A stretch of DNA of 64,000 nt from Xanthobacter sp. YC-JY1 (GTDB lineage Bacteria; Pseudomonadota; Alphaproteobacteria; Rhizobiales; Xanthobacteraceae). A program made the translations under genes and the position numbers. Positions 1-64,000 of this stretch are shown in pieces. The DNA lies in assembly GCF_021730305.1 (NCBI RefSeq), contig NZ_CP032674.1, positions 2,837,001 to 2,901,000 on the forward strand, in the 5' to 3' direction. Numbering within the stretch: the stretch's first letter is position 1; the number at the start of each line of letters is the position of its first letter. The notes under the pieces were generated by a model. That model was not told the DNA's origin, did no database searches, and worked only from the letters and a program-made list of their open reading frames with translations.

Positions 1-66
1 GTGCTCAAGAAGTACGATCCGGTGGTGCGCAAGCACGTCGAGTTCCGCGAAACCAAGATCAAGTGA
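1..66 (+). CDS. rpmG: 50S ribosomal protein L33, C-terminal part (cut by window start)
   Basis: Only the last 21 codons are present, reading VLKKYDPVVRKHVEFRETKI and a final lysine before the TGA. This is the conserved lysine-rich tail of bacterial L33, a small protein of the large ribosomal subunit. The start lies outside the window. Two hairpins with T-runs follow within about 130 bases, as expected at the end of a strongly expressed ribosomal transcript. The assignment rests on the tail alone, but that tail is characteristic. Confidence 0.85.
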   Translation: MLKKYDPVVRKHVEFRETKIK

Positions 67-131
67 TTCCGCTGCGGCGCTGGACATCGGCGCCGCGCGG
101 CCTACAATCTGAGGTTCATCGTGACTGGACA

Positions 132-159
132 GGGCACCCTCCGGGTGCCCTTTTCTTTT
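132..159 (+). terminator. Rho-independent terminator after rpmG
   Basis: A perfect 8-bp stem (GGGCACCC / GGGTGCCC) with a TCC loop is followed at once by TTTTCTTTT. It points along the plus strand and ends the rpmG transcript. Confidence 0.85.
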
Positions 160-170
160 GCGCGGGAGAC

Positions 171-197
171 GGGCGCCGGGAGGCGCCCTTTTCGTTT
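171..197 (+). terminator. Second terminator-like hairpin after rpmG
   Basis: A 7-bp stem (GGGCGCC / GGCGCCC) with a GGGA loop is followed by TTTTCGTTT. It backs up the hairpin just upstream and insulates the convergent minus-strand gene that ends at 225. Confidence 0.6.
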
Positions 198-224
198 GTG
201 CGGTCGGGCGGCGGGTGATTCCCC

Positions 225-1493
225 CTACCGCCCCTGCCGCAGCGCGTTGAGCACGGCGATGGAGGCATAGCCGTCCGCCGGCGTGATTCCCGCTTTCTGC
301 TGGAAGGCGCGCACCGCCCGCATGGTGTCGGCGCCCACGCGGCCATCGGATCCGCCGGTGTTGAAGCCGGCCGCCGTGAGGCGCTGCTGCACCTCCTGGA
401 TCTCCGCCAACGTCAGCGCCCGCTCGCCACCGGGCCAGGAGGCGACGAACGGCCCCTCCCCCATCACCCGGTCGCCCAGATGCACCACCGCCAGCGCGTA
501 GTTGGAGGACGGGTTATAGGAGCGCACCGCATAGAAATTGTGGAGCAGCAGCAGCGCCGGCCCGCCCGGACCACCCGGCAGCCAGAGCCGCGCCGGCTCG
601 TCATAGGCGGACAGCGACTGCCCCTCGATGGTGGTGAGACCGAGTTCGCCCCACTGGGAGAGCGGGCGGCGCGTCTTGTTGTCGGCGAGGTCGGAATTGA
701 AATTGCCCGGCAGCTTCGCCTCGAAGCCCCACGGCTCGCCGCGCCGGTACTTGCCGCGCTTCACCAGATAATTGGCGGTGCCGGCCAGCGCGTCGTCCGG
801 CTTGCCGAAGGGGGAGATGCGCCCGTCGCCGTCGAAATCCACGCCCATGTTGAGCCAGACCTCGGGCATCCACTGGGTGTGGCCCATGGCGCCGGCCCAC
901 GAGCCGGTCATCTCCTGCGGCGTGCCCCAGCCGCGCTCGACGATGACGAGGGCGTTGAGAAGCTCCGCCTCCCAGTATTTGCGCCGCCGCGCATCACCCC
1001 ACGCCAGCGCCGCCAGCGAATTGAAGATGGGCTTCATGTGGGCGGGGTTGGAGAGCACCTCGCCATAGGCGCTTTCCATGCCCCAATAGCCGAGCATCAC
1101 CCGGCGATCGACGCCGAACGCCTGCTCGATGCGATCCAGCAGCCCGGAATATTGCTTGGCTTTCTGCCGGCCGGTGGAGATGCGCCAGTCGGAGACGCGG
1201 CGGTTGAGATACTGCCAGGACTGCTCCGTGAACTCTTCCTGGTTGCGGTCCTGGGCATAGACCGCAGTGTCCGGCTTCAGGCCGCTGAACACCTTGTTGT
1301 AGGTGGCATCCGACACGCCGCGGGCCCGGGCCCGGGCGCGGAAGGTCTCGACCCATTTGGGAAACGGCTGCGCCGCCTGCTGGGCGAAGACCGGCGGGGC
1401 GAGAAGGCCGGTACCGGCCAGAAATGCGCTCCCCGCAAGAGAGAGGGTAAAGGCGCGGCGGCCGATGAGCAGGCGGGATCGGTCGTCGGTCAT
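225..1493 (-). CDS. Lytic murein transglycosylase, MltB family, exported
   Basis: This 422-aa protein cleaves peptidoglycan in the periplasm with formation of 1,6-anhydro-muramyl ends. Seen: an N-terminal export signal with a twin-arginine (GRRAFTLSLAG) and an Ala-rich stretch ending near VFAQQA; an SLT_2-type domain with the GYWGMESAYGE segment, whose glutamate is the expected catalytic acid; and a C-terminal peptidoglycan-binding domain (from about LTLAEIQEVQQRL). The ATG at 1493 was chosen because the signal peptide begins right after it; the frame runs further upstream only into the murI gene. It follows murI by 16 bases on the same strand, so both are probably one transcript acting on cell-wall turnover. 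Whether export is by Tat or Sec cannot be settled from the sequence. Confidence 0.9.
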   Translation of the reverse strand: MTDDRSRLLIGRRAFTLSLAGSAFLAGTGLLAPPVFAQQAAQPFPKWVETFRARARARGVSDATYNKVFSGLKPDTAVYAQDRNQEEFTEQSWQYLNRRVSDWRISTGRQKAKQYSGLLDRIEQAFGVDRRVMLGYWGMESAYGEVLSNPAHMKPIFNSLAALAWGDARRRKYWEAELLNALVIVERGWGTPQEMTGSWAGAMGHTQWMPEVWLNMGVDFDGDGRISPFGKPDDALAGTANYLVKRGKYRRGEPWGFEAKLPGNFNSDLADNKTRRPLSQWGELGLTTIEGQSLSAYDEPARLWLPGGPGGPALLLLHNFYAVRSYNPSSNYALAVVHLGDRVMGEGPFVASWPGGERALTLAEIQEVQQRLTAAGFNTGGSDGRVGADTMRAVRAFQQKAGITPADGYASIAVLNALRQGR

Positions 1494-1509
1494 GTCTCTC
1501 CCGGTCAGG

Positions 1510-2406
1510 TCAGCTAGAGGAGGTGAAGGGCCGGGCGGAGGCCAGCACCTCGGGATCGGCCACGGTGCGGCCGACGATGGCGGTGACACGCTCCGGCTCG
1601 AACGGCCGCAGCGTGGAGATGAGGCGCACAGGCGCCGTATCGGGCGGCGCCACGGCCGGGCCGATGAGCTGCGTCACCCGCCGGGCGATGGCGGGGGCGG
1701 GGTCGATCCAGGTGACGGGCCACGGCGCGAGGCGCTCGAAGCGGTCCACCAGCAGGGGATAATGGGTGCAGGCGAGAACCACCGTGTCGGTGCGCCGGCC
1801 ACCGGCGGAGACGAAGCAGGGCGCGATCTCGGCGAGGATGTCTTCATCATCCACCGGATCGCCGGATATGGCCGCCTCGGCGAGGCCCGCGAGGCGATCG
1901 CTGGGCACGAGGGCCACGTCGCAGCCCTGCGCGAACTCGCGCACGAGGCCGGCCGTATAGTCCCGCCGGACGGTGCCGGGGGTGGCGAGAACGCTGACCC
2001 GTTTCGTCCGCGACGCGATGCAGGCCGGCTTGATGGCCGGCACGGTGCCGATGAAGGGCAGCGCATGGCGCGCGCGCAGGCTCGGCAGCGCCAACGTGGA
2101 AATGGTGTTGCAGGCGATGACCACGAGATCGGGCGAAACATCGGCGATCAGGCGGTCCACCACATGGCCGACGCGCTCCAGCATCACGTCGTCGGTGAGC
2201 GCGCCATAGGGAAAGGCCGCATCATCCGCCGCATAGACAAGGCGCGCATCCGGCCGGGCCTTGGCCACCTCGCGGAAGACGGACAATCCGCCCACCCCCG
2301 AATCGAACACGAGAATGGTCGGCGCGACGTCGGGGTGGGACGCGGTCGCGGTCAGCGGGGCGGCGAGGGAGGTCACGGCGGAACTCTCGATGGCAGCGTA
2401 TGCCAT
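1510..2406 (-). CDS. murI: Glutamate racemase
   Basis: This 298-aa protein converts L-glutamate to D-glutamate for peptidoglycan. Both catalytic cysteines are visible in their family motifs: the N-terminal half has FDSGVGGLSVF and then VIACNTIS, and the C-terminal half has LACTHYPLL. The ATG at 2406 starts a 25-residue tail before the conserved core, slightly longer than usual, so a later start is possible. It is co-directional with the downstream lytic transglycosylase (16-base gap) and may share a transcript with the DUF4336 gene 119 bases upstream. Confidence 0.95.
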   Translation of the reverse strand: MAYAAIESSAVTSLAAPLTATASHPDVAPTILVFDSGVGGLSVFREVAKARPDARLVYAADDAAFPYGALTDDVMLERVGHVVDRLIADVSPDLVVIACNTISTLALPSLRARHALPFIGTVPAIKPACIASRTKRVSVLATPGTVRRDYTAGLVREFAQGCDVALVPSDRLAGLAEAAISGDPVDDEDILAEIAPCFVSAGGRRTDTVVLACTHYPLLVDRFERLAPWPVTWIDPAPAIARRVTQLIGPAVAPPDTAPVRLISTLRPFEPERVTAIVGRTVADPEVLASARPFTSSS

Positions 2407-2525
2407 GGCTTATCCTCAATGGCGCAGGCGAGATTGTGACGGCAGCACCGTAAAGGAAGGGTGAGCGGCGAGCGCGTGGCACGGCGGCCGCTGCGGGCGC
2501 ACGCCCCAGAGACTGAGCGCCGCCG

Positions 2526-3221
2526 TCAGGCAAGCCAACGAAACGCGCGCCGGACCGAGGCGTGGCCATTGGCATGGATGGGTTCGCCATGGGCCATCAC
2601 CACGCGCTCGATCGGCCATCGGAGGATCCGTTCAAGCCCCCTTCTGGCAGCCTCGCGGTCCACGAAGGCCACGCGGAACTTCCTCGGAACTTCCGGCTCG
2701 GGCGCGGTCATCAGGTCGATCCTGGCGACCCAAGCGCGCCAGCCTGTGAACCAAGTGGGTGCGAAATGCTGGATGAGGTCGGTAACGAGCAGCGTGGCGC
2801 TGGGGCGATGGAAGAAGACCACCTCGGTGGTGATCAGATTGCCCTGCATCGGCACCTGATCGATGTCGGCCGCCCAGTCCGAGGGAGGCTCTTCGCCGAG
2901 TTCTACCGCCATATCGAGGTCCGGGCGGCGTTGGCGAAGTCCCGGAGCGGCATGGATGCGAGCGGCGGGATAGGCCACCTGCCATTGGCCGAGGAACCGG
3001 TCGTGCAGCGTGTTCGGCGCGATCAGGTACCGCAAGGGACCGAGGGCCTCGACCGCGCGCCGCAGCGCATCGGACAGCGCGACGGGTGACCAGATGAACA
3101 GCGATCCTTCCGCCAGCCGAACCACCACCGTGCGGGTGGGATAATGGAAGCCGGCACCAGCCGTGACGACCGGCCCGTCGGCGATCCAGAGGTTCGGTCC
3201 AAAAGCCTGCAAAGCCGTCAT
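2526..3221 (-). CDS. DUF4336 domain-containing protein
   Basis: This 231-aa protein starts MTALQAFGPNLWIADGPVV and resembles the DUF4336 family throughout (LIAPNTLHDRFLGQW, LLVTDLIQHF, VVMAHGEPI). The family is distantly related to metallo-beta-lactamase folds, but its reaction is unknown and I see no full metal-binding HxHxDH motif. The ATG at 3221 is preferred over one at 3254 because GAAAGG lies 8-13 bases before it. The gene diverges from a TetR regulator across a double palindromic operator at 3269-3302, so it is very probably that regulator's target. Confidence 0.75.
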   Translation of the reverse strand: MTALQAFGPNLWIADGPVVTAGAGFHYPTRTVVVRLAEGSLFIWSPVALSDALRRAVEALGPLRYLIAPNTLHDRFLGQWQVAYPAARIHAAPGLRQRRPDLDMAVELGEEPPSDWAADIDQVPMQGNLITTEVVFFHRPSATLLVTDLIQHFAPTWFTGWRAWVARIDLMTAPEPEVPRKFRVAFVDREAARRGLERILRWPIERVVMAHGEPIHANGHASVRRAFRWLA

Positions 3222-3268
3222 GCGGCGACCTTTCGATTGCCAAGGCTCGTGCACTTGAGCGAATTAAT

Positions 3269-3302
3269 TTATACTCATGTATAAAATTATACATGAGTAT
3301 AA
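3269..3302. promoter_or_regulatory. Double palindromic operator between DUF4336 and TetR genes
   Basis: Two 16-bp arms (3269-3284 and 3287-3302) are perfect reverse complements separated by AA. Each arm is itself a dyad, TTATAC-N4-GTATAA, with centre TCAT in the left copy and ATGA in the right. This gives two operators side by side, as expected for a TetR-family dimer pair. The right copy overlaps the first possible ATG of the regulator (3293), which suggests autorepression together with control of the divergent DUF4336 gene. Confidence 0.85.
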
Positions 3303-3304
3303 TT

Positions 3305-3883
3305 ATGTCTTCTGTCAAGCGCACCGACCGATCGCGCGGCCTTATCCTTGACGCCGCCGACACGGTGTTCCGTGAGAAGGGCTTCGCGGCCGCCGGCGTG
3401 GAGGAGATCGCCGCCCGCGCGGGGCTAACCCGCAAGACGGTCTACAACCTGTTCGGCTCCAAGGAGGAGATCGCGCACCACCTGATCGCGCGTGCCGAAG
3501 CGCTGGATCAGGGCTATCGCGCCCGCATGGCGGCGAACGAGAATGCGCTCCGCGTGCTGGAGACGATCCTGTTGGACAGCGCTAAGTGGTGCCTGGCCAA
3601 CCCCTCCCTCGCGCGTCTGGCGCTGGCGCCGGCAGAACGGCCGCGCCTCGAACCGCCCGCCGATCGGCCGTCCTTTCAGGGGTTGGTCCGGGACGTGCTG
3701 CTGCTCGGCCAAAGGCAGGCGGTGATCCGCGGCGACGAGGATGCCAATTTCATGAGCCTGGTGCTGCTGGGCGTCTATGGTCAGGCCATGCTGACCGCGC
3801 TGGCGGGCGGGCGGTTCGACCCGCATGACGTCTTGCGCCTGATCCGGGTGGTCGTGGAGGGCATCGGCCACCAGACCACATGA
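3305..3883 (+). CDS. TetR/AcrR family transcriptional regulator
   Basis: This 192-aa protein has an N-terminal TetR helix-turn-helix (ILDAADTVFREKGFAAAGVE, then AARAGLTRKTVYNLFGSKEE) and a helical ligand-binding C-terminal half. An ATG at 3293 would add four residues but lies inside the operator. The ATG at 3305 has a weak TGAG 8 bases upstream and is preferred. The regulator diverges from the DUF4336 gene across the palindromes at 3269-3302. Its ligand is unknown. Confidence 0.9.
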   Translation: MSSVKRTDRSRGLILDAADTVFREKGFAAAGVEEIAARAGLTRKTVYNLFGSKEEIAHHLIARAEALDQGYRARMAANENALRVLETILLDSAKWCLANPSLARLALAPAERPRLEPPADRPSFQGLVRDVLLLGQRQAVIRGDEDANFMSLVLLGVYGQAMLTALAGGRFDPHDVLRLIRVVVEGIGHQTT

Positions 3884-3925
3884 GAGGCCCCCGCCCCCAC
3901 GCCGAAACGTCAGCGCCGTTGACGC

Positions 3926-3956
3926 TTGACATACGCTATATCTGAATGACTATAGC
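3926..3956 (+). promoter_or_regulatory. Candidate promoter with overlapping inverted repeat
   Basis: TTGACA (3926-3931) is followed after 17 bases by ACTATA (3949-3954). An inverted repeat GCTATA-N10-TATAGC (3935-3940, 3951-3956) overlaps it, so it may also bind a regulator. It lies just upstream of the gene at 3982 and argues against the in-frame ATG at 3946 being used. Confidence 0.5.
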
Positions 3957-3981
3957 TTCATTGCCAGAGCGGGTTTGGATC

Positions 3982-4395
3982 ATGGCCATGCAGGACGAGG
4001 CGCCGCAGCGGGACGACATCATCGGGCAGGATCTCCTGTCGTTCGACGTCGCGGTGGACGGCAGCCGTTTCCGCATGAGCTTCAGCCAGCCGGACGGCTC
4101 CAGTGCCTCGCTGAACCTGCCCTCGGACTGCCTGCGCGCTTTGGTGATGACGCTGCCCAAGATGATGGCCGAGGTGCTGCGCGCCCAGTACAAGGACGAG
4201 AGCCTGCGCCTCGTCTATCCCGCCCACATGGTGCGGGTGGAGCAGGCCTCGGAGCCCTCCACCCTGATCCTCACCCTCGCCACGCCGGACGGGTTCGAGG
4301 TGTCCTTCGCGCTGGGCGGCCGACAGCTCCAGACGCTGGCCGCGGCCCATGCCAGCATCGGCCGCACGAGCGAGGCGGCACCTGTCTTCAACTGA
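3982..4395 (+). CDS. Hypothetical protein
   Basis: This 137-aa protein begins MAMQDEAPQRDDIIGQDLLS. I do not recognise the family. It looks soluble, without signal peptide or membrane segment, and has alternating hydrophobic patterning suggesting a beta-rich small domain (VDGSRFRMSFSQPDG, STLILTLATPDGFEVSFALG). In-frame ATGs exist at 3946, 3982 and 3988; 3946 lies within the likely promoter, so 3982 or 3988 is more likely. A strong terminator follows at 4532. It appears to be a monocistronic unit. Confidence 0.6.
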   Translation: MAMQDEAPQRDDIIGQDLLSFDVAVDGSRFRMSFSQPDGSSASLNLPSDCLRALVMTLPKMMAEVLRAQYKDESLRLVYPAHMVRVEQASEPSTLILTLATPDGFEVSFALGGRQLQTLAAAHASIGRTSEAAPVFN

Positions 4396-4531
4396 GATTC
4401 ATCCCTTTTTTGCCGAGCGACCAACCCCAACTGACCCGTTCGATTTTCCTCAAGACAACGCGATTTCACGCGGACCGGCACCCACTTCCCCGGAAAGCGT
4501 CCTGATCTCTCGTGTGGCATCTCGAACCGGA

Positions 4532-4570
4532 GGCACCGGGAGCCGAAAGGCCCCCGGTGCCAATTTTTTG
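4532..4570 (+). terminator. Rho-independent terminator
   Basis: A 9-bp stem (GGCACCGGG / CCCGGTGCC) around a loop containing GCC-GAAA-GGC is followed by AATTTTTTG. It ends the plus-strand transcript of the gene at 3982-4395 and lies before the convergent formate dehydrogenase gene. Confidence 0.8.
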
Positions 4571-4609
4571 CGTCAGCGGACCGGATAGGGGCGCCGCCGC
4601 ACCGGTGGA

Positions 4610-5815
4610 TCAACCCGCCTTCTTGAACTTCGCCGCCTCCTCCGAGCCGCCGGTAGCATTGCCCTTGGAATAGGAATGGGCGCCGACGCCGGCGAGGGTG
4701 CCGCCCTGGACGATGAGATATTCGTCGCGGATGGGGCGCCCCTCGAAGAAGCATTCGAGAATTTCACGCGTGCCGGCCGCATAGCGGGCCTGAGCGGTGA
4801 GCGAGGTGCCGGACATGTGCGGGGTCATGCCGTTCCACGCCATGGTGCGCCAGGGGTGATCGGCCGGCGCCGGCTGCGGGAACCACACGTCGCCGGCGTA
4901 GCCGGCGAGCCGGCCGCTCTCCAGCGCCCGGGCGATGGCGTCGCGGTCGCACAGCTTGCCGCGCGCGGTGTTGACGATGTAGGCGCCGCGCTTGAACAGC
5001 TTCAGCGTCTCCTCGTTCACCATGTGCTCGGTCTCGGGATGCAGCGGGCAGTTCAGCGTCACCACATCGCAATGGGGGTACATCTCCTCGCGGGTGGCGT
5101 GGAAGGTGAGGTTCAGCTCCTTCTCGATGGCCTCAGGCAGGCGGTGGCGGTCGGTGTAGTGCAGCTTCACGTCGAACGGCGCGAGGCGGCGCAGCACGGC
5201 AAGGCCGATGCGGCCGGCGGCCACGGTGCCGACGCTCATGGCCTCAAGATCGTAGGAGTGCTGCACGCAATCGGCGATGTTCCAGCCGCCCTTCCGCGCC
5301 CAGTCATGGGCCGGCAGATAGTTGCGCACCAGGCCGAGAATCATCATCACCACATGCTCGGCGACACTGATCGAGTTGCAGTAGGTGACCTCCGCGACGG
5401 TGACGCCCCGGTCGATGGCCGACTGCAGGTCCACGTGGTCCGAGCCGATGCCGGCGGTGAGCGCCAGCTTGAGGTTCTTGGCCTTGGCGAAGCGCTCGGG
5501 CGTCAGATAGGCCGGCCAGAACGGCTGGGAGATGACGATGTCCGCATCCACCAGCTCCTTCTCGAACACCGAATCCGGGCCGTCCTTGTCGGAGGTCACC
5601 ACCAGCGTGTGACCGTTGGCTTCCAGATATCTGCGCAGCCCCAGTTCGCCGGAGACGCTGCCGAGCATGGTGCCGGGGATGAAGTCGATGGCCTTCGGCG
5701 TCGGCAGGGTCTGGCCGCCGGGATAGTGGTCGATCTTCGGCAGGTCGTCGCGGGCATAGGTCTTCGGCAGGCCGCCGATGGGATCGTCGTAGAGAACGCA
5801 GAGCACCTTGGCCAT
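4610..5815 (-). CDS. NAD-dependent formate dehydrogenase (metal-free type)
   Basis: This 401-aa enzyme of the D-2-hydroxyacid dehydrogenase superfamily oxidises formate to CO2 with NAD+. It starts MAKVLCVLYDDPIGG after a strong ribosome site (AAGGAGGAAACC before the ATG). Seen: the substrate-side segment ALTAGIGSDHVDL, the Rossmann motif around GTVAAGRIGLAVL, NTARGKLCDRDAI with the catalytic arginine, and TPHMSGTSLTAQARY with the catalytic histidine. The C-terminal tail (SYSKGNATGGSEEAAKFKKA) is typical of the Pseudomonas sp. 101/Ancylobacter type. The LysR gene upstream on the same strand and a perfect dyad at 6004-6026 point to its control. It would supply NADH during growth on C1 compounds. 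Confidence 0.95.
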   Translation of the reverse strand: MAKVLCVLYDDPIGGLPKTYARDDLPKIDHYPGGQTLPTPKAIDFIPGTMLGSVSGELGLRRYLEANGHTLVVTSDKDGPDSVFEKELVDADIVISQPFWPAYLTPERFAKAKNLKLALTAGIGSDHVDLQSAIDRGVTVAEVTYCNSISVAEHVVMMILGLVRNYLPAHDWARKGGWNIADCVQHSYDLEAMSVGTVAAGRIGLAVLRRLAPFDVKLHYTDRHRLPEAIEKELNLTFHATREEMYPHCDVVTLNCPLHPETEHMVNEETLKLFKRGAYIVNTARGKLCDRDAIARALESGRLAGYAGDVWFPQPAPADHPWRTMAWNGMTPHMSGTSLTAQARYAAGTREILECFFEGRPIRDEYLIVQGGTLAGVGAHSYSKGNATGGSEEAAKFKKAG

Positions 5816-6003
5816 GGTTTCCTCCTTGAGGCGATGGAGGCGCGCGTCCGCGATCGCCGGATGGAGACCGGCGCCGGTCGGAACGGGACGCATTTGGGAC
5901 GATCCGCGGGGCGGCCTGAGGCCACCGCGCCGCGCTTCCATCTTGAGGCCGGCGCAGGTCGCGTCCGGCTTGTGCGAGTTAAGGACGGGGGCGGCGGCCG
6001 GTC

Positions 6004-6026
6004 CAATCGTTTGGCGGCAACGATTG
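6004..6026. promoter_or_regulatory. Perfect inverted repeat upstream of formate dehydrogenase
   Basis: CAATCGTT-N7-AACGATTG has 8-bp perfect arms and contains a T-N11-A core, as in LysR-type binding sites. It lies in the 234-base gap between the LysR stop codon (6050) and the formate dehydrogenase start (5815), about 190 bases before that start. It is probably the binding site of the neighbouring LysR protein. Confidence 0.6.
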
Positions 6027-6049
6027 ATAGCCTTCTGCGATAAGCGCCC

Positions 6050-6970
6050 TCAGGCGCAGGCGGTGAGGGCCGGCGGACGGGCCACGCTCTCGCCCAGCCG
6101 GCGCGCCGCATGGCGCATGAAGGCGCCGGCCAGCGGCGATTGCGGGTCGCGATCGGAGGTCACGACGCCGACGCTCTGGCTGTGCACCGGGTCCACCAGC
6201 GGGATCGCGACGAGATGGTCCGGCGCCTCGAAGGTTTCGAGATAGGTGTGGGGCACGATGCCGGACCACGCCCCGGAGCGCACCAGCGACCACACGCCGA
6301 GAAAGGTGTTGGCCTCGATGCGCGGATTGGAGGCCACCCCCGCCTCGGCGAGGATGCGGTCGACGATGCGCCGGTTCTGCATGTCGCTGGTGAGCAAGCA
6401 CAAGGGATGCGCCGCCGCCTCCGACCAGCCGATGGCGTTGCGGCCGGAGAAGGCGCCGGCGGCGGTGACGAAGACATAGGTCTCGTCATAGAGCGCGATG
6501 GAGCGCACCCGCGCCAGCGGCTCGTTCTCGAAATAGGTGACGCCCGCGTCGATATCGAGCGTGTCGAGCCCGCGCTGGATGGCGGTGGAGGCAAGCGAGA
6601 GCAGTTGCACCCGCACATTGGGATAGCGGGCGCAGAAGCCGTTCACCAGTGCCGGCAAAGCGGGGATGGCGGCCGGAATCGCGCCGATCCGCAGGGTGCC
6701 GGACAGGCCGCTCGACGCGTCCGAGAGGTCCTGCCGCATACCGTTATAATCGGCCACCATGCGCTGCGCCCAGGCGAGCACCCGCTCGCCCTCCAAAGTC
6801 AGCCCCAGGAAGCGGTGGGAGCGGATGACGAGGGGCAGGCCCAGCTCCTCCTCCAGCTTGCGGATGCCGGCCGAGAGGCCCGGCTGCGACACCCGGCAGG
6901 CTTCCGCCGCCCGCCCGAAATGCCCCTCGCGGGCCACCGCCACGAGATATTCGAGCTGGCGCATGAACAT
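6050..6970 (-). CDS. LysR family regulator, probably of formate dehydrogenase
   Basis: This 306-aa protein has an N-terminal winged helix-turn-helix (RQLEYLVAVAREGHFGRAAE, then SQPGLSAGIRKLEEELGLPL) and a LysR substrate-binding domain. It resembles the regulators found next to formate dehydrogenase operons, but the name is not certain. A start at 6964 is also possible. It lies 234 bases upstream of the formate dehydrogenase gene on the same strand and diverges from a ModE-like gene. The effector may be formate or a related C1 signal; that is inference from position. Confidence 0.85.
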   Translation of the reverse strand: MFMRQLEYLVAVAREGHFGRAAEACRVSQPGLSAGIRKLEEELGLPLVIRSHRFLGLTLEGERVLAWAQRMVADYNGMRQDLSDASSGLSGTLRIGAIPAAIPALPALVNGFCARYPNVRVQLLSLASTAIQRGLDTLDIDAGVTYFENEPLARVRSIALYDETYVFVTAAGAFSGRNAIGWSEAAAHPLCLLTSDMQNRRIVDRILAEAGVASNPRIEANTFLGVWSLVRSGAWSGIVPHTYLETFEAPDHLVAIPLVDPVHSQSVGVVTSDRDPQSPLAGAFMRHAARRLGESVARPPALTACA

Positions 6971-6998
6971 GTGTTTGCCCTTCCTGGTGCCTGCATGC

Positions 6999-7023
6999 CT
7001 ATCTTATATATCGATGGGAATAG
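6999..7023. promoter_or_regulatory. Weak dyad in the LysR/ModE-like intergenic region
   Basis: CTAT and ATAG half-sites flank an AT-rich centre in the 131-base gap between the divergent LysR and ModE-like genes. Such a site would suit LysR autoregulation, but the arms are only 4 bp and the call is tentative. Confidence 0.25.
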
Positions 7024-7101
7024 CGACAAGGTGCCCCGGGGTTTGATAAGCTGCGCGTATTGGAGAGGCGCCGTCGGTGCGCGGGCTCCGGACGAGGTTC
7101 T

Positions 7102-7458
7102 ATGGCGTCGCTGAGCGTGAGAATCGATCTTGCTCCCGGAGGCCGGCTCGGCCCCGGCAAGATCGAGCTTCTGGAGAAGATCGAGGCGCTCGGCTCCATC
7201 TCCGCGGCGGGGCGGGAAATGGACATGTCCTATCGCCGGGCATGGGAACTGGTGGAAGAGCTGAACGCGCTCTTCCCTGCCCCGCTCGTCTCCGCCCGCT
7301 CCGGCGGCAAGCACGGCGGCGGCACGGCGCTCACGGCGCTGGGGCAAGCGGTCGTCGCCAATTACCGCGCGATCGAGAAGGCCGCCGATGCAGCGACCCG
7401 CGCGGCCGTGGCGGAGCTGGAGGCGGAACTCGCCGCCACCCCCACCGCGGCCGAATAA
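7102..7458 (+). CDS. ModE-like winged helix-turn-helix regulator
   Basis: This 118-aa protein matches the DNA-binding half of ModE-type regulators: GPGKIELLEKIEALGSISAA, MSYRRAWELVEELN, then SGGKHGGGTALTALGQ. The C-terminal molybdate-binding (Mop) domains of full-length ModE are missing, so it may not bind molybdate itself. The ATG at 7102 begins the homologous region; the upstream extension to 7060 is Arg-rich and unlikely to be translated. It is next to the formate dehydrogenase/LysR pair, where such single-domain proteins are often found beside molybdenum-type formate dehydrogenases. Confidence 0.75.
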   Translation: MASLSVRIDLAPGGRLGPGKIELLEKIEALGSISAAGREMDMSYRRAWELVEELNALFPAPLVSARSGGKHGGGTALTALGQAVVANYRAIEKAADAATRAAVAELEAELAATPTAAE

Positions 7459-7521
7459 TCCCTTCCCCTCAAGCCCGCGCGGCGCCTGAGCGTAAGGCGC
7501 GCGAACTCCGCGCGGCCGGCT

Positions 7522-8193
7522 CTAGGCCCGCGCCGCCCGCAGCGCCGCCGCAGCCGCCACAGGCCCCAGCACCAGCGCGAACAGAGCGAGCCCCGCCAGC
7601 ACGCGGAACGGCGTGCCGAACGGCACCGGCCCCACCACCGCCGCCTGCGTCGCCGACACGGCGAAGATCAGCACGGGGATGGTGAGGGGAATCACCAGCA
7701 CCGCGATCAGCAGTCCACCCCGCCGGAACGCCCCGGCGAAGGCCGCGCCGATGAGGCCGAGAAAGGTCACGGCCGGCGTGCCCACCAGCAGCGTCAGCAC
7801 CACCGCGCCGATGGCGGCGGGCTCGAGATTCAGCATCAGCGCCAGCACCGGCGCGGCGAGCACCAGAGGCAGGCCGGTGGCGAGCCAGTGGGCGAGGCCC
7901 TTGGCGGCCGCGGTCAGTTCCAGCGGCAGGGCGGAGAGGGTGAGGGCATCGAGCGAGCCATCCTCCGCATCGGAGGCGAACAGGCGCTCCAGCCCGATGA
8001 GGCTCGCCAGCAGCGCGCCGATCCACAGGATCGCCGGGCCGATGCGCGCCAGCAGCACGAGGTCCGGCCCCACCGCGAACGGCACCACCGTCACCACGCT
8101 GAGGAAGAACACCACGCCCAGCCCCGCGCCCCCGCCGGAGCCCAGCGACAGCGCCAGATCCCGGCGCACGATGGCAAGGAAGGCGGCGATCAT
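7522..8193 (-). CDS. ccmB: Heme exporter subunit CcmB
   Basis: This 223-aa integral membrane protein is part of the System I cytochrome c maturation transporter that works with CcmA in releasing holo-CcmE. About six hydrophobic segments are visible, and the family motif region ERLFASDAEDGSLDALTLSA is present. The ATG at 8193 overlaps the ccmA stop codon by four bases (ATGA), so the two are translationally coupled. The ccmC gene, which usually follows, is not present downstream. Confidence 0.93.
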   Translation of the reverse strand: MIAAFLAIVRRDLALSLGSGGGAGLGVVFFLSVVTVVPFAVGPDLVLLARIGPAILWIGALLASLIGLERLFASDAEDGSLDALTLSALPLELTAAAKGLAHWLATGLPLVLAAPVLALMLNLEPAAIGAVVLTLLVGTPAVTFLGLIGAAFAGAFRRGGLLIAVLVIPLTIPVLIFAVSATQAAVVGPVPFGTPFRVLAGLALFALVLGPVAAAAALRAARA

Positions 8194-8810
8194 GGGCGGC
8201 CTCCCAGCCGGAGTTCGTCCGTGGGGCCGAGGTCGAGCGGCGCGTGGGTGGCGGCGATGAGGAGGCCGCCATCGGCGAGATGGGCACGGCCGAAGGCGGC
8301 GAAGCGGGCCTGCGCCTTCACGTCGAGAGCGGTGGTCGGCTCGTCCAGCACCCATATCGGACGCTTGGCGACGAGAAGGCGGGCGATGGCGAGGCGGCGC
8401 TTCTGCCCGGCGGAGAGCACCTGCGCGCGCAGCCGGCCGAGGCCGCCGAGGCCCACCTCCTCCAGCGCCTCTTCCACCTGAAGTCCGCCGCCGCCGAGCA
8501 CAGTGCGCCAGAAAGCGAGATTGGCGGCGACCGTAAGCGCGCCCTTCACCGCATCCTCATGCCCGAGATAATGCAGGTGCTCGCCCACGGACTCGCCGCC
8601 GCCCGAAGAACCGTCATCAAGGCGCACGGTACCTGAGGTGGGGGCGAGCAGTCCGGCGAGGATGCGCAGCAGCGAGGATTTGCCGGCGCCGTTGGGCCCG
8701 ACCACCACCAGCGCCCGCCCGGCGGCCGCCGACACGGCAAGGCCCTCGAACAGGAGCTTGAAACCTCTTCGGCAGGAAAGGTTATCCCCTACCAGCGCCT
8801 TGACCGTCAT
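8190..8810 (-). CDS. ccmA: Heme exporter ATP-binding protein CcmA
   Basis: This 206-aa ABC ATPase has Walker A GPNGAGKS, an LSAGQKRR signature, Walker B WVLDEP, and an H-loop ATHAPL. It powers the CcmAB(C) complex needed for cytochrome c biogenesis. The ATG at 8810 follows GGGGTGAG 8-15 bases upstream; the preceding in-frame residues do not look like protein. It overlaps ccmB and diverges from acnA across 176 bases. Confidence 0.93.
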   Translation of the reverse strand: MTVKALVGDNLSCRRGFKLLFEGLAVSAAAGRALVVVGPNGAGKSSLLRILAGLLAPTSGTVRLDDGSSGGGESVGEHLHYLGHEDAVKGALTVAANLAFWRTVLGGGGLQVEEALEEVGLGGLGRLRAQVLSAGQKRRLAIARLLVAKRPIWVLDEPTTALDVKAQARFAAFGRAHLADGGLLIAATHAPLDLGPTDELRLGGRP

Positions 8811-8915
8811 GCGTTGCTCACCCCTGCCTTTTGGTGCATTGCACATTCAACGCTGTTATCGCATGACCGCGCTTTGAAATGGCTCTATAAAGCCCGCAGC
8901 CGCGCCGTCCAAGGT

Positions 8916-8936
8916 GGTGGAGAAAAGACCTCCACC
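8916..8936 (+). other. Hairpin in the acnA 5' leader
   Basis: GGTGGAG (8916-8922) pairs with CTCCACC (8930-8936) about 50 bases before the acnA start. No T-run follows, so it is not an intrinsic terminator. It could stabilise or control the acnA leader; no function is shown. Confidence 0.3.
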
Positions 8937-8986
8937 GTCGAAGGAGGTGCTGTTTCGGTCGATCATCGAACCGGAGTTTTCCAGCC

Positions 8987-11683
8987 GTGACCTCCCTCGA
9001 CAGCTTCAAGTGCCGCACAACCCTGACGGTAGACGACAAAGAGTACGTCTATTACGATCTCGCGCTGGCGGAGAAGAATGGCCTTCCGGGCATTTCCGCC
9101 CTCCCCTTCTCCATGAAGGTGCTGCTCGAGAACCTGCTGCGCTTCGAGGATGGTCGCTCCGTCACGAAGGAAGACGTGATCTCGGTCGCCGACTGGGTGA
9201 ACAACCGCGGCAAGGCCGAGAAGGAAATCGCCTATCGCCCCGCGCGCGTGCTGATGCAGGACTTCACCGGCGTTCCGGCGGTGGTGGACCTCGCCGCCAT
9301 GCGCGACGCCATGGTGGCCCTCGGCGGCGATCCCGAGCGCATCAACCCGCTGGTTCCCGTGGATCTGGTGATCGATCACTCAGTGATCGTGAACTTCTTC
9401 GGTGACAACAAGGCGTTCGGCAAGAACGTCGAGGAAGAATACAAGCAGAACCAGGAGCGCTACCGCTTCCTGAAGTGGGGCCAGAACGCGTTCGACAATT
9501 TCCGCGTCGTTCCGCCCGGCACCGGCATCTGCCATCAGGTGAATCTCGAATACCTCGCCCAGACCGTCTGGACCCGCAAGGAAGAGATCGGCGGCAAGAA
9601 GGTCGAGGTGGCCTATCCCGATACGCTCGTGGGCACCGACTCGCACACCACCATGGTCAACGGCCTGGGCGTGCTCGGCTGGGGCGTGGGCGGCATCGAG
9701 GCCGAGGCGGCCATGCTCGGCCAGCCCATCTCCATGCTCATCCCCGAGGTGATCGGCTTCAAGCTCGACGGCAAGCTGCGCGAGGGCATCACCGCCACCG
9801 ACCTCGTGCTCACCGTCACCCAGATGCTCCGCAAGAAGGGCGTCGTGGGCAAGTTCGTGGAATTCTACGGCCCGGGCCTGGATCACCTCTCCCTCGCCGA
9901 CCGCGCCACCATCGCCAACATGGCCCCGGAATACGGCGCCACCTGCGGCTTCTTCCCGGTGGACAAGGAAACCATCGACTATCTCGACGAGACCGGCCGC
10001 AAGGACAGCCGCGTCGCGCTGGTGGAGAAGTACTCCAAGGCGCAAGGCATGTGGCGCAAGAAGGACACTCCGGACCCGGTGTTCACCGACACCCTGGAGC
10101 TGGACCTCGACACGGTTCTGCCGTCCCTCGCCGGCCCCAAGCGCCCGCAGGACCGCGTGCTGCTCTCCGACACCAAGACCGGCTTCGTGTCCGCCTTGGA
10201 AGGCGAGTTCAAGAAGCCCGGTGAGGCCGCCAAGCGCGTTCCCGTCACCGGCACCGACTACACGCTCGGCCACGGCGACGTGGTGATCGCCGCCATCACC
10301 TCCTGCACCAACACCTCCAACCCCTCCGTGCTGATCGCCGCCGGCCTGTTGGCCAAGGCCGCCGTGAAGCGCGGCCTGAAGTCCAAGCCGTGGGTGAAGA
10401 CCTCGCTCGCGCCCGGCTCGCAGGTAGTGGAAGGCTATCTGAAGGCCGCCGGCCTGCAGGAATATCTCGACGACGTGGGCTTCAACCTGGTCGGCTTCGG
10501 CTGCACCACCTGCATCGGCAATTCCGGCCCGCTGCCGGAGCCGATCTCCGAGGCGATCAACAAGAACGACCTCGTGGCCGGCGCCGTCATCTCCGGCAAC
10601 CGCAACTTCGAAGGCCGCGTGAACCCGGACGTGAAGGCGAACTACCTCGCCTCCCCGCCTTTGGTGGTCGCCTATGCGCTCGCCGGCTCGCTGCAGATCG
10701 ACCTGACCACCGAGCCTCTCGGCACGGACAAGGACGGCAAGCCCGTGTACCTCAAGGATATTTGGCCTTCCAACAAGGAAGTGGCCCAGTACATCCGCGA
10801 GAACGTTACCAAGAAGATGTTCAAGGAAAAGTATTCTGACGTTTTCAAGGGCGACGAGCACTGGCAGAAGATCGCCGTGCCCACCGGCCAGACCTATGCC
10901 TGGCAGGACACCTCGACCTACGTGCAGAATCCGCCCTATTTCGTCGGGATGCAGAAGCAGCCGGAGCCGGTCAAGGACATCATCGATGCCCGGATCATGG
11001 GCCTGTTCCTCGACTCCATCACCACCGACCACATCTCGCCGGCCGGCTCCATCAAGCAGGCGTCCCCGGCGGGCCAGTACCTGATCGATCATCAGGTGCG
11101 CCCGGTGGACTTCAACCAGTACGGCACCCGCCGCGGCAACCATGAAGTGATGATGCGGGGCACCTTCGCCAACATCCGCATCAAGAACCAGATGGTGCCG
11201 GGCGTGGAAGGCGGCGTGACCATCCACTATCCGGATGGCGCGCAGCTGCCCATCTACGACGCGGCCATGCAGTACAAGGCCGAGGGCGTTCCGCTGGTGG
11301 TGTTCGCCGGCAAGGAATACGGCACCGGCTCCTCCCGCGACTGGGCGGCGAAGGGCACCAAGCTGCTCGGCGTGCGCGCCGTGGTGGCCCAGTCCTTCGA
11401 GCGTATCCACCGCTCGAACCTGGTCGGCATGGGCATCGTGCCGCTGGTGTTCAAGGACGGCGAGAGCTGGCAGAGCCTCGGCATCAAGGGCGACGAGATC
11501 GTCACCCTCAAGGGCATCGAGGGCGACCTCAAGCCCCGCCAGACGCTCACCGCCGAGATCAAGTTCGCCGACGGCACCGTGAAGAACGTCGAGCTCATCT
11601 GCCGTATCGATACGCTGGACGAGCTGGACTACTTCCGCAACGGCGGCATCCTGCCCTACGTGCTGCGCTCGCTCGCGGCCTGA
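8987..11683 (+). CDS. acnA: Aconitate hydratase A
   Basis: This 898-aa iron-sulfur enzyme interconverts citrate and isocitrate in the TCA cycle. Seen: the cluster cysteine motif [26 protein letters not shown] with the other two cysteines, the active-site segment [15 protein letters not shown], and the swivel-domain motif [14 protein letters not shown]. The start is a GTG at 8987 with GGAG 11 bases upstream; the sequence from [13 protein letters not shown] is normal for the family. It diverges from ccmA and ends in a strong terminator at 11727. An Irr gene is 2 kb away, but I see no clear Irr or RirA site in the leader. Confidence 0.97.
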
Positions 11684-11726
11684 TCTCCTTCGGGGGCCCT
11701 TGGGGGTCCTGACAGAGACGTGACTG

Positions 11727-11760
11727 ACGCCGGCCCGACGCCTGTCGGGCCGGCGTTTTC
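11727..11760 (+). terminator. Rho-independent terminator of acnA
   Basis: A perfect 13-bp stem (ACGCCGGCCCGAC / GTCGGGCCGGCGT) with a GCCT loop is followed by TTTC. Confidence 0.85.
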
Positions 11761-11870
11761 ATGTGGCGGGCGTGTAAATGATACCGCTCCGACACCCTAT
11801 TGTGACTGGAGTGCGGTGCGTCGGTCGGTTATTGCGGGGACACATTCCGCCAACAACCGCATTGCGCCCC

Positions 11871-12602
11871 ATGATGTTGAACCGCTCCGCCCTCGCGCTC
11901 GTCCTCGCCCTCGCCGCCTCGCCGGCGCTGGCGCAGACCCAGCCGAAGGTGGTGGTGGAGCTGTTCACCAGCCAGGGCTGCGCCTCCTGCCCGCCCGCCG
12001 ACGCGCTGCTGAACGATCTCGCCAAGGATCCGCAGGTGCTCGCGCTCACCCTCTCGGTAGACTACTGGGACTATGTGGGCTGGAAGGACACCCTCGCCCT
12101 CCACGGCCACTCCCTGCGCCAGAAGGCCTATGCCGAGCAGCGGCCGGACAAGAAGATCTACACCCCCCAGATGGTCATCGACGGCCAGATCGCCGCCAAG
12201 GGCAGCGACCGCGCCGCCGTGCAGCGCGCCGTCATGACCGCCCGCGCCTCCGGCGGCCTCTCCCTTCCCGTCGAGGTGAAGCGGGACGGCGACGCCCTCG
12301 AAATCACCCTGCCCCAGCCCCTCTCCATCGAGGACGGTGCCGAGCTGTGGGCCTGCCCGGTGTCGCGCACCCAGTCGGTCTCCATCGGCCGCGGCGAGAA
12401 TGGCGGACGCAACGTCACCTACTCCAACGTGGTGCGCGGCTGGACCCGCGTCGCTCGCTGGCAGGGGGATGTCCGCACCTTCCGGGTGCCGCTGAAGGAC
12501 CTCCACCGGGAAGGCATGGATGCGGTGGCGGTGATGGTGCAGACCGGCACCCCGGCCGCCCCCGGACAGATCGTCGGCGCGACCCTCTTCCCGCTCGACT
12601 GA
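11871..12602 (+). CDS. DUF1223 protein, exported thioredoxin-like fold
   Basis: This 243-aa protein has a signal peptide (MMLNRSALALVLALAASPAL, then AQ) and a DUF1223 domain beginning VVVELFTSQGCASCPPADAL, with a CASC pair where thioredoxins have CxxC. Other family segments are VDYWDYVGWKDTLA, YTPQMVIDG and TYSNVVRGWTRV. It probably acts in the periplasm; the family has no firm function, but a redox role is suggested by the cysteine pair. The ATG at 11871 or 11874 gives a normal signal peptide; the extension to 11778 does not. Confidence 0.85.
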   Translation: MMLNRSALALVLALAASPALAQTQPKVVVELFTSQGCASCPPADALLNDLAKDPQVLALTLSVDYWDYVGWKDTLALHGHSLRQKAYAEQRPDKKIYTPQMVIDGQIAAKGSDRAAVQRAVMTARASGGLSLPVEVKRDGDALEITLPQPLSIEDGAELWACPVSRTQSVSIGRGENGGRNVTYSNVVRGWTRVARWQGDVRTFRVPLKDLHREGMDAVAVMVQTGTPAAPGQIVGATLFPLD

Positions 12603-12715
12603 ACCGGCATTTCACCGAACCTGCGCCGAACCCACCCGAACCACCCGTTTTAATCGCCTGAATCGTCCCGGCATCCCGGGCCGATTCGGCTCGCGCTGTG
12701 CGTGGTCGCGGGGCC

Positions 12716-12744
12716 AAAAAAAAGGCCATCCGCATGGGATGGCC
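12716..12744 (-). terminator. Rho-independent terminator on the minus strand
   Basis: An 8-bp stem GGCCATCC / GGATGGCC (12724-12731, 12737-12744) is bordered by eight A on the plus strand (12716-12723), which is a U-run on the minus transcript. No minus-strand protein gene lies upstream of it, which is the main argument for a small RNA here. Confidence 0.75.
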
Positions 12745-12865
12745 TACATCGGGGGTCTGAAGTCGGTGCGTAGCAGTGGCCGGTTCGCGCACACCCCGGG
12801 GGGCTGGGGGGCTGGGATAGACCGGAGCGCCTCGCGAACCGGCCCTGCTACACGAAGAAAGATCG
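12716..12865 (-). ncRNA. Candidate structured small RNA (minus strand)
   Basis: Read on the minus strand, a 19-bp helix with one bulged A joins 12834-12852 to 12770-12789 (arms GTAGCAG-GGCCGGTTCGCG and CGCGAACCGGCC-A-CTGCTAC). It encloses about 43 bases with two CCCCCC runs. After a 25-base linker comes a classic terminator hairpin at 12724-12744 with eight U. It lacks the signal recognition particle RNA core and the RNase P motifs. It may be 6S-like or a trans-acting RNA with C-rich, anti-Shine-Dalgarno-like loops. The 5' end is uncertain and I see no consensus promoter. Confidence 0.55.
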
Positions 12866-13083
12866 CGCCGGCCCGCGGCACGCGATTGGCCGAATTCCGG
12901 CGACACTGTGATTCCATTGACGTTGGCGTGATAGGTATCTAGATGCCATCCGGAGATCGGGAGCAGCCGGCTACGGATTGGCCTTGAAAGGGCTCGCCGG
13001 CAGAGGGATCATGTGGAAATGCAAGCGTCCCAACCCCGGCAGCCCCGCTGGAAAGTGACGCCAGACAAGGACAAGGAGGCCCG

Positions 13084-13455
13084 ATGGGAGACATCGAACC
13101 CATAGTCCTGCAGCGGCGCGGCGCCTCGCCGGTCCAGCCCTCCACGCCCACCCCCGCCCCCCTTCGCGTCACCTTTGACCGCCGCGAGCTGGACCGGATC
13201 CTCGACCTCTACGGCCGCATGGTCGCCCAGGGCGAATGGCGGGACTACGCCATTGATTTCCAACGCGACAAGGCCGTCTTCTGCATCTATCGCCGCGCCA
13301 TGGACGTCCCTCTCTACCGCATAGAGAAGGACCCCCGCCTCGCCCGGAAGCAGGGCATCTATAGCGTCGTCTCGCAGACCGGCCTCATCCTGAAGCGCGG
13401 CCACGAACTGCCCCGCGTCCTGGCCGTGCTCGAAAAGCCGCTGCGCACCATCTGA
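13084..13455 (+). CDS. DUF2794 domain-containing protein
   Basis: This 123-aa cytosolic protein matches the alphaproteobacterial DUF2794 family: VTFDRRELDRILDLYGRMVA, AVFCIYRRAMDVPLYRIEKD, then ARKQGIYSVVSQTGLILKRG. The function is unknown. An AAGGAGG-type ribosome site lies just before the ATG (GACAAGGAGGCCCG). It converges with irr; a terminator at 13472-13497 lies between them. Confidence 0.85.
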   Translation: MGDIEPIVLQRRGASPVQPSTPTPAPLRVTFDRRELDRILDLYGRMVAQGEWRDYAIDFQRDKAVFCIYRRAMDVPLYRIEKDPRLARKQGIYSVVSQTGLILKRGHELPRVLAVLEKPLRTI

Positions 13456-13471
13456 GCCGGCGTCCGGACAC

Positions 13472-13497
13472 AAAAAAAGGCCGGGACATGCCCGGCC
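13472..13497 (-). terminator. Rho-independent terminator of irr
   Basis: The stem GGCCGGG / CCCGGCC (13479-13485, 13491-13497) is bordered by seven A on the plus strand, giving a U-run for the minus-strand irr transcript. Confidence 0.75.
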
Positions 13498-13521
13498 TGA
13501 AACTCTGATGCGAAATCCGAA

Positions 13522-14067
13522 TCAGCCGCGATTCGCGCCCTTGCGCCGCAGGCGGACGACCACGTCCACGCGGGCGACCTCATAGCCTTCCGGCGGCTCA
13601 GGCAGCAGGTTCACAGCCACGTCCGCAGCCGGAATGTCCACCAGATCGTTCTGGCCTTCGACGAAGAAATGGTGGTGGTCGGAGGCGTTGGTGTCGAAAT
13701 AGGTCTTCGAGCCATCCACCGCAACCTCGCGCAGGAGGCTCACTTCCGTGAACTGGTGCAGCGTGTTGTAGACGGTGGCGAGCGACACCGGGAAGCGCGC
13801 CTTGATGGCTTCCTCGTGCAGGATTTCCGCCGTCACATGCCGGTCGCCCTTGGCGAACAGCAGCCAGCCGAGGGCCAGACGCTGGCGGGTGGGCCGCAGG
13901 CCAACTTCCTTCAGCATCTCGCGAACGTCATGGAACGGGCAGCCGGTGCGACGCGTCGTGTTCACATCCCGCAGCTGGGCGACGGGAAGGATCGGTTCGA
14001 CCTGCATGTCACCGCCCTGGGAGAAGGAGGTGCTGAAGGTGGTACGGGCGCGGGGCATCTCGGTCAT
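13522..14067 (-). CDS. irr: Iron response regulator Irr (Fur family)
   Basis: This 181-aa regulator of iron and heme metabolism is typical of Hyphomicrobiales. Seen: a heme regulatory motif Cys-Pro in RRTGCPFHDVREMLKEVG, the Fur winged helix (GLRPTRQRLALGWLLFAKG, FPVSLATVYNTLHQFTEV), and the His-rich segment ASDHHHFFVEG. In related organisms Irr is degraded when heme is plentiful, through this motif. The ATG at 14067 (MTEMPRARTT) is preferred over one at 14151; a start nine bases later is also possible. It has its own terminator at 13472. Confidence 0.93.
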   Translation of the reverse strand: MTEMPRARTTFSTSFSQGGDMQVEPILPVAQLRDVNTTRRTGCPFHDVREMLKEVGLRPTRQRLALGWLLFAKGDRHVTAEILHEEAIKARFPVSLATVYNTLHQFTEVSLLREVAVDGSKTYFDTNASDHHHFFVEGQNDLVDIPAADVAVNLLPEPPEGYEVARVDVVVRLRRKGANRG

Positions 14068-14343
14068 TTCGGCTGCAATCTTCGTAGCTAAAACCAAAAT
14101 ATGCGCCGCCGAGGGAAACGCAATGCGAATGCCTCCGAAGACGACTAGCAAATTTATACCCCATGCTGCACAGCAGCGCCATACGGGCGGGCCTGAGTAA
14201 GAACATTTCCAAGGTAGGGGCGCACCATCGGCCCCTGCGTCACTTCAGGTCACATGAGCGTCAATCAACGCCCCGCGCATGGACAATGACGCCTCGGCCA
14301 AGCTATCGCGGGGCTTGGCCGTCGACCGCGAACGGAGCTTGCC

Positions 14344-14832
14344 TTGTATCCGACCACGAAGGAAACCGCGTCCCTGCTGCTGGTGGCAGGCTCTGTCATG
14401 GCCCTCAGCGCTGCCTGGTATTTCCAGCTGGTCGTGGGGCTGGCGCCCTGCCCCCTTTGCCTCGACCAGCGCATCGCCTATTACGCCGCCATCCCCTTGG
14501 GACTGATCGCCTTCTTTCTCTCCCGGAGCGGCCGGTCCGGACCGGCGCGGGTCCTGCTCGCCCTGCTGGGCGTCGCTATGCTCGCGAACGCTGGCCTTGC
14601 GATCTACCACGCCGGCATCGAATGGCAGTTCTGGACCGGTCCCACGGCCTGCACCGGCGCACCCGTGGCAACGAGCAATGTGCTCTCCGCCCTCAAGGGC
14701 GCCCGCGTGCCCCGCTGCGACGAAGCGGCGTGGCGGATGTTCGGCCTGTCCATGGCGGGCTGGAACGCGTTGATCGCCCTGGGGCTGTCCGCGGTCGGGT
14801 TCGCTGGCGCGACGACCGGTCGCAAGGCCTGA
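14344..14832 (+). CDS. DsbB-family disulfide bond formation protein
   Basis: This 162-aa inner-membrane protein has four predicted membrane segments. It has the N-terminal CxxC in LAPCPLCLDQRIAYYAA and a second periplasmic pair (TACTG and VPRCDE), the layout of DsbB, which reoxidises DsbA with quinone. The start is a TTG at 14344 with GGAG six bases upstream; no suitable ATG precedes the first membrane segment. It converges with the polysaccharide operon that ends at 14928. Confidence 0.85.
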   Translation: MYPTTKETASLLLVAGSVMALSAAWYFQLVVGLAPCPLCLDQRIAYYAAIPLGLIAFFLSRSGRSGPARVLLALLGVAMLANAGLAIYHAGIEWQFWTGPTACTGAPVATSNVLSALKGARVPRCDEAAWRMFGLSMAGWNALIALGLSAVGFAGATTGRKA

Positions 14833-14927
14833 TCGGGGCTGGGACGAGACCAGTCCCAAGGGCGGCCAATCTATGTCACTTCATCCGAATTATGGGCGCC
14901 CGATCTCATCTGATCCTGTCGTTAGCT

Positions 14928-15845
14928 TTAGCTGCGAAGGCGATAGCCCGTGAGCTTCTCGAGCTTTTCGAGGCGTTCCTCTCTGTTGGCGCACCCGACA
15001 AGCTCGCGCTCATACTCCACGACTTTTGATCCGACCAGAAATCGATACCAGCCTCCCTGCAGGAAGTGGTAGATCAAACCAGGTTGCCCATCAAAAAATC
15101 CAAGCTTTAATATGTATCTATAAATAAAAAACCCTGCAGGCCCCACCCACAAAGGTAATTTGTTATAAACCCCCTCCTTAATCCAACGCTTTATCGAAGC
15201 CTGGAAAGACGCAGAACCGCCTGGGATTTCCTCGTCCATCGGAAAGAGGCGGTACTTTCGATTCAACACATCTATAGCTTCGCGTGTAGCGTATTTATTG
15301 TGCTTGTCCGTGAAGAAGGTGAGATCATTGATATTGTGGTCTGAAAAACCGCCGTCGAACGTCACGGTTCGTCCGCCCCACGTGATGATATGCTCGTCCA
15401 TCCACCGGTTCTCGACCCGCCCGTGACCGCGCCGCCAAATGCGCAGGAGGATGAGCGGATAGCGCCCACCGTGCCGAATCCAGCGATCCATGAAAATGTG
15501 CTTGCGCTTCAGGTTAATGCCAACCACATCGGTGCCCAGCGTCGGCAGCTTCGCCTCGATTTCCGCCGCGAGATCGGGCTCGATCACCTCGTCGGCATCG
15601 AGACGCATGATCCAGGAACCGGTGATCGGCGCGTTCTGGACTCCCCACTCGAACTGCTGTGCCTGATTGACGAACTTGTTCTTTAGAACCATTGCGCCGC
15701 CGGCTTCCGCGAGTTCGACGGTTCGATCGTTGGAAAAGCTGTCGATGACAAAGATTTCCTTGGCGATCCCACGTATGGATTCAAGCGCGCGGACGATGTG
15801 GCGCTCTTCGTTGTACGTGAGGATGACGACCGACAGGTCAAGCAT
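14928..15845 (-). CDS. Glycosyltransferase family 2
   Basis: This 305-aa GT-A enzyme has VVILTYNEERHIVRALESI at the N-terminus, SWIMRLDADEVIEPD with the DxD metal site, and a C-terminal hydrophobic stretch near GPAGFFIYRYILKLGFFDG that may contact the membrane. It resembles the WaaE/KdtX group that adds sugars to lipopolysaccharide core or exopolysaccharide. Its start overlaps the stop of the aldo/keto reductase by eight bases, so it is the last gene of the long operon. The 3' half (about 15050-15330) is richer in A/T than its neighbours, which suggests recent acquisition. Confidence 0.88.
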   Translation of the reverse strand: MLDLSVVILTYNEERHIVRALESIRGIAKEIFVIDSFSNDRTVELAEAGGAMVLKNKFVNQAQQFEWGVQNAPITGSWIMRLDADEVIEPDLAAEIEAKLPTLGTDVVGINLKRKHIFMDRWIRHGGRYPLILLRIWRRGHGRVENRWMDEHIITWGGRTVTFDGGFSDHNINDLTFFTDKHNKYATREAIDVLNRKYRLFPMDEEIPGGSASFQASIKRWIKEGVYNKLPLWVGPAGFFIYRYILKLGFFDGQPGLIYHFLQGGWYRFLVGSKVVEYERELVGCANREERLEKLEKLTGYRLRS

Positions 15846-16806
15846 CGTTCTCCCCCCCGGCCAGGATCTCCTGGAACTCCTTGGCAAATTGCTGGTCAGG
15901 CGCCCATCCGGCGACCGCCAGGTTGGCTTCCAGGTGGCGCTCCGCAAACATGGAGGACAGGACAACGCCGGTCGGATTGTTGGCGAAGGCGTACCGCATC
16001 AGGCTCTCCGGCTCCCAGCGATCGGTCGCGATACCCCATCGGCGGGCGAAGGCTTCCAAGCGTGTACGCTTGGCGAGATCGAGCCCCCTGATCCGCTCAA
16101 GCGCGCCCGAGCCAATGACGCCATGGGTGGCGAGCAGAGGCTCTCGTGCCCAAGGAAGCCGTCGCACCGCATCCGCGGCGCCATCAAAGGGCGAATCCGG
16201 GAACTGAACCACATCCGGCTGCCGGCCCGCTGAGGCGGCGGCGCCGATCGCCGCAACAGGACCGGCGACCGAGATCGCGCGGATCTTCCCCTTGGTGACC
16301 AATGCCTGAAGCGCGGCTTGTGTCTCGGCGCTCGCGACGCTCGTCGGCAACGGATCATGGAAAGCAAAGACGTCCAAGTAATCGGTTCCGAGCTGGCGCA
16401 GGCTTTCGTCCAGCCACGTCTCGATCTCCGAAGGCGCAATTCCCCTGTTCTCGCCCGTCCCGCGCGAGCGCCGCGCCACCTGCCGCAGCCCTGGCACCAG
16501 GCTCACAGCGCGTCGAGCCAGCGGCCGCAGCACCTGCGCCGCGAAGGACACATTCGGGCGGGAAATGCCGAACTTGGAGCAGATGACCACATCCTTCCGC
16601 CGCGCCCCCAGGCTCTTGCCCAACAGTTGCTCGGCATGACCGTCCCCATATGGCGGCGCCACGTCAAACCATGTCACGCCGCGATCCAAGGCGCGGGCGA
16701 TGGCTCTCTCTCCGTCTGCCTGCGAGACGCGAGATCCAAGCGAAGCGCAGCCGAAGGCGATGCAAGACACCTCGCGCTGAAGGGCGGGGACGAAAACCTG
16801 TCTCAA
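15838..16806 (-). CDS. Aldo/keto reductase
   Basis: This 322-aa protein follows the aldo/keto reductase pattern: IAFGCASLGSRVSQADGERA, DRGVTWFDVAPPYGDGHAEQ with catalytic Asp and Tyr, VVICSKFGI with the Lys, and FAFHDPLP. It uses NAD(P)H to reduce a carbonyl. The start is TTG at 16806, overlapping the stop of the GMC oxidoreductase (TTGA), with AAGGGG about 10 bases before it. The tight coupling with an oxidoreductase of the GMC family suggests paired oxidation and reduction of one sugar or lipid-linked substrate; this is inference. Confidence 0.85.
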   Translation of the reverse strand: MRQVFVPALQREVSCIAFGCASLGSRVSQADGERAIARALDRGVTWFDVAPPYGDGHAEQLLGKSLGARRKDVVICSKFGISRPNVSFAAQVLRPLARRAVSLVPGLRQVARRSRGTGENRGIAPSEIETWLDESLRQLGTDYLDVFAFHDPLPTSVASAETQAALQALVTKGKIRAISVAGPVAAIGAAASAGRQPDVVQFPDSPFDGAADAVRRLPWAREPLLATHGVIGSGALERIRGLDLAKRTRLEAFARRWGIATDRWEPESLMRYAFANNPTGVVLSSMFAERHLEANLAVAGWAPDQQFAKEFQEILAGGENDA

Positions 16807-18497
16807 GCACGTGCCCCTTCATGAAGGAGAGATGAATTGGGCTCGGCGGCGACATCCGCCCCCGCGCACTTGAGCCCCGCCAGATGGTCGGCAAGCCGCA
16901 GCCCGAGGGCCACCGCAACAAACGTGGGATTGGCCTGTCCCGACGACGGCAGCACCGAGCTTCCCGCCACGAACAGATTTTCGACGCCATGAACCCGGCA
17001 CTGGGCATCGACCACCCCGTCGGAGGGCGTCGCGGCCATGCGGGTGGTGCCCGCCTGATGGAAGCCATCCGCGGCCTGGTCGAGCACCGCCGCCAGACGT
17101 GCCTCTCGATCGGCCTGGCGGTAGATCAGCTGCCCCACCCCGCCACGCTGCAAGGCTGCATCGATGAGCTCGTGGGAGCGCACGACGGATTCCGCATCCC
17201 CGTGCGCAAATCTCAGGTCCACGTCCAGATAGGGCATGCCCAGAGCATCGAAGCGATCGGAAAGGACCACCCGCGAAGCAGAATGCGGCGCGTGCTCCCC
17301 GTGATAGTGCAGCGAATAACGACCCGCCCTATTGCGGACGATGAAGCCCGGTTGACGAGGTTTGGTGAGGAAACGGGCTCGCAGGATTTTCAGGATGCCC
17401 GACAAGGTTCCGAATGGTGAGCGCAGCACGTTCCGGACGTGGCGCCCCCAGTGGCGCGGCTGGCCGCCGACGTGCGCAACCCGGACCCCCTCCGAAGCAA
17501 GCCGGCGTCCAACCGGGGCGAAGGCCAATGCACACCAAACCAGCGAAAGCACACCATTGCCATGCTCGTGCTGGTGGAATGGCGGATTATCGATCCAGAA
17601 GGCGGTGTTCAGCACCCCCTCCCGCATCTGTGTCTCGCCCGGCAGGTTCATACGCCGCCGAACATAGGCGCCCTCATCTTGGAAGAAATCATGGTCTGCG
17701 ACCGAGGTTGGATCGGCCAGCACGATCTCGGCAATCTTGCCGGAGATGTGCCCCATGTAGGTCCGGCCCAGAGGCCCCCCAACGCCCCCGAAGGCGCGCG
17801 GATGCGATCTCTGAGACACAAGGAGAAGTCGCGCCGTTTCCAGACCGCCACAGGCCAGCACTGTGAGCGGAGGCGTGATCCGCAGGGAGCCCAAGGCGCC
17901 GCCAACCGTGAGAGACTCGACCCGCCGCTCATTGGCATCGAGATGCACGGCGGTGACGGCGGCCCCGAGAACCACGGTGATGCGACGAGACGTTTCGAGG
18001 CGCCTGCGATGCAGGACACCCATGTTGATCTGAGGCGTCCATCGCTCCAGGCGCTGGAACTCCACGTCTCCTAGCGAGCCGACCGCGGAAAGCGCGGTGA
18101 AGCGCGCCGGCCCGATCCCGAAATAGGCGGAGGCCCGCGCGTAATAGGTCTCGATTTCGGCGTGGGGAATGGGCCAGACCGCATCCGGCACGGACGGCCG
18201 ATGGGCAAAGTCGATGTCATCGAATGGGACGCATCGCCCGCCCCACCAGCGCGATGTGCCCCCCAAGGCGCGGCACATGGCGATGTCCGTCGGCGCGTGA
18301 CGCTGCTCATCGACCTTGTGGCCGGCACCGAGGCCCGCCGCGAAAGCGTCGGGCTGCTCCTGGCCCGCCTCCAGGAGCAGAACGCTCAGGCCAGCCTCCT
18401 CACACGCCAGCGCCACGGCAATGCCCACGGGGCCGCTGCCGACGACGCAGACGTCGTGCGGCGGAAGGCCCGACAATTGGCCGAGAGAGACGAACAT
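16803..18497 (-). CDS. GMC family FAD oxidoreductase
   Basis: This 564-aa protein has an N-terminal FAD motif VCVVGSGPVGIAVALACEEA and an ALGGTSRWWGGRC segment. The C-terminal GMC domain shows GTTRMAATPSDGVVDAQCRV and NLFVAGSSVLPSSGQANPTF, including the conserved His/Asn-side region. Such flavoenzymes oxidise an alcohol, often on a sugar or cyclitol. It sits between a WcaF-type acetyltransferase and an aldo/keto reductase, all coupled, so it probably modifies a sugar of the polysaccharide or its lipid-linked precursor. No signal peptide is seen, so it should be cytoplasmic. Confidence 0.85.
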   Translation of the reverse strand: MFVSLGQLSGLPPHDVCVVGSGPVGIAVALACEEAGLSVLLLEAGQEQPDAFAAGLGAGHKVDEQRHAPTDIAMCRALGGTSRWWGGRCVPFDDIDFAHRPSVPDAVWPIPHAEIETYYARASAYFGIGPARFTALSAVGSLGDVEFQRLERWTPQINMGVLHRRRLETSRRITVVLGAAVTAVHLDANERRVESLTVGGALGSLRITPPLTVLACGGLETARLLLVSQRSHPRAFGGVGGPLGRTYMGHISGKIAEIVLADPTSVADHDFFQDEGAYVRRRMNLPGETQMREGVLNTAFWIDNPPFHQHEHGNGVLSLVWCALAFAPVGRRLASEGVRVAHVGGQPRHWGRHVRNVLRSPFGTLSGILKILRARFLTKPRQPGFIVRNRAGRYSLHYHGEHAPHSASRVVLSDRFDALGMPYLDVDLRFAHGDAESVVRSHELIDAALQRGGVGQLIYRQADREARLAAVLDQAADGFHQAGTTRMAATPSDGVVDAQCRVHGVENLFVAGSSVLPSSGQANPTFVAVALGLRLADHLAGLKCAGADVAAEPNSSLLHEGARA

Positions 18498-18509
18498 TTC
18501 TGCCGCGCC

Positions 18510-19097
18510 CTAGTTGGGACAATCGGGGAAGCGAACGTTCCGGGGCTTGATCGCCTTGGCCGGATTGCCCACGTAGACCGTCCAGGGTTCGAGATTCTTG
18601 AAGGCGCAAGACCTCGCCCCCAGCACCGCACCCCGTCCCACCGTCACGCCCGGTCCCACGAAAGCCTGCGCTGCCACCCAAGCCCGGGCCTCGATCCTGA
18701 TCGGCGCCGAGCGCAGCTGGAAATTGACGTCCTCGATGTCATGCGTGCCGGCGCAGATGTAGGCGCCCTGCGAGACCAGGGCATAGGGCTCGAGCACGAT
18801 GCGGCCCATGGAATAGACCGTCACATCAGGCCCGATGAAGGCGTAGTCACCCACCTCGAGATTGGCCGGAGACCAGATTCGCGCGCTCGGATAGATCCCG
18901 GCCGTGGGGGCGATCGTCGCGCCGAACCCGCGCAGGATCATGCGCCTCCACCCGTGCCACTTCGGCAGGGTCCACCGCGCCAGCAGCAGCCACGTGATGC
19001 GAAATGCCGTGCGGTGAAGAAGGTTCGCCAGGGTGAAGCTGGACCCGCCACGCCAAGTATCCACCCGGCTCGCATCAAGAATATCTCTATCGCTCAT
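18510..19097 (-). CDS. WcaF-like acetyltransferase (left-handed beta helix)
   Basis: This 195-aa protein resembles colanic-acid WcaF-type O-acetyltransferases. It has a hydrophobic N-terminal helix region (ITWLLLARWTLPKWHGWRRM) and hexapeptide repeats (IYPSARIWSPANLEVGDYAF, then SMGRIVLEPYALVSQGAYIC, GTHDI, VGPGVTVGRGAVLGA). The GTHD histidine segment is the usual catalytic site. It probably acetylates a sugar residue of the repeat unit. It is 12 bases upstream of the GMC gene in the same operon. Confidence 0.85.
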   Translation of the reverse strand: MSDRDILDASRVDTWRGGSSFTLANLLHRTAFRITWLLLARWTLPKWHGWRRMILRGFGATIAPTAGIYPSARIWSPANLEVGDYAFIGPDVTVYSMGRIVLEPYALVSQGAYICAGTHDIEDVNFQLRSAPIRIEARAWVAAQAFVGPGVTVGRGAVLGARSCAFKNLEPWTVYVGNPAKAIKPRNVRFPDCPN

Positions 19098-19131
19098 AGC
19101 TTGGCCTCACCCCTCATCCCTGACGCCCGTC

Positions 19132-20121
19132 TCACCGGAATTGATCGGCGGAGGAGAGATAGTCCTTGACGTAGCGGGTCAGCCCCTCTTCCAGGCCCGT
19201 GGTCGGCCGGTTATAGCCGGCCGCCGCGAGCTTATCGAGCGCCGCGCAGGTGTAATACTGGTACTTGCCCTTGAGGCTCTGCGGAAGATCGATGAACTCG
19301 ACACGTTCCTCGACGCCCATGGCCGAAAATACGATCTTGGCCTTGTCTAGGAACGAGCGGGCGGATCCCGACCCGACATTGTAGAGGCCGGACTTCACGC
19401 CTTGGGTCTTCAGCGCCCATAGCGCGACATCAACGCAGTCGTCGACCCACACGAAATCCCGCAATTGCTCACCGTCAGCATAGTCGGGATTGTCGGAGCG
19501 GAACAGGCGGACGAAGCCCTTGTCGCGGATCTGCTCGAACAGCTGGACCGCCACCGAGCGCTGGCCGCCCTTGTGGTACTCATTCGGTCCATAGACGTTG
19601 AAGAACTTGAGCCCCGCCCACAGGGGCGGCGTCGGCTCCCCGCGCTTCACCCGGTCAACGACAAAGCGATCGAAGACGTTCTTGCTCCAGCCGTAGGGAT
19701 TGAGCGGCCTCAGGTCGGACAGATAGGCCTCGTCGTCGCGGTCCAGAAAGCCCTGATCGCCATCGCCGTAGGTGGCCGCCGATGAGGCATAGACCAGCGG
19801 GATCTGGTTGGCGGTCGCGAACGTCCACAGGTCGATGGACAGACGCACGTTGTTGTGGACGATCAGGTCCACATCCGTCTCGGTGGTCGTGGAGATGGCA
19901 CCCATGTGGACGATGCCGGCGATCTTGGAGGCGTTGGCCTTCAGGAACGCATCGCACGCCTCCGGGCGCACCAGATCCAGCAGCCGGCGCTTGGCGATGT
20001 TGCGCCATTTGATGTCATTCGTGCCGAGGGTATCGACGATCACGATTTCCTCGCCTGCGGCATCGAGCGCCGCCGCGATGTTCGAGCCGATGAAGCCCGT
20101 CCCGCCGGTAATCACATACAT
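19132..20121 (-). CDS. hldD: ADP-L-glycero-D-manno-heptose 6-epimerase
   Basis: This 329-aa short-chain dehydrogenase-type epimerase has GGTGFIGSNIAAALDAAGEE, the HldD-specific NDIKWRNI, HMGAISTTTETDVDL, YASSAATYGDG and NPYGWSKNVFDRF with the catalytic Tyr/Lys, plus FNVYGPNEYHKGGQRSVAVQ. It makes ADP-L-glycero-D-manno-heptose, the last step of the heptose donor pathway whose hldE gene is 4 kb upstream in the same operon. The intermediate gmhA and gmhB genes are not in the window. Confidence 0.95.
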   Translation of the reverse strand: MYVITGGTGFIGSNIAAALDAAGEEIVIVDTLGTNDIKWRNIAKRRLLDLVRPEACDAFLKANASKIAGIVHMGAISTTTETDVDLIVHNNVRLSIDLWTFATANQIPLVYASSAATYGDGDQGFLDRDDEAYLSDLRPLNPYGWSKNVFDRFVVDRVKRGEPTPPLWAGLKFFNVYGPNEYHKGGQRSVAVQLFEQIRDKGFVRLFRSDNPDYADGEQLRDFVWVDDCVDVALWALKTQGVKSGLYNVGSGSARSFLDKAKIVFSAMGVEERVEFIDLPQSLKGKYQYYTCAALDKLAAAGYNRPTTGLEEGLTRYVKDYLSSADQFR

Positions 20122-20133
20122 GGGTATCGCATC

Positions 20134-21327
20134 CTAAGTTCGGCCGGCCATGGCGTCACGGCATGCGTCGTTGAGATCCTCGGCGGCGCGGCTGACCTCG
20201 AACGAGGACAGGAATATCGCGCGCGCCCGTTCACCGATCACCTGGCGTTCGTCGATGCTGAGAGCGGCAAAGCGGCGCAGCAGGCGGACAACGCCCGGCC
20301 GGTCGTCCTCATCCGCGAAGCCGCCGCCTGCGGTCACCTCACGCCAGATATTGACCTTGTTGGTGATGAAGACCGGCTTGGCGCAGGCCATCGCTTCGGC
20401 CACCACAATCCCGAAGTTCTCCTGGTGTGAAGGCAGGACGAAGGCCTCGCAGCCGTGGAACCCGCCCCACTTGGCATCGCCCCGCAGCATGCCCGGCCAG
20501 TGGATACGGTCGGCGATGCCGCGCCGCTCGGCCTGAGCCTTCAGTTCGGCAAGATAGTCGTCCGAGACCGGGCCGGCCATGACCAGATCGACATCGCCCC
20601 CGTCGCTCGCGATTTCGGCAAAGGCATCGATGAGCAGATCGCAGCCCTTCTTGGGATGGATGCGGCTGAGATAGAGCAGATAGGGGCGCCGAAGGTTGGG
20701 CACCAGCGCGCGAAACGCCTCGGTCTGCCCGGGGCGCAGCGGGCCGGGATCGGAGGTACCGTAGGCCACCACCCGCTCCTTCGCCCGATAGGGCGTGAAG
20801 GACTGACGGGCGAGAATGCGCTCCTCCTCGCTGGTGAAGAGCACGGCCCGCGCATTGTTCACGAGCGGGCCTTCGTTGAACCACCAGAGCGCCTGCTTCA
20901 TCGCGCCCTTGAGGGGGAAGTTCCGTTTGAACCAGGGGTCCAGCATGCCGTGGCTCATCACGAGATAGGGCACGTCCGCGCCCACAAGCGCGGCACGCGC
21001 CCCCACAGTCGAGAAGTTCCAGAGCCCATGGACCGTTACCACATCATAGTCGTGCGTATGGGCCTTCAGCCAAGGGATGAAGGCCGGGCAATAGCCGTAG
21101 CGATGCCAAGGACGCCTCACGCCACCAGAGGTCTTGTCCATCGGCTCGCCGCACGCGAAGACCTTCAGCGGAAAATCCTTCACCCACGGCGCATCCGGCG
21201 GATCGAGACACACCACGTGCTCCTCAACGCCCGCGGATGCGTGGAACGGAGCCTGCTGACGGATGCCCTCGATGGGGCCTCCGTGCCGTGGATCCACGCT
21301 GGCAATGACCCTTAGTCGCAACCGCAT
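20134..21327 (-). CDS. Glycosyltransferase family 4
   Basis: This 397-aa GT-B enzyme has PRHGGPIEGIRQQ at the N-terminus and the GT4 donor-binding half with LYLSRIHPKKGCDLLIDAFA, then FVLPSHQENFGIVVAEAMAC, including the E-x7-E motif. The sugar is unknown. It is 12 bases before hldD, so the two are probably translated from one message. Confidence 0.88.
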   Translation of the reverse strand: MRLRLRVIASVDPRHGGPIEGIRQQAPFHASAGVEEHVVCLDPPDAPWVKDFPLKVFACGEPMDKTSGGVRRPWHRYGYCPAFIPWLKAHTHDYDVVTVHGLWNFSTVGARAALVGADVPYLVMSHGMLDPWFKRNFPLKGAMKQALWWFNEGPLVNNARAVLFTSEEERILARQSFTPYRAKERVVAYGTSDPGPLRPGQTEAFRALVPNLRRPYLLYLSRIHPKKGCDLLIDAFAEIASDGGDVDLVMAGPVSDDYLAELKAQAERRGIADRIHWPGMLRGDAKWGGFHGCEAFVLPSHQENFGIVVAEAMACAKPVFITNKVNIWREVTAGGGFADEDDRPGVVRLLRRFAALSIDERQVIGERARAIFLSSFEVSRAAEDLNDACRDAMAGRT

Positions 21328-21490
21328 TGGAACCCCGAAGATTGAAACATGAAGTGAGTTCCCATGCGCGTTGGGGCGCCAAAGAGAATGTCAGGCATCG
21401 CAAAGTAGATTTGCGACAATATACATTCAAATGACCCCATCGTGGAGCTTATAGTAACTGAGCATGCGGCTGTCGTCGCCATAAGCCGGT

Positions 21491-22783
21491 TCACCGCCCG
21501 AGCATCAGGACAAGCACGGACATGCCACCATGGAGCAGCAGGAGTGCCGCCGCGATGCCGGTGGCCCCTTCCGACAGCGCCCAGCTGTAAGCGAGCACTG
21601 CGCACAAGGCAGTCAGCCCCACGAAAAGATAGGACAAGCGCACATGCCGGTTGATGGCGGCGATTGGTGTGAACAGGCATCCCCACCACATCTCCGCCGC
21701 CACCGCAGCGTTGAGCAGGGCGAAGAACGGGTAGACCACCGCCACGTGGCCATGCGTCCACAATTCCATGACGTAGGGACCGAGCGCCCACAGGCCGAGG
21801 CAGTAGGCGACGATGCCCGCAATACCGATCAGCACATGGATGCGCTTCAGCCTGGCGAAGGCGCTGGTGTTTCCCTGCCCATGCAACCGGGAATATTCGG
21901 GCGCAAAGGAGTAATTGATGAGGTTGGCGGCGGACGTCCCCATGCGCGCCAGGGTCCGGGAGGTGGAGAACAGTACGGTCTCCTGCGCGGTCGCGACCGC
22001 ACCCAGCAGCACGATCGGTCCCTGGATCGCCAGAGCCTGCGCGAGCCCGAGCAGCATGTAGCTGAAAGAGGGATTGGCCATGCGGCGGATCTCGGCGAGC
22101 CGAGCGCCCTTGAGCCCGAGTGGAATGTCCGGCGCCACGCTTCTCAGCCAGATCCACAGGCCGAGCGTGCAGGCGACACGCATCACCAGCACGGCCAGCG
22201 CCGCCAGCTCGACCCGCGTGGTGAGCAGGGCAACGGCTACCGTGGCGATGCCCTCCAGCAGGCGCGACGTCGCACCCCAGGTCACTTCGGCCGCCGGCCG
22301 GCCGGCGGCGCGCACCCCGGCGCACAGTAGAAGGAGGAACTGGTTCACCACCACGCTGCCCACCAGGAAAAGAATGGTGAGCTTGGCAGCGGTCTCGGTG
22401 AGCGGACCAAGAGCGAAAGCCTGCGTCAGCGTGACGGCCTCGATGCCGAGGCCGCAGGCGGCAAGGATAACCGCCGCAGCCACCAGCAGCAGGGCGAAGA
22501 CGCTGTGATAAACCCGCAAGACACCGGCGTGATCGGATGACGCAGCATGCATCACCATGCTGTTCTTTGCCACCAGGGTGAAGCCGAAGTCGCTCAGCGT
22601 GAGATAGCTCGGCACCGCATAGAGCACGAGCCACCCGCCGTAGCGATCCGCCCCCCAGGCGGAGAGCAGGAACGGCACCTGCAACAATTGCACTGCGATG
22701 ATGACGATCTGGTTGTAGATCTGCGCGGTGAAGGTGAAGCCCACCCTGCGGAAGGCGAGAAGGCGGCTCATGTCAGCATGCAC
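21491..22783 (-). CDS. Wzx-like polysaccharide flippase
   Basis: This 430-aa protein has about twelve hydrophobic segments and the MATE/polysaccharide-transporter layout (start MSRLLAFRRVGFTFTAQIYN, then WLVLYAVPSYLTLSDFGF). It would flip a lipid-linked repeat unit across the inner membrane for polymerisation. The ATG at 22783 adds four residues to another possible start at 22771. A 163-base gap separates it from the next gene, with no terminator seen. Confidence 0.8.
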   Translation of the reverse strand: MHADMSRLLAFRRVGFTFTAQIYNQIVIIAVQLLQVPFLLSAWGADRYGGWLVLYAVPSYLTLSDFGFTLVAKNSMVMHAASSDHAGVLRVYHSVFALLLVAAAVILAACGLGIEAVTLTQAFALGPLTETAAKLTILFLVGSVVVNQFLLLLCAGVRAAGRPAAEVTWGATSRLLEGIATVAVALLTTRVELAALAVLVMRVACTLGLWIWLRSVAPDIPLGLKGARLAEIRRMANPSFSYMLLGLAQALAIQGPIVLLGAVATAQETVLFSTSRTLARMGTSAANLINYSFAPEYSRLHGQGNTSAFARLKRIHVLIGIAGIVAYCLGLWALGPYVMELWTHGHVAVVYPFFALLNAAVAAEMWWGCLFTPIAAINRHVRLSYLFVGLTALCAVLAYSWALSEGATGIAAALLLLHGGMSVLVLMLGR

Positions 22784-22843
22784 CTTCTCTGCCGGTCGGC
22801 GGTTGCAGGATAATGGTCCCGATCACAGCGCGCGATCCTTCCG

Positions 22844-23836
22844 TCAACCGAGCAGCTCGGCAACTGCGGACACGACCTGCTCCACGGCGATGGCCCGGAC
22901 GCCGCGCATGTCATGCAATGTCCGGTTATCACCCACGTAGGGATGCCACTTTCGCGGCCGATTGAAGTCTCCGAACAAACCGACGCACGGCACACGCACC
23001 GCCGAGGCGAGATGCAGCGGACCGGAATCGTGCCCGATGAACACTCGCGAGCCCTTGATGGCCGCCGCCGATTCACGCGGCGAGAGCGTGCCGCATTGGT
23101 TGGAGACCGGACCAGGCCAGGCATCGCGCACCGTCTGTACCCGCTCGGCATCCTCGCGCGCGCCGACCACGAGCAGGCCATGGTCCGGCCGGCTTCTGCC
23201 GATCGCCGTCAGAAGCCGGCGCCAGTTATCGATGCCCCAATCCTTCTGCGCCGCCTTGCCGCCCATGTTGATAGCGATGACCGGCGCCCCACCGAGCCCG
23301 GCCACGGCCTGACTGCCGGCAGCGATCTCCGCAGCATCAAGCGAGAGATCCCAATTGGCCTGATCGTGCAGGTCGATGGGGCCGAGGCAGCTGAGCGCAC
23401 GGGCCAGGCGCTCGCATTCCGGCTCCTCCTCCCCCGAGCCCTGCACGACGCGACAGGTGTCGAGATCGCGAGTCCACGGGACGCCGTGCAAATTTCTGAA
23501 GCCGCACAGCCGGAAATAGGCAACGTCCCGATACACCCCTGCAAGGCCGCGGGAGGGCATCAGGTAGATCATGGTGTCTGTTTCAAGCTCCAACAGCCGG
23601 CGCCGCAGATCCCACAGCGCGGCGGGACTGCGCGTGCCGACGGGATAGGAAATGGCCCGGTGAACCAGCGAGGTTCCGAGCACTGTGAGCAAAGGCGCAG
23701 CCTTCGAGGAAATGGGAATGTTGGTAAGCACGATGCGCTCGTGCTCCGGATAAAGCTCGGCGATCCGTCGGAAAAACGGCACGGCGATGATGGTGTCGCC
23801 GAGGCTGCCCAGGCGATAGATGAGTAGGCGCTTCAT
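22844..23836 (-). CDS. Glycosyltransferase family 9 (heptosyltransferase-like)
   Basis: This 330-aa protein has the GT9 pattern: KRLLIYRLGSLGDTIIAVPF at the start, INMGGKAAQKDW in the middle and FIGHDSGPLHLASAVRVPCV, where GT9 enzymes bind the ADP-heptose. Next to hldE, an ADP-heptose donor is likely. It may add heptose to lipopolysaccharide core or to the exported polysaccharide. I cannot tell WaaC, WaaF or WaaQ types apart. Confidence 0.85.
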   Translation of the reverse strand: MKRLLIYRLGSLGDTIIAVPFFRRIAELYPEHERIVLTNIPISSKAAPLLTVLGTSLVHRAISYPVGTRSPAALWDLRRRLLELETDTMIYLMPSRGLAGVYRDVAYFRLCGFRNLHGVPWTRDLDTCRVVQGSGEEEPECERLARALSCLGPIDLHDQANWDLSLDAAEIAAGSQAVAGLGGAPVIAINMGGKAAQKDWGIDNWRRLLTAIGRSRPDHGLLVVGAREDAERVQTVRDAWPGPVSNQCGTLSPRESAAAIKGSRVFIGHDSGPLHLASAVRVPCVGLFGDFNRPRKWHPYVGDNRTLHDMRGVRAIAVEQVVSAVAELLG

Positions 23837-23941
23837 CAGAACAGAATCCCAGGGCGGGGCGGAGCGCGTCCGAAAGCAGAGGCCATTCAGCTGGAGCGCG
23901 CTTGGGAGAGCAGGGTAGAAAGGGGCGGCGCGAGAGGCTTC

Positions 23942-25426
23942 TCAGACGGCGGGAGCGGTCGCTTCGGACTCAGCCCCCTCCCTCATGCGGCGTATCGTGT
24001 TTGTCGTACTGCGCCCAGGCACCAGCTCGAACCGTAGCACCCGTCCGCCGCGCGCCAGCACGCTGTCGGCACCCACGATTTCGGAGACCTGGTAGTCGGC
24101 CCCCTTCACCAGTACGTCGGGCTTCAGCTCTTCAATCAATTCCTTGGGCGTGTCCTCCTCGAACACCACCACCAGATCGACAGACCCAAGGGCAGCGATC
24201 ACCTGCGCGCGGTCGGTCTCGCTGTTCACCGGCCGCGTCGGCCCCTTGAGGCGTTTAACGGAGGAATCGGCGTTCACCGCCACGACGAGGCGATCGCAGT
24301 TCGCTCGCGAAAACTCGAGGATGCCCACATGGCCGACATGCAGCACATCGAAACAGCCATTGGTGAAGCCCACGGCAAGTCCGTGCCGTTGCCAGGCCGC
24401 AACCTGCGCAGCCGCGTCCTTGCGCGACACCACCTTTACCAAAGAGGGTGGCCCTTCGGACGGGCTTTGCCTGTCGAGCTCTACGATTAGCTCGGCGCGC
24501 GAGACTGTAGCGGTGCCGCGCTTGGCCACCACCACCCCCGCCGCCGCATTGGCGATAAAGGCCGCCTCCTCCAGTGGACCGCCAGCGCCGATAACAAGGG
24601 AAAGGGCAGCGATAACCGTATCGCCAGCACCGACCACGTCGGCCACTTCGCGCGCCGCCGTCGGGATATGCACTGGTTCACCCGTCCTCTGGACAAGAGT
24701 CATCCCCTTCTCCGAACGCGTGACAAGCACGGCGCCGATGTTGGTATCGGCCAGCACCTTACGGCCGGCGGCGACAGCGGATGCGTCGTCATCACCCTGA
24801 ATGCCGGTGGCCATCCAGACTTCATGCAGATTGGGCGTGACGAGCGTGGCGCCATCGTAGCGCGAGAGGTTTGAAGTCTTCGGATCAACGATGATGGGCG
24901 CCCCACGGCGGGTCGCGACTTCCACGGCCCGCTGAATCACCCGGGGCGTCAGCACCCCCTTGGCGTAGTCCGACAGCACCAGCACGTCGTGCTCCGGCAG
25001 CGCGGCCACGACCTGCGCGATGATCGCGTCCTCGATCTCCTCCGCCACAGGAGAGCTGTCCTCACTATCCGAGCGCAGCATGTGCTGGCCTTGGGCGACG
25101 AAGCGCACTTTTTCCGTCGTGGGGCGGGACGGCGAGGCCAGGAACATGGACACGACCCCGGGAGTCTCATCGACGATCCGACGCAACTCGGCACCGCCCG
25201 CATCCGCGCCCGTGACGCCGATGAGCGTGCACTGCCCCCCGAGCGAGGCAATGTTGCGTGCCACGTTGGCGGAGCCGCCCGCGATGGTGGTCGAACCGGT
25301 CACGGAGAGGACCGGGACGGGGCTCTCCGGCGAGATGCGACGGGCCGATCCCGTCACAAAGCGGTCGAGCATCACATCGCCGAGGCACAGGACACGCACG
25401 CGCGGGAAAGAATCAATAATGGACAT
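23942..25426 (-). CDS. hldE: Bifunctional heptose 7-phosphate kinase / heptose 1-phosphate adenylyltransferase
   Basis: This 494-aa fusion protein has a PfkB-type kinase domain (RRISPESPVPVLSVTGSTTI, AGGSANVARNIASLGG, then VADVVGAGDTVIAALSLVIG) followed by a nucleotidyltransferase domain (GFTNGCFDVLHVGHVGILEF, DSSVKRLKGPTRPVNSETDR, ending VPGRSTTNTIRRM). It performs two steps of ADP-heptose synthesis. The ATG at 25426 follows GAGGGGGCGAG and begins the conserved domain; an upstream ATG at 25477 is less likely. Confidence 0.96.
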   Translation of the reverse strand: MSIIDSFPRVRVLCLGDVMLDRFVTGSARRISPESPVPVLSVTGSTTIAGGSANVARNIASLGGQCTLIGVTGADAGGAELRRIVDETPGVVSMFLASPSRPTTEKVRFVAQGQHMLRSDSEDSSPVAEEIEDAIIAQVVAALPEHDVLVLSDYAKGVLTPRVIQRAVEVATRRGAPIIVDPKTSNLSRYDGATLVTPNLHEVWMATGIQGDDDASAVAAGRKVLADTNIGAVLVTRSEKGMTLVQRTGEPVHIPTAAREVADVVGAGDTVIAALSLVIGAGGPLEEAAFIANAAAGVVVAKRGTATVSRAELIVELDRQSPSEGPPSLVKVVSRKDAAAQVAAWQRHGLAVGFTNGCFDVLHVGHVGILEFSRANCDRLVVAVNADSSVKRLKGPTRPVNSETDRAQVIAALGSVDLVVVFEEDTPKELIEELKPDVLVKGADYQVSEIVGADSVLARGGRVLRFELVPGRSTTNTIRRMREGAESEATAPAV

Positions 25427-25529
25427 CTCGCCCCCTCGAAGTGACCAGACCGCTCGGCTGGCAACATCCTGTTCCAAATGTGGGCCCTGCGCCCTTGCGA
25501 CGTACCATCTGCGGCACCATGGAATCCCT

Positions 25530-27296
25530 TCAACGCCACGCTGGTCCGGCCGGCGTCGACAGCCGCAGGTCGCCCCACCTGAGGGTTTTCACGCTCGCGC
25601 CCATCCCGGTGGAAACCAAGTCTCGCTCCGAGGCCTGGGCGGCCTCGATGTCCGCCACCGCGATGTTTTCGTCTACCGGACCCAGCGTCACGCTCGCAGT
25701 CAGGAGGGTTGAACCCAACCGCTCGGGAGAGATGTGGCCGTTGAGCGGAATCGCCAATTCCGCCGCGGCCAGCCCTGCCTCGGTCCGCACGGTCCAGCGA
25801 CCCGACATGTCCACGCCGTCGAACATGCAGGGGCCGCCGCGCACCACGGCCTTCCAGTTCTGGCACGCGAGGACGAAGACACCGGCATCGAGCTGCTCGG
25901 CATGGGCACCCGCGCCTTCAACGGACACGCGAAAAACGAGGGACTTTCCCGGATAGCCGGATCGCGAGCGGTCGGCGGATACGTGCCTGTCACCACTGTT
26001 GATGACGGGATAGCAGGCGATGAGAACGCTGCGTTCCTTCTGCTGCGCCCTTATGCCGAAAGACGCGAAATCATATCCGTCCTTCATCACACGCGCGCGG
26101 AACACGGCCGGCTTGGGCAAGGCCTTCCAATAGCCGATCAGGGGACGAGCCTGGACCCAGCAATTTCCGATTGACGCGCTCCCCAAGCAAACGTCCTGTT
26201 CGAGCCACGTGGTACTCCATAACTCCTCGCCGGATTCGGGAAAGCTCCGCACACGCTCCCGAACGTTCCGAGGCAGCGGGTTCCGGTCCGTGAAATAGAC
26301 CTGCAAATCCTCCGGACAGGGAAGCATGTTCCAGCTCGGCGGCTGCAAGGGAAGATTGCGATCGACGACCTCCCGACCCAACCGAACAGCCACCTGCGAC
26401 CATAAAAGCGGCGTCAGCAGGTCTGCATAATACCGGCTATGCGGACCAGCCCATTGCCCAGTCGCGGGATGGAAATGGAACGCGACGACCTCCCAAGCCG
26501 ATCGCCAAAGAGAGCGCAGCGACTGGAAGGGCGCCTGATCGCCAAGATAATGAATCGAACTTTCGAACTCACTCAATGCGGTGAGCGTGTAGGTCGGGCT
26601 ATTATATTCAACAAATCCACCCTGATCACGCGTGTATCGAAAGAACCGATCAAGCAGATTTGCACCGTATGCGGACAAATCGGGCCGGCCCAAAAGACGG
26701 CCGCTCATGGCGGTCACGCGAATGGCCATCGACACCACATTGGTCGCATCGAGACCGACATTGCGGCGCATGATGCAACCGCAAGCATGGTTCAAGGCAG
26801 ATCGTGCACGCTCGGTCGCTTCGGCATCCAGCAGCTCGGAATGGTTCCAGAGCATCTCGCAGTATCTGGCACCTATGAAGTTCGCCCAGTTGAGATCGGG
26901 TGGGCGCATTGCAGAAAGCGGCTCTTCCGCAAACCATGGCCACGTCCCATAGGTCGGGCTAGCCTGATCTACATCTTGTAGCTGCGCCATACGCTCGATG
27001 ATCCGGGCGATGCGATGCCTTGCCTCCGGCTGGCCGTAATCTGCCAACGCAACGGCGTAGTCCATGCTGTCGCGCGTCGGGTGAACCTGCATTGCCTCCG
27101 TTGTCAACGTAGCGTAGCCAGGTCCTCCACCGTGCCGAACAAGGAGCCCGGCAACTTCGTCCCACCGCGTCGGCGCCATCCGCTTGTCAACGCTGTAGCC
27201 AGGCTCTGCTGCTGCAGGATCGATGGTCAGGCCAAAGAGACCTCCCAGCAGAGAGCCCGATAGCAGCTCCAGAATTTCTCTGCGTTGCAGCTTCAT
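25530..27296 (-). CDS. Tat-exported protein of unknown function, possible alpha/alpha-toroid
   Basis: This 588-aa protein begins MKLQRREILELLSGSLLGGL with a twin-arginine and hydrophobic core, so export is likely. The middle has regular helical stretches and aromatic-rich segments (YGTWPWFAEEPLSAM, NWANFIGARYCEMLW, GGFVEYNSPTYTLTALSEFE), which recall heparinase-like or other alpha/alpha-toroid polysaccharide lyases. The last 200 residues look beta-rich. I do not recognise a named family. In the middle of the polysaccharide operon it may trim or degrade the polymer in the periplasm; this is inference. Confidence 0.65.
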   Translation of the reverse strand: MKLQRREILELLSGSLLGGLFGLTIDPAAAEPGYSVDKRMAPTRWDEVAGLLVRHGGGPGYATLTTEAMQVHPTRDSMDYAVALADYGQPEARHRIARIIERMAQLQDVDQASPTYGTWPWFAEEPLSAMRPPDLNWANFIGARYCEMLWNHSELLDAEATERARSALNHACGCIMRRNVGLDATNVVSMAIRVTAMSGRLLGRPDLSAYGANLLDRFFRYTRDQGGFVEYNSPTYTLTALSEFESSIHYLGDQAPFQSLRSLWRSAWEVVAFHFHPATGQWAGPHSRYYADLLTPLLWSQVAVRLGREVVDRNLPLQPPSWNMLPCPEDLQVYFTDRNPLPRNVRERVRSFPESGEELWSTTWLEQDVCLGSASIGNCWVQARPLIGYWKALPKPAVFRARVMKDGYDFASFGIRAQQKERSVLIACYPVINSGDRHVSADRSRSGYPGKSLVFRVSVEGAGAHAEQLDAGVFVLACQNWKAVVRGGPCMFDGVDMSGRWTVRTEAGLAAAELAIPLNGHISPERLGSTLLTASVTLGPVDENIAVADIEAAQASERDLVSTGMGASVKTLRWGDLRLSTPAGPAWR

Positions 27297-27360
27297 GAAT
27301 CAAGCTCCGCCCAGAACCGTTGCAGGCTCAAGCGAGGAAAAAGCGCGACGGACTTTCTTG

Positions 27361-28833
27361 TCATTGGGATTGCGCCCCCTCTTGCGGAGGCTTGGCAATT
27401 CCCATGGCATCGAGCGCGACCTTCACAACGACAGCAAACGCCACGATAAACAGTAGGTTACGAAAAATATAAATAAATACGCCCGATAAATCAGCCTCTA
27501 CGATAATAAGAAAAGACGTCCCTATAAAGAGCCCGAAAGGATTTCCGAACAATGGACCAGACAGGCCATTGAGAATTACAAAAAGAATCAAAACAGCGAT
27601 GCCGGGCAAAAAAAGCACGCCCAAGCCACCACCGACCGCGAAAGAACTCGCAACCAAGCCAACTACCGGCCGAGCAACAATCCCACGGGCACGGAAATTG
27701 TAAAACCAGGCAATCTCATCAACGGAAGCGGCAGCACTCTTGGTCACCAAGAAAGATGGCAAGACGCTGGACCACACATTTAATGCATCAAACCCCATTT
27801 CCCCTACGGTTTCCGAACCACTCACCACAAGGTTAATAGGGTGGATCAAGCACAGACGGTCAATGTTGAGCATAAATGGAAAAAAATAGTTTAGCCTCGG
27901 ATCACTCGAAGCACCATAACCCGCCAGGACAGCCTCCGACTGCGCCTGCAATTCGAAAGGATCGAATGATGCCCGCTCCATTACCTCATACGCCAGATCC
28001 AAACGCTCCAAGATCGGCAATTCTTTCGCCTGACCGCGTGTAATGTGAATTGCAGGGGAAACATAAAACATCAAAATGAAAGTCAACGCACCACCAAGTA
28101 CAGCTTCACGGATAATATTGATCCTGGATTTGTTCATCAGGAACACAACGAACGCAGCCGATATACTCGCAATAAAAGACTGTTTTACATTTCCCGCCAA
28201 TGACACAAACATGATTATCAAAAGCATTCCGCCCAAACGAGCAATACCGCGCCGACTACCGTGTCGGTCAGAAAACGCTAGCGACGCTTCGCAGACCACC
28301 GCAAATATCGTTATGAAATAAAACGTGCCAAAAAATCCAATTCCTTCACCGCTATCAACGGCCACTTGCGTCGCCACAGGCCGAAGAAAAACATGCAACG
28401 TATCAAACGCAATCCCAATTGGAAAAAAAATCGAAACGCATTTACCAAGTATGGCATCGTCCGATAGATAAGATGACATTTCCCTTGAAAATTTAAACCT
28501 GAAACCAATATTACGCGAAACGACATATGCAACAGTTATAGACATAAATCCGGCCAGAATAACAACGGATGCCAAATCTGGGACATCTAGATTTTCATCG
28601 ACCGGCTGCAAAAGAGCGGTTTTAATTACCAAAGCAAACGTTCCATAATATAAAATAAACAAGAAATATAGAATATCACCCGCACGATGATCTCGAATTG
28701 ACAAGGAAAAGCAGCCGCAAATGGATATAAGGTAAAGTGATAAAATCACAAAAATATTCGCGCCCATAAAAATCTGGACGCACGCGAGGGCGGTAACAAG
28801 ACAAAAGTAAATGACAGGTGCGGTCGACTTCAT
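27361..28833 (-). CDS. Putative Wzy-like polysaccharide polymerase (multi-pass membrane protein)
   Basis: This 490-aa protein has about ten or more membrane segments and a large loop around residues 300-400, the pattern of O-antigen or exopolysaccharide polymerases, which have little sequence conservation. Its position between glycosyltransferases and a flippase supports this. Its base composition is clearly more A/T-rich than the flanking genes (for example 27420-27560 and 28400-28780), and codon use differs too, a sign of acquisition from elsewhere. A second polymerase/ligase candidate is at 46150. Confidence 0.7.
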   Translation of the reverse strand: MKSTAPVIYFCLVTALACVQIFMGANIFVILSLYLISICGCFSLSIRDHRAGDILYFLFILYYGTFALVIKTALLQPVDENLDVPDLASVVILAGFMSITVAYVVSRNIGFRFKFSREMSSYLSDDAILGKCVSIFFPIGIAFDTLHVFLRPVATQVAVDSGEGIGFFGTFYFITIFAVVCEASLAFSDRHGSRRGIARLGGMLLIIMFVSLAGNVKQSFIASISAAFVVFLMNKSRINIIREAVLGGALTFILMFYVSPAIHITRGQAKELPILERLDLAYEVMERASFDPFELQAQSEAVLAGYGASSDPRLNYFFPFMLNIDRLCLIHPINLVVSGSETVGEMGFDALNVWSSVLPSFLVTKSAAASVDEIAWFYNFRARGIVARPVVGLVASSFAVGGGLGVLFLPGIAVLILFVILNGLSGPLFGNPFGLFIGTSFLIIVEADLSGVFIYIFRNLLFIVAFAVVVKVALDAMGIAKPPQEGAQSQ

Positions 28834-28913
28834 TTTACCACCCTTAATTCAGCGCCCTGTCACGATCGCTACTCGACACAAATTCGCTCCTATTGCGCCG
28901 CGCGAAAGTCGCA

Positions 28914-30131
28914 TTAGCTTCGCTGTACAAAAAGCACTTGCTCCATTTTATCCATCGCTCCCTTCTCGGACAAGGTCGCAGCAAGAGCGAGGCATTGCTC
29001 GCGGGTTTCCGCCACAGCGCCCGCGGCGTGCGCACTCAGAGCATCGGCCATCGCGCGCGGATCTCCCGGCGTAACAAGGGTCGCGGCGCCGACGAGGAAG
29101 TCGGCAAGTTCGGTTCCCGGCTCGGCCGTGACCAAGATCGGCCGGCCGCTCGCCAGCATGCCGCCGAGCTTGGACGGCAGCACCAGATCCGCTGCGCTCG
29201 CCTGCTGCGGCAGAAGGTGCAGGTCGCACAGGCTCAGGAACTCGGGCAGACGGGCATAGGGCTGGAACGGCAGGAAATGCACGTTGGGAAGGCCCGCCGC
29301 CTGCCGCTGTAGGTCTGCTAGCGAGGGCCCCTCGCCCGCGATGGCGAAGACGATGTCGGAGCTGTCCGACAGCTGTCTCGCGGCCTCGACCACCACGTCA
29401 AGCCCCTGCTTGGGGCCGATGTTGCCGGAATAGAGCGCCACGAAGGCATCGCGCGGCAGGCCAAGCTCCTCGCGATAGGCATAGGCCGTCGGAAGGGGAC
29501 GAACGTGGCCGAGATCGACCCAGTTGCGCACCAAGGCAATGCGCTCCTCGGGAATACCCTTCTGAGCGATCCGCTCCGCCATGCGCTGAGAGATGGTGAC
29601 GATGGTGTCGAACCGCGACAGGCAAAAACGCTCGAACGCCGCAGCGAGCCGCTTCAGCCCCCCTGCACCGCCCAAATGCCCCACCGCGAAGGCCGCATCC
29701 ACTTCCAGATCCTGCACATGCAGCACGGTGCGCGCGCCGGTCAGCCATGCCGAGAGCAGCACGAACGGGGCCGCAAAGAGCGTCGGCTCGATGGAAAGCA
29801 CGGTGTCCGGCCGCCGGCGCAGCGCCCGCCACAGCGTCACAGGGGCTGAAGAGGCGGCGAACGACATGGGCGCGATCAAGCGCCAAATGCCGCCCATGGC
29901 GGACCTGACCAGCACGGGACAGCGGTAGAGCCGTGCACCGTCTCGCTCTTCTGTGGAATAGCGGTTGCGATAAGGGGCCTTCACCGTCCAGCCGGGGTAA
30001 TGGGGCGGCGCGGTCACCACCTCAACCTCATGGCCGCGGCCAGCCATGAGCGCCACCAGCTCTCCGGTGTATTTGCCGCAGCCTGTGAGTTCCGGTGCGT
30101 GGTTCATGGCAGAGACGAGGAGCTTGCCCAT
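28914..30131 (-). CDS. Glycosyltransferase family 4, WcaI-like
   Basis: This 405-aa protein begins MGKLLVSAMNHAPELTGCGK, close to the start of colanic-acid WcaI, and has the GT4 donor half (VALYSGNIGPKQGLDVVVEA, FLPFQPYARLPEFLSLCDLH, LVLPSKLGGMLASGRPILVT). WcaI is thought to transfer fucose. With the GDP-fucose genes fcl and gmd just upstream this fits, but donor specificity is inference. Confidence 0.85.
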   Translation of the reverse strand: MGKLLVSAMNHAPELTGCGKYTGELVALMAGRGHEVEVVTAPPHYPGWTVKAPYRNRYSTEERDGARLYRCPVLVRSAMGGIWRLIAPMSFAASSAPVTLWRALRRRPDTVLSIEPTLFAAPFVLLSAWLTGARTVLHVQDLEVDAAFAVGHLGGAGGLKRLAAAFERFCLSRFDTIVTISQRMAERIAQKGIPEERIALVRNWVDLGHVRPLPTAYAYREELGLPRDAFVALYSGNIGPKQGLDVVVEAARQLSDSSDIVFAIAGEGPSLADLQRQAAGLPNVHFLPFQPYARLPEFLSLCDLHLLPQQASAADLVLPSKLGGMLASGRPILVTAEPGTELADFLVGAATLVTPGDPRAMADALSAHAAGAVAETREQCLALAATLSEKGAMDKMEQVLFVQRS

Positions 30132-30169
30132 TTAAATTCCGTTCTTGACGCGCGCCTGTCGCCGCAGCC

Positions 30170-31126
30170 TCAGCTCGCGGCCCTGAGCGCGCCCTGGTTC
30201 TCCAGGAACCAGCGGTAGCTCGCTGAAATGCCCTCGCGCAGGGGGATGGAGGGCGCCCAGCCGAGCGCACGCAGGCGGTCCGCGCTCATCAGCTTGCGCG
30301 GCGTGCCATCGGGCTTGGAGAGGTCGTGCACGATCTCGCCGGTAAAGCCCACCACGTCGCAGACCGTGCGGGTCAGCTCCAGGATCGTCACGTCGTCGCC
30401 CGAGCCCACGTTGACGTGGGTGTCGTCCGAATAGGCCTTCATCAGAAGCACACAGGCGTCGGCGCAATCGTCCACGTGGAGGAACTCGCGGCGGGGCGTT
30501 CCCGTGCCCCACATGACGATTTCCTTGTCGCCCCGCAGCTTCGCCTCATGCGCCTTGCGGATGAGCGCCGGCATCACGTGACTGGAATTGAGGTCGAAAT
30601 TGTCGCCCGGCCCGTAGAGGTTGGTCGGCATGGCCGAGATGAAGTCACTGCCGTGCTGTCGACGGTAGGCCTGCGCCAGCTTGATGCCGGCGATCTTGGC
30701 CACCGCGTACCATTCATTGGTCGGCTCAAGCGGCCCAGTGAGCAGGGAATCCTCGATGATGGGCTGCGGCGCCATCTTGGGGTAGATGCACGACGACCCC
30801 AGAAACAGCAGCTTTTCGACACCGAAGCGGTGAGAGGCCTCGATGATGTTCGCCTCGATCATCAGGTTGTCATAGAGAAAATCGGCCGGATAAGTGTCGT
30901 TGGCGAGGATGCCGCCGACTTTCGCCGCGGCCAGGAACACCGCGTTCGGCCGGGTCCGTTCCAAGAAAGCGCGCACGGCAGCCTGGTCCTTCAGGTCCAC
31001 TTCGGAGCGGGACGCAGTAATGACCTCGCACCCCTCCCGTCCCAGCCGTCGAACGATGGCCGAGCCCACCATGCCGCGATGGCCGGCGACCCAGACTTTC
31101 TTGCCCTCGAGCGCGTAGGACCCCAT
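30170..31126 (-). CDS. fcl: GDP-L-fucose synthase
   Basis: This 318-aa epimerase/reductase converts GDP-4-keto-6-deoxymannose to GDP-L-fucose. Seen: VWVAGHRGMVGSAIVRRLGR, FLAAAKVGGILANDTYPADF, FLGSSCIYPKMAPQPI, EWYAVAKIAGIKLAQAYRRQ with the YxxxK pair, and VMWGTGTPRREFLHVDD. It starts one base after the gmd stop codon, so the two are coupled. Confidence 0.96.
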   Translation of the reverse strand: MGSYALEGKKVWVAGHRGMVGSAIVRRLGREGCEVITASRSEVDLKDQAAVRAFLERTRPNAVFLAAAKVGGILANDTYPADFLYDNLMIEANIIEASHRFGVEKLLFLGSSCIYPKMAPQPIIEDSLLTGPLEPTNEWYAVAKIAGIKLAQAYRRQHGSDFISAMPTNLYGPGDNFDLNSSHVMPALIRKAHEAKLRGDKEIVMWGTGTPRREFLHVDDCADACVLLMKAYSDDTHVNVGSGDDVTILELTRTVCDVVGFTGEIVHDLSKPDGTPRKLMSADRLRALGWAPSIPLREGISASYRWFLENQGALRAAS

Positions 31127-31127
31127 C

Positions 31128-32210
31128 TCAGGCTTCCTTCATGACGGTCGAGGTCTGCATAACCTTGAGGTCCTCGGCGACCATCTCGCGGCAGAGCTCA
31201 CGCACCGAGGTCTCGTGGCTCCAGCCCAACTTCTCGTGGGCCTTCTTGGGATTGCCAATGAGCAGATCCACCTCGGTGGGGCGGAAGTAGCGCGGGTCGA
31301 CCTCGACGAGGCAGCGGCCCGACAGCTTGTCGTAGCCCTTCTCCTCCACGCCGCTGCCGCGCCACTCCAGCTCGATGCCCACGTCCTCGAATGCCCATTG
31401 AACGAATTGGCGCACCTCCGTGGTCTCGCCAGTGGCGAGCACGTAGTCGTCGGCGGTTTCCTGCTGAAGGATCAGCCACATGCCGCGCACATACTCGCGG
31501 GCATGGCCCCAGTCGCGCTTGGCGTCGAGATTGCCGAGGTAGAGCTTTTGCTGCTTGCCGTGCCGGATCGCGGCGACCGCGCGGGTGATCTTGCGGGTGA
31601 CGAAGGTCTCACCGCGCAGCGGGCTCTCATGGTTGAACAGGATCCCGTTGGAGGCGTGCATCCCGTAGGCTTCGCGGTAGTTCACCACGATCCAATAGGC
31701 ATAGAGCTTGGCCGCCGCGTAGGGGCTGCGAGGATAGAACGGCGTGGTCTCGGACTGCGGCACTTCCTGCACCAGCCCGTACAGCTCTGACGTTGAGGCC
31801 TGATAGAAGCGCGTCTTCTTCTCAAGGCCCAGGATCCGGATGGCTTCGAGGAGGCGCAGAGCGCCGATCGCATCGGCATTGGCCGTGTATTCCGGCGTCT
31901 CGAAGGACACCTGCACGTGGCTCTGCGCCGCAAGGTTGTAGATTTCGTCCGGCTGACACTGCTGCACAACCCGGATCAGGTTGGTTGAGTCGGTCATGTC
32001 CCCGTAGTGCAGGACGAACCGCGGATCGGCCTCGTGCGGGTCCTGGTAGATGTGCTCGATGCGCCCGGTGTTGAAGGATGAGGAGCGGCGCTTGATGCCG
32101 TGAACGGTGTATCCCTTCGCGAGCAGCAACTCTGCCAGGTAGGCGCCATCTTGACCGGTCACGCCGGTGAGAAGTGCAACCTTGCCGTTGGACGGAACCT
32201 TCACGGACAT
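31128..32210 (-). CDS. gmd: GDP-mannose 4,6-dehydratase
   Basis: This 360-aa enzyme is the first step from GDP-mannose to GDP-fucose. Seen: [85 protein letters not shown] with YxxxK, and [18 protein letters not shown]. It is the first gene of the long minus-strand polysaccharide operon. Its 5' leader of about 206 bases contains a GGCCCGGCC-rich stretch (32234-32280 on the plus strand) and an ops-like element (32324-32335). Confidence 0.97.
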
Positions 32211-32323
32211 TTATCGCCTCACTTTATGCTAATAGCTCCGCAGCGGCCCGGCCCATCCGGCCCGGCCCCGCCCGGCCCCCAAATACCCAGAACTCGCGTA
32301 GGACGCACGCCGCCGCGACATGG

Positions 32324-32335
32324 CGCGCTACCGCA
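32324..32335 (-). promoter_or_regulatory. ops-like element upstream of gmd
   Basis: Read on the minus strand the sequence is TGCGGTAGCGCG. It matches 10 of 12 bases of the enterobacterial ops element (GGCGGTAGCGTG) that recruits the NusG paralogue RfaH to paused RNA polymerase. It lies between the nusG-like gene and gmd, 113 bases before the gmd ATG, in the right orientation. The JUMPstart segment found upstream of enterobacterial ops is not present. Confidence 0.45.
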
Positions 32336-32416
32336 CTGCGGGTGAAACGACAGCGTCGCTCCGCCCAACTTTATCTTCGCACGACACCCGCAATACGTGC
32401 GTACAACACGGTAAAC

Positions 32417-32943
32417 TCAACCCGCCGGAGCGAGCACATATCGGCAAATCTTCGATCGGACGCTACAGTTCATCAATGACAGAAGCAACGCGACGCACTT
32501 CCGACCATCCAGTCTTTCGAAAATGCCGCGCCCGCCGGCACGCGGCCCGGACACCAAGCGAACCGGATCGCCCTTCTTCAAGCTGCCGTCGACGACAGTG
32601 ATGCCGTCGTTGGCCGTGGCGGCCACCATCGCTTCCACTCCCCATGCGGAACCGGCTGCGGACGCTCGCGCGCCATCACTGTACCGGGCACACCCAAAGT
32701 GCTGTTGATGGATCGCCAGCGGCGACGATCAGGATCTAAGCGCGCGAAACCATAGCGAGGAAACATGAAGGCACGGATGGTTTCGATCCGAAGGGCGCGC
32801 CGCCACGCTTGCCACATCCGGGGGAAGAACACCTCGAAACCCTGGCGATCGAGCTGCCCCTGCGCCACCGCCTCCATGCGCGGGAGCGCATAGATCACAT
32901 GCCAGCGCGGCCGGGCGACCATGAGGAAGGAGGGAAGCGTCAT
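32417..32943 (-). pseudogene. NusG/RfaH-type antiterminator, frameshifted
   Basis: Two frames make one NusG paralogue. The first, from the ATG at 32943, encodes the NGN domain (PRWHVIYALPRMEAVAQGQL, GFEVFFPRMWQAWRR, FPRYGFARLDPDRRRWRSIN, STLGVPGTV). The second holds the rest with a KOW domain (VEAMVAATANDG, LKKGDPVRLVSGPRAGG, then KCVALLLSLMN). They join at a run of four C (plus strand 32640-32643): one lost base there needs a -1 shift. The gene lies directly upstream of the polysaccharide operon, as RfaH/LoaP/UpxY-type operon-specific factors often do. It may be truly broken, a sequencing error, or corrected by slippage on the G-run. Confidence 0.8.
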
Positions 32944-34071
32944 TGCCGTGAATCTATCTCGCCACGCGCTTGACCAATTCGCTAAGCGAGCAATCCACCA
33001 ATGCTGGACGAAGCGACACCTCCCAGCACGAGAGAGCCGAAATCCAGCCTCGAAACGCCCGCCCCCGACGCTTTGACGACATACGCCCAACCCGACCCAC
33101 CAACGCACCAAGCAGGTCCATCAAGCGCCCGCACGCTGCGCATACGAGCAACGCCGACAAGACGACGAACTACGTAGATTGCCTTAGCCGATGCGCATTT
33201 ATTTTGCAATGCAGAAAATTAGGCAGAGATAAAAGAATCAATTAATTCAATGAATTGATGAAGCCACACCAAGACACACCTTCGACCCGCCGCGCGTTCA
33301 TTGCGCACCGCACTCTTGTGGTGCCCCACACCGCCGAAAGCCTCCCAAACCCCACAGAAGGTCGGGAGAGAGCCCACGCCGCGGAAGGCAAACTCGGCAG
33401 ATCGTGTCGGCACGACACGCCCAGCGCCAGAAACTCGCACAGCGCACCACCAGCCACCCATACGCACCTGACGAAGAATTGAGTCGATCCAAATTTCGCA
33501 AAATGCAAAAAACAATGAAATTGAGGCTAATGGAAAAGTAGAAATCCGACATGCGACAGATTGACAGACAGCACCGCTGACACAGGAATGCAGGCCAAGG
33601 CACCAATATTTCGGCACCCTCTCCTTATCCAGTCCTCGGCAGAGGCGGAGCCACCCTCAATTTAACACCCATCCGCGAGCGTCCGGAACGTCGATTTTGC
33701 ATTTGCGAACATCCGCGATCCATACTTCGGCCCCCGGCACACATCGTCCACACCCCCTAAAGCCGCCGCGCGAGGCCCAAGTGGCCGAACCCGTTCGGAT
33801 CCATGGAACCTTTTGTCGCACAACTATAAATTCTCAACGATCGCGCACATTTGCAAACCGACGAGCGCTGAAACATCGCCGCCTTCCGACAGGTAGGGTG
33901 ACCGGACTGATCGCGCGTTTGGTTGCGCTGCAGCATGGCCTCGCGCTACAATATTGCGCATAACTTATTCATTGCAGTGTACTGCAAAACGTCATTGAGA
34001 ATCCGTATCGGTACACGTAATTAGCGGCCAGCTGACCTCGTCTGGTCGCGCAGCTTGGGGAAGTGGGGATC
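32944..34071. other. 1.1-kb non-coding region between nusG-like gene and udg
   Basis: No open frame here has gene-like codon use. The region is richer in A/T than its surroundings and holds five TTTGCA/TGCAAA motifs (33203, 33504, 33696, 33850, 33984), an imperfect dyad at about 33238-33258 (TCAATT...AATTGA) and a perfect dyad at 33972-33987. It must carry the promoters of both divergent polysaccharide transcripts. It is probably the main control region of the locus. Confidence 0.65.
33972..33987. promoter_or_regulatory. Perfect inverted repeat upstream of udg
   Basis: TTGCAGT-GT-ACTGCAA has 7-bp perfect arms and lies 84 bases before the udg start. It has the size and form of a regulator dimer site and resembles the TGCAG...CTGCA core of some LuxR-type boxes, though no regulator can be assigned. 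Confidence 0.55.
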
Positions 34072-35391
34072 ATGCGGGTTGCGATGATTGGCGCGGGCTA
34101 CGTGGGATTGGTGTCTGGGGCCTGCTTCGCGGACTTCGGCCACATTGTCACCTGCGTGGACACGCATGCCGGCAAGATCGAAGCCCTCAAGCGGGGCGAG
34201 ATTCCGATCTATGAACCCGGCCTTGCCGAGCTCGTCGCGAGCAATGTGAAGGCCGAGCGTCTGTACTTCACCACCAGCCTCGCGGAGGGGGTCAAGGACG
34301 CCGACGCCGTGTTCATCGCGGTGGGTACGCCCTCGCGCCGGGGCGACGGCCACGCCGACCTGTCCTACGTGTACCAAGCCGCGCGTGACATCGCCGCCGC
34401 CATCAGCCGCTATACGGTCGTGGTGACCAAATCCACGGTGCCTGTAGGCACGGGCGACGAGGTGGAGCGCATCATCTGCGAGACGCGCCCGGAGGCGGAA
34501 TTCGCCGTCGTCTCCAATCCCGAGTTCCTCCGCGAAGGCGCAGCCATCACCGATTTCAAGCGCCCCGATCGCATTGTGTTGGGCACCGAGGACGAGCGCG
34601 CCCGCCATGTGATGACCGAGCTCTACCGTCCGCTCTTCCTCAACCAGTCGCCGCTGCTCTTCACCTCGCGCCGCACCGCCGAGCTGACCAAGTACGCAGC
34701 AAATGCCTTCCTCGCCACCAAGATCACCTTCATCAACGAGATCGCCGATTTGTGCGAGCAGGTGGGCGGCAATGTCCAGGACGTGGCCCGCGGCATCGGC
34801 CTCGACAACCGCATCGGCTCGAAGTTCCTGCATGCCGGCCCGGGCTACGGCGGCTCCTGCTTTCCGAAGGACACCCTCGCCCTCATGAAGACGGCGCAGG
34901 ACTATGGCACCCCCGTCCGCATCGTCGAAACCGTGGTGGCGGTGAACGACCAGCGCAAGCGCGCCATGGCGCGCAAAGTCACCGAGGCACTCGGTGGGTC
35001 GGTGCGCGGCAAGACCATCGGCGTGCTGGGCCTCACCTTCAAGCCCAACACCGACGACATGCGCGATGCGCCCTCCATAGCCATCATCACCGCCCTCCAG
35101 GACGGCGGCGCCATCATCAAGGCGCATGATCCTGAGGGCATCGAGCAGGCCAAGCTCGTCCTCGACAACGTCACCTATGTGGACAATCCCTATCAGGCCG
35201 CCGAGGGCGCCGATGCGCTGGTGCTCGTCACGGAGTGGGACGCCTTCCGCGCGCTCGACCTAAAGCGGATCCACAGCATGATGGCGCAGCCAGTGGTGAT
35301 CGACCTGCGCAACATCTATCGCCCAGACGAGATGGAAAGCCTCGGCTTTCGCTATTCCAGCGTTGGCCGGCGCAGCTTCGCCGGCGCCTGA
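34072..35391 (+). CDS. UDP-glucose 6-dehydrogenase
   Basis: This 439-aa enzyme oxidises UDP-glucose to UDP-glucuronate. Seen: MRVAMIGAGYVGLVSGACFA, FIAVGTPSRRGDGHADLSYV, NPEFLREGAAITDFKRPDRI, and GPGYGGSCFPKDTLALMK with the catalytic cysteine. A GTG at 34063 is possible, but the ATG at 34072 begins the Rossmann motif and has AAGTGGGG before it. UDP-glucuronate could feed the UDP-glucuronate 4-epimerase at 57431. Confidence 0.95.
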   Translation: MRVAMIGAGYVGLVSGACFADFGHIVTCVDTHAGKIEALKRGEIPIYEPGLAELVASNVKAERLYFTTSLAEGVKDADAVFIAVGTPSRRGDGHADLSYVYQAARDIAAAISRYTVVVTKSTVPVGTGDEVERIICETRPEAEFAVVSNPEFLREGAAITDFKRPDRIVLGTEDERARHVMTELYRPLFLNQSPLLFTSRRTAELTKYAANAFLATKITFINEIADLCEQVGGNVQDVARGIGLDNRIGSKFLHAGPGYGGSCFPKDTLALMKTAQDYGTPVRIVETVVAVNDQRKRAMARKVTEALGGSVRGKTIGVLGLTFKPNTDDMRDAPSIAIITALQDGGAIIKAHDPEGIEQAKLVLDNVTYVDNPYQAAEGADALVLVTEWDAFRALDLKRIHSMMAQPVVIDLRNIYRPDEMESLGFRYSSVGRRSFAGA

Positions 35392-35476
35392 GCCGCATTG
35401 CCGCCCGGCCGCACTCCTTGTGCAACGGGCAGCCGCATTGCGGTAGACTGCCTCGTTCCAACGCCAGGCGCCTTCC

Positions 35477-36931
35477 ATGACAAGCCAAACTCAGCCCGAG
35501 ACCCACCCCGCCGACGGAAAGATCATTCCAGTCGTTCTGGCTGGAGGATCGGGAACGCGTCTGTGGCCGCTCTCGCGCAACAGCCTGCCGAAGCAATTCC
35601 TGCCGCTCGCGTCGGAAAAGACGCTGTATCAGGACACGCTGCTGCGGTCGGCGCCCGACGACGTGTTCGGTCCGCCCGTGGTTGTGGCCAATGAGGAGTT
35701 TCGCTTCTTCGCGCAGCGTCAGGCCCGTGCAATCGGCATCGACGCCACCGTCATGCTCGAGCCTGCCCGGCGCGACAGCGCCCCTGCCCTTCTCGCGGCG
35801 GCCCGCTATGTGGCTGACACCTACGGTCCAGAGACGCTGGTGCTCGCGCTCGCCTCCGACCACGTGGTGCAGGACAAGGCGGCCTTCCGGGAGGCCGTTC
35901 TGCTGGGCGCGAAGATCGCACGCCTCGGACGCATTGTGACCTTCGGCATCTCACCCACGGAGCCGCGCACCAGCTACGGCTATATCCGGCTCGGCACCGA
36001 GCTTGACCCGCTCGGCGCGTATGAGGTGGACTCCTTCGTCGAGAAGCCGGATCGCGCGACGGCAGAGCTTTACGTCCAGGCTGGCTACCTCTGGAATTCC
36101 GGCAATTTCCTCTTTCCCGCCGGTCTCCTCCTGGAGGAGGCCGAAGGCTATGAGCCGGCCATCTCGGCCGCCGTCAACTCGGCCGTGGCGAACGCCAAGG
36201 TTGATCTGGTCGGCTTCCTGCGTCTCGATTCGGCGGCCTTCAAGTCGGCCCCCGCCAAGTCCATCGACTTCGCCGTGATGGAGCGCACGCGCCTTGCGGC
36301 GGTGGTGCGCGGCAGCTTCGGCTGGTCGGACGTTGGCGCGTGGGACGCGCTCCATGAGATCGGCTCACATGACCCGAAAGGCAATGTCACGGTCGGATCC
36401 GTCCAGTTGCTGGACACCGCCAATTCCTACGTCCGTTCGGATGGCCCGCTGGTGACCACCATCGGGATCGACGGCCTGTCCGTGATCGCGACCTACGACG
36501 CCGTGCTGGTCATGCTGTCCAACCGCAGCCAGGACGTCAAGCACCTCGTCAATCTGCTGAAGACGCACAACCCCCGGGAGGTCGACGAGCACCTCACCGT
36601 CCACCGGCCGTGGGGCACGCTGGAGAGCGTGTGCGAAGGCGAGCGCTTCCAGGTGAAGAAGATCGTCGTCGAGCCCGGTGGCGTGCTCTCGCTGCAGAAG
36701 CACTACCACCGATCCGAGCATTGGATCGTGGTGCACGGCACGGCCGAGGTCACGCTGGAGGATCGCACCTTCATCGTGCACGAGAACGAATCCACCTACC
36801 TGCCCATCGGCACCGTCCACCGCCTCAAGAACCCAGGCAAGATTCCGCTGGAGCTCATCGAGGTCCAGACCGGCTCCTATCTTGGCGATGACGACATCAC
36901 CCGCTTCGAGGACATCTACCAGCGCGCCTAA
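35477..36931 (+). CDS. manC: Mannose-1-phosphate guanylyltransferase / mannose-6-phosphate isomerase
   Basis: This 484-aa bifunctional protein has an N-terminal nucleotidyltransferase domain ([20 protein letters not shown], then KQFLPL; ALASDHVV; FVEKPD; SIDFAVMERT) and a C-terminal cupin type II phosphomannose isomerase domain (HRPWGTLESVCEGERFQVKK, LQKHYHRSEHWIVVHGTAEV, YLPIGTVHRLKNPGKIPLEL). It makes GDP-mannose, the substrate of gmd. It follows udg by 85 bases on the same strand. Confidence 0.95.
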   Translation: MTSQTQPETHPADGKIIPVVLAGGSGTRLWPLSRNSLPKQFLPLASEKTLYQDTLLRSAPDDVFGPPVVVANEEFRFFAQRQARAIGIDATVMLEPARRDSAPALLAAARYVADTYGPETLVLALASDHVVQDKAAFREAVLLGAKIARLGRIVTFGISPTEPRTSYGYIRLGTELDPLGAYEVDSFVEKPDRATAELYVQAGYLWNSGNFLFPAGLLLEEAEGYEPAISAAVNSAVANAKVDLVGFLRLDSAAFKSAPAKSIDFAVMERTRLAAVVRGSFGWSDVGAWDALHEIGSHDPKGNVTVGSVQLLDTANSYVRSDGPLVTTIGIDGLSVIATYDAVLVMLSNRSQDVKHLVNLLKTHNPREVDEHLTVHRPWGTLESVCEGERFQVKKIVVEPGGVLSLQKHYHRSEHWIVVHGTAEVTLEDRTFIVHENESTYLPIGTVHRLKNPGKIPLELIEVQTGSYLGDDDITRFEDIYQRA

Positions 36932-36964
36932 GCGCGCTGGTCCCGAAGAGCGGGAAAGGGCAGC

Positions 36965-38110
36965 CTAGGCGAGGCCGCCGGCCTTCAGCAGAACCACGAA
37001 GGCCGAGAGGATGTGGTAGAAGGACGAAGCTGGCGCCGCCTCGTCCAGGAACGAGCCATCGGCCAGCCACTGGTCGCGCCACAGGCCGGCCACGGGCACG
37101 TCCAGATACACCTTCAGAACCTCGAACGCCTCGCGCGCATCGGCAACGAAGCTTTCCCGCGCCACGGCGTCAGTCGTCGCAGCTGCAAACACAAGCGCGG
37201 TCCGCAGGCGCTCCGTCTGCGCCCACAGCCGGGCGCGTGGAACGGTCGGCGTTCCCGCGGCATCCACGGCGAAGATCGCCGCACGGCGGTCCGGGGCGAT
37301 GCCGAAGCGGGTGCCGAAGGCGTAGAGCCGATCCGCCGCAGCGCGGTGATCGACAGCCAGCAGGTCGCCCGCATGGCGGAACAGATAGGCCCACTCGAAC
37401 TGGTGCCCCGGCTCGCGCACGGCGCCCGGCGCGCCTTCCGCGAAGTTCCAGTCCCCATTGTAATATTCGCCGATGGCGCCGGTCTGCGGATCCAGGAGGC
37501 GCGTCGCGCCCAGTTCGACGATCGCACGCGCGACACCTTCGAAAGGCTCGCTGACGCCCTCCGCGACCCACGCGAGCTCGGCTTCCAGAAGGTGCATGTG
37601 CGGATTGGAGCGCAGCGGGAGGACACGGGGCGTCGCCTCCTCGAAGCCGATCACCGGGTGCGCGCGCTGCGCCGTCAGTTCAGCCTGCAACGAGCGGGCT
37701 GCCGCGAGCAAGTCCGTGTCTCCGATTCCAGCCCCATGGGCATGGGCGAGGGCGAACAGCACGAACGCCTGATCGTAGAGGTCGGCCGTCTCGTCCAGGG
37801 GCGAGCCATCCGGTGTCACGAGGCAGCGGAAGAGCCCGTCCGGACGGCGGAAGCGGCTCATGAAGAAGGAGAGGCCGTGCGCGGCGGCTTCTCGCCAGGG
37901 TCCCTGCCAGCCGAGGCGCCCGCCCTCGATGAAGGCATAGGTCTGCCGCGTCTGGACCCGCAGACGGCGCGGCGCGATCACCGGCTTTCCATCGAGCGCG
38001 ATCTTCTCGTAGAAGCCACCCGCCGGGTCCGCGCCCACCTGCCACCAGAGCGGCAGCGCGGCATCGAACAGCCATTCACGCGCCCAGCGAGCCTCGGCCT
38101 CGAGCTTCAT
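36965..38110 (-). CDS. AGE family epimerase/isomerase
   Basis: This 381-aa protein resembles N-acylglucosamine 2-epimerases and related mannose isomerases with an alpha/alpha-barrel. Seen: GGFYEKIALDGKPV, RVQTRQTYAFIEGGRLGW, NPHMHLLEAELAWVAEGVSE, and EPGHQFEWAYLF, where the His and Glu are catalytic in the family. The ATG at 38110 has GGGGGAG upstream. It converges with manC, which suggests a role in supplying mannose or mannose-6-phosphate; the exact substrate is unknown. Confidence 0.82.
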   Translation of the reverse strand: MKLEAEARWAREWLFDAALPLWWQVGADPAGGFYEKIALDGKPVIAPRRLRVQTRQTYAFIEGGRLGWQGPWREAAAHGLSFFMSRFRRPDGLFRCLVTPDGSPLDETADLYDQAFVLFALAHAHGAGIGDTDLLAAARSLQAELTAQRAHPVIGFEEATPRVLPLRSNPHMHLLEAELAWVAEGVSEPFEGVARAIVELGATRLLDPQTGAIGEYYNGDWNFAEGAPGAVREPGHQFEWAYLFRHAGDLLAVDHRAAADRLYAFGTRFGIAPDRRAAIFAVDAAGTPTVPRARLWAQTERLRTALVFAAATTDAVARESFVADAREAFEVLKVYLDVPVAGLWRDQWLADGSFLDEAAPASSFYHILSAFVVLLKAGGLA

Positions 38111-38342
38111 CGCGACTCCCCCATCTCCGCAGCGGCCGATCTTGACCGGCCGAGCCGAACACCGCCATTTCTGCTCCCATTGCACTGCAGCGACAAATTG
38201 TATCTCCTCGTGCCCCTTGGGCGGAACGGAGCCGTGGCCTTGTGTTCTCATGGCCCGGCCCTTGTGCTAGAGCACGCGCCGATGCGGCTTTGTCGCGAGG
38301 CGAGCCCGATTCCATCCGGTCCTTGGAAAGGTGGATACGCTT

Positions 38343-38927
38343 GTGACGGCATTCCTCCCGCTTGGCCTGCCCGACGTCATCCTCGTCCGGCCGCGCCGCT
38401 TCGGCGATGCGCGAGGCTATTTCTGCGAGACCTATGTGAAGCCCGTATATGCGGCGAACGGGATCGGCGCGGATTTCGTGCAGGACAACGAGTCCTTGTC
38501 GGCGCAGGTCGGCACCATCCGCGGGCTGCACATGCAGGCTCCCCCCTTCGCCCAGGCGAAGCTAGTGCGGGTGCTCTCCGGCGCCATCTACGACGTGGCG
38601 GTGGACGTGCGGAAGGGCTCGCCTACCTACGGCCAATGGGCCGGCGCGCGGCTCACGGCCGAGGGCGGCGAGCAGCTATACATACCCCAGGGTTTTGCCC
38701 ACGGCTTTTGCACCCTCGCGCCGGACACGCGCGTCGCCTATAAGGTGGACGCGGTCTATGATCGGGCGAGCGAATGCGGGATCATTTGGGACGATCCGGA
38801 CCTCTCCATCGACTGGACCCTGGGTGACGGCGAGAAGATCCTCTCGGAGAAGGATCGCATCTTGCCTCGCCTCAAGGATTTCGACAGTCCGTTCGCCTAT
38901 CAGGGGACGGCGGCGAACGAAAGGTAG
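38343..38927 (+). CDS. rmlC: dTDP-4-dehydrorhamnose 3,5-epimerase
   Basis: This 194-aa cupin-type epimerase has [57 protein letters not shown], and [13 protein letters not shown] with the conserved His. The GTG at 38343 is preferred because GGAAAGG lies 8-17 bases before it; a GTG at 38331 is also in frame. It is the first gene of rmlCBDA, which makes dTDP-L-rhamnose. Confidence 0.93.
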
Positions 38928-38931
38928 CTTC

Positions 38932-40017
38932 ATGCGGGTGTTGGTGACGGGTGGCGCGGGCTTCATCGGCTCGGCAGTGGTGCGGCACCTCGTGGGGCTT
39001 GGCCACCACGTTCTGACCTTCGACAAGCTGACCTATGCCGGCAACCTCGCCTCCCTCGCGCCGGTGGCTGAAGATCCGCGCTATGCCTTCGTGCAGGCCG
39101 ACATCTGCGACGCCGGCGCCGTGCGTGCCGCACTGGAGGGTTTCAAGCCCGACCTCGTGATGCACCTCGCTGCGGAATCCCACGTGGACCGCTCCATCGA
39201 CGGGCCGGGTGACTTCATCTCCACCAATGTGGTTGGCACCTACACCATGCTGCAGGAGGCCCTGCGCTACTGGCGGACACTGCCGGGACCGCAGAAGGAG
39301 GCCTTCCGCTTCCACCACATCTCCACTGACGAAGTGTTCGGCAGCCTCGGCGCCGAGGGGCTGTTCCGGGAGGACACCCCCTACCAGCCGAACTCGCCCT
39401 ACTCCGCCTCCAAGGCGGCCTCCGACCATCTGGTCCGCGCGTGGTTCCACACCTATGGCCTGCCGGCGGTGATGTCGAACTGCTCGAACAATTACGGGCC
39501 CTACCACTTCCCCGAGAAGCTCATCCCCCTCGTCACGCTGAACGCGCTGGAGGGCGCGGATCTGCCCGTCTACGGCACGGGCGAGAACGTGCGGGACTGG
39601 CTGTTCGTGGAGGACCACGCCGAGGCCCTGTTCCTCATCGCCACCAAGGGTCGCCCGGGCGAGAGCTACAATGTGGGCGGCGCCTGCGAGCGGCGGAACA
39701 TCGACGTGGTGCGCACCATCTGCGCCATTCTCGACGATCTCGTGCCGGACGCCACCATCGGCAAGCGTGAGGGGCTGATCCGCTTCGTCACCGATCGGCC
39801 TGGCCATGATGCGCGCTATGCCATCGATTTCTCCAAGCTGAAGGCGGAGCTCGGCTGGTCGCCGCGCGAGACGTTCGAGACGGGTCTTGAGAAGACCATC
39901 CGCTGGTATCTCGCCAACCGTCCGTGGTGGGAGCCGCTGCGCCAGCGCTATCAGGGCCAGCGGCTGGGGCTGGACAAGGCGCCGACCACCGGCGCGAAAC
40001 TGGGGCTCGCATCTTGA
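38932..40017 (+). CDS. rmlB: dTDP-glucose 4,6-dehydratase
   Basis: This 361-aa dehydratase has [54 protein letters not shown] and [18 protein letters not shown] with YxxxK. It is the second step of dTDP-rhamnose synthesis. It starts five bases after the rmlC stop codon and overlaps rmlD by four. Confidence 0.96.
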
Positions 40018-40991
40018 CGCGCATTCTTCTGTTCGGTGCCGGTGGACAGCTCGGGCGCGAAACGGCTGCGCTGGCCGGTGAGCGGGGCATCGATCTCGTT
40101 GCCCTCGGCCATGCCGACCTCGACATTTCCGATCCGGTTGCCGTCGCTCGCGCGCTTGAAGCGGCGCGTCCCGATGCGCTCATCAATGCCGCGGCTTACA
40201 CCGCCGTGGACAAGGCCGAGAGCGAGCCGGACCTCGCCGCCCGCATCAATGCCTTCGCGCCCGGCCTCATCGCCGAGCGCTGCGCCCGCTATCGCACGCC
40301 CTTCATCCATGTCTCCACGGACTACGTGTTCGACGGCACCAAGCGGGGCGCCTATGTGGAGGCGGACCCGGTGGCGCCCCTCGGCGTCTACGGCCGCACC
40401 AAGGCCGCCGGCGAGGCGGCGGTGCGCGCCGCGCACGAACGCCATGTCATCGTGCGCACCTCGTGGGTCTACGGCGCCCACGGCAACAATTTCCTTAAGA
40501 CCATGCTGCGCCTCGCAGGCGAGCGCGATCAGTTGCGGGTCGTGGCCGACCAGCGCGGCTGCCCCACCGCCACGCGCGACCTCGCCGAGGCGGTGCTCGC
40601 TGCCGCGCTGGCGGCCGCCAAGGGCGATGCCCGCTGGGGCACCTACCATTTCGCCGGACGCGGCGTGACCACCTGGCACGGCTTCGCCAGCGCCATCGTG
40701 GCGGCGGCCGAACCCCACACCGGCCGCAAGCCGGAGGTGACCCCCATCACCACGGCCGATTATCCGACGCCCGCCAGCCGCCCGAAGAATTCGGAACTGG
40801 CCAGCGACCTGTTCGAGCGCACCTTCGGCGTGCGTGCCGCCCCGTGGGAGCAGCGCGCCCGCGAGGTGGTGGACGCGCTGCTCGCCAAAGCCTCGCTCGC
40901 CACGCCCCCCCAGCCGGAGGCTCAGGAGCCCGAGAAGGCGCCCGCCCCCGCATCCGCAATTCCCGCGCCGCAATCCGAGGAAGCATCGTGA
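40014..40991 (+). CDS. rmlD: dTDP-4-dehydrorhamnose reductase
   Basis: This 325-aa reductase has [60 protein letters not shown], and [15 protein letters not shown] with the YxxxK pair, plus [20 protein letters not shown]. The start is TTG at 40014, overlapping the rmlB stop (TTGA). The C-terminal 35 residues are a Pro/Ala-rich tail not seen in most homologues. Confidence 0.94.
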
Positions 40992-41860
40992 AGGGTATCA
41001 TTCTAGCCGGCGGCTCCGGCACCCGGCTTCATCCCATCACGCTCGTCGTCTCCAAGCAGTTGCTGCCGGTCTACGACAAGCCGATGATCTATTATCCCCT
41101 CTGCACGCTGATGATGGCGGGCATTCGGGACATCCTGATCATCACCACGCCGCACGATGCCGCGCTGTTCCAGGCTTTGCTGAAGGACGGCAGCCAGTTC
41201 GGCATCAACCTCACATATGCGGTGCAGGAGCATCCGCGCGGCCTCGCCGACGCCTTCATCGTCGGCCGCGAGTTCGTGGGCAATGACCGCGTGGCGCTGG
41301 TGCTGGGCGACAACCTCTTCTTCGGCCACGGCCTGCCCGAGCTTCTGGCCGACGCGGCGCGGCGGGAGACGGGGGCCACTGTGTTCGGCTATCCGGTCCA
41401 GGACCCCGAGCGCTATGGCGTGGCGGAGATGGACGCTTCCGGCAAGGTTCTGTCGCTGGAGGAGAAGCCGAAGGTTCCGAAATCGAACCTCGCGGTGACC
41501 GGCCTCTATTTCTACGACAACCGGGTGGTCGATATCGCCGCCAACCTCGCCCCCTCCCCGCGCGGCGAGATCGAGATCACGGACGTCAACAAGGCCTATC
41601 TTGAGCTCGGCGAGCTACGCGTCGCCATGATGGGCCGCGGCTTTGCCTGGCTCGACACGGGCACGCCGGATTCACTGGTGGAGGCCGCCCAGTTCGTCCA
41701 GATCCTGGAAAAGCGGCAGGGCCTGCGCATCTCCTCCCCCGAAGAAGTGGCCTACCGCGCCGGCTTCATCGACCGGGCCGGGCTGGAGGCGCGGGCGCAC
41801 GACCTCGCCAAGTCGAGCTACGGCCAGTATCTGGCGCGCGTGGCCGCCGGCACCGCCTGA
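40988..41860 (+). CDS. rmlA: Glucose-1-phosphate thymidylyltransferase
   Basis: This 290-aa nucleotidyltransferase has [73 protein letters not shown], and [18 protein letters not shown]. It makes dTDP-glucose, the entry to the rhamnose pathway. The GTG at 40988 overlaps the rmlD stop (GTGA) and has GAGGAA upstream. No clear intrinsic terminator follows. Confidence 0.96.
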
Positions 41861-42034
41861 CCAACGGACGGGGCCAAGAGAAACGAGCCCATGGGCCGCG
41901 CCGACTGCGGACACCCGCCGCACTTTTGAAGCGCGGCCACATCCTGTAGGGTGGCGGCCGTCTTCCCTTGCTTGAGCTTTGCGGGGTCATCGCCGTTCCG
42001 GCGCGCCGCACTTTGTCGAGACCGGACTTTCGAG

Positions 42035-42808
42035 ATGAGCAATTTCAACGAAGAGACCGTCACCAGCGTCCACCACTGGACCGACAACCTCTTCTCCTTC
42101 ACCTGCACCCGCGATCCCGGTCTGCGCTTCCTCAACGGCCAGTTCACGATGATCGGCCTGCTCGTGGACGGCAAGCCGCTGCTGCGCGCCTATTCCATGG
42201 CGAGCGCAAACTACGAGGAAGAGCTGCAGTTCTTCTCCATCAAGGTGCAGAACGGCCCCCTCACCTCCCGCCTCCAGCACCTCAAGGTGGGGGACAAGAT
42301 CCTCGTCGGCCGCAAGCCCACCGGCACGCTGGTGCAGGACAGCCTGCTGCCCGGCAAGCGCCTCTATCTCCTCTCCACCGGCACGGGCCTCGCGCCCTTC
42401 CTGTCGGTGGTGAAGGACCCGGAGGCCTACGACCGGTTCGAGAAGGTCATCCTCATCCACGGCACCCGCACGGTGGCCGAGCTCGCCTATGACGCGTACC
42501 TGACCCAAACCCTGCCCGACGACGAGATCCTCGGCGAGGAAGTGAAGGCGAAGCTCGTCTACTACCCGACCGTGACGCGCGAGCCCTTCCGCAACCAGGG
42601 CCGCATCACGGACCTCATAACCTCCGGCAAGCTCTTCACCGACCTCGGTCTCCCGGTCATGTCGCCCGAGGAAGACCGCCTGATGCTCTGCGGCAGCCCG
42701 CAGATGCTGAAGGATGTGGTGGACCTTCTGGAATCGCGTGGCTTCGCCGAGGGCAGCCAGTCGGCGCCGGGCCACTACGTCATCGAGAAGGCATTCGTGG
42801 AGCGCTGA
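42035..42808 (+). CDS. fpr: Ferredoxin-NADP reductase
   Basis: This 257-aa FAD protein belongs to the short bacterial Fpr group: FLNGQFTMIGLLVDGKPLLR, AYSMASANYEEELQFFSIKV, YLLSTGTGLAPFLSVVKDPE, VILIHGTRTVAELAY, LMLCGSPQMLKDV, ending in a C-terminal VER. It transfers electrons between NADPH and ferredoxin or flavodoxin. It has no clear link to the polysaccharide genes around it. Confidence 0.93.
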   Translation: MSNFNEETVTSVHHWTDNLFSFTCTRDPGLRFLNGQFTMIGLLVDGKPLLRAYSMASANYEEELQFFSIKVQNGPLTSRLQHLKVGDKILVGRKPTGTLVQDSLLPGKRLYLLSTGTGLAPFLSVVKDPEAYDRFEKVILIHGTRTVAELAYDAYLTQTLPDDEILGEEVKAKLVYYPTVTREPFRNQGRITDLITSGKLFTDLGLPVMSPEEDRLMLCGSPQMLKDVVDLLESRGFAEGSQSAPGHYVIEKAFVER

Positions 42809-42833
42809 GGCCACGTCTCAGCCGATCAGACGG

Positions 42834-43148
42834 TCAATGGGCAGCGCCGGGTCGTAGCGGCCGCAGTATCTCGTCGAGGCGCGCCGCGAGTAGCTCGTGC
42901 GCTTCCTTGGAAAGGTGAACCTCGTCGGTGGCGAGATGCCATGGCAGGGTCGTCTTATCGCCGACGAGCAACGCATCGGCATCCAGGATCAGGACGTTGT
43001 CTGCCGCCAGCCCGCGAATGTGGGCGTTCACCTCGTCGATGATAGCATAGACCCGGTCGGACCAGAACGGCCGCCGGATCAGCCTCGGTGTCGTCGGGCG
43101 CACGATGGTGGACACGATCGCGACCGCACCGGACGCAGCGGCTTCCTG
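42834..43148 (-). pseudogene. SGNH/GDSL hydrolase, C-terminal fragment (split by IS66)
   Basis: These 105 codons including the stop are the 3' part of the gene whose 5' part is at 45606-46055. They read QEAAASGAVAIVSTIVRPTT and so on, and include the C-terminal catalytic Asp-x-x-His (TDEVHLSKEAHELLA). The fragment joins in frame to the 5' part when the IS66 element and one copy of its 8-bp target duplication are removed. Alone it lacks the nucleophile serine and cannot be functional. Confidence 0.88.
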
Positions 43149-43156
43149 CGCGAAGC
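43149..43156. repeat. IS66 target-site duplication, left copy
   Basis: CGCGAAGC directly precedes the left end of the element and is repeated exactly at 45606-45613. Eight bases is the duplication length known for IS66. Confidence 0.9.
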
Positions 43157-43219
43157 GTAAGCGTCGTCCCGAGCGCACCTTCATCGGCAGGGCGCGAGAG
43201 CGCAGTTTGACGATCCTGC

Positions 43220-43666
43220 ATGGAGGATCGTTTTGTGTCTGGGCTTGACCATAGACTTGAGCCGGAGGTTGAGGTCCGGCGCTTCGAAGTGATCACCGGC
43301 GCGATGGGGCGCCGACGCTGGACGGCGGACGACCGGGCGCGGATCCTGGAAGAAACGCTCGTTCCCGGTGCCGTGGTCTCGGCGGTTGCCCGTCGCCACG
43401 GCCTGACACCGCAGCAACTGTTCACCTGGCGCCGTGCGGCACGCAAGGCAAGCGAGATGATGCCGGCGTTCGTGCCGGCCGTGGTCGCGCCGGAAGCGGC
43501 TCCGGCATCTGCGTCCGTCCCACCGTCACGGCCGAAGCGGCGTGGCCGGCGACGTCGCGCGGCAGCCATCGAGGTCGATGTCGGCGGGGTCAGGGTGACA
43601 ATCGAGAACGGGGCCTCGCCGGCCACCATCGCAGCGGTGATCGGCGTGCTGAAGGCCGGGTCGTGA
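43220..43666 (+). CDS. tnpA: IS66 TnpA (helix-turn-helix accessory protein)
   Basis: This 148-aa protein has RRWTADDRARILEETLVPGA followed by AVARRHGLTPQQLFTWRRAA, the DNA-binding region of IS66 OrfA, and an Arg-rich centre. It overlaps tnpB (GTGA). Confidence 0.9.
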   Translation: MEDRFVSGLDHRLEPEVEVRRFEVITGAMGRRRWTADDRARILEETLVPGAVVSAVARRHGLTPQQLFTWRRAARKASEMMPAFVPAVVAPEAAPASASVPPSRPKRRGRRRRAAAIEVDVGGVRVTIENGASPATIAAVIGVLKAGS

Positions 43667-44019
43667 TCGGCCCGAGCGGCGCAGTCCGCGTCATGGTGGC
43701 GACGCGGCCGGTGGACTTCCGCAAAGGGGCGGAGGGGCTCGCCGCCTTGGTGCGCGAGACCATGGGCGCCGATCCGTTCTCCGGCACGGTGTACGTGTTC
43801 CGGGCCAAGCGCGCGGACCGGGTGAAGCTGGTGTTCTGGGACGGGACCGGCGTCGTGCTGGTGGCGAAGAGGCTGGAGGATGGGGAGTTCCGCTGGCCGA
43901 AGATCGAGGACGGCACCCTGCAGCTGACGGCGGCCCAGCTCCAGGCCCTGCTTGAGGGCCTCGACTGGCGACGGGTCCACGAGGTGCAACGCACGACGAC
44001 ACCGGTCGCCGCCAGCTGA
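43663..44019 (+). CDS. tnpB: IS66 TnpB (Orf2)
   Basis: This 118-aa protein is the IS66 Orf2 type: VMVATRPVDFRKGAEGLAAL, VYVFRAKRADRVKLVFWDGT, and VLVAKRLEDGEFRWP. It starts with GTG overlapping the tnpA stop codon. It is needed for IS66 transposition, but its exact task is not known. Confidence 0.92.
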   Translation: MIGPSGAVRVMVATRPVDFRKGAEGLAALVRETMGADPFSGTVYVFRAKRADRVKLVFWDGTGVVLVAKRLEDGEFRWPKIEDGTLQLTAAQLQALLEGLDWRRVHEVQRTTTPVAAS

Positions 44020-44061
44020 AGAGGCTCGCAGGGGCCCGGCGAATATGATTCTATCTTTGCC

Positions 44062-45592
44062 ATGGCTTCGCTCTCCACCGAGCTCCCCCACGATCCCGAG
44101 ACGCTCCAGGCGATGCTGGTCGCGCGGGATGCGGAGATCGAGCGCCTGAGCCAGATCATCAAGGAGCTGCAGCGTCACCGCTTCGGGCGCCGGGCGGAGA
44201 GCCTCCCCGAGGACCAGCTGCTGCTGGCCCTGGAAGAGGCCGAGCAGGTCGAGGCCTCTGGCTTCGCCGCATCCGAGGATGAGGCGCCGGCCGAGAAGGC
44301 CGAACGGGTCGCCAAACGCCGTACGAACCGGGGCGCTGCCCGCCCATCTGCCGCGGATCGAGACCGTGGTCGATATCGAGAGCGACATCTGCCCGTGCTG
44401 TTCCGGCAAGCTGCACCGCATCGGCGAGGACGTGGCCGAGCGGCTCGACATGGTACCCGCCCAGTTCCGCGTCCTGGTGGTGCGCCGGCCGAAATATGCC
44501 TGCCGTTCCTGCGCCGACGTGGTGGTGCAGGCTCCGGCGCCGGCACGGCTGATCGAGGGCGGACTGCCGACCGAAGCGACCGTCGCTCATGTGCTCGTCT
44601 CCAAATATGCCGACCATCTGCCCCTGTATCGCCAGGCCCAGATCTACGGGCGCCAGGGCATCGCGCTCGACCGTTCGACGCTGGCGGACTGGGTCGGGCG
44701 CGCGGCCTTCCTGCTGCGGCCTGTCCATGAGCGGCTGCTGGCGGTGCTGAGGGCCTCGCCCAAGCTGTTCGCCGACGAGACCACGGCGCCGGTGCTCGAT
44801 CCCGGGCGAGGCCGGACCAAGACCGGGCAGCTCTTCGTCTATGCCCGTGATGACCGTCCATGGGGCGGCGCGGGTCCGCCTGCCGTCGCTTATGTCTATG
44901 CGCCGGATCGCAAGGGTGAGCGGCCCATCGCCCATCTCGACGGCTTCACCGGCATCCTGCAGGTCGACGGCTATGGCGGCTACAAAGCGCTGGCCGGACG
45001 CAACACGGTGAAGCTGGCGTTCTGCTGGGCGCATGTGCGCCGCCGCTTCTACGAGCTCGCCCAGGCAGGCCCGGCGCCGATCGCCAGTGAAGCCCTGCAG
45101 CGCATCGCCGAACTCTACCACGTCGAGGCTGCGATCCGGGGCCGGCCCCCGGATGAGCGCCAGGCCACGCGCCGGGAGAAAAGCAGACCGACCATCGAGG
45201 CCCTCGAGCCGTGGCTGCGGGCGAAGCTGGCGCTGATCAGCCAGAAGACCAAGCTCGCCGAGGCGATCCGCTATGCGCTCTCGCGCTGGGAGGGCCTCAC
45301 CCTGTTCCTCGACGACGGCCGCGTCGAGCTGGACAACAACATCGTGGAGCGCTCCATCCGACCCTTGGCCCTCACCCGGAAGAATGCGCTCTTCGCCGGC
45401 TCCGACGGGGGTGCCGAGCACTGGGCCGTCATCGCTTCGCAGGTCGAGACCTGCAAGCTCAACGGCATCGACCCCCAGGCCTATCTCGCGGACGTCATCA
45501 CCCGCATCGTCAACGGCCATCCCAACAGCCGCATCGACGACCTCATGCCATGGGCCTACCCAGCACAGCCCGCCCTCAGCAACGTGGCCTGA
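44062..45592 (+). pseudogene. tnpC: IS66 transposase TnpC, frameshifted
   Basis: The N-terminal coiled-coil part (MASLSTELPHDPETLQAMLV, IIKELQRHRFGRRAE) runs in one frame to about 44331. The rest, with the zinc-finger region (DICPCCSGKLHRIGE, YACRSCADVVVQAP) and the catalytic DDE-type domain (KLFADETTAPVLDP, LQVDGYGGYKALAG, FCWAHVRRRFYELA, ELDNNIVERSIRPLALTRKN), runs in the +1 frame. The usual NRGALPAHLPR sequence is interrupted at GGGGCGCTG, consistent with loss of two bases or gain of one. Unless frameshifting occurs, the element cannot move by itself. Confidence 0.88.
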
Positions 45593-45605
45593 TCACGACG
45601 GTTAC

Positions 45606-45613
45606 CGCGAAGC
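45606..45613. repeat. IS66 target-site duplication, right copy
   Basis: CGCGAAGC directly follows the right end of the element, identical to 43149-43156. Confidence 0.9.
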
Positions 45614-46055
45614 GTGACACGTTGGCCTTGAGGTTGGCCACGGCCGCCCGCTCCATGCCGGGAAGATTGGCGGCGGCCACCGCATCATTGATGCCCGTGA
45701 CGATGAGCACCACCCTTGGCCGCAGATCGATGACGTCGTTCTGGAATCGATAGCTGGCCTGGACCGAGCTCTCGCCCGACACGCCCCGGCTCACCACCTG
45801 CCATGCCGATCCGGTGTCCCCGCTCACAGTGGTCTGGTGGGCGCGGGAATCGCCGAAGATGACAATGCGATCTTTGCCACTCGACTGCAGCGCCCGGTTC
45901 GCTTCGGCGAAGCGTCCCGGATCGATGGGACGCAGACGGAGCTCGGACCGGTCCTGGAAAAATGATCTGGCACCCATGACCGCTGACGTAAGCGAGCCGG
46001 CAAGAAGCAGGCAGAGGAGACTCAACACAACAAGAGCCGCTGCCGGCCAATTCAT
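45606..46055 (-). pseudogene. SGNH/GDSL hydrolase, N-terminal fragment (split by IS66)
   Basis: These 150 codons hold a membrane anchor (MNWPAAALVVLSLLCLLLAG) and the first SGNH blocks: IVIFGDSRAHQTTVSG with the nucleophile serine, RGVSGESSVQASYRF with the glycine block, and VVLIVTGINDAVAAANLPGM with the asparagine block. The remaining part lies at 42834-43148; the joined frame would be 254 aa. In polysaccharide loci such anchored hydrolases often add or remove acyl groups. The ATG at 46055 has AAGGCG upstream; 46115 is possible. In its present state reading continues into the IS end and stops at 45576. Confidence 0.88.
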
Positions 46056-46149
46056 CGCCTTGGGTCCATACCTGCGACGCACTCCCGGATCATCCCTTCC
46101 CGACCGGCCGCGCATCAACCGGCGGTCGGCAATCCGGTCAAAGCTCTCG

Positions 46150-47634
46150 TCACGTGGTGGGGCCCACTTTGGGCACAGCCTCGGCGGCATCCTGCGCGGA
46201 CGGCGCCCCAGGACGCCGAAGGACGCGCTTCCTGATCAGCTTTCGCTCCTCGCGCGGCAGGAAAGACCGGCCGAGGCCAAGGCCGACGACGGACAGATAG
46301 ATGATCAGGAAGCCAGGGATCTGCAATGGAAAGTCGAAACTCGTATGAACGAGCCCGATCATACCGACAAGAAGCCCGGCCAAGATATAGGGATCGCTGG
46401 GCCGGCGGATGGCCCCCCGCACCAACAGGAACCCGCAGAGCGCGACAAAGGCGAACACCACCAGTGCGAGCGGAATGCCGCCTTCGAAGGTCAGCTCGAG
46501 GGGCGTGCTGTGGCCGATATCGAACACGGCCAGCGTTCCGAGATCCTCAGTGCGGAACTGTGGGAAGCTCTCCGCGAAACTGCCCAGCCCGTAGCCGATG
46601 AGGGGCCGATCAGCGATCGCACCGATCATCATCTCGTAGGCTTCGTAGCGTCCGAGAATATCGAAACCGAGCTTCGCCTGTCGCTCGCGCCATGCCCCGC
46701 CCGACACGCCGTAGACGAGGGACAACAGGACGAGAATGCCGAACGCGACCTTGAAGATGGAGGCGCGCTTGCGCAGGCGAAGCTTCGAGACGATAGCGCC
46801 GATCGCCGCAAGAAGCGTCAGAACGACACCGGCGCGCGAAAGCGTCAGGGGCAAAAGGACCAGCACGAACAGACCAGCAAACGCAGCTATGGTGCGGCGG
46901 CGGCCGCCCTCGCCACTGAACAGGCCTGACAACGGCTTGTTTTCGCGCACCGCGACAAGAGCTGGAGGCAGCAGCAGGGCCAGCACGATGAGCGCGGCCG
47001 ACCCGAGATAGATCGCCGAGGTATTCTTGTTCAGGAAGAAGGTCGTCAGCGAACCATTCTGGTCGAAGGGGCGCAGACTGTCGGAATCGAAGATGAATCC
47101 GACCAGCCCAATGAAGCCGTAGATACAGGCAGCGCCGACAATGGAGCGCAACACGATGTCGGCCCGGCGGCGATCGGGGCCAATGATGATGGCGGCCGTC
47201 AGCACCAGTGCCGCCAGGAGCGGCCGACCGAGAAAGAGGAGCGGCGAGTGACGGACCGAACCGGACAGGGGAGGAATTTCCATGCCCAGGATCTTGCCCG
47301 TCTCCGACCATATCGGGAGCGGCGCGGGGCCTGGAGAGATGGACTGAAGGAAGGCGACGAGAGCATAGGCCGCCAGAACGATCAGCAGCCCCCCCAGCAC
47401 CAAAGCCGCCCCACGTGAGACGTCGCGATAGCTGATGAGGAGCACGGAGACCGCTGCGAACGCCGTCCAGACCTGGACCCAAAGCAGCGCGACCGATCCG
47501 TCCGGAACGGGAGCCAAGATCACCATGGCCAGGAAAACCCAGAAACCCATACGATCCGTCAGGCTCCGCGCGCGGCGCCGACGCCCGCGGACCTCCGGCG
47601 ATCCGTCCGCTTTTGCCTCGTCTGTCACTTCCAC
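46150..47634 (-). CDS. O-antigen ligase / polymerase family membrane protein
   Basis: This 494-aa protein has about a dozen membrane segments and the Wzy/WaaL-type motifs: NGSLTTFFLNKNTSAIYLGS, LTLSRAGVVLTLLAAIGAIV, RPLIGYGLGSFAESFPQF, GHSTPLELTFEGGIPLALVV. It could polymerise the repeat unit or ligate polymer to lipid A core. Its start overlaps the upstream gene by ten bases. With a tyrosine kinase of the Wzc type upstream, a role in polymerisation of the exopolysaccharide is plausible. Confidence 0.85.
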   Translation of the reverse strand: MEVTDEAKADGSPEVRGRRRRARSLTDRMGFWVFLAMVILAPVPDGSVALLWVQVWTAFAAVSVLLISYRDVSRGAALVLGGLLIVLAAYALVAFLQSISPGPAPLPIWSETGKILGMEIPPLSGSVRHSPLLFLGRPLLAALVLTAAIIIGPDRRRADIVLRSIVGAACIYGFIGLVGFIFDSDSLRPFDQNGSLTTFFLNKNTSAIYLGSAALIVLALLLPPALVAVRENKPLSGLFSGEGGRRRTIAAFAGLFVLVLLPLTLSRAGVVLTLLAAIGAIVSKLRLRKRASIFKVAFGILVLLSLVYGVSGGAWRERQAKLGFDILGRYEAYEMMIGAIADRPLIGYGLGSFAESFPQFRTEDLGTLAVFDIGHSTPLELTFEGGIPLALVVFAFVALCGFLLVRGAIRRPSDPYILAGLLVGMIGLVHTSFDFPLQIPGFLIIYLSVVGLGLGRSFLPREERKLIRKRVLRRPGAPSAQDAAEAVPKVGPTT

Positions 47635-48494
47635 GGCCGGCTCCCCAGGGGTTCGACCGCCGGCAGATCGATGTCCTCGCCACCATTGCGGATAACGTCG
47701 GCCGCACGCTTCTGGGCCCGCTCAGGCGCCTGGGCCAAGACGTCGCGGATGAAGACGCGGGCGTCCGGCTTGGCGGCGAGGTACTGCTCGCCTACGAATT
47801 CACCCCATTGCTTCACGGCGAGCCAGTTCACTGACTGCTTCAAGTCGGCCAGTTCAGCCGGATCCAGCTTGGGATACAGCGAAAGCAGGATCTCCATGCG
47901 ACGGATGAGGGGCCAGCCCTCGTAAGCTCCTGTCTGGAAAGACTTTCTCAGGTAAGTCCGCAACAGCGGCGAATCCTCGTTCCGGATATGCTCGATCCAG
48001 GCGAGAATGGTCCAGGCCCGGGGCGATCCTGGACTGCACGCCAAGCTGGCCTTTGCCGCCTGCTCTGTCGCCGTCAGCCGTCTGTCCGCGAGGTCGGCAT
48101 CATCCCCTTGAAACGCAGTTTCTGCGAGGGCGGCGCGGACAACGGCGAGGTCCTGAAGCGCCTGATAATCACAGACTGGATCCGATAGTACCACGGACAT
48201 ATCTGCGTCCATGGCCTCGATCAGCGCCGCATCGTATGGTTCACCCGCCATCATGTGCAACGCTACGGGGCGAAGAAACAACCCTGAATCTATGCGCTTG
48301 ACACCAGTCGACACGGACAGCCAGAGCGCGGCCCCAACGACCATGACGAGGCCCACAAGGCGGGCCGCCAGCTTCACAACAGGCTTTCCAGCCGAACTCG
48401 GGTAACCCTCCTGGTGGGGACCTCCCGTGTCGGAAACAGCCCCCTGGCCGGCCGCAGCGATCGCGGCCTTGATCGGATCAGGACTCCCGGCCAT
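47625..48494 (-). CDS. Hypothetical membrane-anchored protein of the polysaccharide operon
   Basis: This 289-aa protein has one predicted membrane helix (LAARLVGLVMVVGAALWLSV, about residues 43-62) and a C-terminal soluble helical domain (DLAVVRAALAETAFQ, RLTATEQAAKASLACSPGSP, RAWTILAWIEHI) that looks like TPR-type helical pairs. I do not recognise a named family. It starts inside the end of the Wzc-like kinase gene and overlaps the ligase gene, so the three are coupled. A role in assembly with the kinase or polymerase is inference. Confidence 0.65.
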   Translation of the reverse strand: MAGSPDPIKAAIAAAGQGAVSDTGGPHQEGYPSSAGKPVVKLAARLVGLVMVVGAALWLSVSTGVKRIDSGLFLRPVALHMMAGEPYDAALIEAMDADMSVVLSDPVCDYQALQDLAVVRAALAETAFQGDDADLADRRLTATEQAAKASLACSPGSPRAWTILAWIEHIRNEDSPLLRTYLRKSFQTGAYEGWPLIRRMEILLSLYPKLDPAELADLKQSVNWLAVKQWGEFVGEQYLAAKPDARVFIRDVLAQAPERAQKRAADVIRNGGEDIDLPAVEPLGSRPWK

Positions 48495-50730
48495 AGCTCG
48501 CATAGTATTTGTGGTAGTAATACTTACTACCATAGTCCTCAAGGCTGCGCAGCGCCTTCAAGTCAGCCTTATTCAACAGGCAGCCTAGCACTTTTTCGTA
48601 GACGGTCGGCGCATTCTGCAGCGTATTCGCGACCAGATCCCGGTTCGAAGAGCCCCAGTCGAGAACGTAGACATAACCGTCCACGATATGAGTGGATGCC
48701 ATGACGTCGACAACGGGTGCGAGCGGCGGGAAATCGATGACGATATAATCAACTTCCCGCTTCAAGGCGTCCAGCACCGCGGACATTTGCTCCGAGGCCA
48801 GAATCTCGTTGGTGTGAACGATGTCGCCGGGCACGACGGCGGGAATGAAGCGCAACCCCGTCATCCGGTCAACGATGCTCACCTCTTCGAGCGTTGCCTT
48901 ACCAAAAACCAGCTCGAGAAGACCGGCACTGCGGCCGGGCGCCAGTCGGCGCGTCAGGGTCGGATTGCGCAGATCGCCGTCGATGAGGACACAACGCTGT
49001 CCGCTATGGGCGATCAGCTGAGCAAAATTCGCCGAAACCGTCGACTTTCCTTCTTTTGGCAGCGTCGAGACGATGCCAATCACCTTCACCGCTCGGCTGT
49101 GAATTGACACATCTGCCGCAACCTTGACCGAGCGCAGTGTCTCGGAAAAGCGCGAGAAGGGATCGGAAGTCACCTGGCGCATAATGCCGGTGGAGCTGTC
49201 GAAGGCACTCTGGCCCGCAGGAACCGGCGTCGCCACCGACGAGGGCAGCAGCGGCAGTACGCCGAGGCAATCCAGCCCCAGATAGCGCTCCACGTCAGCC
49301 GGCAGCCGGAAGGTCCGGTTCATCCTCTCGCGCCACATGCCAACGCCGAATCCGGCCAGCAGCCCGACGAAGAGGCCACCCGCGACAATCAGAGTGGTTC
49401 GCGGAGAAGTCGCGCGCAGGGGCGGCGAGGCGTCGGTGATCAGGCGCGCTTCGGTTATCGGAAACGACTGCTGCTGCGTCGCCTGCATGAAGCGCTGCAG
49501 GAAGTTGTCGTACAGTGCGCGATAGGACTGCGCATTGCTTTCGAGTTCGCGAAGCTCAACCTGAGCCTGCCCGGTCAGCTTGGCCTGGACCATCAACTGC
49601 TCAAGGCTGGACGAAAGGCTCGCCTCACGAGCGCGGGAGATTTCGAGATCGGACTTGTAGGTCTCGGCAATGCGCGACAGCTCGGTGAAGAGCGAGCGCT
49701 GCAGACCCTTGATCTCGCTGTTAAGATTGATCACCGCGATATGGTCAGGGCCGTAGCGCTTGGACCAGTCCGCCTCGCGCTTCACGGCATCGAGATACTG
49801 AGTCCGCAGGCGGCTGATGACCTCGTTGTTGAGCACATCCGAAACGACCTCATCGCTCGTGCCCGTCACGCCGCCCTGCTTGATAATGCTGTTGACGCGC
49901 TCGTAGCGCGCCTGCGCCTCGGCGACGGACGTCCTCGCCGTGATCAGCTGAGTATTCAGCTCGGACAGCTGCTGGTCCGAGATAAGGCCCCGCTGCGTAT
50001 CTATGATGTTGTTCTTGGCCTTGAAGTCCTGCACCGCACGGTCAGCTGCCAGCGCCTGATCGCGCAGTTCGGCGATGCGGTCCTGAAGCCAGACGCTGGC
50101 GCGACGGGTCGCCTGATACTTGGCCTCAAGCTGGTCGACGATATAGGCCTCGGCGAGCTGGTTCGCCACGTCGGCCGCCTGAGTGGGATCGGCCGACCTG
50201 TAGTCGATATTGATGACGTAGCTCAGGCCAACGCGCTTGACACGCAAACGCTTGCCGAAATCGATGATCTGCGTCCGTTCGAGCTCGTAGTCGCTCTTGG
50301 GCGTATTGCTGACGAGGAAGGGCAGCAAGAACCCGGCCACGGAGCTGAATACCGAGTTGCCGTTCTCCTCGATTTCCTTCTTCTTCGCCTCGACGAGCTT
50401 CAGCTCCTTGATGACCGCCTTGGCGATGCGCTCCGACTGAAGAATCTGGACTTGGCTGTCGATGCCACTGGAGTCCATCACGCCGGTCAGCTGAGGCATA
50501 ACCTCCAAGCCGCGGGCCTGCTGCGTATCGATCAGCAACTCGGCGCTTGCCGTGTATTGCGGCGTTGCAACAAAGCAATAGAGAGCAGCAAGACTCGCCA
50601 ACGCGCCTGCAACGATTGCGATGACCCACTTCTGACGCCGGACCACCTGAAGCAGATTAACCAGATCGAGCGCGCCTTCGGTCTGGATATTCAGAGACTT
50701 CCCCGGCCCAGACTTGTCGATACGAAGCAT
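48478..50730 (-). CDS. Polysaccharide copolymerase / tyrosine autokinase (Wzc/ExoP type)
   Basis: This 750-aa inner-membrane protein has an N-terminal Wzz domain with membrane segment (VIAIVAGALASLAALYCFVA), a long periplasmic coiled coil (residues about 190-410), a second membrane segment (TTLIVAGGLFVGLLAGFGVG), and a C-terminal BY-kinase: Walker A STLPKEGKSTVSANFA, Walker A' VLIDGDLR, Walker B YIVIDFPP. It ends in a tyrosine cluster (YGSKYYYHKYYASYG), the autophosphorylation tail. It controls polymer length and export. The outer-membrane partner (Wza/GumB) is not in the window. Confidence 0.94.
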   Translation of the reverse strand: MLRIDKSGPGKSLNIQTEGALDLVNLLQVVRRQKWVIAIVAGALASLAALYCFVATPQYTASAELLIDTQQARGLEVMPQLTGVMDSSGIDSQVQILQSERIAKAVIKELKLVEAKKKEIEENGNSVFSSVAGFLLPFLVSNTPKSDYELERTQIIDFGKRLRVKRVGLSYVINIDYRSADPTQAADVANQLAEAYIVDQLEAKYQATRRASVWLQDRIAELRDQALAADRAVQDFKAKNNIIDTQRGLISDQQLSELNTQLITARTSVAEAQARYERVNSIIKQGGVTGTSDEVVSDVLNNEVISRLRTQYLDAVKREADWSKRYGPDHIAVINLNSEIKGLQRSLFTELSRIAETYKSDLEISRAREASLSSSLEQLMVQAKLTGQAQVELRELESNAQSYRALYDNFLQRFMQATQQQSFPITEARLITDASPPLRATSPRTTLIVAGGLFVGLLAGFGVGMWRERMNRTFRLPADVERYLGLDCLGVLPLLPSSVATPVPAGQSAFDSSTGIMRQVTSDPFSRFSETLRSVKVAADVSIHSRAVKVIGIVSTLPKEGKSTVSANFAQLIAHSGQRCVLIDGDLRNPTLTRRLAPGRSAGLLELVFGKATLEEVSIVDRMTGLRFIPAVVPGDIVHTNEILASEQMSAVLDALKREVDYIVIDFPPLAPVVDVMASTHIVDGYVYVLDWGSSNRDLVANTLQNAPTVYEKVLGCLLNKADLKALRSLEDYGSKYYYHKYYASYGRES

Positions 50731-50949
50731 GCCGCTAAAGCCCCGCTAACATCAGATGCAGTCGAAGCACACGCACCGCCCAAGCAGAAGCCCGGCAAGC
50801 TGACACCCCGAAAGGATTCCTGCCGAGTACGCCCGCGCGACTGGGCGCATCAAACGAAAGTGGCCCGCCTCACGCATCCCCTGACCAACTCAATCGCGAC
50901 GGTCAAGGAACAAAGGAAGTGGGCCACCTGATTGGTTTTGTAAGGCGGA

Positions 50950-51240
50950 TCAGCAGCCGAAGCGGCAGAACGGCGAAACCGGACGGCCGAGGAACTTACT
51001 GATGCGCTGGTCATACTTGTAAGCGCGATACTGGATCAGCGACCACTTCCAGCCACCAGCATTGTTGGCGGCAGCCTGGGTGCCAAAACGGTTGGCCGGC
51101 TGGAAATTGGCGTTGCTACGCAGAGACGCAAAACGCTCACCCCAAAGGCCGGCAGCCTGCGACGGCATGACCGCCCCAAGGACCAGACCCGCGACAGCAG
51201 CGCCCGTGAGCACCGCCTTGATCTTGGAAACTTTCGCCAT
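50950..51240 (-). CDS. Small secreted protein of unknown function
   Basis: This 96-aa protein has a signal peptide (MAKVSKIKAVLTGAAVAGLV, then LGAVMPSQAAG) and a mature part of about 66 residues ending SPFCRFGC with two cysteines four apart. The mature part is rich in Asn, Ala and Arg (SNANFQPANRFGTQAAANNA). I do not recognise a family. The ATG at 51240 is the first that gives a signal peptide. It is upstream of the Wzc-like gene on the same strand, separated by 219 bases in which I see no clear feature. Confidence 0.65.
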   Translation of the reverse strand: MAKVSKIKAVLTGAAVAGLVLGAVMPSQAAGLWGERFASLRSNANFQPANRFGTQAAANNAGGWKWSLIQYRAYKYDQRISKFLGRPVSPFCRFGC

Positions 51241-51365
51241 CGCCCGCACTCCGATTAAGTGGACCATGTTTACCACAAGCCCTGTGGCGCTGCAACAATC
51301 CCGGGAAAACGCCTGCACGCCGGACGGCAAGTCTACTGGACTTTCGCGAAAAACGACCTACCTTG

Positions 51366-52448
51366 CTACCCAGAACTTGCGCGGCGGACCTGAAGTTCCT
51401 GCCCACCTTCATCTTCTCCGGCGTACTCTTCAGGACCGGTGATGACCGGATCGTCCCTTCTAGTACGTTGAGATATAATGGGCGCAAGCTTGGCCGTCTG
51501 ACTGGCCGTCTCTTTCGCCTGAGGCACGCCGGGCGCTGATACCTTCAGGCCGTGGCGCTCTCGCCACACCAGCACAAGACCTGCTGAAACGACCGCCCCC
51601 GCCCCCATCAACACCAGAGAATCGGGCCATTCCCCGAAGGCGAGCACCCCGAACAGGGTGGCCCAGATCAAGGTCGCATAGTTCAGCGGTGCCACGACCG
51701 AGGCCGGCGCATAGCGCGTGGCTGTGGTCATCAGGATCTGGCCGAGCCCGCCGGCGATGCCGGTCGCAATGAGAACGAGACTGGTGCGGAGATCCGGAAC
51801 GACCCATCCCAGCGGCAAGGTCGCGAGACCCGCGAGAGACGCCACGATGGAGAAGTAGAAGACGATCGCTTCGCTGGTCTCCGTCCGCGTCAGATGCCGG
51901 ACCTGGGTGACCGCGAGCCCGGCGATCACGGCCCCGACCAGGGCCATGGCCGCCCCGATCAGCGGCCCCGGCCCACTCCCCAGCGAGGCATGGGTAAATG
52001 AAGGCCACAGCATGAGGAGGATGCCGGCAAAGCCGACACCAAGCACCGCCCAGCGATAGGCAGGGACGCGCTCTCCCAGAAGAACGGCGGCGAGAAGCAC
52101 GGCGACCAGCGGCGTCACGTAGGTAAAGGCAACGGCCTCGGCGAGCGGGATGAAGGCAAGCGCTGCGAAGCTGAGCCACATGGCGCTCACGCCTACCAGC
52201 CCGCGCACCACATGGCCGAGCGGCTGGCGCGTGACGAGCGCGCTGGTCATCCGCCACTTCCACAGCAGCCAGATCACCAGCGGGATGAGGCCGAAGGCGC
52301 TGCGCGCGAACACGACCTGTCCGCTCGGCACATCGTCTGCCACGAAGCGCACGAGCGCGGACATGATGGCGAAGAAGAACGTGGAGCTGATTTGCAGGGC
52401 GATGCCTGCTGGGGCATTCATGAGGAAAATCCGATGGGTAGACGTCAT
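51366..52448 (-). CDS. DMT superfamily (EamA) transporter
   Basis: This 360-aa membrane protein has ten hydrophobic segments and two EamA repeats (ALQISSTFFFAIMSALVRFV ... IPLAEAVAFTYVTPLVAVLL and the second half from GPLIGAAMALVGAVIAGLAV). Such proteins export or import small metabolites; the substrate is unknown. The C-terminal 60 residues are a charged cytosolic tail. The ATG at 52448 is 25 bases from the divergent gene at 52474. Confidence 0.85.
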   Translation of the reverse strand: MTSTHRIFLMNAPAGIALQISSTFFFAIMSALVRFVADDVPSGQVVFARSAFGLIPLVIWLLWKWRMTSALVTRQPLGHVVRGLVGVSAMWLSFAALAFIPLAEAVAFTYVTPLVAVLLAAVLLGERVPAYRWAVLGVGFAGILLMLWPSFTHASLGSGPGPLIGAAMALVGAVIAGLAVTQVRHLTRTETSEAIVFYFSIVASLAGLATLPLGWVVPDLRTSLVLIATGIAGGLGQILMTTATRYAPASVVAPLNYATLIWATLFGVLAFGEWPDSLVLMGAGAVVSAGLVLVWRERHGLKVSAPGVPQAKETASQTAKLAPIISQRTRRDDPVITGPEEYAGEDEGGQELQVRRASSG

Positions 52449-52473
52449 ATAGCGCCTTGAGGACGGGACGGGC

Positions 52474-54585
52474 ATGCGGATGCTGCAAGGCAGAGGTTCG
52501 AGCCCCGCGTCCAGGGAGGAGGAGCCGGTGTCATCTCGGGAGCTGGGGGAAGCGCCGATCTTCGGCCGAAACGTCCTGCGGGCGTTCACGTCGCGCGCAT
52601 GCCGCGCCCTCCGGGCCGCGATAGCGGGAGGGCTTGCCGTCCTGATGTGCGCGGCGGCCGCAATCCCGCTCAAAGGAGCCGAGGCTGCGCAGGACCCGGT
52701 GCGCATGGTTCTCGATCGGCCCACCCTCACCGCTCTGGAGGGCCGGGGCTTCGCATTCGCCGCCCTTCTCGGGGCCCCGCGCGCCGCCACGCTGGCCGAG
52801 CTTCGATCGGCCAGCCCAATCTATGCCGACCTTGCCCGCTGGATCTCCGATGACGTGAAGGCGCTGCGCGCCGAGATGGCTGCCAACCGACGGCCGCTGC
52901 ACGAGGTCACGGACGACAATGTCGGACGGATCATGGACCTGCGCTGGCTCGCCTCGCCCCTCGCCAGCTTCAGGCTCATCGGCGTGGTCAACCGGACGGA
53001 CCGGCGGGATTTCACCGCGCTCACAGATCGGCCGTCGTGCGGCGAGGTACGGCTCATCTACCGCCTCGCCTACCGTTTCCAAAGGGGCGCCACCACCTAC
53101 GCGTCGCGGCTGCCCATCAACATCAATGCGGTGTTCGACGCCCCTCACGCGCCAGGTGGCGCATGCCCCGATCTCGCCCGCTTCTGGACGCCGCCGCCCG
53201 CGCTTTCCAGGTCCGGGGACATGGCGGAGTGGCTTGCCGCCGGCCCGCTCCGCGGCCTTTCCCTTCGGCAGATCGAGGTGAATGCGCAGGTGGTGCGCCT
53301 GCCCTCCGGCATGGAGACGGAACTGGGCGGCCAGGCCATCTATCTGATGCGCGTCTTCCGCATCGAAGGCGACCATCTGGTGCCGAAGCCGCTTGAGAAC
53401 ACGCCGGACGTGGCGCGCCTGTCCAAGGATGCCGCGCTGAAGGCCCGGCTCGTCGACTATGTGCGCGGCCATCTTCCGGAGATCGATCGCAGCGTCTATC
53501 AGCTGCCGGACGCCTTCTTGGCGGAAAAGGCGCTCTCCTTCTCAACCTTCGGCAGCGCGCGTACGGCGAACCACCCGTTCGCCAGCCTGTTCACGCCTTC
53601 GGATTTCGCCGGCCTTGCGTATGAGCAGCTCAGCTATGTGGCCTCCCCGGCAGGCCTGATCGCTCGGCTCGACGACAATACCTGCACCGGTTGCCATCAG
53701 GGCGCAGCGACAGCGGGCTTCCATCTCATCGGCTTCGATGAGCCCGGCACATCGCCTTTCAACGTGGTCAAGGTGCCGGTCTCGCCGCACCTTCATGCCG
53801 ACGATGTCAGGCGCCGGGCCTACCTTCACGCCCTTGCAGAGGGTCGTACGCCTGAAACCTTCCGCCCGCTGTCCATGACACCGCCGGCCGACTGGTCTCG
53901 CCCGGGACTGCCCGCGGCCGGGGCCGCGGCGGCGACCATGGCCTGCCTACTCCCCCAGCACGAGACAGCCTTACGCACGAGCTGGCGATGCGGCGAAGGA
54001 TTCGCCTGCGAGGCGATCGCCCACAACCCGCGCCTGCCCGTGGGGACCGGGCAATGCATGCCAAAACGCGCCACCGGAATCGTTTCCGGCATGGCCTGCC
54101 TTTCGGGCGAATTGGTGCCCGGCGTGGCGCCTTATCTCGACCGGTTTCGGATCGTACGGCAGATCAACAGCCCTTCCCCCTCGGCTTCGCCGGCTTCCTA
54201 CACCTGCCGCCCCGCCAAGCTCGGCGTTCCGGGGGGCTCCGCATACCGCCAATGCACGGAGGCGGAGCGCACCTTCGCCGGCAAAGGCGCCTCAGGCGAT
54301 CAACGCCCCCCGGAGATCTGCGCCTTCGTGGGCGGGAAAGCCTTCGATTTGTGCGTTGCAACAGATAATTTCGCAAAATGCATGAGCGCCAGCGTCGCCC
54401 GCGGCAATCGCCCGGCATGCGGCGAAGGCCGATTCTGCCGGGAGGACTTCATGTGCCAGGCTCTTCCGTCGAATCTGGCCGGCGCCGCGGCTTTGGCCAA
54501 CGACACCGGATACTGCTCGCCCACCTACTTCGTGTTCCAGATGCGCATCGACGGCCACCCCGACCCCGAACGCGGCGTGCCGTAG
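52474..54585 (+). CDS. Cys-rich exported protein with one CxxCH heme motif
   Basis: This 703-aa protein has an internal hydrophobic stretch typical of an export signal (AAIAGGLAVLMCAAAAIPLK, about residues 48-67). A single c-type heme motif CTGCH occurs at about residue 406 (LIARLDDNTCTGCHQGAATA). A C-terminal third has paired cysteines (RCGEGFACEAI, ACGEGRFCREDFMCQAL, LCVATDNFAKC). I do not recognise a named family. No distal heme ligand can be assigned. It diverges from the DMT transporter. The long N-terminal tail before the signal suggests the true start may be later, for example GTG 52528. Confidence 0.65.
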   Translation: MRMLQGRGSSPASREEEPVSSRELGEAPIFGRNVLRAFTSRACRALRAAIAGGLAVLMCAAAAIPLKGAEAAQDPVRMVLDRPTLTALEGRGFAFAALLGAPRAATLAELRSASPIYADLARWISDDVKALRAEMAANRRPLHEVTDDNVGRIMDLRWLASPLASFRLIGVVNRTDRRDFTALTDRPSCGEVRLIYRLAYRFQRGATTYASRLPININAVFDAPHAPGGACPDLARFWTPPPALSRSGDMAEWLAAGPLRGLSLRQIEVNAQVVRLPSGMETELGGQAIYLMRVFRIEGDHLVPKPLENTPDVARLSKDAALKARLVDYVRGHLPEIDRSVYQLPDAFLAEKALSFSTFGSARTANHPFASLFTPSDFAGLAYEQLSYVASPAGLIARLDDNTCTGCHQGAATAGFHLIGFDEPGTSPFNVVKVPVSPHLHADDVRRRAYLHALAEGRTPETFRPLSMTPPADWSRPGLPAAGAAAATMACLLPQHETALRTSWRCGEGFACEAIAHNPRLPVGTGQCMPKRATGIVSGMACLSGELVPGVAPYLDRFRIVRQINSPSPSASPASYTCRPAKLGVPGGSAYRQCTEAERTFAGKGASGDQRPPEICAFVGGKAFDLCVATDNFAKCMSASVARGNRPACGEGRFCREDFMCQALPSNLAGAAALANDTGYCSPTYFVFQMRIDGHPDPERGVP

Positions 54586-54606
54586 TGAGGTATCACTATA
54601 TTTTTC
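54583..54606 (+). terminator. Weak terminator-like hairpin
   Basis: TAGTGA / TCACTA (6 bp, overlapping the stop codon) with a GGTA loop is followed by TATTTTTC. The stem is A/T-rich, so strength is doubtful. Confidence 0.4.
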
Positions 54607-55223
54607 AAGATGTTGTGAACCCCTCCTCTCCGTCAATGCCCCGCTTGCGTCGGATCGCCGGCGCACCCAGCGCGCCTCGCAGCGGCGTATTGACGCATCG
54701 CGGTAGTCCAGTGGGCGAGATTGCGGAGGGTCAAAAGGGTCGCGGGCGGATAGTCAAAATTCTTGATTCGAGGGCGAAAGGCGCGGCGTTGGCCGTGAGA
54801 CAAACCTTGGGCTGCGAAAAGGTGCATCGCCGGTATGTCAATGCCAAAAGACGAGGCTTCCGCCGTTAGGCCAAGCACTTGGAATTTATTCTGCGGTGCA
54901 GCATTGCCCAAAACTTGAGCGCACGACTTGAGCGACATCATCGCACAAGTCGACGAGCCATCTCGACGAGCAAAAAGTCATTGTCCTGTTTTCATCTTCC
55001 GGCATTCAACTCACCTACACACGATTCGGACAGGCATTTATTTGAGATTTTTCGGATATTTCGACGATCTATTCTTACTGTAACTGATTGTTTCAAGGAT
55101 ATGACGCTGGAGTATACACCCTCTGGCCCGGCTTTACTCACTTGTCGATCTCCTGCCGAAGTGCTATGTTCACCTCACAATTTCACATCTCCTTGCGGTA
55201 GCCATCTGCCGACTGAGGGACGA
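54607..55223. other. 0.6-kb non-coding leader region before the sugar transferase
   Basis: No gene-like frame is seen. The region is A/T-richer than average toward its end (54950-55130). It includes GCGGTAG at 54700-54706 and TGCGGTAGC at 55194-55202, the latter just before the sugar transferase start. It probably holds the promoter of the gene at 55224. Confidence 0.5.
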
Positions 55224-56687
55224 ATGTCGCTTTCCACGGACAACATGCGGGTTGAACGGGCGAGCGAAGCGCATCGGTCTGGGGTCACCCCTACGCTCGA
55301 CTACGCGTCGATGCCGCCGCTCTTCGTTGTGGCCGACGTCGTCCTTATTCTGGGACTGAGCATCCTCGTCGATTTCCTGTTCTCGGCACAATTGAGCAGC
55401 GGGTTCGAGGTCACGCAGCCCGTTGGCATCGGCATTCTCGCGGCTGTGGCCTTCGTGCTCACCACCATCTCGCGCGGGCTCTACAAGCCGTGGCGCATGG
55501 TGCGTGTGGTCGAGGAAGTGCGCGCGACGATGGTCAACTGGACCTTCGCCATCCTCGTCGTCGCAACGGTGATCTTCTGCCTCAAGGTGGCGGGAAGCAC
55601 GTCGCGCGTCTCCACCGGGGCCTTTGCCGTTCTCGGCTTCTTCGCTCTCCCGGCAGCCCGTTGGGCGATGGCTGTCTGGCTGCGTCGGGCCATTGCGAGC
55701 GGCGCCGTGAAGGGACGCGCAACCATTCTGGTCGGCGACGCGGGCGAACTCGCCAAGGTGGTACCTGCCCACATGCTGGTGCGGCTCGGCCTGAACGAGG
55801 TGCGGCGCTTCAGCCTCTCCACGCCGGATGGTTCTGCGAAGGAGCTGCTCTCTACATCCGACAAGGATGCGCTGAAGGCGGCGCTGCAGTTCGCCCGGCA
55901 GCACCGCGTCGAGGAAATCGTCCTCGCCATGCCGTGGAGCGACGTGGATCGGCTCGATGCCGTGCGCGCCCGGCTGCGCTCGGTGCCGCTTCCGGTAAAG
56001 CTTCTTCCGGACGAGATCATCAGCGAGCTGCTCGACGCGCCGCGCGTCGATTTCGGCTCGTCCATCGCCATTGAGGTCCAGCGCGCACCCCTGTCGCGCT
56101 TCGAGCTGGCGCAGAAGCGCCTTCTGGACATTGCCGTCGCCAGCTGCGCCGTTCTCCTGTTGCTGCCCCTGTTCGCCATCATCGCCACCGCGATCAAGCT
56201 CGACAGCCGCGGCCCGGTGATCTTCCGTCAGCGCCGCAACGGCTTCGGCGGCCGTGAATTCACCATCTACAAGTTCCGCTCCATGACGGTGATGGAGGAC
56301 GGGACGAAGGTTGTGCAGGCGCAGCGCAACGACAAGCGCGTCACGCGTGTCGGCCGCTTCCTGCGCGCATCGAGCCTCGACGAGCTACCGCAGGTGCTAA
56401 ACGTGCTGTTCGGGCAGATGTCCATCGTGGGACCGCGGCCCCATGCGATCGCTCATGACGACGAATATTCGAAGCTGATTTCCGGCTATGCGTTCCGCCA
56501 CCACGTCAAGCCGGGCATCACCGGCTGGGCCCAGGTGCAGGGCTTCCGCGGCGAGACTGCGGAGCTTGAGCAGATGGAGCGCCGGATCGAGATGGACCTC
56601 TGGTACATCAACAATTGGTCGGTCTGGATCGATATCAAGATCATCCTGAAGACCTTCCTCGAGGTCCTGCGCAAGGAAGCCTATTGA
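55224..56687 (+). CDS. Undecaprenyl-phosphate sugar phosphotransferase (WcaJ type)
   Basis: This 487-aa protein loads the first sugar phosphate onto undecaprenyl phosphate. It has four N-terminal membrane segments, a CoA-binding-like middle domain, a fifth hydrophobic hairpin ([20 protein letters not shown]) and the bacterial sugar transferase domain: [65 protein letters not shown], and [20 protein letters not shown]. The ATG at 55224 follows GAGGGA; the frame open to 54879 is not gene-like. It is monocistronic. Confidence 0.94.
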
Positions 56688-57430
56688 GGCGCTGCCGGGG
56701 GAGCATGGCGGTTCGGCCCGCTCTCCTGCCTTGCGATGAGCCTTCCGGATGCGCGACTGAAAAGGCGCATCGTTCGCTCGGCGGCTTTGCCTGTCCTGCG
56801 ACCCCGATCAATCGGCTCGCCCGTTGAAGCACCGCAAAAGCGCCCCTGCCAGCGGTCGCGAACCTTGACCAAATTGCTCCTGCTCCCTTGCCGCCGGGTC
56901 GCCTAGCCGGACAACGTAATCGCAAATCCTCGGCAATATTTGATTAACCCTACCGTTTGATCAAAGCAGACGTCGGATCATTTTTCATCGCCCCCTTCCC
57001 ACCCATTTGAGTAAATGCAACGCAACAATCGCGCTAACGACTGCTGGGGGGCAGATAAAATGATAGCCGAATCCGTTCTGGCCCTATGGGGCATGTTGTG
57101 CTGCTCGGTGGCCTATATCGTCTTCATGGTCCGCGTGAGCTGAGGGGAGAACGGGAGGGCCAAGAGCCCGCCAGCAGTTCGCCCCGCTCACCCTGACCCG
57201 CTCTTGGGCAGAGCCAAACGCCGGAGAAGCCCGGCGCGCTCCTCGCTCCGAACTCGTGCCGCCCTCCCCTTGCTGGCTCACTACGAACAGGTGGCCGAAC
57301 CCTGACGGCCGCCGGCTCGGTCCGCCCCCTGCTCTTTGGGCGCGTTGATGCCGCGGGAGCGCTGATCTAAGAATGCGGGCGACCCCGGCGAAGCTTCCGC
57401 CGTCCGGCGCGATCTTTGCGGGGACCGTTC
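56688..57430. other. 0.7-kb intergenic region with one tiny frame
   Basis: Apart from the 27-codon frame at 57060, no gene is seen. The self-complementary TTTGATCAAA occurs around 56957. A long-range inverted repeat CCAAGAGC / GCTCTTGG lies downstream of the small frame (about 57160-57217). Confidence 0.5.
57060..57143 (+). CDS. Possible 27-aa single-pass membrane peptide
   Basis: The frame reads MIAESVLALWGMLCCSVAYI then VFMVRVS, essentially one membrane helix with two cysteines, ending in TGA. A strong GGGGGG ribosome site lies 9-15 bases before the ATG (CTGGGGGGCAGATAAA). It has the size and composition of known bacterial small membrane proteins. No homologue is recognised. Confidence 0.45.
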   Translation: MIAESVLALWGMLCCSVAYIVFMVRVS

Positions 57431-58471
57431 TTGACCTTCACCAAAGCCCCCATCTTCGTCACCGGCGCGGCCGGTTTCATCGGCGCCGCCGTCGCCGAGC
57501 GGTTGCTTGCGATGGGGCAGGCCGTCGTCGGCATCGACGATCTCAACGCCTATTATGACGTGCGGCTCAAGGAAGCCCGGCTCGCCCGGCTGATGAGCCA
57601 CCCCGGCTTCAGCTTCGAGCGCCTGACCTTGGCGGACCGCGCCGCCACCGCCGATGTCTTCGCCCGCCACCGGCCGAGCCATGTGGTCCATCTCGCGGCG
57701 CAGGCGGGCGTGCGCTACTCCATCGAGCATCCCGAGACCTACATCGACTCGAACCTCGTGGGCTTCGGCAATGTGCTGGAAGGCTGCCGCCATGGCGGCG
57801 TCGCGCACCTCGTCTATGCCTCATCGAGCTCGGTCTACGGCGCCAATACCGATTTGCCCTTCCGGGTGGAACAGACGGTGGACCACCCCATCAGCCTCTA
57901 CGCCGCCACCAAGAAGGCGAACGAGCTGATGGCCCACGCTTATTCCCACCTCTACCGGCTGCCGGTGAGCGGGCTGCGCTTTTTCACCGTCTACGGCCCG
58001 TGGGGACGGCCGGACATGGCGGTGTTCCTGTTCACCGATGCCATCTGGCACGGCCGGCCGATCAAGGTGTTCAACAACGGCGACATGCAGCGGGACTTCA
58101 CCTTCATCGACGATGTGGTGGATGCCGTGGTCGCTCTGCTCCCCAAGCCCGCGACGCCCGATCCCGCCTGGACCGGGGCGGACCCGGACCCGGCGACCTC
58201 GAACGCGCCCTATCGCATCTACAATGTGGGCAACCACAGCCCCGAGCCGCTGATGGCGCTGATCGGCCATATCGAGGAGGCTTTGGGCCGCAAGGCGGAG
58301 CTGGACTTCCAGCCCATGCAGGCCGGAGACGTGCAGGCCACCTTCGCCGACGTCACCAGCCTCGCGCAGGCGGTGGACTTCGCGCCGCGCACCCCCCTGA
58401 AGGAGGGCGTCGCCCGCTTCGCCACATGGTATCGCGAGGTCTGGCTCGGCCAGATCGCGAAGGAAAACTAG
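57431..58471 (+). CDS. UDP-glucuronate 4-epimerase-like NAD-dependent epimerase
   Basis: This 346-aa epimerase has IFVTGAAGFIGAAVAERLLA, IDDLNAYYDVRLKEARLARL (the segment typical of UDP-glucuronate 4-epimerases such as LpsL), HLAAQAGVRYSIEHPETYID, YASSSSVYGANTDLPF, LYAATKKANELMAHAYSHLY and FTVYGPWGRPDMA. It would make UDP-galacturonate from the udg product. The TTG at 57431 has GGGGA 7 bases upstream; another TTG at 57416 is possible. Confidence 0.9.
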   Translation: MTFTKAPIFVTGAAGFIGAAVAERLLAMGQAVVGIDDLNAYYDVRLKEARLARLMSHPGFSFERLTLADRAATADVFARHRPSHVVHLAAQAGVRYSIEHPETYIDSNLVGFGNVLEGCRHGGVAHLVYASSSSVYGANTDLPFRVEQTVDHPISLYAATKKANELMAHAYSHLYRLPVSGLRFFTVYGPWGRPDMAVFLFTDAIWHGRPIKVFNNGDMQRDFTFIDDVVDAVVALLPKPATPDPAWTGADPDPATSNAPYRIYNVGNHSPEPLMALIGHIEEALGRKAELDFQPMQAGDVQATFADVTSLAQAVDFAPRTPLKEGVARFATWYREVWLGQIAKEN

Positions 58472-58477
58472 GCGGCC

Positions 58478-59230
58478 TCAGCCGCGCGAATTGTCCTCGA
58501 CCATCCGGGCGACGGCATCGCCGGCGGCGGCCAGCGTCTCCGGCTCGCGGGCGCGCACCACGAGATTGGTCTTGTAGCGCCCGTCCACCTCGTCGCGGAA
58601 CGGGTAGGAGCCGATGATGGCGTCGGGATAGGTCTCGGCGATCTTGCGCAACGGGGCGGCGATGTCGCCCTCCTTCGCCTCGGCGAGGATCGTGCGCGAG
58701 AGCATGGGCCGGCCCTTGCGCAGCTCCGGCAGCACCGCCTCCAGCATCGACTGCATGATGCGTGGCACGCCGGCCATGACGATGACGTTCCCGATGCGGA
58801 AGCCAGGCGCCTTGGACACCTCGTTCACCACGAGGGTCGCGCCGGCGGGAATGCGCGCCATGCGCAGGCGCGCCTCGTTCAGGTCCTTCTCGGCGATATA
58901 TTCGAGCAGCATGGCGCGGGCGCGCGGATCCACGTCGATGGAAACCCCGAAGGCCTTGGCGATGGCGTCGGCGGTAATGTCGTCATGGGTCGGGCCGATG
59001 CCGCCGGTGGTGAAGACATAGTCGAAGCGGGCACGCAGCGCGTTGACCGCCGCCACGATGTCCTCTTCCACGTCTGCCACCACCCGGACCTCCCGCAGGT
59101 CGATGCCCACGTCGGTCAGCCGCTCGGCGATGTGACCGATATTCTTGTCCTTGGTCCGGCCGGAGAGAACCTCGTCGCCAATCACGATCAGCGCAGCCGT
59201 GACCGATCGCGCGTCGCCTGCCTCAACCAT
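58478..59230 (-). CDS. CinA N-terminal-type (molybdopterin-binding fold) protein
   Basis: This 250-aa protein has the MoaB/MogA-like fold of CinA: ALIVIGDEVLSGRTKDKNIG, DYVFTTGGIGPTHDDITADA, VIVMAGVPRIMQSMLEA, IGSYPF. Only this domain is present; the C-terminal nicotinamide mononucleotide deamidase domain of full CinA is missing, as in many alphaproteobacteria. The reaction is uncertain. It converges with the epimerase gene and diverges from the ATP-grasp gene. Confidence 0.85.
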   Translation of the reverse strand: MVEAGDARSVTAALIVIGDEVLSGRTKDKNIGHIAERLTDVGIDLREVRVVADVEEDIVAAVNALRARFDYVFTTGGIGPTHDDITADAIAKAFGVSIDVDPRARAMLLEYIAEKDLNEARLRMARIPAGATLVVNEVSKAPGFRIGNVIVMAGVPRIMQSMLEAVLPELRKGRPMLSRTILAEAKEGDIAAPLRKIAETYPDAIIGSYPFRDEVDGRYKTNLVVRAREPETLAAAGDAVARMVEDNSRG

Positions 59231-59400
59231 GTCTCAGATCCCTGCCCTTGCCGGCGTCAGCCGGGGTTTGTTTGCCTAAAATCAAGGCACATTTAAAGCG
59301 TGAGCGGCGCATTCGCTCCGCTTTCCCGTTTAGCACTTCTTTGGCACGATGTTTGTTAAGTTCATGGGGTGCTTCCCCGGGGCGTGGAGTGTCGATCCCA

Positions 59401-60816
59401 ATGCCGCATGCGTTCGATGAAATGTCCAGTACCGACGGCGGGGTAAGGCCGGCCTACGAGACCCTCCAGCGCTGGCTCGCCGAAGTGCCCCAGGACGTGC
59501 TGGACCATCGGCGCAAGGAGGCCGAATTCATCTTCCGGCGAATCGGCATCACCTTCGCCGTCTATGGCGAGCAGAACGCCCAGGAACGCCTCATCCCCTT
59601 CGACATCGTGCCCCGCATCCTCACCAAGGACGAGTGGAGCCGCCTGTCCCGTGGGCTCGAGCAGCGCGTCAAGGCGCTGAACATGTACATCAAGGACGTG
59701 TACTCGAAGCGGGAGATTCTCAAAGCCGGCGTGGTGCCTGAGAACCTCGTCTACCAAAACCCCGCCTTCCGCCCGGAAATGAACGGGCAGCGCGTGCCGC
59801 ACGATCTCTATGTCCACATTGCCGGCATCGACATCGTCCGCACCGACCCCGACAAATTCTATGTGCTGGAAGACAACGCCCGCACCCCGTCCGGCGTCTC
59901 CTACATGCTGGAGAACCGGGAAATCATGCTGCGGCTGTTCCCGGAGCTGTTCTCCATGCACCGCGTCGCGCCGGTGGAGAATTACGCCGACGACCTGCTC
60001 GCCACCCTGCGCTCGCTCTCGCCCCATGGCGGCCATGAGCCGAACGTGGTGATCCTCACCCCCGGCATCCACAATTCGGCCTATTACGAGCACTCGTTCC
60101 TCGCGGACAAGCTGGGCGTCGACCTCGTGGAGGGTCGCGACCTGTTCGTGAAGGATGCGGTGGTCTACATGCGCACCACCGAAGGGCCGAAGCGGGTGGA
60201 CGTGATCTACCGCCGCCTCGACGACGACTTCCTCGATCCCCTCGCCTTCCGCCGCGACAGCGTGCTCGGCGTGCCGGGGCTGATGAGCGCCTACCAGGCC
60301 GGAAACGTCACCCTGACCAATGCCGTGGGAACGGGCGTCGCCGACGACAAGGCCGTCTATTCCTACATGCCGGACATCATCAAGTTCTACCTCGGCGAGG
60401 AGCCCCTGCTCCCCAACGTGCCGACCTGGCGCTGCCGCGAGGCGGACCATCTGAAGTACGTGCTGGAGCACTTGCCCGAGCTGGTGGTGAAGGAAGTGCA
60501 CGGCTCCGGCGGCTACGGCATGCTGGTGGGCCCGGCCTCCGACAAGGCGCAGATCGAGAAGTTCCGCGACAAGCTCAAGGCAGACCCGGCCAACTTCATC
60601 GCCCAGCCGACGCTGGCGCTCTCCACCTGCCCGACACTGGTGGAAAAGGGCATCGCCCCGCGCCACGTGGACCTGCGCCCGTTCATCCTCTCCGGCTCCG
60701 ACAAGGTGCGCATCGTCCCCGGCGGCCTCACCCGCGTCGCCATGAAGGAGGGCTCCCTCGTGGTGAATTCCAGCCAGGGCGGCGGCACCAAGGACACCTG
60801 GGTGCTAGACGCATGA
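59401..60816 (+). CDS. Circularly permuted type 2 ATP-grasp protein
   Basis: This 471-aa protein belongs to the DUF404/DUF407 family: YETLQRWLAEVPQDVLDHRR, DNARTPSGVSYMLENREIML, IYRRLDDDFLDPLAFR, VPTWRCREADHLKYVLEHLP, VVKEVHGSGGYGMLVGP and HVDLRPFILSGSDKVRIVPG, ending GGGTKDTWVLDA. ATP-grasp enzymes join a carboxylate to an amine; a role in making a peptide or tag is predicted for this family. It is the first of three genes (with alpha-E and transglutaminase) that are known partners. The ATG at 59401 has GGAG 12-15 bases upstream. The 3' end is part of 36-bp tandem repeats. Confidence 0.9.
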   Translation: MPHAFDEMSSTDGGVRPAYETLQRWLAEVPQDVLDHRRKEAEFIFRRIGITFAVYGEQNAQERLIPFDIVPRILTKDEWSRLSRGLEQRVKALNMYIKDVYSKREILKAGVVPENLVYQNPAFRPEMNGQRVPHDLYVHIAGIDIVRTDPDKFYVLEDNARTPSGVSYMLENREIMLRLFPELFSMHRVAPVENYADDLLATLRSLSPHGGHEPNVVILTPGIHNSAYYEHSFLADKLGVDLVEGRDLFVKDAVVYMRTTEGPKRVDVIYRRLDDDFLDPLAFRRDSVLGVPGLMSAYQAGNVTLTNAVGTGVADDKAVYSYMPDIIKFYLGEEPLLPNVPTWRCREADHLKYVLEHLPELVVKEVHGSGGYGMLVGPASDKAQIEKFRDKLKADPANFIAQPTLALSTCPTLVEKGIAPRHVDLRPFILSGSDKVRIVPGGLTRVAMKEGSLVVNSSQGGGTKDTWVLDA

Positions 60817-60906
60817 GCGCGAGCGCTCACGCTCTGGGTCCTCGACGCATGAGCGCCGGCGCTCATGCTCTGGGTTCTGGATGCAGGAGCAGGGGCGCTC
60901 ACGCTT
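60799..60906 (+). repeat. 36-bp tandem repeats at the end of the ATP-grasp gene
   Basis: Three units start with TGGGT at 60799, 60835 and 60871. The first two share GACGCATGAGCGC at the same offset (60808 and 60844); the third is diverged. A further copy of that 13-mer stands at 61052-61064. The first unit contains the last codons (WVLDA stop) of the gene, so the repeats are copies of the gene end. Each has a GAGCGC/GCGCTC dyad. The 293-base gap to the next gene holds nothing else clear. Confidence 0.75.
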
Positions 60907-61109
60907 TCGCTTTTCCACGCATGGGCGCTATCGTTCGTGCAGGTTTCTCCCCGCGCACGGGCATCCCGGCCCGTGCCACAGCCGGAGCCGGGGCCCCGCC
61001 CGGTTCCCCCGCCTGAACCGCCCCCGGAGGCGCCACGCCATCCGGGTGCAGGACGCATGAGCGCGGCCGAACCGCGCCGCGCACCCTCTCCTTCCGCAAC
61101 GGGCTCCCC

Positions 61110-62060
61110 ATGCTTTCCCGCACCGCCGACAACCTCTACTGGCTGACCCGCTACGTCGAACGCGCCGACTGCCTGGCCCGCATCCTCGACGTCTCCCAGC
61201 GCCTCGCCTACACGCCCGTGACCTACGGCGGCTCCACCAACGAGTGGAGTTCGGCCGTACTCACCGCAGGCTGCGCCGACGAGTTCGTCGCGCGCTATGG
61301 TCCGCTGGAGGAGGCGAAGGAGGAGAACGTGGTGTCGTTCCTCGCCTTCGAGTCGGAGAACCCCTCCTCCATCCGCAACTGCTTCGAGGTGGCCCGCACC
61401 AACGCCCGTTCGGTGCGCACGGCGCTGACCTCGGAGATGTGGGATGTGATCAATTCCGCCTGGATCGAGCTGCGCAATTTCCCCAACCGCGCGTTGACGC
61501 GCGACGAGCTCTCGCGCTTCCTCGCCTTCGTGAAGGAGACGTCGCTGCGCTTCGACGGGGCGACTTTCCGCACCATGCTGCGCAATGACGGCTACTGGTT
61601 CGCTCGCTCCGGCGCCCAGCTGGAGCGTGCCGACAACACCGCCCGCATCCTCGACGTGAAGTATCACGTGCTGCTGCCGGAGAAAGAGCACATCGGCGGC
61701 CCGCTCGACTACTTCCAGTGGGCGTCCATCCTGCGCTCGGTCTCGGCGCTCACCGCCTTCCACTGGGTCTATCGCGACAGCGTGAAACCGTGGCTGGTGG
61801 CGGATCTGCTCATCCTGAACCGGCAGATGCCGCGTTCGCTGGCGGCCTGCTACGACAGCCTCGCCCGCAATCTGGACGACATCGCCTCGGTCTATGGTCG
61901 GCAGGGTCCGTCCCAGCGGCAGGCGCGTGCCATGCTGGCGCGGCTCACCAACAAGTCCATCGACGATATCTTCCAGACAGGCCTGCACGAGTTCATTTCC
62001 GAGTTCATCTCGGACAACAACAAGCTCGGCGCCGAGATCACCGAGCAGTATCTGACCTGA
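61110..62060 (+). CDS. Alpha-E domain protein (DUF403)
   Basis: This 316-aa all-helical protein has the family pattern: MLSRTADNLYWLTRYVERAD at the start, ENPSSIRNCFEVARTNARSV, MLRNDGYWFARSGAQLERAD and the C-terminal LHEFISEFISDNNKLGAEIT. Its function is unknown; it is nearly always linked to the permuted ATP-grasp and transglutaminase genes, as here. It probably works in the same complex or pathway. Confidence 0.9.
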   Translation: MLSRTADNLYWLTRYVERADCLARILDVSQRLAYTPVTYGGSTNEWSSAVLTAGCADEFVARYGPLEEAKEENVVSFLAFESENPSSIRNCFEVARTNARSVRTALTSEMWDVINSAWIELRNFPNRALTRDELSRFLAFVKETSLRFDGATFRTMLRNDGYWFARSGAQLERADNTARILDVKYHVLLPEKEHIGGPLDYFQWASILRSVSALTAFHWVYRDSVKPWLVADLLILNRQMPRSLAACYDSLARNLDDIASVYGRQGPSQRQARAMLARLTNKSIDDIFQTGLHEFISEFISDNNKLGAEITEQYLT

Positions 62061-62169
62061 CCCCGGGGCCGATCGCGGCCCCATCAGCTTCCCCGTCGGC
62101 GCGGCCGGCTCGCGCCGGGGGACTGTCAGTCGCGGCGCGCGCGCCGCATCGTCACCAGGGACTCCCGCA

Positions 62170-63009
62170 ATGCGCATCCGCATCCGCCACGAGATCACCC
62201 AGCGCTTCGAGCCCGGCACCCGCAACATGGCCGTGACCGTGCGCCTGACCCCGCGCGCCCATGAGGGCCAGTTCATCCTGCGCTGGGCGCTGGACCTCAA
62301 TTCCGACTGCCGCCTCCACCCGCAAGAGGATGCGTTCGGCAACCTCTGCCACACCTTTTCCGTGGACGGGCCGGCCGATCAGCTGACCGTCTGCGCCGAA
62401 GGCGAGATCGAGACGCAGGACACGACCGGCATCGTGCGCGGCACGGTGGAGCGCTTCCCTCCCTCCCTGTTCCTGCGCCAGACCGACCTCACGGAAGTTG
62501 ATCCGGCCGTGGCCGCCCTCGCCGACGCGATCGAAGCGCCCAAGGACGACCCGCTGGCCCAGCTCCACGCCCTCATGGTCAAGGTTCACGAGAGCGTGGA
62601 AGAGCAGGAAGGCCCGACGCTGGGCGATCCCCTGAGCGCGGCCGAGGCCGTGAAGGCGGGCACCGCCTGCGCCGGCAGCATCGCCCATGTCTTCACCGCC
62701 GCCGCCCGCCATCTCGGCCTGCCGGCGCGCCACATCTCCGGCTATGTCGCGCCGGAGACCGGCGAGGAGGGCGAGGGTGAGGCGCGGCATTGGGCCGAGG
62801 CCCATGTGCCCAAGATCGGCTGGGTCTCGTTCGATGCCGGCCGCAACATCTGCGGCACGGAAAACTATGTCCGCCTCGCCGTGGGCCTCGATGCCGTGGG
62901 CGTGCAAGCGCTGCGCAGCACCGGCCTCGATGTGGAGGAGCGCATCAGCGCCCTCGACGGCCGTGCCCCGCAGAAGCTGGCGCAGGCCCAGAGCCAGGGA
63001 CAGAACTGA
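62170..63009 (+). CDS. Transglutaminase-like protein with N-terminal domain
   Basis: This 279-aa protein has a bacterial transglutaminase-like N-terminal beta domain (IRIRHEITQRFEPGTRNMAV) and a transglutaminase core with catalytic Cys in GTACAGSIAHVFTAAARHLG, then LPARHISGYV, and His/Asp in HWAEAHVPKIGWVSFDAGRN. It may act as a peptidase or amide-forming enzyme on the product of the ATP-grasp partner. It is 109 bases after the alpha-E gene. The Anbu peptidase gene that often follows is absent. Confidence 0.9.
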   Translation: MRIRIRHEITQRFEPGTRNMAVTVRLTPRAHEGQFILRWALDLNSDCRLHPQEDAFGNLCHTFSVDGPADQLTVCAEGEIETQDTTGIVRGTVERFPPSLFLRQTDLTEVDPAVAALADAIEAPKDDPLAQLHALMVKVHESVEEQEGPTLGDPLSAAEAVKAGTACAGSIAHVFTAAARHLGLPARHISGYVAPETGEEGEGEARHWAEAHVPKIGWVSFDAGRNICGTENYVRLAVGLDAVGVQALRSTGLDVEERISALDGRAPQKLAQAQSQGQN

Positions 63010-63189
63010 CTCCGTAGCCTCTGAGCAGAAGATGAGCCGGCGCAGGATGGAGCCCGCGCCGGGCCAGACGCAAAGCCGCGCCAACGCTTGATTTTTCGCG
63101 TATCGCCCGCGCCCATGCGCTAGCGCAAGGACGCGGCGCCGCAGACCGTCTAGGCAGGAGACATCAGCCCCAGCCGAGGATCGGCCGCG

Positions 63190-64000
63190 ATGTCCATCCA
63201 CACCCCGTCGTCGCCTCCCGCCGAGGGCGCGGCCCATGCCGGACTGCCTGCACCGACGCTCTTCGCCAGCCGGCAGGCCACCCTGCCCCCGGTGAAGCTC
63301 TCCGTCCGCCATGTGAGCTTCTATTATGGCGACGCGATCGCCCTCAGGGACATCTCGGTCGACCTGCGCGCCAACTGCGTCACCGCCTTCATCGGCCCGT
63401 CGGGCTGCGGAAAGTCGACGCTGCTGCGGATCTTCAACCGCATGTTCGAGCTTTACCCGGACCAGAGGGTGGAGGGCGACGTTCTGCTCGACGGCGTGAG
63501 CATTCTCGGCGACGCCATGGACCCTGCGCGCGTCAGGGCGCGCATCGGCATGGTGTTCCAGAAGCCGACGCCGTTCCCCATGTCGATCTACGACAACGTG
63601 GCCATCGGCCTGCGCATCAATGAGGAGCTGAAGCCGGCCGATCTCGACCTGCGGGTGGAGGAGGCCCTGCGCAAGGCGGCCCTTTGGGACGAGGTGAAGG
63701 ACATCCTGCCCCGGAGCGGCCTCAGCCTCTCCGGCGGCCAGCAGCAGCGCCTGTGCATCGCCCGCACCATCGCCCTCAAACCGGAGGTGATCCTGCTCGA
63801 CGAGCCCTGCTCGGCCCTCGACCCCATCACTACGGCGCGGATCGAGGAGACCATCGAGGAGCTGAAGGCGCACTACACCTTCGTCATCGTCACCCACAAC
63901 CTCCAGCAGGCGGCGCGCATCTCCGATTTCACCGGCTTCATGTATCTCGGCGAGATGGTGGAGTTCGGGCCGACGCAAGACCTCTTCACCCACCCCCGGG
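63190..64000 (+). CDS. pstB: Phosphate-type ABC transporter ATPase (PstB), cut by window end
   Basis: The visible 270 codons include a 35-residue N-terminal extension and then the PstB core: Walker [10 protein letters not shown] with [20 protein letters not shown], the PstB-specific [20 protein letters not shown], signature LSGGQQQR, Walker [14 protein letters not shown], and [20 protein letters not shown]. It energises high-affinity phosphate uptake. The usual pstSCA genes are not upstream, so it stands alone or begins a partial set. A GAGGA lies 10-15 bases before the ATG. The end lies beyond the window. Confidence 0.88.

Follow-up and report, generated by a model that had tools for sequence, protein, structure and literature searches.

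In Escherichia coli, ops is a site at which RNA polymerase pauses and at which the non-template strand forms a small DNA hairpin. The T6 pocket of RfaH, the NusG paralogue of the E. coli RfaH/ops system, comprises residues H20, R23, Q24 and R73 (PMC5995543), and loss of E48 frees RfaH from ops (PMC7593976, PMC13015549). The gammaproteobacterial JUMPstart RNA (RF01707; PMC2864571) carries a stem-loop directly before an ops core in the leaders of polysaccharide operons. In the UpxY, LoaP and TaA systems a NusG paralogue is encoded together with the operon that it serves, and the recruitment of such cis-encoded paralogues to polymerase is described as unknown (PMC7593976). Monomorphic RfaH homologues, reported in a preprint (PMC13015549), have a predicted NusG-like beta KOW domain and a gene beside a long operon. 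RfaH proteins have been reported in Alphaproteobacteria, and ops-like sequences pause diverse polymerases (PMC7593976). No description of an alphaproteobacterial ops, or of a hairpin of the kind considered below, was found in the literature searched, a search that left out supplements and most subscription journals.

The operon and its surroundings

The locus studied here lies in a stretch of 64,000 nucleotides of Xanthobacter sp. YC-JY1, referred to below as the window; its genome is a single contig of 5.39 Mb and 99.99% complete. As originally predicted for a 17-kb polysaccharide operon, gmd is followed by a minus-strand run of genes to position 14928, with which reading frames and Pfam matches agree (Table 1). 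The frames of this run are long and unbroken as listed and belong to sugar-nucleotide, glycosyltransferase, transferase and oxidoreductase families, except for three long frames (27364-28833, 25533-27296 and 21315-22634, minus strand) that have no Pfam match at E 0.001. The counterparts of the first two in the congener G009 share 42% and 55% identity, respectively. Divergent from the operon and adjoining it, UDP-glucose/GDP-mannose dehydrogenase and ManC-type genes are located at 34063-36928 (plus strand), and they stand beside gmd in G009 too. An Rfam match to the sRNA BjrC174 (57.5 bits, gathering threshold 45) occupies 12719-12932 on the minus strand, 3' of the operon end.

Table 1. Features of the locus in the window (positions counted from the first nucleotide of the window)
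Feature	Position	Strand	Evidence and remarks
NGN (RNA-polymerase-binding) half of RfaH-like NusG paralogue	32581..32943	-	Pfam NusG E 1e-12; TIGR01955 RfaH 56 bits; stop at 32578
KOW half, open-frame stretch out of frame with NGN half	32420..32701	-	TIGR01955 positions 103-152, 23 bits; relatives' KOW profile 40 bits
Hairpin-ops element: RNA stem-loop, then GCGGTAGC	32323..32368	-	R1 32.5 bits, E 5e-8 in window; predicted stem
ops-like 12-mer TGCGGTAGCGCG	32324..32335	-	GCGGTAGC core intact; position 11 is C, mostly T in relatives
gmd, GDP-mannose 4,6-dehydratase	31128..32210	-	Operon's first gene; Pfam E 1.6e-158
Remainder of presumed polysaccharide operon	14928..31126	-	Epimerases, glycosyltransferases, HldE-like, hexapeptide transferase, GMC oxidoreductase, aldo/keto reductase, 3 frames without Pfam match

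A hairpin-ops element in the operon leader

The predicted minus-strand 12-mer at 32335-32324, which shares 10 of 12 letters with E. coli ops, is present and forms the end of a 46-nt element, so placed that its GCGGTAGC core belongs to the leader of the long polysaccharide operon. Taken alone the 12-mer is weak, because the window contains ten two-mismatch ops sites (none with fewer mismatches) and its total of sites with up to three mismatches, 129, is as in shuffled sequences (118 +/- 10). The ten two-mismatch sites would fit a chance match in a G+C-rich leader; against this stand the length of the element, its stem, its placement as in relatives and the lack of any other good match in the genome, so that chance was rejected as an explanation and is retained only as a very remote prospect. 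When the 5.39-Mb genome was scanned with the covariance model R1, which was trained on 54 family relatives with the window left out, the element of the window (E 4.3e-6) was the sole match with E < 0.1, the next having E 0.18. Despite the weak 12-mer, the element was judged to be real because of these R1 results and of a word count in relatives.

For this count, 100 same-family loci with relatives of the NGN piece were considered, of which 99 matched and 98 extended far enough downstream. The commonest 8-mer in the 350 nt past the paralogue stops was GCGGTAGC, found in 65 of the 98 loci where 1.0 would be expected, and ops had not been used as a query; counting the window, 34 of 100 loci lack the word in that interval. 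A query with ops itself, allowing two mismatches and including the window, gave 64 matches in the 500 nt downstream (6.9 expected) and four upstream of the gene (7.0 expected). The nearest relative, G256 (52% identity over NGN), carries a perfect E. coli ops, GGCGGTAGCGTG, with 12 of 12 letters.

Alignment of the sites shows a stem, with TTCACCCG or GTCACCCG as its 3' arm, and after it a short linker, the word GCGGTAGC, a single unconstrained base and then T and G. The GCGGTAGC columns of alignment A1 are invariant by selection, since its sites were seeded on that word, and the class set, in which each of these columns is kept in 54-58 of 58 rows, was found with a model seeded on the same word and favouring it. 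Of the alignments behind the covariation scores given below, A2 includes two weak antisense matches and A4 one.

The stem is supported by a pairing test that is independent of the model fit. Among 57 non-redundant sequences, the window included, the mean pairing score of each upstream arm with its own partner was 19.6, compared with 17.0 +/- 0.3 for swapped arms (0 of 500 permutations as high) and 12.8 for shuffled upstream arms. The covariation score at loci of other families of the class was 0.245 versus 0.116 +/- 0.012 (0 of 500 shuffles), and in the family set 0.213 versus 0.111, in alignments that were fitted to the model and so favour it, and in which relatedness inflates the score too. 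When the arms were slid by one to three columns, a control that keeps relatedness, the class score was at most 0.075. Pairs with a double change were not more numerous in the family set than in shuffles (7 versus 6.0; 147 of 500).

In the window, the element folded as a whole is predicted to form a long stem (z -1.9) interrupted by a single mismatch; by z this stem is weaker than those of loci L113, L131 and L066 and better than that of L123. The pairing-test score of the window stem, 13.0, is close to the shuffled mean, in a test whose fixed segments omitted bases next to the loop.

Two tandem hairpin-ops elements (3537-3581 and 3776-3821) follow one paralogue in L323 of Bradyrhizobium retamae. 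The alphaproteobacterial form of the element was also found after the paralogue in L296 and L310, from bins labelled Gammaproteobacteria, which may be mislabelled bins or cases of transfer.

The NusG/RfaH-like gene of the window is split and diverged

The original prediction placed a NusG/RfaH-type gene at 32943-32417 and treated it as intact. Its NGN domain was confirmed (Pfam NusG E 1e-12), but those coordinates span 527 nt, which is no multiple of three and thus not one reading frame, and the gene proved to be split and degraded, with two frames and 11 of 34 conserved columns changed. The frame beginning at 32943 contains the NGN domain and has 121 codons before the stop at 32578. Codon-position bias is lost past about 32.82 kb and returns in a shifted phase from about 32.64 kb. 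NGN and KOW domains within one protein, as in the RfaH equivalog, are found in intact relatives, whereas in the window they occupy separate frames, with both pieces (56 and 23 bits) below the curated TIGR01955 cut-off of 144.5 bits. Over the whole genome, NusG/RfaH matches comprised the housekeeping NusG and the two pieces of the split gene, and no further RfaH-like gene was found.

Six of the changed columns lie in NGN and five in KOW. Among the 116 relatives used for comparison, the median number of changed columns is one and the maximum among full-length proteins is six, with one truncated frame also having 11; one of the residues changed in the window protein is an arginine present in 116 of 116 relatives. 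The NGN half scores 91.9 bits (lowest three of 29 class relatives: 51.0, 95.5 and 103.5) and the KOW half 40.2 bits (lowest three: 39.4, 42.8 and 45.4), so that each half is outscored by about 28 of the 29. At the positions by which RfaH contacts ops (K10, H20, R23, Q24 and R73), only R23 and Q24 are kept, and an A occupies the position of E48.

Since the regulator is split and has lost conserved residues while the element retains its core and predicted stem, this copy probably no longer acts and, judging from the sequence, is most likely a relic. The frame change could be an assembly error, and it is conceivable that the module works here, the frameshift being either a sequencing error or bypassed by programmed frameshifting. 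Such a reading can draw on the position of the frame change near a short G run and on a KOW half that is still recognizable, in a one-contig genome of 99.99% completeness. We consider it unlikely, as the 11 changed conserved columns, the universally kept arginine among them, go beyond those of any full-length relative and would be left unexplained by a sequencing error, and as the listed gene frames of the operon are long and unbroken.

The paralogue protein in intact relatives

With the RfaH model, three intact relatives obtain 105-115 bits; the NusG model gives them 33-58 bits, and the scores of the UpxY and LoaP models on them are also lower than that of the RfaH model. The RfaH equivalog cut-off (TIGR01955, 144.5 bits) was reached in none of 385 genomes of the class. 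Residue counts cover 29 proteins from the class and, of the 99 from the family, the 87 that are complete and 150-200 aa long. Q24 is kept in all 87 family proteins and in 26 of the 29 from the class, R23 in 70 and 18, and an N or H stands at position 20 of 83 and 27, respectively. R73 is kept far less often (8 of 87 and 9 of 29) and K10 in none of the 116 relatives. RfaH positions 66-67 are mostly WR rather than TT, with W66 present in 87 of 87 family and 28 of 29 class proteins.

E48 is present in none of the 87 family proteins and in 3 of the 29 from the class. An AlphaFold2 model of the Nitrobacter relative, built with 46 sequences, has a beta-barrel KOW (pLDDT 91.9, pTM 0.68). Its alignment with polymerase-bound, active RfaH extends over 167 columns, similarly to its alignments with several NusG structures, and that with autoinhibited RfaH covers 94-96. 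An autoinhibited, alpha-helical KOW that needs E48 was thus not found, judging by the E48 counts and this one predicted structure. These data suggest that the relatives' protein is not autoinhibited, as far as the model goes, and yet adjoins an ops signal.

Pairing of element and paralogue across genomes

Within the family, the element lies 16-239 nt past the paralogue stop on the same strand in 67 of 99 loci (at most 71 nt in 64), a count that is not independent, as these loci supplied the 54 training sites, and that includes one element with only E 0.057. Adjacency was also found in 42 of 80 named loci, which had been kept from 567 by a protein-pattern search with alignment A6 of relatives. 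In these, the element lies 14-283 nt past the stop; 27 are unlike any training sequence and one has only E 0.026. They include loci of Nitrobacter, Bradyrhizobium, Rhodospirillales and two bins labelled Gammaproteobacteria. A similar search for related loci with the window piece found no relative. Searches of plasmids with proteins yielded relatives of less than 60% identity (61 records with the window piece, 166 with the G256 protein), and a DNA search with the leader gave no match in plasmids and none in 13 congeners.

At the level of genomes, the element (E <= 0.001) was detected in 88 of 391 family genomes, training genomes included: 84 also had a paralogue, 21 had a paralogue only, four the element only and 282 neither. 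Some of the 105 family paralogue matches are weak and may be housekeeping NusG. Across the class, the element was found in 54 of 385 sampled alphaproteobacterial genomes, including that of the window. In the other 384, element (E 0.001) and paralogue (more than 80 bits, a cut-off picked after the list was seen) occur in 53 and 86 genomes, respectively, with both in 48, element only in five, paralogue only in 38 and neither in 293 (Fisher p 1.4e-31). All 53 belong to families other than the training family.

The pairing is not universal, as no element lies just past the paralogue in 32 of 99 family and 38 of 80 named loci, and 38 of the 86 class genomes with a paralogue have no element. The conservation at a fixed place that had been proposed as a check of the original prediction therefore holds for the 67 family and 42 named loci and fails for the remainder of the gene-keeping relatives.

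An alternative is that the element acts alone, as a pause or hairpin signal in the leader that works with the housekeeping NusG or serves ribosome timing, leaving the paralogue dispensable. The retention of the element while the gene decays would agree with this, as would the few genomes with an element and no paralogue match (five in the class, four in the family) and the pausing of diverse polymerases by ops-like sequences (PMC7593976). Its strong tracking of the paralogue makes this quite unlikely: of 286 family genomes without a paralogue match only four carry the element, at E 6e-5 to 8e-4, in searches with filters that lose weak matches.

The intact systems may also act mainly in trans, like E. 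coli RfaH, with the cis arrangement being incidental. Among 57 class elements, 25 lie 18-112 nt past a paralogue stop and 32 are not directly 3' of a paralogue, with 1.5-2 kb inspected on each side; 28 have no paralogue in the fetched sequence and one has a paralogue fragment 1.6 kb upstream. Several genomes have the element kilobases from the paralogue or on another contig. Weighing against action in trans are the 64 of 99 family paralogues with an element within 71 nt of the stop, the beta-barrel KOW of the one modelled relative and the rarity of E48 (0 of 87 and 3 of 29), and we regard it as doubtful, though a possibility to be kept in mind. For three of the 57, in loci L200, L208 and L209 of one other family, a paralogue is found some 0.8 kb upstream but reads in the opposite direction.

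The first same-strand frame after the element was taken from 57 of the 65 site-bearing family loci; among these frames are matches to Polysacc_synt_2 (16) and Epimerase (16), which are overlapping families, Gfo/Idh/MocA (15), cytidylyltransferase (4) and NeuB (2). Ten of the 21 class loci in which a paralogue is adjacent gave eight first genes that match sugar epimerase, DegT aminotransferase, ABC-2 transporter or aldo/keto reductase families and two that were unmatched; for 25 of the 32 class elements not beside a paralogue, they include five epimerases or Polysacc_synt_2 proteins and four DegT aminotransferases, but also unexpected ones such as a MORN-repeat protein. Given these first genes, the module appears to serve surface-sugar operons of several kinds, with a paralogue perhaps acting in trans on some of the elements.

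Congeners

Neither the element nor the paralogue was found in any of the 13 congeners; a weak protein match in G007 was rejected as a paralogue, as it sits at the place of the housekeeping NusG. G009 keeps the gene order from UDP-sugar dehydrogenase through gmd (94%), epimerase (93%) and glycosyltransferase (86%) to a heptosyltransferase-like gene, as far as fetched, and the roughly 920 nt between its UDP-sugar dehydrogenase and gmd contain no paralogue and no element. The operon can hence persist without the module. Either G009 lost the module or the genome of the window gained it, and the sequence is compatible with both.

Comparison with known systems and proposed mechanism

The alphaproteobacterial module resembles E. 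coli RfaH/ops (PMC5995543, PMC7819879) in having an NGN and KOW paralogue nearer to the RfaH than to the NusG model, the GCGGTAGC core, a polysaccharide operon, Q24, mostly R23, and H or N at position 20. It differs from this system in that the gene often stands directly before its own operon, K10 is never and R73 seldom kept, E48 is nearly absent, WR replaces TT, the KOW of the one relative modelled is a beta-barrel and the class proteins fall below the equivalog cut-off.

With JUMPstart (PMC2864571) it shares its site in polysaccharide-operon leaders and a stem-loop that immediately precedes the ops core, found in the relatives and, by the predicted fold (z -1.9), in the window. The stem of the alphaproteobacterial element has another sequence and is longer. 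The JUMPstart of E. coli K-12, which scores 60 bits with Rfam, is also where R1 lands in that sequence, at 13 bits (E 0.003 in 5 kb) that stem largely from the core. Rfam gave no JUMPstart match in the window at the gathering threshold, where only the unrelated BjrC174 was reported, and in six relatives even a limit of E 1 brought up no family.

As with UpxY, LoaP and TaA (PMC7593976), the regulator is encoded with the operon served, whereas here a conserved candidate recruitment signal is present. The monomorphic RfaH homologues of the preprint PMC13015549 are likewise predicted to have a NusG-like beta KOW and stand beside a long operon, but are reported to be active without ops, whereas here the gene is often accompanied by an ops-type hairpin element; in view of that report, the combination of ops with a non-autoinhibited paralogue appears to be new.

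The directly observed properties of the system, namely the conserved element, the covarying stem, the frequent place just past the paralogue, the co-occurrence of the two and the kind of first gene, suggest how intact copies might work. On its way out of the paralogue gene, polymerase would first make a stable RNA hairpin and then pause at GCGGTAGC-N-T-G, where the core in the non-template strand would form a small DNA hairpin by analogy with E. coli ops. The freshly made paralogue would bind this core hairpin through its NGN domain and, if it acts as RfaH does, displace NusG and block Rho-dependent termination in the downstream polysaccharide operon. In the genome of the window the operon would be read without the module, as it necessarily is in G009 if expressed there.

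In our judgement the locus is likely to represent an RfaH/ops-type module of alphaproteobacteria in the course of decay. The kind of system originally predicted is borne out in its RfaH-type paralogue, ops core in the leader and long polysaccharide operon, with the copy in the window being broken. The further proposal that the pair explains read-through of this operon is unsupported, because the gene is split and degraded and because G009 keeps part of the operon without paralogue or element.

A broader proposal, on which we are evenly divided, is that the class has a separate form of RfaH control. In it, a non-autoinhibited, mostly cis-encoded paralogue with its own DNA-reading residues (WR for TT at 66-67) would be recruited by an RNA hairpin fused to an ops core, which would be JUMPstart-like in architecture and not in stem sequence, and the window would hold a module in mid-decay whose signal is outliving its protein. 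From its distribution among the genomes, the control system appears to be widespread in alphaproteobacteria and little described. Because the conserved hairpin-ops signal directly follows the gene in many genera of alphaproteobacteria, it provides a concrete sequence to mutate when asking how cis-encoded paralogues are recruited. Its occurrence together with a KOW predicted to be non-autoinhibited casts doubt on the view that proteins of this kind can do without a signal. The finding may also bear on the reading of polysaccharide operons in rhizobia and related bacteria.
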